DNA of 37,914 bases from Rhodospirillaceae bacterium. GTDB taxonomy: Bacteria > Pseudomonadota > Alphaproteobacteria > Rhodospirillales > Rhodospirillaceae. The translations under genes were made by a program, and so were the position numbers. The stretch spans positions 1 through 37,914 of the forward strand of contig JAIEMI010000303.1 in assembly GCA_019752235.1 (NCBI GenBank). Direction: 5' to 3'. The notes below the pieces were generated by a model. The model was not told where the DNA came from, did not search any database, and was given only the letters and a program-made list of their open reading frames with translations. Positions 1 to 37,914 of this stretch are shown here, piece by piece; position 1 is the stretch's first letter; every line of letters begins with the position of its first letter.

Positions 1-115
1 TCTCCGCCAGTACCTTCGTGATCGCCGCCGTCAGCGACGTCTTGCCATGGTCAACGTGGCCAATCGTGCCAATGTTGCAGTGCGGCTTATTCCGTTGGAA
101 TTTCTCTTTCGACAT
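1..115 (-). CDS. tuf: Elongation factor Tu, N-terminal part (truncated by window start)
   Basis: Reverse complement translates to [38 protein letters not shown], the invariant EF-Tu N-terminus with GHVDHGKT P-loop. Confidence 0.97.
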
Positions 116-205
116 AGCCCTTCACATCCTTCGTGATCACGCGCCGAGGCATCCCCGGCGCCGTTTTGCGCAGCAAGGCGTGTACCCTCAATCCTTCGGG
201 ACATC

Positions 206-242
206 AAGCCCATAGGGCTCTTTTTGAGGCGTTTCGGACGCC
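206..242. terminator. Two adjacent short hairpins between the phytase gene and tuf; possible terminator or processing region
   Basis: AGCCC-ATA-GGGCT followed by CTTTTT (207-225), then GGCGT-TTCGG-ACGCC (228-242) next to the phytase stop codon. The T-tract is on the + strand, so directionality is unclear. Confidence 0.35.
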
Positions 243-1385
243 TTATTGCGGGGCCGCCGGCGGGGCGGCCTCCGCCATGGGTGCAGGTAGCTTCAAGGCC
301 TCCCGGATAACAGGCCACGGCACCAGCTTGAAATTCTGCAGCGCCCTCTTTTTTTCGGGCCCTTCAAAGTTCGCGCCGTCTTGGGCGATGAAGACGCCGC
401 CCGGGAAAGCCGGGCCCAAGGGTGCGCTGGTGACATCTATACCGTCGGTGTCTTCCACGCCGTCGATGGGCGCGCCATTGGACGCGGTGCCGTCCTTGAT
501 CACGAAAGCACCGCGAAATGCAAACGGCGCCGTTCGGTCGTAGACGTTATAGGAATTGGAGCCCTGGCTTGAGGCCATGATGTAGCCGCCGGCCTCGCCT
601 TCGTAAACCACCGCCACGCCTTCGGCATCCGCCGTGAAATGGCCACCCGCCACCGTATCGATCACGACACGCGCTTTGCTTAGATCTTCGGCGTCATAGG
701 CGTACAGACCAACATCTTCTTCAGCGACGAACAGTAAGCCCTGGCGATCGTCGGCGGCACAACCTTCGGCCTGCGAGTCCTTCTCGCCGACCATGAAACT
801 GCGCAGAAAATCAGCTTTGACCTTCACGCCGTCGGTGGAGGAGATCATCCATTGGCCCAGCGTGCCGTTGCTGTCGTTCATGAAAGCGTACAGCACGCCG
901 GTCTTGGCGCTGTGATAAAGGCAGATGCCGTAGGGATCGGGGAACGCCGTCGCCGCCTGCAGCAGCGGGGCCAGTGTGCGCGTCGCGCCGTCGAACTTAT
1001 AGACATCGAGAGTCTTGGCCGTGCGGTTGGAGGCCACGACCACGTCGAAGCTCCGGCCGCCCAGCACGACGTTCTGGCGAATGTCGACATTGTTCATGCG
1101 TCCGTCGGCCCGGAACGACAGCTCCGCGCCATCGAGGCCGTAGACTCCGAGGCCCGCTTTCTTGTTGGTACCGATGATGACGCTGCGCGAGGGATCGGCG
1201 GCATCGATCCAGATCGCCGGATCGTCGGCGGCATCGCCTGCGTTTTTCATGGCGACGGTTTCAACGGTGGCGGCGACAACGGCCGCGGGATCCTTCGGCG
1301 GCGGTCGATTGGTTTTGTCTTCCTCGGCGTTACAGCCCGCCAAGAGAACACTCGCCGCCACGGACGACATCAGCACAAAACGCAT
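243..1385 (-). CDS. 3-phytase, beta-propeller phytase (lipoprotein)
   Basis: 380 aa from MRFVLMSSVAASVLLAGC (lipobox); DDPAIWID..., IIGTNKKAGLGVYGLDG, NNVDIRQ, QAEGCAADDRQGLLFVAEEDVGLYAY, DAEGVAV are typical of beta-propeller phytases. The longer 450 aa ORF start is unlikely. Confidence 0.9.
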   Translation of the reverse strand: MRFVLMSSVAASVLLAGCNAEEDKTNRPPPKDPAAVVAATVETVAMKNAGDAADDPAIWIDAADPSRSVIIGTNKKAGLGVYGLDGAELSFRADGRMNNVDIRQNVVLGGRSFDVVVASNRTAKTLDVYKFDGATRTLAPLLQAATAFPDPYGICLYHSAKTGVLYAFMNDSNGTLGQWMISSTDGVKVKADFLRSFMVGEKDSQAEGCAADDRQGLLFVAEEDVGLYAYDAEDLSKARVVIDTVAGGHFTADAEGVAVVYEGEAGGYIMASSQGSNSYNVYDRTAPFAFRGAFVIKDGTASNGAPIDGVEDTDGIDVTSAPLGPAFPGGVFIAQDGANFEGPEKKRALQNFKLVPWPVIREALKLPAPMAEAAPPAAPQ

Positions 1386-1533
1386 CTCACCATCCTTACG
1401 TCGATCAACTGAAACAGTGGCGCAATATCTACGGAGTACGCGCGCGCCTTGTGTGACGAATTCGTGAAATCGCGTGATGCTTATATGCCACATAAATTTT
1501 GTTTTGGGGATGCGAATGCGACTCGTCGCTGAA

Positions 1534-1562
1534 CTGTCACGGCACTGAAAAAGAGCTGTCAT
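1534..1562 (+). promoter_or_regulatory. Pho-box-like triple direct repeat (11-bp period)
   Basis: CTGTCACGGCA|CTGAAAAAGAG|CTGTCAT: three CTGNNAN units at 1534, 1545, 1556; 66 bp upstream of the TonB receptor start. Confidence 0.6.
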
Positions 1563-1627
1563 GACTCGTCTGCTATCGCACCCCACGGCCGTCACTCTCG
1601 GCGGCGCTCACTTGGGGATTCCTAAAA

Positions 1628-3907
1628 ATGAAAAAGTTCAGAGCCTTTGCGCTGGCGTCCGTTGCGCCCATCGCGATGATGACCGCCGCCGCGACCGCAC
1701 AAGAGCAAATGGCCGATGCCGTCCGCGAAGTGCCGCAGACGGCCGTTGAGGAAGTTGTCGTGAACGGCGTCGTTTTCCGCGACCGCACCGAAACCGCCGC
1801 GCCGGTCCTGTCCTACGACCTGGAATACTTTCAGCGGTTTGAGCCGGTCACCGCGGGCGACGCGCTGAAACGCGTGTCCAGCGTTCAGTTTCTGTCGGAC
1901 GTTTCGGAATCCGACGGCGCGCGCCTGCGCGGCCTTGATTCCGGCTATACGCAAATCCTCATCAACGGCGAAAAAGTGCCCGGCGGCGGCCTGGACCGTT
2001 CGTTCTTCGTCGACCGTATCCCTGCGGAATTGATCGAGCGCGTGGAAGTCGTGCGCAACAGCTCGGCCAACCGCAGCGGCGACGCCGTCAGCGGCGCGCT
2101 CAACATCGTTCTGCGCGACGGCAACTCCCTTGAAGGCGGCTATGTGCGCGCCGGCGGCTCGCGCTTCCGCGATGGCGAACTCCGCGGCACGGCCGGCGGC
2201 GTTTACGGCGGCGAAGCCGGCCCTGGCCGCATCCTCCTGGGCGTCAACGTGCAGGGCCGCCGCAATCCGAAGCTGAAAATCAGCGAACGCTACGACGCAC
2301 CGGGCGGCACACTGGATAACATCGAAACCCAGGCCGACACCCGCGACGGCACCGACTACTCTTTCAACGGAAGCTACATCGTTCCCATCGGCCCGGGCGA
2401 GTTCAAGGTCGATGGATTCTTCGTCCGGACCGACCGTGAGGAGTTCGAAGACTCGATCGAATACATCGACGGCGTCTTGACCTCGCCGAATACCGATACA
2501 CGCACGTTGCAGACGGAAGACATCCAGCAGGACAACTACGGCGTCAACGCCCGCTACAAATTCCCGATGCTGGGCGGCGAAACCAGTCTGAAGCTCGGCT
2601 ACGCCGCGTTTACCGACAAGACCAACAATCTGGAGCAGGAGTTCGAGTACCGCCGCGACGCCGTGCCCTTCCCCGATGACGACCGCTACACCGGAGATTC
2701 TGAACTTAACGACCTCGAAGACACGGAAATCTCGGCCAAGCTGGAGCATGAACACAAGTTCAGCGATATGCTGAAAGCGGAAGCCGGCTTGCAGTTTAAC
2801 CAGAAGGACCGCGACACCAACATTGTCGCTGTGCGCAACCGCTTTAACATCCCGAATCCACCCGCGGCACGCCCGACCATTCCGCCGACGTTCACGGGCT
2901 ACGCGCCCGTGCCGGGCGGCCTCAGCACCATCGAAGAACGCCGTATCGACCCCTACATCATGTTCTCGGGTGACGCCGGCCCTCTGAAGTGGGAAGCCGG
3001 TCTGCGGTATGAAACCACGGATGTGGAGATCAACGACCTGACCGCCCCGGCGGCCACGCAGCGCACCAATACCGATTACAACACGCTGCTGCCTTCGGCC
3101 CATATTCGGTGGAGCCTCACGGAGCAAGATCGCATTTCGATCTCGGGCTCGCGCACCGTGCGTCGTCCGAACTTCAACGACATGTCGCCCGCCGTGCTTC
3201 TCGCGGAGAAAGGCGAGAACGACTTCGTCGGCAATCCACTGCTGCGTCCCGAAAAGGCCTGGGGTTTCGACGTCGGCTACGAGCACTACCTCGGCCGCAA
3301 AGGCGTCGTCGGCCTGAACTTCTTCTACCGCGACATCAGCGACGTGATTGAGGACGTCAACACCGGCGTCGTCGGCAGCGAAGGGGCAGGCACCTTCGTG
3401 CTCAGCTCCGCTAACACGGGTAGCGGCGAAGTCTACGGCGTGGAGTTCGACCTTTCGACGCCGCTGGGCGTCATCGGCCTGCCCGACACCGGCATCTTCG
3501 TCAACGCATCGTGGCTGGACAGCAAGCTTTCCGACAACTTCGGATCACGGCGCTTCAACGATCAGGCCAAATACGTGGTGAACACCGGCTTCATCCAAGA
3601 CCTGCCCACGTGGGGCGCCGCCTTCGGCGTGACCTACCGTAAGCAGGGCGCGGCCTATGGCCGCATCGTCGGTGAAGAGGTCCGCACCACCTACGGCTCC
3701 GATCTGGAAGCCTTCATTGAAAAGAAAATCACATCGAACTTCGTGGTGCGCTTCACCGGCTCCAACTTGCTCAACTACCGCAAGAAGGAAGTCTTCAACA
3801 AGTTCAATACCATCGGCGATCAGACGACACGCAGCTTCGACGAATACGAACTGGAATCCGAGAAGTCGGGTCCGGTACTGCAACTGGTGGCGCGCTACGC
3901 GTTCTAA
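1628..3907 (+). CDS. TonB-dependent outer-membrane receptor
   Basis: 759 aa with signal peptide, plug domain (RLRGLDSGYTQILINGEKVPGGG, RVEVVRNSSANRSGDAVSGALNIVLR), beta-barrel and terminal aromatic residue (ARYAF). Confidence 0.95.
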   Translation: MKKFRAFALASVAPIAMMTAAATAQEQMADAVREVPQTAVEEVVVNGVVFRDRTETAAPVLSYDLEYFQRFEPVTAGDALKRVSSVQFLSDVSESDGARLRGLDSGYTQILINGEKVPGGGLDRSFFVDRIPAELIERVEVVRNSSANRSGDAVSGALNIVLRDGNSLEGGYVRAGGSRFRDGELRGTAGGVYGGEAGPGRILLGVNVQGRRNPKLKISERYDAPGGTLDNIETQADTRDGTDYSFNGSYIVPIGPGEFKVDGFFVRTDREEFEDSIEYIDGVLTSPNTDTRTLQTEDIQQDNYGVNARYKFPMLGGETSLKLGYAAFTDKTNNLEQEFEYRRDAVPFPDDDRYTGDSELNDLEDTEISAKLEHEHKFSDMLKAEAGLQFNQKDRDTNIVAVRNRFNIPNPPAARPTIPPTFTGYAPVPGGLSTIEERRIDPYIMFSGDAGPLKWEAGLRYETTDVEINDLTAPAATQRTNTDYNTLLPSAHIRWSLTEQDRISISGSRTVRRPNFNDMSPAVLLAEKGENDFVGNPLLRPEKAWGFDVGYEHYLGRKGVVGLNFFYRDISDVIEDVNTGVVGSEGAGTFVLSSANTGSGEVYGVEFDLSTPLGVIGLPDTGIFVNASWLDSKLSDNFGSRRFNDQAKYVVNTGFIQDLPTWGAAFGVTYRKQGAAYGRIVGEEVRTTYGSDLEAFIEKKITSNFVVRFTGSNLLNYRKKEVFNKFNTIGDQTTRSFDEYELESEKSGPVLQLVARYAF

Positions 3908-3935
3908 CCCGGATACAGACGGGAACTTAATCGTC

Positions 3936-3968
3936 ATTCCCCGCCGCGTGAAAGCGCGTGCGGGGAAT
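3936..3968. terminator. Bidirectional terminator hairpin between convergent TonB receptor and phoX
   Basis: ATTCCCCGC-CGCG...CGCG-T-GCGGGGAAT inverted repeat located between two convergent stop codons. Confidence 0.65.
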
Positions 3969-4017
3969 TCGTTTATCAGAACGTGAGAATCCTGCTGGTC
4001 GCGCGATACATTCACGC

Positions 4018-5913
4018 CTAGCCGATGACCTTCCCGTCGGTGCGGCGTATCGCCACGACGCTCGGACGCGGCGGGACGCCCTCCTTGAAGTCCGGCCAGC
4101 TTTTCGGCGCGCTGGAAAAATGCGCGTCCTCGATATCGCCCGGATGCTGCACGGCGCAGAACAACGTCGTGCCGTCCGGCGTAAAGGCAGGTCCGGTCAC
4201 TTCCCCCCCATCGGGGCACCGGAAGAAGTGGCGCGTCAGCGCCCGGCCGGGTCCGTCCACATCCGTAGCCCAGATGCCGTCTGCGATGCCGAAGTCGTTG
4301 CCGCCGTCGGTGGTGATCCACAGACGCCCTTGGTTGTCGAACACCAGATTATCGGGACAGGCCAGCCAACCATTTTCCGTGATACCGGCGTTATAGGCCG
4401 TATCACTTTTGCGCTGCGCGGGATCGCCGCCTTTCAACAGAATGCGCCAGCGCGCGGTGGTGGCGGCATGATCGACCTCGCCGTTCGCGCCCATGGGCAT
4501 GATCTCCAGGATGTGACCGGCACGGTTGCGGGGGCGCGGGTTGGCGGCGTCCACCATCAGCGGCGTGCGCTTGGAATTCTTGGTCAAGGTAACGAAGACG
4601 CTGCCGGTTTTGGGATGGACCTCGATGTCCTCGGGACGGTCCATGGACGTGGCGCCCAGTTGCTTGGCGGCGCGGCGCGCATCGATCAGCACTTCCGCCT
4701 GACTGTCGAAGCCGTTGTCCTCACGCAGCGGTCCCTTGCCCCAGATCAGCGGGAGCCAGGTAATAGTGTTGTCGGCGTTAAAGCGCGCGGCATAGAGCGT
4801 GCCTTCGTCCAACAGCCCGGCATTGAGGTCTCGGGCTTTCGCGTCATAGGGCTTGGCGCTGACAAACTTGTAGATGAACTGAAACACTTCATCGTCGCCG
4901 AGGTAAGCGACAATGCGGCGGTCACGCGTGACGGCGATGGTGGCGCTTTCGTGCTTGAAGCGGCCCAGGGCCGTGCGCTTTACAGGCTTGGCCGCGGGGT
5001 CGAACGGATCGATCTCCACGATCCAGCCGAAGCGGTTAGGCTCGTTCGGCTCCTTCTCGACATTGAAGCGCTGATAGTAATTGTACCAGCCGTAATAGCG
5101 TTCGGTGCCGATGCCCATGGCCTGAAGGCCAAAAGTTTCGGTGGTCTTCTTGGGATCGCCGCCGAAGAAATGGTGAATATTCTCTTCGGCCAGCAGCACC
5201 GTGCCCCAGGGCGTATAGCCGCCCGCGCAGCCCGCCAGCGCGCCAAGGACATGTTTTCCGGTGGGATCCTCGGTGGTTTGCATGCGTTTGTGGCCTGCGG
5301 CAGGCCCGGAGATGTCGACCTCGGTCGTCGCCATGGTGCGGCGATTGAAAGAACTCGTGGGGTCCACGGTCCACGCGCCGCCTTTCAGGTCGATCTTCAC
5401 CACCGTGTGGCCGTGCGCGGCCATCTCAATATCCACGAGGTCTTTAGGCAGTTCGTCCGGGCGCGGCGCCGGGTAGCCCGGGAACATGAGAGCGTGGCGC
5501 GATGATTCATGATTGATGCACAACAAACCGCTGGTGGAAGACTTTGAACCGTAAGGCAGCGGCATGAAGGCGATGTAGTCGTTGTCATAGCCGAATTGCA
5601 GTTTCTGGGCCTCGGGCGTTTGCGTCGTCGGCGTCCAGGCGGGCGCGCCCTTCAGCACCGGATCGCCCCAACGCAGCAAAATCTGCGTGGTGTGTCCGGG
5701 CGATACATGGTGGTTGTCATCGAGACCGTGCGCGATCTCGGTAAAAGTCAGCGTCGAGGTTTTATCCTTAAGGTCTTTCACCACGGCCGGCGCGGGCGGC
5801 GGCGGTTCACCCGCCATGAGCGGACGGACCGCGGCGTCGGCGGCCACGGCGGCGCCCGCGGCCAAAACCGCACGGCGGGAGGGTGACGTTAAGGCAGGCG
5901 GTTTCTGGCTCAT
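4018..5913 (-). CDS. phoX: PhoX-family (DUF839) alkaline phosphatase, Tat-exported
   Basis: Tat-like N-terminus SRRAVLAAGAAVAADAAVRPLMA; FGYDNDYIAFMPL, LLCINHE, AHGHTVVKI, TPWGTVLLAEEN, DRPEDIEVHP, DNLVFDNQGRLWITTDGGND. Confidence 0.9.
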   Translation of the reverse strand: MSQKPPALTSPSRRAVLAAGAAVAADAAVRPLMAGEPPPPAPAVVKDLKDKTSTLTFTEIAHGLDDNHHVSPGHTTQILLRWGDPVLKGAPAWTPTTQTPEAQKLQFGYDNDYIAFMPLPYGSKSSTSGLLCINHESSRHALMFPGYPAPRPDELPKDLVDIEMAAHGHTVVKIDLKGGAWTVDPTSSFNRRTMATTEVDISGPAAGHKRMQTTEDPTGKHVLGALAGCAGGYTPWGTVLLAEENIHHFFGGDPKKTTETFGLQAMGIGTERYYGWYNYYQRFNVEKEPNEPNRFGWIVEIDPFDPAAKPVKRTALGRFKHESATIAVTRDRRIVAYLGDDEVFQFIYKFVSAKPYDAKARDLNAGLLDEGTLYAARFNADNTITWLPLIWGKGPLREDNGFDSQAEVLIDARRAAKQLGATSMDRPEDIEVHPKTGSVFVTLTKNSKRTPLMVDAANPRPRNRAGHILEIMPMGANGEVDHAATTARWRILLKGGDPAQRKSDTAYNAGITENGWLACPDNLVFDNQGRLWITTDGGNDFGIADGIWATDVDGPGRALTRHFFRCPDGGEVTGPAFTPDGTTLFCAVQHPGDIEDAHFSSAPKSWPDFKEGVPPRPSVVAIRRTDGKVIG

Positions 5914-6062
5914 GACGCTCGTTACATAAGGGTGCAAAGTCCTATGAATAATCGAGCCGCGCGTCGCCTGTATGAAACTTTGAATAAAGCGGCGGCCTAT
6001 CAGCTTCCGCCCATCGTGATTGTTTCATTAACTGACTTACAGCGCCCGGCCTGCCCGTTATC

Positions 6063-6080
6063 ATGAAGCGAATATGACAG
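6063..6080 (-). promoter_or_regulatory. Putative Pho-box-like element between phoX and the cytochrome gene
   Basis: Minus strand CTGTCAT-ATTC-GCTTCAT (11-bp period; first unit perfect, second unit 4/7). Confidence 0.35.
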
Positions 6081-6102
6081 CGCTGCAACATGGGAGGATT
6101 TC

Positions 6103-6621
6103 ATGAAACGCCTTATCGCCGGTATCACCGCATTGGCCGTCACAGTAGCCGTGACCGCCTTCGGCCTGGGTTACGCCGCCGCTCAAAACGCCCCCAAGCC
6201 GCCGTCCAACGACTGGCTGCTGGACGCCCCCGACGACACCGAACGCTTCAAGCTGCTGCAGCGCTACCTGCGCGGCTTCGACCAGCCCATGTGGGAAGTC
6301 GGTTACCGCTATGAAGGCATCCATGATGCGCTGAAGCGCAGCAACTTTAAGCTCGCGGCCTATCATTGGGACAAGATCAAGACCACCATCGAGAACGGAT
6401 ACTTGAAGCGTCCCGCGCGCCGCGCCAACGCCGAAGCGCTGCTGTTCGCCAGCGGCGTCCACGCCGAAGTGAAAACCGCCTTTGAGAGCGGCGATAGCAC
6501 CAAAGCCTGGGCAGCCTTCGCCAAGGCGCGGACCACGTGCATGGCCTGCCATGACGCCGAGAAGCTGCCGGAGATGAACGGCCAGGCTATGTTCCACGAT
6601 CTCGCAATTCCGACGCGCTGA
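6103..6621 (+). CDS. Exported cytochrome c'/c-556-like monoheme protein
   Basis: 172 aa, signal peptide, one C-terminal CMACH heme motif after a helical bundle-like region. Confidence 0.75.
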   Translation: MKRLIAGITALAVTVAVTAFGLGYAAAQNAPKPPSNDWLLDAPDDTERFKLLQRYLRGFDQPMWEVGYRYEGIHDALKRSNFKLAAYHWDKIKTTIENGYLKRPARRANAEALLFASGVHAEVKTAFESGDSTKAWAAFAKARTTCMACHDAEKLPEMNGQAMFHDLAIPTR

Positions 6622-6740
6622 CGTCAAAGACCGCCGCGCGCGCAAAACCGAATAAAGCGGAAACGCGATTAATCCGAATAATTGCGCACGCGGTGTTCGC
6701 GCTTCTTCACGGGCGCGCAGCACAACGCCAACATGCTCCG

Positions 6741-7169
6741 CTAGCGTTTCCGCACAGCGATTGTTTCCAGAACCGCGAGACCCGCCACGGCCAACGCCTG
6801 TGTCAAGACAAAGGCGGCCCCGAGCGCGTTGAAAGGAACCGTGCCGGTGAGCAGGGCGAGACTACCGATCACCCAACCCGCATTACCCAGGATCACGAGC
6901 CAGGCGCCCGCGGACGGGATCGGCCTGCGCGTCGCCACCAACGCCATGAACAGCGCTATGGGGAATAGGCTGGCGCCGGCCACGCTCAGAAGCGCGGACG
7001 GAAGCTGAGTAAGTTGAGAAACCGTCGCCGCGCCCGTGGCCATGACAAGGCCGGTCGCGACGCAGATCGCCGCGTCGAGCAAGAGGATCCGGCGCAGAAA
7101 CAACGGGTGAGAAAAAAGCCCGCCGATATGGGCCGTCGCTGCGGTGGTATTTTGCATCGTCATCTCCAT
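6741..7169 (-). CDS. Small integral membrane protein, about four TM helices, unknown function
   Basis: 142 aa, strongly hydrophobic segments, divergent from the XRE regulator. Confidence 0.65.
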   Translation of the reverse strand: MEMTMQNTTAATAHIGGLFSHPLFLRRILLLDAAICVATGLVMATGAATVSQLTQLPSALLSVAGASLFPIALFMALVATRRPIPSAGAWLVILGNAGWVIGSLALLTGTVPFNALGAAFVLTQALAVAGLAVLETIAVRKR

Positions 7170-7313
7170 GAGAGGGTTTCGAACGCGGACGATGCTGCCG
7201 AAGCGGGGGAGCGAAAGCGATTAAGCGGGAGGTAATAGCCGCGATGTTTTTTCATGGGCTCATAACCTGGGATGTAATTGCCACCCATTCAGAGGCTCCT
7301 TAGACTGGCTGCC

Positions 7314-8093
7314 ATGACCCAAATGTCAGCTACCGTCGGCCAATTGATGCGGGCGTGGCGCGAGCAGCGCCGTATGAGTCAATTGGACTTAGCCAGCGAA
7401 GCCAATATCTCGCAGAAACACCTGAGTTTCATCGAGAGCGGCAGGTCAGCGCCTTCGCGCGACATGATCGTTCATCTGGCCGATCACCTTGACGTTCCTC
7501 TGCGCGAGCGTAATGCGCTGCTCCTTTCCGCCGGCTTCGCCCCGATCTATCGCGAGCGCGCCATCAATGATCCCGCTCTGGTGCGCGCACGCGCCACCGT
7601 CGAGCAGATCCTGCAAGCCCACGAGCCCTTCCCAGCCCTCGCCGTGGATCGCGGTTGGGACATGATCGCCACGAATGCACCCGTTACGGCACTGATCGGC
7701 GGCGTCGACTCCAGCCTACTCAAGCCGCCCGTGAACGTGCTCCGCCTCAGCCTCCATCCCAAGGGGCTCGCGCCGATGATCGCCAATCTCGCCGAATGGC
7801 GGCACCATCTGATCGAGCGCACGCGGAGACAAGTAAGATTGACGCGCGACCCCGCGCTGAAGACCCTGCTTGAGGAGATCAGCGCCTACCCGGCGCCGAC
7901 GGAAATGCTTACGACCGTGGTCGAGGATGAAATCGCGATTCCCTTGAAACTGCGCACGCCTCACGGAGTGCTATCGTTCTTCAGCACCGTCACGGTGTTT
8001 GGAACCGCTGTGGAGATCACGCTATCCGAGATATCGCTGGAGGCCTTCTATCCCGCCGACGACGCCACGGCGGCGGCCCTGCGCGCGCTATAG
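7314..8093 (+). CDS. XRE-family HTH transcriptional regulator with MmyB-like C-terminal ligand-binding domain
   Basis: LMRAWREQRRMSQLDLASEANISQKHLSFIESGRSAPSRDMIVHLADHLDVPLRERNALLLSAGFAP is the classic HTH_XRE/MmyB arrangement. Confidence 0.88.
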   Translation: MTQMSATVGQLMRAWREQRRMSQLDLASEANISQKHLSFIESGRSAPSRDMIVHLADHLDVPLRERNALLLSAGFAPIYRERAINDPALVRARATVEQILQAHEPFPALAVDRGWDMIATNAPVTALIGGVDSSLLKPPVNVLRLSLHPKGLAPMIANLAEWRHHLIERTRRQVRLTRDPALKTLLEEISAYPAPTEMLTTVVEDEIAIPLKLRTPHGVLSFFSTVTVFGTAVEITLSEISLEAFYPADDATAAALRAL

Positions 8094-8208
8094 CGAGGTG
8101 GTCGCGACGTAAATATGGTGAAAACGAAAAGAACGCGTTGTCATGCCTGATTGCAGCGCGCAATTTCCTTGCTGGCTATAGCCGACTTCCCGTAAAACGG
8201 GGGCCGAC

Positions 8209-8282
8209 GCGGGTGTAGCTCAATGGTAGAGCAGAAGCCTTCCAAGCTTACGACGAGGGTTCGATTCCCTTCACCCGCTCCA
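8209..8282 (+). tRNA. tRNA-Gly (TCC anticodon), CCA encoded
   Basis: GCGGGTG...CACCCGC acceptor stem, GCTC/GAGC D-stem, CTTCCAA anticodon loop, GGTTCGATTCC T-arm, terminal TCCA. Confidence 0.96.
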
Positions 8283-8385
8283 ATATTTTCAATGACTTAG
8301 ATGATACCCGTTAAGGTTAGTAGCCTTTTTTGGCACAATTTGGCACAAATCCTTCCGAACACCCCGGAAGCAAAGGTGCCGCCAA

Positions 8386-9453
8386 ATGTCCATCCAAGTC
8401 CGCGGTCCTCACCAGTTTCGCGTTCAGGTACGTCGCAACGGTGCCTACGTTAGTGAGACCTTCGAGACTATGCGCGAAGCCAAGGCCTGGGAACGGGTCA
8501 TGGAGGGAAAGGTCACTGGCGACGACGTTGTGGACCTTCGGGAAGCGAAGGCGACGACCCTCGACAAGGCGTGCGACTGGGCCATAGACAATGGTCATGC
8601 CGGCCCTGGCGCTAACGGCAAGAACCTGAACTCCAAATGGCGCTATTGGAAGACGACCGACCTCGCCAACTGGTCTATTGCCGGCATCCACGACTGGGAC
8701 CTCATAGAATGGCGTAGGAAGGTCCTGGATGAGGACAATGCCGAAGATGGCGAGGTCATAGGCCCCGAAGCGGACGGCGGTGCCCAGACCTGTATTCATC
8801 GCCTCAATGCCCTATCGAAGCTAATCCAAATATGGTCGCGGGCGCACAAGGTGCCTCTCGATAACCCCGTGAAACCGGGTGTCCGGCCGCCCAAGCCCGA
8901 CGGTCGCGACCGTCGCCTCTGGGAGGGCGAGGAATTGAAGCTGCTTAAAACGGCGAGAACGTCGTCTCGCCCCTGGCTCCGGGCCGCCGTCGCCATCTCC
9001 TTGGAGACCTGCCTCCGGCAGGGTGAACTGGCCGGTCTCGTTTGGCGCCGGGTCAAGCTCGACACGGAGTTCCCGCACGTCGACCTTCCGAAAACGAAGA
9101 ACGACCGGCCGCGGCGCGTTCCATTGTCCCGCCGCGCGGTGGCGGCGTTCCGGTCGCTGCGCATGAACAAAAAGCCTGATCCCGAAGCTACGGTTCTTAC
9201 CGTGGAAACCGCTCGCGGTGTGATCCACGCGTTCCGGGAAGTCATCACGGAGAAGGAGTTTCCTGGTCTTCGCTGGCACGATCTTCGGCATGAGGCGATT
9301 TCCCGTCTGTTCGAGCTGACTGACCTTCGGGATCACGAGATCATGACGATCACGGGGCACCTTACGCCCGCGATGCTCGCCAGATATACCCACCTGCGCG
9401 CAGACCGGCTGGGCGCCCGTCTCCGGGGTGGAAAACAAAATCGCGCCGCCTAG
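8386..9453 (+). CDS. int: Tyrosine recombinase / site-specific integrase
   Basis: 355 aa; catalytic motifs LETCLRQGELAGL (R), PKTKNDRPRRVPL (K), WHDLRHE (HxxR), GHLTPAMLARYTH (H...Y); immediately downstream of a tRNA. Confidence 0.93.
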   Translation: MSIQVRGPHQFRVQVRRNGAYVSETFETMREAKAWERVMEGKVTGDDVVDLREAKATTLDKACDWAIDNGHAGPGANGKNLNSKWRYWKTTDLANWSIAGIHDWDLIEWRRKVLDEDNAEDGEVIGPEADGGAQTCIHRLNALSKLIQIWSRAHKVPLDNPVKPGVRPPKPDGRDRRLWEGEELKLLKTARTSSRPWLRAAVAISLETCLRQGELAGLVWRRVKLDTEFPHVDLPKTKNDRPRRVPLSRRAVAAFRSLRMNKKPDPEATVLTVETARGVIHAFREVITEKEFPGLRWHDLRHEAISRLFELTDLRDHEIMTITGHLTPAMLARYTHLRADRLGARLRGGKQNRAA

Positions 9454-9805
9454 TAGGCCTTTTCGCGTTAAATTCGTTACTCATCGTGCGGCGCTTCATC
9501 AACACGTTGATATTGCTAAAACAGCGACGAGCCGAAAAAGGAGGTTTGAAGTGGGATCGAGGAAATCGGAGCAAATCGGCCCAAAGCAACTCCGGCAAAT
9601 CCACGTGCAGGTCATGGTGTTTGCGGATTAACTTCATGCGATTGACGACTTCCGGTTTACGAAGCGAATTCGTCGCGCGCCCGCCGTGCGCACGCTTCTA
9701 AAGCGCAGACTGTCCGCGCGCGGCAGTACAATAAACCCACCGATCTCGTGACTTCATGGCACGACAAAATAAGCCGGCGCTTCCACGCACTAACGCAGGC
9801 ACGGG

Positions 9806-11770
9806 CTACTTGCCGCGATAGGTGGGAATGAGCGGGGGATTCTTATTATCGTCGGGACGCATGTGCCGGGACACAACATCGACGCCGAGCTCCTTGAGCG
9901 GCGGCGCGAATTCCTTGTCGATCAAAATGATCTGATGGTCGCTGAGCTCACCAGCCTTGAGCTCATAGACCATGTTGTAAAATCCTTTGAACTGCGCGCG
10001 GTTTTCACGTTCGCTGATATTCTTCATTGGAGAATCGATGATGAGCACGTCGGGAAGTGGCGCCTTGATTCCAGCGGCTAGCCGGTGCACGGCAATGGCA
10101 AAGCAGGTCTTAAACAGCGTCTTCTTGCCGCCACTGCTAATCGTGGCAAACGAAGTGACCGTGGGATCTTCCGCAGTTGGCCCGAGAATTTCCGGGTAAA
10201 AGGTAGTGGCGGAAATCTCGACCTTGTCGGATCGCGTGATCCCGGGAATGCCGGACCGGACGAGACAATCGAGAAAATAGTCCTTCAGCAGCGTCAGGTT
10301 CGTGGCATCGCTTTCGGCCGCCGCACGGGCTTCTTTTAAGGCCGCACGCAACTTTTCCTCTTGGCCTTGGATGATGCCGATCCGCTCCCGCTGCCTGTCT
10401 AGTGTCTGCGGCAAACGCATCAGAGACTTCAGGTTTGCCGCTTCCTGCAAAAGGGCGGCGCGCTCGCGTTCCTTCGTCACCATGTTCGCCAGGTAAGCCG
10501 AGTCATAGCTAACGGAAAGTTCGTTTCTTTCCCGTTCAATACGGGCCTTCTCGCCCATAAGCGCGTCCCGGTCGCGACTGAGTTTTTCGCGCGCCTTGTC
10601 ATGGCGGACGATAATGTCACGTAATTCGGCAATGCGCGTCTTCGCGTCCCGTTCGATGATCGAGACATCCGCCTCAGCCGTGCGATCGGCATATTCCGTT
10701 TGGCCGCACACGGAACAGTCGCCTGGGGCACGGTCCGGAAGGAGTTGCGTGCACCGCGGACAACTGTGAAACGCAACGTTCGACAGGATGGCGCGTGCCG
10801 ACACGGATCGGTTCACTTTGATAAACAGCGTTTCGAGTTCATTCAAGTGCCGCTGATCGCGATCCTTGGCGGTGCGCAAATCGTCGAGGGCCGCATCGAT
10901 CTCGGCAATGAGCTTGCCGAGGCGAAGTGCTTCGGCGCGGAGGCCATCGACGGCGTGCGCCGTTGGCCTTTGAGCATCCGGCCTGCGCGCGACTACGATC
11001 TCGCCTTGAATATCAGCGGCCTTGGCTTCCAAGATCTCTGCCCGACCGAAAATTTCAATTTCCGAGCCGACGCCGACATCGCGCAGTGCCGCGCCGAGGC
11101 TTTCGACGCTCGCCTCCGTGGCTTGGCGTTCGCCTCTAAGCTGATCGAGCTCCGCTTCAATCTCGGCAACGCGTTCGTCATGGAAACCGATTACGAAACG
11201 CAGGACATCCCGGCTCTTGAGGCGTTTGAAAGGGTGAGCGTTCTCATCCAAGTGAAAGAACGAGCTGTCGATCTCATCTTGGTCCAAGTAGCAGTACCAC
11301 AGCAGATCGCGAATGGAGAGGCGGCCGCTTCCGCTGTCGTGCTTGACTTTACTGCGGCGGACACGCGGCGCCTTCACGCCGGAGAGCCAGAAAATGAGAT
11401 CCGACAGGTTCTCCACGCCGGTGCCGGGGATTTTCTCCCCCGCGGCGTCGCGCGCGGGCAAAATGACTTGCGTGGCGTCGTCGCCGTTGCCCCAGGAAGC
11501 GAAAACCTGGGACGCGTCCCGTTGACGTTCAATTTCTATATCGGCGTCTCTAAGCGAAATCGAAAGCTTGGCTCCCACGAACTCATTCTGCAGCGCGGGC
11601 GTGAGTTCGATGTTCCCGCCGAGACAATAGTCAATCAGCCGCGCGATGCTGGTTTTGCCCGCTCCCATCTGACCCCAAAAATAGTGCACATTGGCCAGGG
11701 GAATCGGAATGTCGCCTTGCCGCAGGCCAAGCGTAAGATCTTTTAACCGGAACTGCATTCCATTCCCCAC
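9806..11770 (-). CDS. SMC/Rad50-like ABC ATPase (LmuB/DdmC- or ABC-3C-type defence component)
   Basis: Walker A GQMGAGKTS, coiled-coil middle with CPRC-X11-CSVC hook, ABC signature-like ISSGGKKT, Walker B DVLIIDSP; last gene of a tightly packed three-gene operon. Start may be GTG 11770 or ATG 11758. Confidence 0.85.
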   Translation of the reverse strand: MGNGMQFRLKDLTLGLRQGDIPIPLANVHYFWGQMGAGKTSIARLIDYCLGGNIELTPALQNEFVGAKLSISLRDADIEIERQRDASQVFASWGNGDDATQVILPARDAAGEKIPGTGVENLSDLIFWLSGVKAPRVRRSKVKHDSGSGRLSIRDLLWYCYLDQDEIDSSFFHLDENAHPFKRLKSRDVLRFVIGFHDERVAEIEAELDQLRGERQATEASVESLGAALRDVGVGSEIEIFGRAEILEAKAADIQGEIVVARRPDAQRPTAHAVDGLRAEALRLGKLIAEIDAALDDLRTAKDRDQRHLNELETLFIKVNRSVSARAILSNVAFHSCPRCTQLLPDRAPGDCSVCGQTEYADRTAEADVSIIERDAKTRIAELRDIIVRHDKAREKLSRDRDALMGEKARIERERNELSVSYDSAYLANMVTKERERAALLQEAANLKSLMRLPQTLDRQRERIGIIQGQEEKLRAALKEARAAAESDATNLTLLKDYFLDCLVRSGIPGITRSDKVEISATTFYPEILGPTAEDPTVTSFATISSGGKKTLFKTCFAIAVHRLAAGIKAPLPDVLIIDSPMKNISERENRAQFKGFYNMVYELKAGELSDHQIILIDKEFAPPLKELGVDVVSRHMRPDDNKNPPLIPTYRGK

Positions 11771-11771
11771 C

Positions 11772-12344
11772 TCACGGCGTGATTTCCTCGCCCCACCGCA
11801 TGTTCACGATCTCCGGGACGGCCTCGTAGACAAATTCCTTCAAGCGCATGGCGGTCATCGCGCCGACGGCTTTGACAATGAGGTCGCTGCGGTCCTTCAA
11901 TTGGCCGAAATGCGTGTCCGTCCGGAAAGTGTCGGCTAACGATCTGCCGGCATCGGTCAATCCAATCTCGACCGTATTGCCCTCCAGGTTCAAGGCGACG
12001 AGGCCGCGGGCCGACAGGAGGCCTAACCACCGGCGATAGCGCGAGTCCCAGGGACCATAGCGGAACCGGATCATCTTCGTCTCCACTGATGTCCGCTCAC
12101 GGGGTTCAATCGCCAAGGCTTGAGCGCCTTTTCCAAGCTTCACCAGGGCCCGCTCGAGACAGGTCGGATATCGGAGCAGGAAATCCAACTTCGCGAGCTT
12201 GGTGATCCCCTCGATGGCCTTGGCTTTCGTCGCAGCGGTCGTCTTGCGCTCATCGGCACTGCGGAGAAGGATCAGGAGACGCCCGAGATGGAGTTCATCC
12301 GCGTTCTCCACTTCGGCGACAGCTCGGACAAGACGAAGGGACAT
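11772..12344 (-). CDS. Small middle component of a three-component ABC/SMC defence operon (ABC-3C MC or DdmB/LmuC-like)
   Basis: 190 aa, winged-helix-like features (FRYGPWDSRYRRWLGLLSARGLVAL...VEIGLTDAGRSLADTF); sandwiched between nuclease and ATPase genes with gaps of 13 nt and 1 nt. Confidence 0.7.
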   Translation of the reverse strand: MSLRLVRAVAEVENADELHLGRLLILLRSADERKTTAATKAKAIEGITKLAKLDFLLRYPTCLERALVKLGKGAQALAIEPRERTSVETKMIRFRYGPWDSRYRRWLGLLSARGLVALNLEGNTVEIGLTDAGRSLADTFRTDTHFGQLKDRSDLIVKAVGAMTAMRLKEFVYEAVPEIVNMRWGEEITP

Positions 12345-12357
12345 GACTGTGTCCCTC

Positions 12358-13665
12358 CTAAGACTGGTCGTCGATGGGGAAGCGCGCGCTCCACCAGACC
12401 CGGCATTCCCGCGTCAAAAGGGCAGCCACGCCGATCAGGCATTCGTAGGCGTGATGACCAAGTTCCGTTTTTCGGTCGACTTCCAGCTTACGCAGCCGGT
12501 CTTGCACGTCGATCAGCATGGCCGCCCCGTAGGGCGCCGTTTGCTGACTTACGCGCAGATGCGCCTCGCTGCACTCGCCTAACACTAGTTGCTCGACTTG
12601 CTGCAGAAGTTCGGGATAACGCTCCGGCCGCCGATGCGCGTCTTCGATGAGGCTGTATTCAGCGGCGCGCTCACGCTGTTGCATGTAATCGATTTGCTCG
12701 CCAAGCCCGCCACGCTCCAGCTTTTTTTCGAGCACCCTCCCAGTTTGTGTGACGCCGATTTTCAGTTCGGGCGACCCAGGGAATTTCAGTTGAGGTCTTG
12801 CGCCCGCCGCGGGCAACACCGTCGACATGACATCGATCGACACCCGTTTTTCACTGAGCGAAGGATCTACATCCGTCGCGTGGCCCGGCGCCCAGACGTG
12901 GCGGCGCGGTACCGTCACATGGAGCGATGATGCCCGGTAAATGATCGCAACGAGAGCGTCGCGGCACTCATTCAGTTGCTGCGCGTTGAGCGCTCCGTAA
13001 CCCTCGACATTCGCTAGGTGCTCGTTGGATAGAGCTGCATCGGATTCTTCGCGCGACGGTCCGTGCACCACGTGCATGCGCCGCAGGGCGTCGAACAAGG
13101 CGTCGGCAGCGCAGCCGCACTGAGCCTGGATATCCTGGAACGCTCTGAGGTACGGCTGCTGCAGTGCCCCGGCGGTCCCGCACCCCCGAATATGATTCAA
13201 AAACAGAGATGGACACCGCCCGCGACGGCGGTCGTTGCGGTTTGCATCTGTGACCGTGTCGCATTGCTTATTCGAGACAAAGAACAAGTCATGGACCTGA
13301 TCTTTGTAATCTGCCACGAGGTCGACGAAGCGCCCGATGGATTTGACGAGATCGTCATCCGCCAGCGTCCAGGCTCCGGACTCCGGCTTTGACGTCTTGA
13401 TTTGGTAGCCGTCGAATTTTCCATCGGACCGCTCGGCGAGGAAGTCCTCGTGCTGCTCGCACCAGATGGCCCTATACGGGCGTTCCCCGCGGCTTGCGGC
13501 TGCCAGCAACACCACACCGTAGCTGTGCTGGTAACGGTAATTTCTGGCCGTTGCATCTCCGGGGTCGGTCGTCGGCCGGGCGTCCACAGGACTAGGCTGT
13601 GCAGCGGCGTCCGCCTTTCGGCGCCCCGGCGTCCCTGTTTTTTTCGCTTTCCCCGCCACGTTCAT
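12358..13665 (-). CDS. DUF4297/Cap4-type restriction-endonuclease-fold effector
   Basis: ARNYRYQHSYGVVLLAAA...YRAIWCEQHEDFLAERSDGKFDGYQIKTSK: E...D-x-YQIKT PD-(D/E)xK-like active site; first gene of the operon. Confidence 0.75.
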   Translation of the reverse strand: MNVAGKAKKTGTPGRRKADAAAQPSPVDARPTTDPGDATARNYRYQHSYGVVLLAAASRGERPYRAIWCEQHEDFLAERSDGKFDGYQIKTSKPESGAWTLADDDLVKSIGRFVDLVADYKDQVHDLFFVSNKQCDTVTDANRNDRRRGRCPSLFLNHIRGCGTAGALQQPYLRAFQDIQAQCGCAADALFDALRRMHVVHGPSREESDAALSNEHLANVEGYGALNAQQLNECRDALVAIIYRASSLHVTVPRRHVWAPGHATDVDPSLSEKRVSIDVMSTVLPAAGARPQLKFPGSPELKIGVTQTGRVLEKKLERGGLGEQIDYMQQRERAAEYSLIEDAHRRPERYPELLQQVEQLVLGECSEAHLRVSQQTAPYGAAMLIDVQDRLRKLEVDRKTELGHHAYECLIGVAALLTRECRVWWSARFPIDDQS

Positions 13666-13845
13666 CCGGACGCCCCACTTACCTTCTTAATCATTGCTGG
13701 TGAGGTCGAGGGATGCAACCAGCGATTAAGTTGGATCTCCAGAAAGCCATCAATTGATACTTCGCCGAAACTAACCAGGCGCTAAAATCGCGTACCTGGA
13801 CAAAATCATCGCCGCCGTCAGCACAGGCACCAAGTGTCGACGGCC

Positions 13846-14688
13846 CTACGGTGCCGGCCGTCCCGGTTTTACAGACCGCGCCAAAATTTTGAGGTAGTCA
13901 CCAGTTATCATCCCATGCCCGGTGTCTAACAGGCGCCGCAGGCGACTGCGGCGCCAATCCGTGGCAAAGCCGGCGTCTCGAGTTCCGTTGTAAAGTTGGA
14001 TCGCAATGTCGGGCTGGCTGACGCCCGCGCGTTCCATGTCGATTGCTTTCAGCGCCAGCAGCCAACGTGAAGCGTAAGAATCAGTCGAAAACATTCGAGC
14101 CGGGAAGCGCTTTTGTTTTTGCAAAGCAACTAACCGTTCTACCGGCAAACGGCGCGCTCGTAGCGTCTCCGGCTCTGAGAGCACGTAAGCCAACCGAACA
14201 GGGCCATCGAGAACTGTGCCGCTGATGACGTGGATCTGTATTGAATGAAATCCATTTGAAAGCAAAACGTGCTCAGAGTCCGGCGCCTTTAATATCCTCA
14301 CTGCAAAATTCAAATCGCGGAAATCAAGCGCTTCTGAGCCGTGGCTTGCGGGCGCTACAGCCGCCACCGGAATGACGCTCGGATCGTATTCGGGCCGCCA
14401 AAAAATAGCGGCATTGGTATAGGGACGGGAATGCACTTCTGGAAAGCAGAGCCCCCATTCATCGTGATAGTGCGTTTGCAGCTCCAGCATTTCGAGATAC
14501 GGATGCTCACGGAGCATGTGTCGCGTTAGTCCAAGTGAATTGTTTACACCGCGAGCATACTCAGGGTTCCGTCGAAGCCATTCCCACGCCCAGCCAGCCG
14601 ACCCTAATCTCAACAATGCTTTTTCACTCAATTCTTGAAACAGATTGCGTTCCAAATTAGCCACGGTCTGCCCTCCTGGAGGGATCAT
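13846..14688 (-). CDS. DUF6499-DUF2285 protein, FseA-like ICE excision activator
   Basis: N-part AWEWLRRNPEYARGVNN...WGLCFPE...AIFWRPEYDPSVIPV (DUF6499-like) and C-part VRLAYVLSEPETLRARRLPVERLVAL...ALKAIDMERAGVSQPDIAIQLYN...WRRSRLRRLLDTGHGMITGDYLKIL (DUF2285-like). Confidence 0.8.
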   Translation of the reverse strand: MIPPGGQTVANLERNLFQELSEKALLRLGSAGWAWEWLRRNPEYARGVNNSLGLTRHMLREHPYLEMLELQTHYHDEWGLCFPEVHSRPYTNAAIFWRPEYDPSVIPVAAVAPASHGSEALDFRDLNFAVRILKAPDSEHVLLSNGFHSIQIHVISGTVLDGPVRLAYVLSEPETLRARRLPVERLVALQKQKRFPARMFSTDSYASRWLLALKAIDMERAGVSQPDIAIQLYNGTRDAGFATDWRRSRLRRLLDTGHGMITGDYLKILARSVKPGRPAP

Positions 14689-14807
14689 CCCGCCTATGTT
14701 TCATCGCGGGTCGAAACATACTACTTATAGTAGAATGCTACAGAAGGGAAGTTCTTTTAATATCTCGGTCAGGTTGTCGGAATCCTAAGTAAGCGGAAGC
14801 AGCGGTC

Positions 14808-15320
14808 ATGGGCGAGGTTATTCGTTTTCCACTTCAGCATGCGCGCGAGCGCGGTTTGATGTGCCCACCACTTAAAATCCATTTCCCCGCGTTGTACCGG
14901 ACGGTGCAGACCGTGACACAGGCGGACCTCGATGCTTTGAAAGCGCCGGGCCCGCCGCTCAATGGCTTCGTCGACTACGCCATCAATCCGAATCTAAGCT
15001 ATTTCGGTCACGTTGAACGCCAGCGCACTACCCACGTTATCGACCCGCGATTTGACTCTCTCGTCTTGCGTCATCATGCGCAGTCCGAACTCGCAATCGC
15101 TTATTTGACAGCGTTGTCCGATGTTGCGACCGAGGAAATTGATAATCCGGTGATCGGGACGGACAGCGGCACTTTTACGCTTGTCCGGCGTCCTACGAGG
15201 AAAACTTGGCCCGGCCCTTTGGTAATCTACAAAGCAGAATTCAAGACCGCTGAGGATGAACGTGATTGGACCCTCATCATCGGGCCAGATGGCCAAGAAA
15301 TCTGCGAACTCGACCTGTAA
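14808..15320 (+). CDS. Conserved-looking hypothetical protein, divergent from FseA-like gene
   Basis: 170 aa ORF starting MGEVIRFPLQHARERG; no recognised domain. Confidence 0.6.
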   Translation: MGEVIRFPLQHARERGLMCPPLKIHFPALYRTVQTVTQADLDALKAPGPPLNGFVDYAINPNLSYFGHVERQRTTHVIDPRFDSLVLRHHAQSELAIAYLTALSDVATEEIDNPVIGTDSGTFTLVRRPTRKTWPGPLVIYKAEFKTAEDERDWTLIIGPDGQEICELDL

Positions 15321-15461
15321 TCACGTTCGCGGGCGGGCACGTCTGCGATAAGAAAGAAACCCGCGATTTCAAAGCCCTCACTAATTCTGCGGGAGCAAAT
15401 CGTTACCGGCGTGAACGGCTCCACTCTAGCGCGGCTATCATTCTCCGGTTTCGCATAGGAA

Positions 15462-16043
15462 TTAACGCGCTCGCATCGTCTTAAGCGCCCGGTGAGACGC
15501 GAAAGGAAGGATGAGCGCGAGTGCAATCGCGTCCGGCCAGCTCTCGCCGGTCAGCCAGACGCCAACGGCGCCGGCGAGAACGGCGGCAGCACTGATCATA
15601 TCGTTCCGTGCACCACACCATGCCGCCTTCATTTTGGCGTTTCCCACTCGCTGGTGATAAAGCAGAACGAAGGCCACGGCATTGACGATGAAGAATAGCC
15701 CTCCCACCGCGCCCATCACCCTCGCATCTGGTACAATGCTGTAAATATGGTTCCAGACCGCCACGCCAAAGGTCCAACAGCACAGCAAGAGGGCAAACAC
15801 GCCGGCCATCGTGTTCAGCGTGCCCTCCTGCCGGGCAGACCACCGCGGCTTTATGACGCTTTCTGTCACGGTCTTCGTGTTGACCGTTTCCAACGCGTCG
15901 ATCTGAAGTGACGCGGACCCGGCAATTATGCCTGCGCCAAGTTCGATAATAAATGCCGCCTGCATGACGGTAAAAGCCATCCACAGCAGTTTGCGATTTT
16001 TGGCGCGTTCAAGTTTCCATCGTTGTGCACGAGCCTTTCCCAT
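15462..16043 (-). CDS. Divergent small cation-transporter-like (CDF-related) membrane protein
   Basis: 193 aa, multiple TM segments; MKAAWCGARNDMISAAAVLAGAVGVWLTGESWPDAI aligns with MRSVWLCSRNDAIGN-type small CDF proteins, but the TM2 metal motif is altered (LQIDALETVNTKTV). Confidence 0.7.
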   Translation of the reverse strand: MGKARAQRWKLERAKNRKLLWMAFTVMQAAFIIELGAGIIAGSASLQIDALETVNTKTVTESVIKPRWSARQEGTLNTMAGVFALLLCCWTFGVAVWNHIYSIVPDARVMGAVGGLFFIVNAVAFVLLYHQRVGNAKMKAAWCGARNDMISAAAVLAGAVGVWLTGESWPDAIALALILPFASHRALKTMRAR

Positions 16044-16063
16044 TCGGTCCTAATCCTTCGTTC

Positions 16064-18604
16064 TTAAGCGCTGGATTGGATCGGGTCGCGATAGGCCAGA
16101 AGCCGCAAGGCATTTACCACAACAAGAATCGTTGATCCTTCATGCAGCAGAACCGCCATCCCGATTTTGAGGCCAAAAACCGTCGCCGGAATCAGGAATA
16201 GGACCATGCCAAGGCTCACCCACAGATTTTGACGGATGATGCTGCGTGTGCCGCGGCTCAGTCCCACGGCAAAGGGAAGTGTGCGAAGATCGTCCGCCAT
16301 GAGCGCGACATCTGCGGTCTCCAAGGCGACATCAGAACCCGCCGCGCCCATCGCAATGCCGACGGTCGCGTTTGCCATCGCAGGCGCGTCATTGACGCCG
16401 TCGCCGACCATGGCGACGGGGCCGTGTTTCATAAGGCGCTGAATCGTGGCGACCTTATCTTCCGGCATCAAATTTCCGTATGTCTTGCCTACACCCACCT
16501 CGTTACCAACAGCTTCAGCGACGAGGTTGTTGTCACCCGTAAGCATGATGATGTCTTTCACGCCGAGCTTGCGAAGTGTTGCGAGGACCGACTTTGCTGC
16601 GTCACGTGGCTTGTCCATGAGGCCAATCGCACCCAGGTAGCGTTTGCCCTTTGTGACCAGCATCACCGTACGGCCTCGAAGCTCCAGCATATTGGCTGTA
16701 CTCTTCATTTCCGACGTGACGGCCTCGCGCAGGTTCTCACTGAATAGCGCGAGTTTGCCGACATAGACCTCCTCAGATCCAACCATCGCAGTAACGCCGC
16801 GGCCTGTGACTGCGCGGACGTTATCCGCTGTGGGTATCTGTACGGTCTTATCGAGTTGCTCAGTCCCATCGCGCACGACAGCGGCTGCAAGGGGGTGATC
16901 ACTCAACCGCTCAACGGAGATGGCGGCAGCCAGCAACTCCTGCGCCTCGACGCCCGTCGCGGGCACTACATCAACCACACGGGGTTTGCCTTCGGTCAAT
17001 GTGCCCGTTTTGTCGAACGCGATAGCCGTGAGTGAGCCGAGGTTTTCAAGAGGACCGCCACCTTTAACAAGCACGCCACCACGGGCTGCACGGGCGACGC
17101 CGGCCAAAACGGCACTCGGGGTGGCGATTGCGAGTGCGCACGGGCTTGCCGCCACAAGGACCGCTAAGGCCCGATAAAAGCTGTCACGGAAAGGCTCATC
17201 AATGATCGTCCAGGCGAACAGCAGAATGCCAACGAAAGCAAGGATGACAGGTACGAAGATTCGCTCAAACTTGTCGGTGAAGCGTTGTGTCGGGGACTTT
17301 TGCGCCTCGGCTTCACTCACCATCTTCACAACGCGGGACAGCGTGTTATCGGATGCCAGGCGCGCAACATAGATTTCGAGAGCGCCGGCACCATTGATGG
17401 TGCCTGCATAAACTCGGCTTTCGGCTGGCACTGCGTCAGGACGGGTTGCTGCGGCTTTGGCATCGCCCACGGCAACTTTATCGACAGGGATGCTCTCGCC
17501 CGTGATGGGCGCCTGGTCAACGCTACTGGCGCCTTTGAGAACAAAACCGTCCGCCGGAATGCGACCGTTTGGCCGAGCGATAACCGTGTCGCCTACCACT
17601 AATTCCTCGACCGAAACCTCAATCGGTTTGCCATCGCGAATGACCTCGGCCTTGCGCGGCGCGATCTGGCCCAATGCTTCAATCGCTTTCCGAGCCTTGC
17701 CCATGGCAAAGTTTTCGAGCGAATGGCCAATGCTGAAAAGAAAGAGAAGGAGAGCGCCTTCGGCCCATTCGCCTAAAACTGCTGCGCCGGCCGCAGCGAC
17801 CAACATCAATGAATCAATTTCCAGGCTTTTGCGCTGAAGATTTTCGATAGCCTCCCGGAGCGTGTAAAAGCCGCCGAAGAAATATGAGGCAACGTAGAGC
17901 GCAAGAGGAATCCAGGCGGGAGCAGCGAAGAATTGTTGCAGGACGTAGCCAAGCGCAACGCATACACCGCTCAGGATCGCAAAATACAACTCAGCGTTCT
18001 TGCCGAGCATGCCGCCGTGCGCGTGGTCGTGGCCGCGCTTGTCCTTGCCATTCTCACCGTGGCTATGTTGGTGGTCGTCGCTATCGCCGTGGTCATGCTT
18101 CTCACGGCTGGGGTGATGTGTATGGCCCTCAAGAGCGAGCGTCTCTGCCTCACTCACGGTGACATTAAGTTTAGCGAGGGCGTCCCGGATAGCCCGCTCC
18201 GTAATCTGGCTTCTATCAAACTCGATACGAATGACGCCGCTGAGAGCCGCATCCGCTTGAAGAACCCCCGGCAGGCCGGCCAGGCTGTCAGCGATCGTAC
18301 GTACCCGTCTTTGATGGCGCAGGCCATCGACATGCCAAAGAATGTGGCCGAAGCGTTGGCTAATCTGCGCTCCGGTACTATGCACAATCTCACGCAGGCG
18401 CGAGAGTTGGATTTTGTTGGGGTCATAGTGGACACAAAGTTTGGCGGGCTCATTGGCCGATGCTGCAATGACGTGGACACGGTCCACGCCGGGGCGGCCG
18501 TTCAGATCATTCAGGAGACGTCCGACACAAGCGTCCGCCTCGTCCGGCGCATTGGGCAGGATTAACGGAAGGTTGAGCTGCAAACGGGGGGTGTCGGTGC
18601 TCAC
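16064..18604 (-). CDS. P1B-4-type heavy-metal ATPase (Zn/Co/Cd class)
   Basis: 846 aa; [61 protein letters not shown]-terminal HMA-like regions lacking CxxC and a His/Asp-rich linker. Confidence 0.93.
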   Translation of the reverse strand: MSTDTPRLQLNLPLILPNAPDEADACVGRLLNDLNGRPGVDRVHVIAASANEPAKLCVHYDPNKIQLSRLREIVHSTGAQISQRFGHILWHVDGLRHQRRVRTIADSLAGLPGVLQADAALSGVIRIEFDRSQITERAIRDALAKLNVTVSEAETLALEGHTHHPSREKHDHGDSDDHQHSHGENGKDKRGHDHAHGGMLGKNAELYFAILSGVCVALGYVLQQFFAAPAWIPLALYVASYFFGGFYTLREAIENLQRKSLEIDSLMLVAAAGAAVLGEWAEGALLLFLFSIGHSLENFAMGKARKAIEALGQIAPRKAEVIRDGKPIEVSVEELVVGDTVIARPNGRIPADGFVLKGASSVDQAPITGESIPVDKVAVGDAKAAATRPDAVPAESRVYAGTINGAGALEIYVARLASDNTLSRVVKMVSEAEAQKSPTQRFTDKFERIFVPVILAFVGILLFAWTIIDEPFRDSFYRALAVLVAASPCALAIATPSAVLAGVARAARGGVLVKGGGPLENLGSLTAIAFDKTGTLTEGKPRVVDVVPATGVEAQELLAAAISVERLSDHPLAAAVVRDGTEQLDKTVQIPTADNVRAVTGRGVTAMVGSEEVYVGKLALFSENLREAVTSEMKSTANMLELRGRTVMLVTKGKRYLGAIGLMDKPRDAAKSVLATLRKLGVKDIIMLTGDNNLVAEAVGNEVGVGKTYGNLMPEDKVATIQRLMKHGPVAMVGDGVNDAPAMANATVGIAMGAAGSDVALETADVALMADDLRTLPFAVGLSRGTRSIIRQNLWVSLGMVLFLIPATVFGLKIGMAVLLHEGSTILVVVNALRLLAYRDPIQSSA

Positions 18605-18664
18605 GGAATCAATCCTTACAAACAGCGTTTTGGCCAGGTATTCGAGCCTGAAAAGGCATGCGTC

Positions 18665-19207
18665 CTAATAGTGAGAATTGAGCGGGTTACCTGGTTGTCG
18701 GCGTCCGCGCAAACTGGCGGCAGGACTTCGCCAGAAACGCGGCATAGCCGACGAAAATTCGGCAACCGCCTGCTCGACACTACTGTCGACGTCGTTCTGG
18801 GTTGGCTCGGAAATGTCAGATTGCGTCCGCGTTATCGAAATCACGGTCGCCAGGGCGTGACTAAAACGAGGCCGAATATCTGACGCAACTTCTCGGGTGT
18901 ATGGGGCTAAGCGCTGCGCATTGATACAAACCCTCCATTTGGCCTCGCGCAGGCTGGCTTCTTCACTATTACTAGCGACCGCCGCACGATACTCCGCCAC
19001 GCTTCGTTCGAAGTGCTTCCTCTGGGTGTATGGATCTCGGAACGTCCCTACCTGCCGGTTGACAGATGTGACGGGAGGATTTCCACAGGGATTTGGCGAG
19101 TTGGCACATGCACTCGCGACAAACACTAAGCCAACAACTAAGACGACGCCGGTACGTCGTGCAATTCTGCTTGTGCGCTTCTCTCGCTCGATCTGTTTTT
19201 CTAACAT
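18665..19207 (-). CDS. Putative lipoprotein/exported protein of unknown function
   Basis: 180 aa, TM/signal VVLVVGLVFVASAC (lipobox-like); lies in line with the efflux operon. Confidence 0.55.
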   Translation of the reverse strand: MLEKQIEREKRTSRIARRTGVVLVVGLVFVASACANSPNPCGNPPVTSVNRQVGTFRDPYTQRKHFERSVAEYRAAVASNSEEASLREAKWRVCINAQRLAPYTREVASDIRPRFSHALATVISITRTQSDISEPTQNDVDSSVEQAVAEFSSAMPRFWRSPAASLRGRRQPGNPLNSHY

Positions 19208-19406
19208 TTGCAGTTTCCTTTCTGGCCCGAGAAATCAGCGTTGTCTCTCTCTCAATGCCGGTGTTGCACAGCACTAATCGGAAAAGCAGGCGGAGGTTCC
19301 AGAGACTTGGCCGGGGTGAGCCAAGGCTTGGGGGCGCTCTCCGAAACCTCCGCGTTTGTCCGCACTTCTGGCGGACGAAGTATCGTTGTGGCAACGCCGC
19401 CACGTC

Positions 19407-19751
19407 TTAGGGCTTAGCCGCGGGTGGACCGTCCGTGCCACCGTCGATGGGCAATACTTGCTCAACCGGACTGACATAAATCCAGCCGGAGATTTGAGTT
19501 CCGACATGTCCGGTCTTGCGAATGATTTGCGCGACTTCGCTCACCTTCTCGTCGGCGACAACGAGCGACAACCGCGCCTCGGATATCACCAATGCCGTAG
19601 AGTCGCGGGAGAAGTCGCTTTCATCCTCCGTGATCGGCTTCAACATGCCTTTCACATCTTGAAGGGTGATGTTGTCGTAACCCGCCTCGGCAAGAGCTTG
19701 CACAACCTTCGGCGTCCGAACGTGATGCAGAAACGCTTTCACCAGTTTCAT
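19407..19751 (-). CDS. PII-superfamily protein of the metal-efflux-linked (PII-NG-like) group
   Basis: 114 aa; MKLVKAFLHHVRTPKVVQALAEAGYDNITLQDVKG...ARLSLVVADEKVSEVAQIIRKTGHVGTQISGWIYVSPVEQVLPI matches the PII fold pattern; no Tyr-51-type GAEY T-loop. Confidence 0.8.
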   Translation of the reverse strand: MKLVKAFLHHVRTPKVVQALAEAGYDNITLQDVKGMLKPITEDESDFSRDSTALVISEARLSLVVADEKVSEVAQIIRKTGHVGTQISGWIYVSPVEQVLPIDGGTDGPPAAKP

Positions 19752-19754
19752 GAG

Positions 19755-19997
19755 TCACTCCTTGATATACAGATCGACTACCGCCGCCGTGGCGCGGTAG
19801 TCAGCCCACAAGCGCGGTCGCATTGCTAGATTCCAGAGGCGCCGTCTGTACGGTGCTGGCTTCGGGTTGGCGCCGGCAAGCCATTCGAGCTGCGGGCAAC
19901 CACCGGGCGGTACTCCGTCACGCTTTTCGAAGATCAGAGCAACAGGTGTACATCGCGAAACGCTGATTCGCTCTCGCTCCGTTTTTTCCTGCGACAT
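19755..19997 (-). CDS. Small hypothetical protein encoded 3 nt upstream of the PII-like gene
   Basis: 80 aa ORF; its stop (TGA) overlaps the ribosome-binding region of the PII gene (AAGGAGTGACTCATG). Confidence 0.45.
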   Translation of the reverse strand: MSQEKTERERISVSRCTPVALIFEKRDGVPPGGCPQLEWLAGANPKPAPYRRRLWNLAMRPRLWADYRATAAVVDLYIKE

Positions 19998-20048
19998 AGA
20001 AGTATCCCTAATCTGCTCCAGAAAATGGCATCCTGAATTTGACGATCT

Positions 20049-20774
20049 TCACTTCTTACGGGGGTCGGCCTGCGGACAATCGGACGGCATGGACGCGATC
20101 AAATCTCGCGTGCGTTGATAGGCGTCTGTACTGAGAAGCCGGACGTACTCCGACTTCTTTCCAATCAGCGAATAGACAGAGATAATTGATTTGCCGTCGG
20201 CACCTAGAAAGACGACGCCGTGAAGCATTTTCCCGTCGTTGCGAGCAAGCGTAATGGCATGAATCGCGGCAATAGAACTGGGATGGAAATGCCCTCTGAG
20301 CCCAGATCGTTCCGTCTCGATCTGCACCTCTCCGTTACTGGACGTAACTTTCGTGCCGATCGGACCAGAAAATTCCACAATGTTATCGTTAGGGAGAGGA
20401 ATAGCGACGATCGGTCTGTCCCATCCCGCTAACGATTCCCATACTTTTGCAAACGCTTGGCCATCGGAGGTGCCGACACTCTGGCTTGGAGGCAGCCCGG
20501 TAATGACTGTTTCTTCAGGCACCCCCAGCATCTTTCCAATTACGAACGGGGGCGCCCCCGGCTGTCGAATGTAAGCCTCCCGTATCTCCGTGGTCTGCTC
20601 GGGCGTCGCGCAAAGCGATGTTGCTGCTTTCGTCACGTCAGTAAACGCAACGAGGGAAGTTACTGCGATCAAAGAGCTCCAAGAAATCCTCGACAACATC
20701 GGACGCCAAGCCTTGGACGCAAGCGCGTCATCGTAGCGCCGCCTCCTAAGCCTGGATGTCCGATTTTCCCTCAC
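20049..20774 (-). CDS. Exported ChuX/HutX-like (heme-utilisation fold) protein
   Basis: LGVPEETVITGLP...FAKVWESLAGWDRPIVAIPLPNDNIVEFSGPIG...GLRGHFHPSSIAAIHAI resembles HutX/ChuX; hydrophobic N-terminal segment; start overlaps czcA stop by 4 nt. Confidence 0.6.
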   Translation of the reverse strand: MRENRTSRLRRRRYDDALASKAWRPMLSRISWSSLIAVTSLVAFTDVTKAATSLCATPEQTTEIREAYIRQPGAPPFVIGKMLGVPEETVITGLPPSQSVGTSDGQAFAKVWESLAGWDRPIVAIPLPNDNIVEFSGPIGTKVTSSNGEVQIETERSGLRGHFHPSSIAAIHAITLARNDGKMLHGVVFLGADGKSIISVYSLIGKKSEYVRLLSTDAYQRTRDLIASMPSDCPQADPRKK

Positions 20775-23700
20775 GAGAGCGACCCCTGCGGCTGGGTCGC
20801 GCCTGCGCCGCTCTCAGCTTTAGTGCGGTAAGCCATCCGGTACAGACCTGGAAGGACCAACAGCGTCAGCAGGGTTGAGGAGATGATGCCGCCGATCACG
20901 ACCGTCGCGAGGGGCCGTTGCACCTCAGCGCCGGTCCCGATGTTAAGCGCCATCGGAAGAAACCCAAGCGCCGCGACCAACGCCACCATGAGGATAGGAC
21001 GCAACCTCATCATCGCACCCGCGCGGATCGCATCCTCCACCGCATCGCCTTGAGCCAAGCGTTCACGGAATGCCGAAACCATCATCACACCTGTCAGGAC
21101 CGCGACTCCCGAAAGGGTGATAAAGCCGACTCCTGCCGTGATTGAGAGCGGTATCCCGCGCAGCACCAGCGATATGACGCCGCCCGTTAAAGCCAACGGG
21201 ACGCCACTGAATACCAGCGCCGCGTCCTTCGCCGAGCCGAAGGTCATCATCAGAAGGGCGAAGATCATCGCCAAGGTGACTGGCACCAGCAGGGTCAAAC
21301 GTTGAGTGGCCGATTGAAGTTGCTCAAACGTGCCGCCGTAGCTCACCCAATAGCCGGTCGGGAGTTTGATTTTCTCATCGATCTTTTGGCGGACTTCAGT
21401 CACAAAACCGCCCAGGTCGCGGCCCCGCACGTTCGACGACACCACAAGACGCCGTTTGCCGTTTTCGCGGCTGATCTGGTTTGGACCCGGCGCAATCTTT
21501 AAGCTCGCGACCTCGCCCAGGGGCACGAAGCCACCCTGAACCAACGGTATAGGAAGGCGTTCGAGCGTCCTCAGATCGGAACGCATATCTTCGGGAAGAC
21601 GCACCACGAGCGCAAAGCGGCGGTCGCCCTCGAAGATTTGGCCCGCTTCCTCACCGCCGGTGGCGGCGGAAAGAACATCCTGGACGTTAGAGATATTGAG
21701 GCCCAAGCGATATAGCGCCGCACGGTTGGGCTCGATCGAAAGGACTGGCAGGCCGGCTACCTGTTCGACCTTAACGCCATCCGCTCCGGGTACGGTATTC
21801 AGAACGGCCGCGATCGCATTCCCAGTTGCGAGCAACTGTTCGAGATCGTCACCATAGATCTTGATCCCAAGGTCCGAACGCACGCCGGAGATCAGTTCAT
21901 TGAATCGAAGCTGAATGGGTTGGCTGATTTCAAAGGCATTACCGGGTAGGTTTTCCAAACGCTCTTCAATGTCCTTAGCAACATCCGCCTTGGATTTGTT
22001 CGGGTCCGGCCAGTCCTTCTTGTCCTTCAGCATGACATAGCCGTCCGAAATACTGGGCGGCATGGGATCAGTTGCAACTTCAGCAGTTCCGACGCGCGAG
22101 AAGTAGGTTTTTACTTCCGGCACTTCCATGACCGCCTTTTCAAGCTGAAATTGCATGTCGAGGGACTGCGTCAGGCTGGTGCCGGGGATGCGTAGGGCTT
22201 GAACGGCCAAGTCGCCCTCATCCAGTTGCGGTATGAATTCTGAGCCCATCCGGGAGGCGATAAAACCACACAGCACCACGAACACTACCGCACCCGCCAC
22301 AAACAGAACACGCAACCGCAGCGCCGATTCAAGCACCGGTGCGTAGATGCTCTTGGCGGTCCGCACGATGAGATTGTCCTTCTCATCTATCTTTTTTGTG
22401 AGCAGAAGTGCCACAGCGGCCGGGACAAAGGTCAGTGAGAGGATCAAAGCCGCAACCAGCGCCATGATGACCGTGATCGCCATCGGTTGGAACATTTTGC
22501 CTTCCACACCCGTGAGGGCGAGGATCGGCAAGTTCACGAGGATCACGACCAACACACTGACCAAGCTGGGCGTAAACACTTCTCGGGTTGCTGCGAAGAC
22601 TGTCTGGAGACGCTCATCGAGAGACAAGAGGCGTCCCATGCGATGTTGGCGTGTAGCCAGCGCGAGAATGCAGTTTTCGACGATAATCACAGCTCCGTCG
22701 ACAATTAGGCCGAAATCCAGCGCACCGAGACTCATGAGGTTTGCGCTTACTTTCGTCTCGACCATTGCGGTCATGAGCATCAACATGCTCAAGGGGATCA
22801 CCGCCGCAGCCAGAAGCGCGGCTCTGACGTTTCCCAGCATCAATAAGAGGACGACAACAACAAGGATCGCGCCTTCCACAAGATTTTTCTGGACGGTCGC
22901 GATTGTCTTTTCCACCAAGACGGTGCGGTCGTAGACGGCCTCTGCGGTTATGCCTTCAGGCAAAGTCTTGTTAATTTCTATGAGCTTTGCCGATACCGCG
23001 CCTGATACTGTCCGGCTATTGCCGCCGAGAAGCATCACCGCTGTTCCCAGGACGGTTTCTTCACCGTCGCGTGTTGCCGCGCCCGTGCGAAGCTGCTTGC
23101 CGTACGCCACTTCGGCGACGTCGCGGACGGTAATGGGAACTCCGCCTCGGTGCGTAACGATGATCCGTTCAATCGCCGGCATGTCTGTGACCTGGCCCGG
23201 CGAACGGATCAGATATTGTTCACCGTTCCGTTCTATATAGCCCGCGCCGATGTTGGCGTTGTTCTTCTCTATCGCCTTAACGATGTCGTCAAAGCTCAAG
23301 CCATAGGACAGTAGGCGCCCCGGATCGGGCGTGACGTGAAACTGCTTTTCGAAGCCGCCAATCGTGTTGACTTCCGTTACGCCCGGCACCTGGCGCAACT
23401 GGGGACGGATGACCCAATCCTGCAGCGTCCGGAGCGCGGTGGCGTCGTATTTGCTGCCGTCAGGCTGCCGCGCCTTTTCGTCGGCATGGACGGTGTACAG
23501 GAAGATTTCACCAAGACCCGTAGCGATCGGTCCCATTTCCGGCTCGACGCCACCCGGCAACTGACTCTTGGCCTGTTGAAGACGTTCGTTGATGAGGTTC
23601 CGCGCGAAGAATATGTCTGTCCCGTCGGCAAAGACGACGGTCACCTGAGACAGGCCGTATCGCGAGAGAGAGCGGATGTACTCGACGGCGGGCAAACCCG

Positions 23701-23920
23701 AAATCGCAGTCTCAACGAGGTAGGTAATGCGTTGCTCGACCTCAAGCGGGGAATAGCCCGCCGCTGACGTGTTGATTTGGACCTGAACATTCGTGATGTC
23801 CGGCACCGCATCAATAGGCAGGCGGTTATAGCTCCACATTCCGGCGGCGGCCGCACCGAGCACGAGGAACATTATGATCCAACGCCGGGCAATCGAGAAT
23901 TTTAAGAGGGCATCAATCAT
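20771..23920 (-). CDS. czcA: CzcA/CusA family heavy-metal RND efflux transporter
   Basis: 1049 aa; RLPIDAVPDITNVQVQINT, SRYGLSQVTVVFADGTDIFFARN, HME-RND TM segments (LGALDFGLIVDGAVIIVEN). Confidence 0.96.
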   Translation of the reverse strand: MIDALLKFSIARRWIIMFLVLGAAAAGMWSYNRLPIDAVPDITNVQVQINTSAAGYSPLEVEQRITYLVETAISGLPAVEYIRSLSRYGLSQVTVVFADGTDIFFARNLINERLQQAKSQLPGGVEPEMGPIATGLGEIFLYTVHADEKARQPDGSKYDATALRTLQDWVIRPQLRQVPGVTEVNTIGGFEKQFHVTPDPGRLLSYGLSFDDIVKAIEKNNANIGAGYIERNGEQYLIRSPGQVTDMPAIERIIVTHRGGVPITVRDVAEVAYGKQLRTGAATRDGEETVLGTAVMLLGGNSRTVSGAVSAKLIEINKTLPEGITAEAVYDRTVLVEKTIATVQKNLVEGAILVVVVLLLMLGNVRAALLAAAVIPLSMLMLMTAMVETKVSANLMSLGALDFGLIVDGAVIIVENCILALATRQHRMGRLLSLDERLQTVFAATREVFTPSLVSVLVVILVNLPILALTGVEGKMFQPMAITVIMALVAALILSLTFVPAAVALLLTKKIDEKDNLIVRTAKSIYAPVLESALRLRVLFVAGAVVFVVLCGFIASRMGSEFIPQLDEGDLAVQALRIPGTSLTQSLDMQFQLEKAVMEVPEVKTYFSRVGTAEVATDPMPPSISDGYVMLKDKKDWPDPNKSKADVAKDIEERLENLPGNAFEISQPIQLRFNELISGVRSDLGIKIYGDDLEQLLATGNAIAAVLNTVPGADGVKVEQVAGLPVLSIEPNRAALYRLGLNISNVQDVLSAATGGEEAGQIFEGDRRFALVVRLPEDMRSDLRTLERLPIPLVQGGFVPLGEVASLKIAPGPNQISRENGKRRLVVSSNVRGRDLGGFVTEVRQKIDEKIKLPTGYWVSYGGTFEQLQSATQRLTLLVPVTLAMIFALLMMTFGSAKDAALVFSGVPLALTGGVISLVLRGIPLSITAGVGFITLSGVAVLTGVMMVSAFRERLAQGDAVEDAIRAGAMMRLRPILMVALVAALGFLPMALNIGTGAEVQRPLATVVIGGIISSTLLTLLVLPGLYRMAYRTKAESGAGATQPQGSLS

Positions 23921-23969
23921 GGCTGTACTTCCTTAAGCGAGGGAATCGCAAAGTGAGAGGATGCGGCAC

Positions 23970-24917
23970 CTAGTCCTCGTGGGCCGCTTCGCCTTTGCCC
24001 ATCTCCGCTTTCAAAACGAAACTATTCGTGGTCGCGTAGCTTTCGCCGGTTTTGAGGCCTTCAAGAACTTCGCTATTCTCGCCATCGCTGCGGCCAAGTT
24101 TGATTGTTCGTGGCTCAAAGCCTTTTTCGGTGCGCACGAAGATCGTATCCGCATCGTTCAGGTTCTGAATGGCGGCCGACTTGATAGCGACGGCCACGGA
24201 GGTTTCGCCGAGGATCACCTCCGCCGTGACATACAGGCCAGGCGCCCACTGACTGTCCTTGTTATCGAGAAGGACACGAGCGTTGCGCGTCTGACTCGCG
24301 GATGTACCGACCGGTGCAACGTAAATAATCACACCGTCACCCGAGGTGCCGGAGTCCGCAGTTCTGATCCGGACGGTCTGGCCGCTCCGCACTTTTGCAG
24401 CGTCGCGCGGGAAGAGCGACATTTCCACCCACACACCCGACAAGTCGGCGACCGTGAATAAAACCTTATCCCCACTTTGCTCGCCCGGATTTGCGTTCCG
24501 TGCTGTCACGACGCCCGCGAGCGGGGCGGTGAGTGAGTATGCTTGAAGGCTCTCGTTGCTTTCGATGACCGCAAGGGTTTCGCCTTGCTTCACCGGGTCG
24601 CCGATCTTCTTGGCGACACTCCGGATAGTGCCGGGAAAGCGCGCAGCGACGTCGCGCATGCGCTCTGCGTTCGGCGCGACCGTGCCGTAAAGAGGCAGAA
24701 TCTCGCGCACGACCGCTGGTCCGGCGGTCTCAACGACAATTCCGCCTTTGGAAATCTTCTCGGCTGTAAGTTCGATGCCGTGGTTTTCTTCTTCATGATG
24801 CTCTTCCTTGGTAGCGACGGCGGAAGGCGATGGTCCCTTTTTCCCGCCAACCACGGTAAAACCGATGCCAGCGGCGACGGCGAGGACGATTGCTCCGACG
24901 ATAAGATTCCGGTTCAT
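23970..24917 (-). CDS. czcB: HME-RND periplasmic adaptor subunit
   Basis: 315 aa HlyD/CzcB-type: VAARFPGTIRSVAKKIGDPVKQGETLAVIESNESLQAYSLTAPLAGVV...GE; adjacent to czcA/czcC. Confidence 0.93.
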   Translation of the reverse strand: MNRNLIVGAIVLAVAAGIGFTVVGGKKGPSPSAVATKEEHHEEENHGIELTAEKISKGGIVVETAGPAVVREILPLYGTVAPNAERMRDVAARFPGTIRSVAKKIGDPVKQGETLAVIESNESLQAYSLTAPLAGVVTARNANPGEQSGDKVLFTVADLSGVWVEMSLFPRDAAKVRSGQTVRIRTADSGTSGDGVIIYVAPVGTSASQTRNARVLLDNKDSQWAPGLYVTAEVILGETSVAVAIKSAAIQNLNDADTIFVRTEKGFEPRTIKLGRSDGENSEVLEGLKTGESYATTNSFVLKAEMGKGEAAHED

Positions 24918-26227
24918 GGCTTACCTACGTTGTTTGAAAGGTCGCGATCAGCGGCCGATGTGCCGGTCAGGCGTTCGACTTCCAAAAGAGACTCGTGAAA
25001 TGAAGCGGCGGCATCGATAGCTTGCCGCTGAAGGTCGGTGAGTTGTTGCTGCGCGGTTATCAGTTCCAGCAGCGAGAAGCGGCCGACGTTGTAGCCATCA
25101 AGCGCGAGTTTATTCGCCTCGTCGGCTTGTGGAATGGCGACCGTCAGAAGTTTTTGGATCTCCTGGCGGCTCTGTGCGAGCTGTTCGAGCGCGACAAAGA
25201 GCGTTGCCATAAGCTCCGATCGCACGGCTTGCTCTTTGTACTGCAGCCCCCCCCGAAAGCTTTGCGCTTCAGCGATGTAGGGCGCTGCTCGCGAACCACT
25301 GCCCAATGGGATTGATGCCGACAGCACAAACGCATTGCTGCGATCTGCCTGAAGACGTCGCAGGCCCGCTGACAACGTAATGTCCGGCGTCCGCTGCGAT
25401 TCCGCGAGGCGCAATCGTGCATCCTGGATACGGCGTTCTGATGCAAAGCGGATAATGTCCGGGTTACGCTCCAACAATGCTGACAGCGCTGAATAATCGC
25501 CAGTGGCCGGCAACGCGAATAGATCCGCTACAACGCGGCCTGGGTATGCGGTGTCGCCGCCCCAGAGTGATGCTAGTTGTGCCCAGTTCTGGCGGAGTGC
25601 GCTCTGCGACTGCTGATATTCGATTTCCGCCCGGTTTGCCGCGACAGCAGCATTATTACCTTCAAGGCGCGGCGAACGGGCGGCCGCTACTCGCTGGTCC
25701 ACGCCTGAGCGGGTCCTGTCGGCGAGATCGAGCCGCCGTTTTGCGAGATCAAGTTCCTCCTGCGCTGTTGCTACGCGAATGAAGCGGCGAGCGACCTCGG
25801 CCAGAAGGTCGAGACGCTCGGCCTCATTCTGCGTGAGGATCAAGCCGCGTTCGGATCGCGCGGAGTCAATGCGTCGTCCGCGCTTGCCGCCCAGCTCAAG
25901 GACTGTTCCGAGCCGCAACGTGATTTCCGAATCATCGAAGGTAGAGAGGCGATTGGTTCCGAGGATGTTCTCGGCATCCACCCCCACTTCGAAAGCCGGT
26001 CGTAGCGCGGCTTGGTCGACGCGCGCGTCCGCGGCGCTGACAGCAAAACGCTGACCGCGAAGATTTGGGTTTGCCTCAAGCACACGGCTAAACACGTCAC
26101 GCAGAGTTGTAACCGGGCGCGTATCTGCCGATGGCGGCGTCTGAGCAAAACTGTTGATGGCGAAGAGAAGAACGAAGATCCCCAATACACAGGAGGATCG
26201 ACGCCCATGGGAGTCGATAAAAGACAT
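24914..26227 (-). CDS. czcC: TolC-family outer-membrane efflux protein
   Basis: 437 aa; FSLLELITAQQQLTDLQRQAIDAAASFHESLLEVERLTG; ATGA overlap with czcB. Confidence 0.93.
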   Translation of the reverse strand: MSFIDSHGRRSSCVLGIFVLLFAINSFAQTPPSADTRPVTTLRDVFSRVLEANPNLRGQRFAVSAADARVDQAALRPAFEVGVDAENILGTNRLSTFDDSEITLRLGTVLELGGKRGRRIDSARSERGLILTQNEAERLDLLAEVARRFIRVATAQEELDLAKRRLDLADRTRSGVDQRVAAARSPRLEGNNAAVAANRAEIEYQQSQSALRQNWAQLASLWGGDTAYPGRVVADLFALPATGDYSALSALLERNPDIIRFASERRIQDARLRLAESQRTPDITLSAGLRRLQADRSNAFVLSASIPLGSGSRAAPYIAEAQSFRGGLQYKEQAVRSELMATLFVALEQLAQSRQEIQKLLTVAIPQADEANKLALDGYNVGRFSLLELITAQQQLTDLQRQAIDAAASFHESLLEVERLTGTSAADRDLSNNVGKP

Positions 26228-26314
26228 GCAAGAACCGTCTCGAAAAGAGAGGGAGACAGACCAGACCCCAAAGGCGGAATCTGGCCACGAGAGGGCTTTA
26301 AGCCCAGTTCTTGC

Positions 26315-26692
26315 TTAGATTTTCGGAGGGCGTACGGGTGGGTTCACGCCAAACTGCGTAAACCCGCGCGGCGGGGCCTGGGCGACAATGGACGCTAAAA
26401 CGTCAGGGAATGCGAATGACAGGCCAATGATGGCAGAGGCCATTCCGTGACACGGGCAAGAGCAAGTCAGTCCGCTACATGCGCCGTTGTCGCATTCGTT
26501 GGCAGATGTCGCTGTATAAGAAATGCCGGTATGGCGCAGCTCAACCGACGGGCTGGTACTGGCGAATTGTACGGAGCACGTGGCGACGTTGTCTTCCCGC
26601 TGGGGCACACTGGCGCGGGCGTCTGGGCCCGCTGCGAATTGCAGCAGGAGTCCCAAAACGACGAGCGCCATGATGCGGCCCAGGAGATTCAT
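26315..26692 (-). CDS. Small exported Cys-rich protein preceding czcCBA
   Basis: 125 aa, signal peptide MNLLGRIMALVVLGLLLQFAAGPDARA, ECDNGACSGLTCSCPCHG cluster. Confidence 0.6.
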   Translation of the reverse strand: MNLLGRIMALVVLGLLLQFAAGPDARASVPQREDNVATCSVQFASTSPSVELRHTGISYTATSANECDNGACSGLTCSCPCHGMASAIIGLSFAFPDVLASIVAQAPPRGFTQFGVNPPVRPPKI

Positions 26693-26997
26693 ATTTCTTA
26701 TTAAGCACCTTTACCGTTGTTTCGCAACTCTGGCTCTGCGAGGGGCAGAGTCGCAATCGCGGACTATGGAATTTGTAATCTCGCCACCACGAAAGAAACC
26801 ACACGGATCATTTTCCGGCATGTCCCTGTAAATTGAGAAAATTCTCGAGAATTTTGTCCTTGTGACCATGGCGCCCGCGCTCGGCAGGCGGTCAAGTCAT
26901 AATAAAGTGAACACCCCGATTCCGATGCGCAAAGGCCGATCTCTCCATAAAGGGAATTTTGCCTCCCCGTCTTCCGAATCCAACGGCGAGTTACACA

Positions 26998-27189
26998 TTC
27001 CGAGGCGCCAATGCCAACGACGTGCCACGCAGCCGATACACCGAGTCCGGCCATGATAGCCAGCACGGCAAGATCGGGCCCGCTGTGCTGGTTCCCCAAG
27101 ACACCGAAGGCCTTCAGAAGAACCGCGACATTGCCAATGGCGTCATTGCGTGAACACGGCCATACCGAGCGCATTTTGCTGTCGCCCTG
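26998..27189 (-). pseudogene. C-terminal remnant of a small CDF-family cation transporter
   Basis: Frame reads *-QGDSKMRSVWPCSRNDAIGNVAVLLKAFGVLGNQHSGPDLAVLAIMAGLGVSAAWHVV: the canonical CDF C-terminal half with a stop just upstream and no N-terminal half. Confidence 0.7.
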
Positions 27190-27236
27190 CTAGACGGGAC
27201 AAACATCTTGCACGTACGGCGGAGTAAGGCGCGTCG

Positions 27237-28151
27237 TCAGACCATTTCGACGGTCAAATGCGCGATTTCATGGACCGACTTTAGCCGTTCGCGCACACCC
27301 GACGAACCGATCGATCCCTTAACGGCTATTATCGCCGCATGGGCTTGAGGCCCGATCCGCCATACATGCAAGTCAACGACGCGCGCATCGCCGGGTGTCT
27401 CGACATTCTCGAGAATTTCCTCGACGAGGTGTGGATCCGACGTATCGAGAAGAACCTTGGCCGTATCGGCCATAAGCCCCCAGGACCAGCGCGCAATAAC
27501 AACCGCGCCAACGATACCCATAATGGGGTCAAGCCAGACCCAGCCCAAATAACGACCTGATAGGAGTGCCACAATCGCTAAAACGGACGTCAGCGCATCT
27601 GCCAGAACGTGGACGTAGGCCGCGCGCAGATTGTTATCATGCCCGTGAGCATGCCCATGGTCATGATGATGGCCGTGCCCATGTCCGTGATCGCTGCCCT
27701 TCAGCAAAAGCGCGCTCACGAGATTGACGATCAAACCCAGGATCGCCACCAGTGTTGCATCGCCGAAGTTGACGGGAACGGGTTGTGCCAGACGGATGGC
27801 GGATTCAACGCCGATGCCGATGGCAATCAGAGCCAGAACGAGGGCCGACGCAAACCCGCCCAGTTCACCGACCTTCCCCGTGCCGAAGCTGTACCGCGGA
27901 TCGAACCGATGACGCTTCGCAAAGCCATAGGCAAAGGCCGCTACGCTGAGAGCGCCGGCATGCGTCGCCATATGAAACCCGTCGGCGAGAAGCGCCATGG
28001 AGCCGGTGGCGTATCCGGCAACTATCTCACCAACCATCATAATGGCCGTTAGGACAACTACCCACCGCGTGCGTTGCGCGTTGGCGTCATGCCCTACCCC
28101 GAGGTAGTCGTGCAAATGAGCCGGCTCAGCCAGTTCCCGAAATACACTCAT
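27237..28151 (-). CDS. dmeF: Cation diffusion facilitator, DmeF-like Co/Ni/Zn exporter
   Basis: 304 aa; MALLADGFHMATHAGALSVAAFAYGFAKRH, His-rich GHGHGHHHDHGHAHGHD loop, HVLADALTSVLAI. Confidence 0.93.
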   Translation of the reverse strand: MSVFRELAEPAHLHDYLGVGHDANAQRTRWVVVLTAIMMVGEIVAGYATGSMALLADGFHMATHAGALSVAAFAYGFAKRHRFDPRYSFGTGKVGELGGFASALVLALIAIGIGVESAIRLAQPVPVNFGDATLVAILGLIVNLVSALLLKGSDHGHGHGHHHDHGHAHGHDNNLRAAYVHVLADALTSVLAIVALLSGRYLGWVWLDPIMGIVGAVVIARWSWGLMADTAKVLLDTSDPHLVEEILENVETPGDARVVDLHVWRIGPQAHAAIIAVKGSIGSSGVRERLKSVHEIAHLTVEMV

Positions 28152-28157
28152 CGTTTG

Positions 28158-28433
28158 TTACCTATTGTGACGGCGTAAAAGCGTCTGAAGTTCTTCCGCC
28201 GCGTCGGCGCGTTCGCGGTCGGAGAGGCCTGGAGCCGCCACATGGTTGACAAGATGGTCGTCGACCAATTTACCCATCAGACCGTTCACCGCGCCGCGTA
28301 CGCCTGCGACGAGATGAAGGGTTTCGCTGCAACCGGCATCAGCCTGGACGGCCCGTTCGATCGCCGCGATCTGTCCAGCAAGGCGACGGACCCGGGCGAG
28401 GAGTTGATCTTTATTGTCTTTCAGATGGGCCAT
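28158..28433 (-). CDS. dmeR: CsoR/RcnR-family metal-responsive repressor, DmeR-like
   Basis: 91 aa; LLARVRRLAGQIAAIERAV...CSETLHLVAGVRGAVNGLMGKLVDDHLVNHV; directly upstream of dmeF. Confidence 0.88.
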   Translation of the reverse strand: MAHLKDNKDQLLARVRRLAGQIAAIERAVQADAGCSETLHLVAGVRGAVNGLMGKLVDDHLVNHVAAPGLSDRERADAAEELQTLLRRHNR

Positions 28434-28435
28434 AA

Positions 28436-28452
28436 ATAGGGGGGTACCCTAT
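28436..28452. promoter_or_regulatory. Putative DmeR operator (G-tract imperfect palindrome)
   Basis: ATAGGGGGGTACCCTAT immediately upstream of the dmeR ATG. Confidence 0.6.
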
Positions 28453-28707
28453 ATTCAGGCGGCCGGCAATAGCGACCTCTGCTCTACGACCATCAGGGAA
28501 GTCGTTGGGCGGATGAAATTATTACCAAGCTTCTGCGCGAAGAGCGGCGTTTACCGGGCCTGAACCGTCCGCGCAGGAGCCTTTCACGCGACTCTGCCGT
28601 TGTATTTGGCTAGCGCCTTCATAAAACTCGCGCGAGATGGAATGTTCAGTCTGCTCGCTATCCAGGCGGTAGCTGGTGCGACCCCATTGTCGAGTTTCCG
28701 GCCGGAA

Positions 28708-28983
28708 TCAGCGGCTTGTTCGACTCAGAACATCGACGAGTTCGGCGATCTTGCGTTTTTGATCGGCGGCATTGCCCGAGTCCACGGCATGCTGAACGCA
28801 GTGGCCAACGTGATCGCGCAGGACCTCTTCCTCGACGCGGCGCAGGGCAGCCCTTACGGCGGCGATCTGCGTCACAATGTCGATGCAATACCGGTCCGCT
28901 TCGACCATGCGGGATAGGCCGCGGACCTGGCCCTCAATCCGGTTGAGGCGTTTAAGACAGGATGACTGTGTGTTTTTCTGCAT
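28708..28983 (-). CDS. csoR: CsoR-family copper-sensing repressor
   Basis: 91 aa; [55 protein letters not shown] with the C-H-C copper ligand pattern. Confidence 0.93.
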
Positions 28984-28992
28984 GCTTGACAC

Positions 28993-29009
28993 ATACCCCA
29001 TGGGGGTAT
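28993..29009. promoter_or_regulatory. CsoR operator 1
   Basis: ATACCCC-ATG-GGGGTAT. Confidence 0.85.
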
Positions 29010-29026
29010 ATTTGGCAAGGGATGAC

Positions 29027-29043
29027 ATACCCCATAGGGGTAT
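29027..29043. promoter_or_regulatory. CsoR operator 2
   Basis: ATACCCC-ATA-GGGGTAT. Confidence 0.85.
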
Positions 29044-29060
29044 ATGAAAGGACGCCGACA

Positions 29061-31466
29061 ATGACCCAGCCTCATTCTCACGCCGACCACGAGCATCATC
29101 ACCCTAAGACCGTAAGCGCGCCGGCAGCAGGCGCATGCTGTGCGCATCACTTCAAGTCCAGCGGCGCCACCAACACGGTGAAAGATCTGGTATGCGGGAT
29201 GGACGTGGACCCGGCCACGGCAAAGCACCACGCCGATCACGCGGGCAAGACTTATTATTTTTGCTCCGCCGGCTGCAGGACAAAGTTTCTCGCCGAGCCA
29301 TCCAAGTATCTCAACAAGACAACGCCCCCGCCGCCCGCCGATGTAGGCGCAATCTATACCTGCCCCATGCATCCCGAAATCCGCCAGGTGGGACCAGGAT
29401 CGTGCCCGATTTGCGGAATGGCATTGGAGCCCGTGGCCGTCAGCGCCGAAAGCGGTCCGAACCCGGAACTCCGGGATATGACACGGCGGTTCTGGATCGG
29501 CCTTGCGCTTGCGTTGCCGGTTGTCGCTCTTGAGATGGGCGCTCACCTCGTGGACCTGCACCACATTATTTCCGCGCAGCTATCAACGTGGTTGCAATTT
29601 GCTCTAGCAACTCCGGTTGTTCTTTGGGCCGGCTGGCCATTTTTTGTGCGGGGATGGCAGTCCATTGTCACACGCAAGCTCAACATGTTCACACTGATCG
29701 CCATGGGCACCAGCGTTGCATGGCTTTACAGCGTGGTCGCCACGTTCCTACCTGACACCTTCCCCGCAGAATTCCGTTCCGCCGAGGGAACCGTCGCCGT
29801 CTACTTCGAGGCGGCCGCGGTCATTACCGTTCTCGTTCTTTTGGGCCAGGTGTTGGAGTTGCGGGCTCGTGAACAGACCTCCGGCGCGATTAAGGCGCTT
29901 CTGAATCTCGCACCGAAGGTCGCACGCCGGATCATATCGGACGGCGCGGAGGAAGAAGTCGCGCTAGATGATGTGCAGATTGGCGATCGGCTGCGCGTGC
30001 GACCGGGTGACAAGGTTCCGGTCGATGGAAAAGTCGTGGAAGGCCGTTCCGCCGTTGATGAAAGCATGGTGACGGGCGAGTCCATGCCAGTAACCAAGGA
30101 GATCGGCGCCCCGGTGATCGGCGGGACGATCAACCAATCGGGCGCGCTCGTCATTACCGCCGAAAAGGTCGGGCACGAGACGATGCTCGCACGCATCGTG
30201 CAAATGGTGGCGGACGCCCAACGAAGCCGCGCGCCCATTCAGCGTTTGGCCGATCAGGTTTCATCTTGGTTCGTGCCGCTGGTGATCAGCGTTGCAGTTG
30301 CCGCATTCGCCGCCTGGATGACGTTTGGCCCCGAGCCGCGTTTCACCTTTGCGCTGGTCGCGGCCGTGGCGGTTCTCATCATTGCCTGCCCGTGCGCTCT
30401 CGGCCTTGCCACACCAATGTCGATCATGGTTGGCGTGGGCCGCGGTGCGCAACACGGTGTCTTGATTAAGAATGCTGAGGCGCTGGAGCGCATGGAAAAG
30501 GTCGATACGCTGGTTGTCGATAAGACCGGCACACTGACGGAAGGCAGGCCCAGCGTCACGGCCATAGTCACGGCCGGTGGCTGGTCCGAAGACGACCTCT
30601 TGCGACTGGCGGCCGGAGTCGAGCGCGCCAGCGAACATCCGCTCGCGCTGGCGGTGGTCTCGTCAGCCAAAGCACGCGGCATCGCCATCCCGACAGTCGC
30701 AGAGTTCGATTCGCCGACCGGAAAGGGCGCCCTCGGCATTGTCGAAGGCAAGCGCGTCATCATTGGACAAGAGGCGTTTCTAGCAAGCGCCGGTATCGAT
30801 GTCGGGACGTTGCGCGAACGCGCCGACGCTTTGCGTGCCGACGGTGCTACGGCGATTTACGTCGGCGTCGAAGGTCGGGCAGCCGGCGTGATCGCGATTG
30901 CCGATCCGATCAAGGCAACCACGCCAGCGGCGGTGAACGCGCTCATCGCTCAAGGCTTGCATATTGTTATGCTGACGGGAGACCACCGTACGACCGCCGA
31001 AGCGGTGGCCCGCCGCTTGGGAATCAAGGAGGTCGAGGCGCAGGTGCTTCCTGACCAGAAGAGTGCCGTTGTGCAGCGCCTGAAAGCTCAAGGCCGCACG
31101 GTGGCGATGGCAGGCGACGGCGTCAATGACGCCCCCGCGCTGGCGGCGGCCGATGTCGGGATTGCTATGGGGACCGGCACGGATGTGGCGATGGAAAGCG
31201 CGGGCGTAACTCTGGTGAAGGGTGATCTGACCGGAATCATACGCGCACGCCGGCTTTCTCAGGCAACCATGCGCAATATCCGACAGAACCTGCTTTTCGC
31301 GTTCATGTACAACGCCGCCGGTGTGCCCATCGCCGCCGGTGTCTTGTATCCCTTTTTCGGGATTTTGCTGTCGCCGATCATCGCAGCCGCGGCAATGGCC
31401 TTGTCCTCGTTCAGTGTGATTGCAAACTCATTGCGACTGCGGATCGTGAACTTGGAAGAGGTATAG
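29061..31466 (+). CDS. Copper-translocating P1B-type ATPase with YHS and heavy-metal-binding N-terminal domains
   Basis: YHS-like [104 protein letters not shown]. Confidence 0.95.
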
Positions 31467-31512
31467 ATGGAGTGGCGCCGCCCGGTAGGTGCGGCGCCAG
31501 GATCCCTGGATA

Positions 31513-31872
31513 CTATTTGTGTGTATCTAGCCAACGCTTCATGTCAGCGATTTCCTTTTCCTGCTTCGGAATGCCTTCCTGCGCCATCTTCTTCAGCTCC
31601 GCGTCCTTGCCGTGCTGGATGACGATCTTTGCCATGTCTATCGCGCCCTGATGGTGCGGGATCATCATCATCACGAAGTCTTTGTCCGGGTCTCCCGTCA
31701 TCCCCTTCATCATATCCCGATCCATTTTCATCATGGCGTCGTGGTACGCCTTGCCCGCGGGCGTATCGGACATCTTGTCCGCAGCTTGAGCGTGTACAGC
31801 TACGGCACCAATACCGACGGCGGCGCTCACCAGACAGAAACGCATCAGGCGGCCAAAATTTCGATTGAGCAT
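31513..31872 (-). CDS. DUF305 (CopM-like) exported copper-associated protein
   Basis: 119 aa; DFVMMMIPHHQGAIDMAKIVIQHGKDAELKKMAQEGIPKQEKEIADMKRWL. Confidence 0.92.
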   Translation of the reverse strand: MLNRNFGRLMRFCLVSAAVGIGAVAVHAQAADKMSDTPAGKAYHDAMMKMDRDMMKGMTGDPDKDFVMMMIPHHQGAIDMAKIVIQHGKDAELKKMAQEGIPKQEKEIADMKRWLDTHK

Positions 31873-31964
31873 GGTAGTCCTCCTTGTGGTGGGGAAAGGC
31901 TCTCGCCCAATGCGAGCGGCCTGTGCTCCACAGTAACAACGGAACGGGTGTGCAGACGTTCCGG

Positions 31965-32873
31965 CTAAGGATGGCTGTGACCCGCATCAGCAGGAGCGCC
32001 GTGATCTAAAGCACGCGGCGGCTCAGTCAGCGTGAGCGAGACAGCCGCACCTAATACCAGGACAAGGACGAAAAATTCCACGCGGATGATCTGACGCAAG
32101 TGCGTTGCTGCATCCTGGCCAGACGTGATCCGAGGCGTGAGGACGAGTTTATTGTAGGCCGCGAGGGCAAGCAGTAACGCAAAGAGCGCGATCTTGGCTA
32201 TGAGACGGAAACCATAGGAGGTCGTGATCAGGGCCACCGGTACGTCGAGTTGTATCCAACTGATAATCAGGCCGCTTGCCACGATGGCCGACACAAACCA
32301 GACCGCGCGCTGCGAGAACGCGACAATGAGGGCACTCGCAGTGTGGGGGTCGTGGTCACGCGTGGCACGGTAAAGGGGGAATAGCGCCCCAATCCAATAC
32401 GCTGCGCCCGTCAAGTGGACGGCGACCGCTGGGGCCGTAAGCCAGACAGGAACGGCAGTCGCCGCGTGTCCGGTGACCAAAAAGCTGAGGATGCCCCCGG
32501 CCGCTCCAGCGGCGAGCAAAGCGCGTTGATTCCAATTAAATCCAAGCCATAAGATCAGCATCGCCGGCACGCCGAGCGCTGCGCTGTGTCCGAGCGACGT
32601 GCTTGCGCCCATTTCCCATGTGCTGCCGGTGATTAGTGTATCCGCGCCGCCGGTCATGATTTCGGCGCCCCCCAACCCCAGCGCGGCAACGTAGAAAAAA
32701 ACCGTCGCCAACGCGGCAACGCGTCCCAATGTGTGCGCTGATTGGGAGGCGCGTTCCGGCGCCGGAGTGATCAAAAGAAAGAGCGCGGACCCGGCGCCGA
32801 TCAACATGGACGCATAGAGCGCCCACCTGTTGAAGCCCGCCAGGATCGTCCATGTCGAGGAATCAGCGTCCAT
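31965..32873 (-). CDS. copD: CopD-family copper resistance membrane protein
   Basis: 302 aa polytopic; LTGAAYWIGALFPLYRAT, RAVWFVSAIVASGLIISWIQL, YGFRLIAKIALFALLLALAAYNKLVLTP. Confidence 0.9.
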   Translation of the reverse strand: MDADSSTWTILAGFNRWALYASMLIGAGSALFLLITPAPERASQSAHTLGRVAALATVFFYVAALGLGGAEIMTGGADTLITGSTWEMGASTSLGHSAALGVPAMLILWLGFNWNQRALLAAGAAGGILSFLVTGHAATAVPVWLTAPAVAVHLTGAAYWIGALFPLYRATRDHDPHTASALIVAFSQRAVWFVSAIVASGLIISWIQLDVPVALITTSYGFRLIAKIALFALLLALAAYNKLVLTPRITSGQDAATHLRQIIRVEFFVLVLVLGAAVSLTLTEPPRALDHGAPADAGHSHP

Positions 32874-32898
32874 GGACGGCTCCGTAGCGAGGGAATTT

Positions 32899-33354
32899 CT
32901 ACTGAGCTGCTTTTAGCGTGGTCACGGGACCAGGACGTTTGCCGCCTTTTGGTTCAACCCAATCGGCCCGTGTTCCGTCGGCGTAAAACTGATGGGCCTT
33001 CCAGGCAATCTCGGCGCCAGAGGCGGGGTTTTGCGCGACGAAATTCAGCTCGCCGCGCTCGCCGGCCGGAATGGATGTTTTCCAAACAATGGCGGTCACT
33101 CGGTCGCCGGCCTTTTTGAGTTCGTATATGTCGGATGCGCCCGCTACCGAAACGATGGTGACGCCTGCGGGTATCTCAAGTTCTACTGAGGTCGTGGCTG
33201 AGTCGCCTTCGGACGGAACGCGAACAGTATAAGTCGTCGTGCCCCCCGGTGGGGCCTCCGCCGGACGTAGGGTGACGTGGGCATAGGCAAACGGCAGGTA
33301 AGCAAAGGACGCTGCAACGAATGCAGCGCAGGCAAAGACGACAGAGCGGCGCAT
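32899..33354 (-). CDS. YcnI-like (DUF1775) exported protein
   Basis: 151 aa; AHVTLRPAEAPPGGTTTYTVRVPSEGDSATTSVELEIPAGV (N-terminal His ligand after signal cleavage). Confidence 0.9.
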   Translation of the reverse strand: MRRSVVFACAAFVAASFAYLPFAYAHVTLRPAEAPPGGTTTYTVRVPSEGDSATTSVELEIPAGVTIVSVAGASDIYELKKAGDRVTAIVWKTSIPAGERGELNFVAQNPASGAEIAWKAHQFYADGTRADWVEPKGGKRPGPVTTLKAAQ

Positions 33355-33391
33355 AGGTCCTCCACGGATTGTGCGGTGAAGCAAATGAGAA

Positions 33392-33763
33392 TTACTTGGC
33401 GTTGGGCGCCGACACCACGAAGGAAATGGATTCATTGATGGGGTGACTATCCGGGCCGACCACGCGGCAGCCCAGCGTATAGCGGCCACTCGCGAGTGCC
33501 TTTTCGATGGGAATGTGCAGCACCATGCCGTCGGCATGCGGCTTGCCCAGGCTGGATACTTCCTTGCCATCCAGTGTCAGCTTGCACATGGCCGGCTTTA
33601 CACTTTCGTTGAATGTGAACGTGATTTCCTTTGCCGATGCCATCAACACGCCGTCGGCGCTGGGGTCTGACTTGACCAGCTCCGCATGGGCGAACGCCGC
33701 CGTGGGCAATGCGCACACAGCCGCAATGGCTGCTGCCGCGACATATGATATTACCTTGGTCAT
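33392..33763 (-). CDS. copC: CopC periplasmic copper-binding protein
   Basis: 123 aa; AFAHAELVKSDPSADG...ITFTFNESVKPAMCKL...YTLGCRVVGPDSHPINESISFVV. Confidence 0.92.
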   Translation of the reverse strand: MTKVISYVAAAAIAAVCALPTAAFAHAELVKSDPSADGVLMASAKEITFTFNESVKPAMCKLTLDGKEVSSLGKPHADGMVLHIPIEKALASGRYTLGCRVVGPDSHPINESISFVVSAPNAK

Positions 33764-33767
33764 GGTG

Positions 33768-34142
33768 TTACTTCTTCACTGGCTGGATCGCCTGGATTTC
33801 GGGCTGGCCTTCCTTGTTTTTGCCGACGGTAAATTCCACCTGCGTCCCGGCTTTGACAGACTTCAGGTCCACCGAGGGAGCGACGGCAAAGTCCATCTTC
33901 ATCGCTGGCCAGCTCAAGCTCGGGAGCGGTTCGTGCGAAACATTGACTTTATGCGCGGCCACATCGACGGAGTTCACTACGCCCTTACCCTTAGTGCCTT
34001 GAAGGTTCTGGGCGGCGTGGTCATGGTCGTGATCTTGGCCGGCGACCTGGATTAGGCCCGGCATCGGGTGGTCCGCGGCGACGGCCGGTACGGCGGCCCA
34101 GCCGAGTAGCACTGCCATAGCGGCGAAGGTGTATTTTTGCAT
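33768..34142 (-). CDS. CusF-like periplasmic copper-binding protein
   Basis: 124 aa; GKGVVNSVDVAAHKVNVSHEPLPSLSWPAMKMDFAVAPSVDLKSVKAGTQVEFTVGK (CusF fold H...WPAMKMDF). Confidence 0.88.
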   Translation of the reverse strand: MQKYTFAAMAVLLGWAAVPAVAADHPMPGLIQVAGQDHDHDHAAQNLQGTKGKGVVNSVDVAAHKVNVSHEPLPSLSWPAMKMDFAVAPSVDLKSVKAGTQVEFTVGKNKEGQPEIQAIQPVKK

Positions 34143-34159
34143 GGGTAAGCTCCTATTCA

Positions 34160-34211
34160 GGGTCAGGTTGGGTTCCGTGATATAAGGAATACGCACACGG
34201 ATGCCTGACCC
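34160..34211. promoter_or_regulatory. Inverted repeat in the divergent promoter between CusF-like and CnrY-like genes
   Basis: GGGTCAGG (34160-34167) ... CCTGACCC (34204-34211), perfect 8-bp arms, followed by palindrome CCTCGCGAGG (34211-34220). Confidence 0.45.
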
Positions 34212-34245
34212 CTCGCGAGGGTTTGAGCCGGTAGCTGCGTACTTA

Positions 34246-34554
34246 ATGAGAAACCATCCAGAGATCGTCATGCTCGAAAGAGACCTAGAAGCCCTCAGAA
34301 ATTCCGTCGCCGTGCCCGCTCTTGAAGGACTCGAAGCCGGCATCTGGCAGAAAATCGCTGCCGACCAGGAAGCTGCGCGCCAGCGGCGTATCGTGCTTAC
34401 ATGTCAGGCCAGTGTTGTGGCGATGGTTGTTGTTGTCGGAATTGCCCTCAGCGGCGTTGCGCCCCGTGATGCCAGCGCGTCGCCTGGTTTCGACGCATTT
34501 TCGCTGCGCGGCTTGCCTGCCCCGTCCACACTGCTGCTCGGTAGTCACTCATGA
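34246..34554 (+). CDS. CnrY-like membrane anti-sigma factor (putative)
   Basis: Short protein with one TM segment (VVAMVVVVGIALSGVA), first of a Y-X-H ordered trio; start could also be 34201 or 34270. Confidence 0.6.
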   Translation: MRNHPEIVMLERDLEALRNSVAVPALEGLEAGIWQKIAADQEAARQRRIVLTCQASVVAMVVVVGIALSGVAPRDASASPGFDAFSLRGLPAPSTLLLGSHS

Positions 34555-34991
34555 GCGCAGTGAGGATGGCCATTGCGGTTGTCGTTCTCACCGTTGTTGC
34601 GATGGCCGCAGGTGTCTGGATCGGCACGGGAATCGGCAAGAGGCAAGTCCATGGGGCAGCTGATGTCCATGATATCTTGCACCATCAACTAGGCCTCTCG
34701 CCGGAGCAGGAGACAAAGATCGCAGTTATTGAGTCCAAGTTCGCCGTGGACCGCAAAGACCTCTACATGCGAATGCGAGCCGCCAATCTGGAGCTTGCGC
34801 AGGCTTTGGAATCCGAGCGCACCTACGGCGACGCCGCAAAGACCGCCATTTCCCATTTCCACGAGGCGATGGCGAAATTGCAGGAGTTGACGGTTGTGCA
34901 TATCCTTGAAATGCGCGCCGTACTAACACCGGAACAGGCCGATACGTTTGATAAAACCGTCCGTCAGGCGTTATCCGCGGACCCTCCCTGA
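34551..34991 (+). CDS. CnrX-like periplasmic metal sensor / heavy-metal resistance protein
   Basis: 146 aa; N-terminal anchor, LHHQLGLSPEQETKIAVIESKFAVDRKDLYMRMRAANLELAQAL...HFHEAMAKLQELTVVHILEMRAVLTPEQADTFD; ATGA overlap upstream. Confidence 0.85.
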   Translation: MSAVRMAIAVVVLTVVAMAAGVWIGTGIGKRQVHGAADVHDILHHQLGLSPEQETKIAVIESKFAVDRKDLYMRMRAANLELAQALESERTYGDAAKTAISHFHEAMAKLQELTVVHILEMRAVLTPEQADTFDKTVRQALSADPP

Positions 34992-35569
34992 TGGCGGCGC
35001 CGGAGCAGCCTGATGCGGTTCTGGCCGTCGAAGCCCAGAACGGCAACAGGCAGGCATTCGATCAACTTGTGCTGCGTCACAAGTCTCAGATTTATCGGAT
35101 TGCGCGCCACTATGTCGGCAACAACGACGACGCCCTCGACGTATCCCAGGATACATTCGTCGCCGCTTGGTTGGGGCTGAAGCGGTACGATACCGCGCGG
35201 GATTTCGGCGCATGGCTACGCACCATCGCGTTGAATAAGTGTCGTGACTTCGGGCGCCGCCAAACTGTGCGCCGTAGTGTCACGCGCCTGTTCGCGCTGT
35301 TGGACATTCGCGATTCCGCGGTCCCAAGCGCGGATTCGGTTTCAGAACAGGCTCAAGAAGAAACCGCACGATTGCGGGCTCTCGAGGCGGCGATTGCTGC
35401 GCTGCCGGCTCCGCATAAGGAAGCACTTGTCCTCACGACATTTGCCGGTCTTAGCCACCAGCAAGCCGCACAGCAGCTTGGGACCAGCGTGAAAGCCGTC
35501 GAAATGAAGGTCAGGCGAGCCAAGCAGCGCCTCGAAGAAATCTTGAAGGCGCCCGCAGCGGGCCAGTAG
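34991..35569 (+). CDS. ECF-family RNA polymerase sigma factor (CnrH-like)
   Basis: 192 aa; DALDVSQDTFVAAWLGLKRYD (sigma2) and LPAPHKEALVLTTFAGLSHQQAAQQLGTSVKAVEMKVRRAKQRL (sigma4). Confidence 0.93.
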   Translation: MAAPEQPDAVLAVEAQNGNRQAFDQLVLRHKSQIYRIARHYVGNNDDALDVSQDTFVAAWLGLKRYDTARDFGAWLRTIALNKCRDFGRRQTVRRSVTRLFALLDIRDSAVPSADSVSEQAQEETARLRALEAAIAALPAPHKEALVLTTFAGLSHQQAAQQLGTSVKAVEMKVRRAKQRLEEILKAPAAGQ

Positions 35570-35636
35570 AGCCGAAAAATCACCAATGGCGCGAGGGACG
35601 ACCCCTCGGACTGCGTATTAAACATAGGGCTTCCGG

Positions 35637-37475
35637 ATGCGAGCGCTGGCGTGCGCCTTTTGTGCCTCAAATGTTAATCGCGGGATGGCTGATATGATGG
35701 GTCTTAGACGCCGGAGAATACTCGCTCTAGGTGCGGCGGCGCTGGGCGGCGGCATGTTGCCGGCCTGGGCGCAATCGAACAACCGCGGCGTCGCACGCGT
35801 GCTGCCAAGCCTGTCAGGGCCCGACGTGGCCCTGACGATCGCCCATACGACCTGGCCCATTGGACGACGCACTGGGCACGCCGTCACGATCAACGGCACG
35901 ATCCCAGGGCCACTCCTGCGTTTGCGGCAAGGTCAGAACGTGCGGCTCGCAGTCACCAATCGCCTTGACGAAGAAACATCGATCCATTGGCACGGTGTCC
36001 TTTTGCCGTTCCAAATGGACGGTGTGCCCGGTGTCAGCTTTCCTGGCATCAAGCCCGGAGAAACATTCGTCTATGAGTTTCCAGTCAAGCATGCCGGCAC
36101 CTTTTGGTATCACAGCCATTCCGGCCTGCAGGAACAGATGGGACATTATGGCCCGCTGATTCTTGAGCCAGCGGGTGCAGATCCCGTCGCTTATGACCGC
36201 GAGCATGTTGTGGTGCTGGCTGATTTCAGCTTCATGCACCCGCACACGATCTTCAGCCGTCTCAAGCAGCAGCCCGGCGTTTTCAATTTTCAGAAACAGA
36301 CGCTCGCGAGCTTGCTGGCCGGCAAGGATCTTCCGCTCAAGGATCGCTTGATGTGGGCCAAGATGCGCATGGACCCGACCGACATTTCGGATGTCACGGG
36401 CGCGGCATACACCTTCCTCATCAACGGCCACGCGCCGGAGGACAATTGGACGGCGCTGTTCAAGCCGGGAGAACGCGTGCGCCTGCGGTTTGTCAACGCC
36501 GCGGCGATGACCACGTTCAATGTCCGCATTCCTGGAATGACCATGACGGTCGTGCAAGCGGACGGCGAGGACGTGCGGCCTGTGGATGCCGAAGAATTTC
36601 AGATTGGTGTCGCTGAAACCTACGACGTGATTATCCGACCGGATGACAAAGCGTACACGCTCGTTGCCGAGGCGGTAGATCGTTCAGGCATGGGTGTTGC
36701 AACCCTTGCGCCGCGCGAGGGCATGGTCGCCGCCGTTCCGCCGCTGCGAGAGCGTCCCATCCTCACCATGAAGGACATGGGCATGGATATGGGGTCATTG
36801 GGCGCCATGAATGAGGGCCCCATGGCCGGCATGGATCATTCCAAGATGCAAGGGATGGACCACGGGTCGATGCCGGGAATGGAGAACGGCGCAATGCCGG
36901 GCATGGATCACGGCAGCATGGACATGCGTGATCCGAAGAATGCACCCCAGGTGAAGATGGGGCCCGGCGTTCAAACCATTTCGCCCATGCCGAAGGACAG
37001 ACTTGGCGAACCCGGCCTTGGGCTCGAGAACGTCGGCCATAAAGTCCTGGTCTATACTGACCTTGTGGCGCTGCGTCCCAATCCGGATACGCGCGAACCC
37101 ACGCGCAGCATGGAAATCCATCTCACCGGCAACATGGAACGGTTCATGTGGTCGTTCGACGGACTGAAATTCAGCGAGGTCAAGGCGCCGATCACGTTCC
37201 GGACCAACGAACGTGTGCGCGTGACGCTCGTCAATGATTCCATGATGGCGCACCCTATCCACCTGCATGGACATTTCTTCGAGCTGGTGACAGGAAATAC
37301 TGGTCACCATCCACGCAAACACACGATCAACGTCGCGCCGGGAGGCAAGGTGACGTTTGATCTGACGGCCGACGCACCCGGCGATTGGGCCTTCCATTGC
37401 CATCTTCTGTATCACATGCACGCCGGCATGTTTCAGGTCGTCAGTGTCCGCCCGCTTGCAGGAGACGCCCTGTGA
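35637..37475 (+). CDS. copA: CopA-type multicopper oxidase, Tat-exported (actual start probably 35685 or 35697)
   Basis: Tat signal GLRRRRILALGAAALGGGMLPAWAQ; TSIHWHGVLLP, GTFWYHSHSGLQEQ, HPIHLHGHFFEL, WAFHCHLLYHMHAGMF; Met-rich MxxM/GMDH segment. Confidence 0.96.
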   Translation: MRALACAFCASNVNRGMADMMGLRRRRILALGAAALGGGMLPAWAQSNNRGVARVLPSLSGPDVALTIAHTTWPIGRRTGHAVTINGTIPGPLLRLRQGQNVRLAVTNRLDEETSIHWHGVLLPFQMDGVPGVSFPGIKPGETFVYEFPVKHAGTFWYHSHSGLQEQMGHYGPLILEPAGADPVAYDREHVVVLADFSFMHPHTIFSRLKQQPGVFNFQKQTLASLLAGKDLPLKDRLMWAKMRMDPTDISDVTGAAYTFLINGHAPEDNWTALFKPGERVRLRFVNAAAMTTFNVRIPGMTMTVVQADGEDVRPVDAEEFQIGVAETYDVIIRPDDKAYTLVAEAVDRSGMGVATLAPREGMVAAVPPLRERPILTMKDMGMDMGSLGAMNEGPMAGMDHSKMQGMDHGSMPGMENGAMPGMDHGSMDMRDPKNAPQVKMGPGVQTISPMPKDRLGEPGLGLENVGHKVLVYTDLVALRPNPDTREPTRSMEIHLTGNMERFMWSFDGLKFSEVKAPITFRTNERVRVTLVNDSMMAHPIHLHGHFFELVTGNTGHHPRKHTINVAPGGKVTFDLTADAPGDWAFHCHLLYHMHAGMFQVVSVRPLAGDAL

Positions 37476-37914
37476 GAACGATTGCTTTCCTTGGCGCTCT
37501 GTTGCTGACAACGGTCGCTTCCGCACAGGACCATGCCGATCACGGCGCTTCCGAGACGCCCGCGCAGTCTCCGGCTGCGGCGCAGGCTCCAACACCGGCC
37601 GCACCAGCGCACGATCACAGCCAGATGCAAGCGCCCCCTTCTAGCGCAACCGAACCTGCACCCACGCCAGCGCGCAAAGGCCGTATTCTCCACTACAAGA
37701 ATCCGATGGGAAAGACGGACACGTCGCCCGTCCCCAAAAAGGATTCCATGGGGATGGACTATATTCCTGTGTACGAGAGCGACGTTGCGCCGACGATAAC
37801 CGACCATGCGGCTGACCGCCTCTTTGGCCCCAATACCATGGCCGCTTCGCGAGCACTGTTGAAGACCGAACACGGAGGTGAACTGACTTCGCTCTTGATC
37901 GTCAATATTTTCGA
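37472..37914 (+). CDS. copB: CopB-like outer-membrane copper resistance protein with an N-terminal metal-binding domain (truncated by window end)
   Basis: GTG start overlapping the copA stop (GTGA); signal peptide, His/Ala/Pro linker, KGRILHYKNPMGKTDTSPVPKKDSMGMDYIPVYE, then DHAADRLFGPNTMAASRALLKTEHGGELTSLLIVNIF. Confidence 0.8.
   Translation, partial: MRTIAFLGALLLTTVASAQDHADHGASETPAQSPAAAQAPTPAAPAHDHSQMQAPPSSATEPAPTPARKGRILHYKNPMGKTDTSPVPKKDSMGMDYIPVYESDVAPTITDHAADRLFGPNTMAASRALLKTEHGGELTSLLIVNIF

Follow-up and report, generated by a model that had tools for sequence, protein, structure and literature searches.

A very probable Cap4-armed type II Lamassu operon on a metal-resistance island at tRNA-Gly in a Rhodospirillaceae bacterium

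Type II Lamassu, DdmABC and the ABC-three-component (ABC-3C) systems form a single superfamily under different names (PMC10586767, PMC12409362). In the described members, unusual DNA such as hairpins or ends is sensed by LmuB; LmuA is then set free and tetramerises, and its Cap4 domain cuts DNA indiscriminately, so that the infected cell is killed or the plasmid is lost (PMC10586767, PMC12409362, PMC12904381). A type II Lamassu different from the one presented here protected E. coli against phages (PMC8565338). DdmABC of Vibrio cholerae and LmuACB of Salmonella are similar to the present locus in gene order, in the Cap4 effector, in the Rad50-like sensor of about 650 amino acids and in the fold of LmuA. 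These two systems contain an MC3 (DUF6521) middle component and a DUF3732 LmuB, whereas our locus has another class of LmuC and an LmuB from another clade.

In our study, a stretch of 37,914 nucleotides (the window) was analysed, in which three open reading frames follow one another in the same direction on the minus strand from 13665 to 9806, in the order LmuA-LmuC-LmuB and with no internal stops (Table 1). Together they very probably constitute a complete type II Lamassu (ABC-three-component) operon whose effector is a Cap4 nuclease and which forms part of the cargo of a metal-resistance island integrated at tRNA-Gly. An earlier note on this DNA had described the same order of nuclease, 190-aa protein and Rad50-like ATPase beside an integrase, and all of this has been confirmed. 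Its comparison with Lamassu, DdmABC or ABC-3C was also right, because all of these belong to one superfamily; the PADLOC check it had proposed gave one Lamassu model per gene (LmuB 2.8e-73, LmuC 2.2e-13, LmuA 1.5e-17), and the Pfam Cap4 domain and the predicted fold of LmuA agree with it. Gaps of 13 nt and 1 nt had been reported between the genes. The former, from LmuA to LmuC, is correct, and the latter holds only if LmuB starts at GTG 11770. Since LmuB of the relatives starts with M-x-F, and the ATG at 11758 of the window (preceded by GGTGGGGA) is the equivalent position, this ATG is the likelier start and the second gap is probably also 13 nt.

Table 1. Positions of the operon, of two sites within LmuB and of the integration features in the window.
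Feature	Position	Strand	Description
LmuA	12358..13665	-	Cap4-type PD-(D/E)xK nuclease effector, 435 aa; C-terminal half putatively for Lamassu docking/oligomerisation
LmuC	11772..12344	-	Middle component, 190 aa; predicted winged-helix fold, distantly MC4-related
LmuB	9806..11770	-	Rad50/SMC-like ABC ATPase, putative sensor, 654 aa from GTG at 11770
LmuB tetracysteine apex CPRC...CSVC, residues 337-355	10706..10762	-	Four Cys invariant, 34/34
LmuB Walker B D579-S580-P581	10028..10036	-	Ser replaces catalytic Glu; S/T in 34/34 of clade
tRNA-Gly(tcc)	8209..8282	+	ARAGORN; likely attachment site of the island
Tyrosine integrase of the carrying island	8386..9453	+	Phage_integrase 3.9e-16; not part of the defence system

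None of the three proteins was named above cut-off by NCBIfam, and single-sequence searches of the PDB gave no match for any of them, profiles being required. Although the defence family is known, the branch to which the operon belongs is widespread and only partly recognised by standard domain models; an unassigned annotation becomes a specific and testable defence system. A promoter scan gave nothing above chance. A RovC/DUF2285-like regulator gene (13846-14688), present directly upstream on the same strand, was rejected as a fourth component as it has no homologue beside the operon in 38 relatives.

LmuA matches the Pfam Cap4_nuclease domain (2.2e-19), which is found in 31/32 LmuA proteins of the clade. 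The YQIKT motif highlighted earlier is located at residues 87-91, and E70, E73, D74, Q88, K90 and T91 are near-invariant in 32 homologues, in agreement with a PD-(D/E)xK site of the E...QxK type. The AF2 model of LmuA (pLDDT 87) finds its best PDB fold matches by Foldseek in the Lamassu LmuA tetramers 9hr5 (5.8e-8) and 9nxx (1.5e-7); Lamassu LmuA 9hqx and 9ny1 are also matched, and CBASS Cap4 6vm5 ranks after them. The first of these entries is the Salmonella LmuA, entitled 'nuclease tetramer bound to DNA duplex'. The possibility that the first protein would not resemble PD-(D/E)xK nucleases was raised earlier and is contradicted by both the Pfam and the fold searches. The fold match spans 423 alignment columns and therefore includes the C-terminal half, which had been called divergent. 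However, the TM-scores are globally low (0.24-0.44 among the Lamassu matches), perhaps due to a different orientation of the domains, and the match therefore backs the family and not the details. The similarity of LmuA to the DdmA-type profile (hhalign 80.5%) covers the nuclease and mid-region only, and the Pfam ABC-3C C-terminal models match 0/32 LmuA proteins of the clade.

LmuB exceeds the cut-off of Pfam AAA_23 (3e-6) and contains the Walker A motif GQMGAGKT, the signature SSGGKKT and the Walker B motif LIIDSP. Its profile matches the solved Lamassu LmuB chains 9hqu and 9ny5, and it aligns with DUF3732-type LmuB over 595 columns (hhalign 99.6%, 5.8e-25). Walker A, the SSGGKKT-type signature and the four cysteines (CPxC...CxxC) are kept in 34/34 window-type LmuB proteins. 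The cysteines are arranged as paired CxxC motifs, CPRC 337-340 and CSVC 352-355, and may form a zinc site at the tip of the coiled coil. The hook cysteines mentioned in the earlier note are thus present, but the classical Rad50 zinc hook, in which one CxxC per protomer is shared by two protomers, was rejected because LmuB of the window has two invariant CxxC motifs, i.e. four cysteines, per protomer. The coiled-coil ABC ATPase with a cysteine apex is common to Rad50/SbcC, from which the window differs in this second CxxC, in having no Mre11/SbcD and in the absence of the catalytic Glu. DUF3732-type LmuB, on the other hand, has one CPxC or none at the apex. MC5-type LmuB proteins (L076, L078 and L079) were also seen to have two CxxC motifs, and in L078 the Walker B Glu is replaced by Asn.

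At this position, 56 LmuB proteins of several clades have Ser/Thr in 47 cases, Gln in 8 (all of the DUF3732 type), Asn in 1 and Glu in none; the window has DSP whereas the DUF3732 type has DQP. A review describes Gln as the general replacement of this Glu in LmuB (PMC10586767), while Ser/Thr is the commoner in our survey. The lack of Glu in all 56 proteins supports a sensor which would bind ATP but hydrolyse it poorly. Loss of ATP hydrolysis is suggested as a rule for the Lamassu sensors.

LmuC matches Pfam MC4 below cut-off (0.0011), and none of the Pfam MC models reaches its curated cut-off for the window LmuC. The window-type LmuC set as a whole has a best E-value of 5.6e-5 to MC4, which is estimated to be still below the 28.1-bit cut-off. 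The PADLOC LmuC model, by comparison, is matched by 33/33 LmuC proteins of the clade, the window included. The AF2 model (pLDDT 86) gives only weak wHTH fold matches, and the invariant residues include R22, D54-F55 and P98-W99. MC2, MC3 and MC4 were each rejected as the class of LmuC, as none is backed by a score above the curated cut-off or by a convincing profile match over the full length. With MC3 the profile comparison is as low as 0.8% (hhalign), and neither profile nor model shows likeness to MC3-type LmuC; therefore the activation interface may differ from that of DdmABC. The winged-helix middle protein and the four-cysteine tip may be the places where this branch works differently.

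A genome scan with LmuB yielded 38 loci (32-59% identity) from about ten phyla, and in 35 of them homologues of LmuA and LmuC lie directly upstream of LmuB with the order kept. At 24-72% protein identity and over so many phyla, this conservation is well above chance. The exceptions are L031, at a contig edge, and L008 and L036, in which LmuA and LmuC are replaced or lost. L008 comes from a Caulobacterales MAG; here (7261-8004) the place of LmuA-LmuC is taken by an anti-restriction gene of the ArdC type (ArdcN 5.5e-41 plus zincin), and LmuB is left alone. The last residues of this gene are those of LmuC, as if recombination had occurred at a short stretch common to the two, or the contig had been misassembled. 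In L036 (Aquimarina, 7593-9944) a truncated KAP-type P-loop NTPase precedes LmuB in one fusion protein, and neither LmuA nor LmuC is present in the vicinity.

In a tree of 55 LmuB sequences, to which comparison Lamassu loci had been added, the window-type, MC2, MC3/DUF3732, MC5 and type I proteins form one branch each, all with SH-aLRT 100; the middle-component class was taken from one representative per group, and the branches are long, leaving the branching order between groups uncertain. The nearest LmuB outside the clade belongs to an MC4-type Lamassu (ABC-3C, Pfam PF20290; L112), which scores 185 bits where the next one reaches 80. The bona fide MC4 protein of L112 is related to the clade LmuC profile (7e-10). 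That system differs from ours in a single CPIC, in an LmuB of at most 23% identity to the clade and in the effector, which, read by eye, resembles an alpha/beta hydrolase in place of Cap4. The DdmABC sub-branch proper was rejected for the window since there is no MC3 middle protein, no DUF3732 match in the window's own genome, a DSP Walker B and a separate clade. On the sequence comparisons, the operon belongs to a separate LmuB clade, a Cap4-armed chassis distinct from DdmABC, because of the LmuB tree, the sub-cut-off relation of LmuC to MC4 and the LmuA without a Pfam ABC-3C C-terminal match. The earlier remark on the divergence of the middle protein and of the C-terminal half of the nuclease thus stands, but its view that no subtype could be assigned does not, as a separate subfamily is recognised. 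Cap4-Lamassu is built on two or more LmuB-LmuC chassis that are only distantly related, and this lets the generality of the solved DdmABC mechanism be tested. We suggest tentatively, and at somewhat less than even chances, that the branch is an undescribed chassis of some ten phyla, having a self-contained four-cysteine zinc tip, a winged-helix LmuC related to MC4, a Cap4 acquired separately from DdmABC and an ATPase which, like every LmuB examined, has no catalytic Glu and would act as a one-shot ATP-binding latch.

CBASS Cap4, a DUF4297-SAVED nuclease, has the nuclease domain in common with LmuA, whereas the partners in the window are LmuC and LmuB. Membership in CBASS was rejected, as no CD-NTase or SAVED domain is present in the three proteins or in the next gene upstream.

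The anatomy of the operon fits the Lamassu model of sensing by LmuB and release of LmuA. By analogy with the solved Lamassu complexes, a dimer of LmuB together with LmuC would hold LmuA silent until LmuB encounters foreign DNA of aberrant form, such as ends, hairpins or replication intermediates. ATP binding would then lock the head of LmuB, and the released LmuA would assemble into a tetramer. This tetramer would cut DNA without distinction, leading to cell death or plasmid loss before the invader spreads. Complex formation, trigger, tetramer activation and phenotype are all carried over to the window operon from these systems.

The operon occupies a variable slot between the tRNA-Gly integrase and the metal-resistance genes. 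The tRNA-Gly and a related integrase are also present in two congeners, L108 and L109. In L108, the tRNA-Gly and integrase (71.6% DNA identity) are followed almost immediately by metal-resistance genes that match 28710-31450 and 32381-37815 of the window, the shared part including a metal P-type ATPase, CusF and a multicopper oxidase. The 19-kb segment at 9454-28709 of the window, which holds the Lamassu operon and zinc/cadmium-type efflux genes, is missing from L108 (4727-5481). L108 and the window form a natural with/without pair at the tRNA-Gly island, in which L108 keeps the copper cargo. Window-type LmuB was found in 0/18 congeners and 0/42 other relatives, and in the wider class LmuB was matched in 2/385 genomes, one being the window's own. 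Such a distribution, with LmuB missing from all 60 relatives and the slot variable in comparison to L108, is typical of cargo that moves horizontally. The homologues are therefore not the isolated housekeeping genes that had been considered earlier, in view of this absence and of the order kept in 35/38 loci. A second attachment site was not found within the window; the search of its own genome gave one other tRNA-like copy with 2 mismatches. Among viral contigs there is a single weak, non-orthologous LmuB match, without CxxC and with the Walker B VDR, and carriage by phages is therefore not supported.

This mobile setting also suits an anti-plasmid or element-exclusion module which would mainly serve the island by stabilising it or excluding rival elements, phage defence being secondary. 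The operon directly follows the integrase, in a cargo slot that varies, homologues are located on plasmids of Rhizobium, Ensifer, Hymenobacter and Spirosoma, the ArdC anti-restriction gene of L008 stands in the LmuA-LmuC position, and DdmABC eliminates plasmids (PMC12409362). However, most of the homologues come from free-living bacteria, on ordinary genome contigs, and the sequence gives no separation of such a role from general defence, so we regard this reading as rather unlikely.

Far less probable is a decayed or non-functional remnant riding with the metal-resistance cargo. The carrying genome is a fragmented assembly of 79.5% completeness and LmuA and LmuC are lost in some relatives (L008, L036), but all three reading frames are full-length and all conserved catalytic and structural residues are retained. 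We give marginally less weight still to a DNA-repair operon of the SbcCD/Mre11-Rad50 kind, in which LmuB would process DNA ends with LmuA as its nuclease. The Rad50-like LmuB with its AAA_23 match would suit such a role, and a title in the reference list of PMC12409362 proposes an origin of Lamassu from DNA repair machinery. However, the nuclease is Cap4 and not Mre11, and the presence in none of the 60 relatives and the location on an island are against it. Moreover, repair Rad50 keeps the catalytic Walker B Glu, which LmuB has lost. A Lamassu defence operon carried by the island is hence the preferred reading.

In the window, cation-efflux/RND heavy-metal efflux genes adjoin the Lamassu operon at 15462-26227, and the same is seen in the Brevundimonas/Caulobacterales loci L006, L007, L008, L009, L021 and L026. 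The efflux genes of the window and of these loci are only 29-48% identical, and the pairing of defence and metal cargo is recurrent. A PhoX-type alkaline phosphatase gene (4018-5937, 6.6e-151) lies outside the island, to the left of tRNA-Gly.
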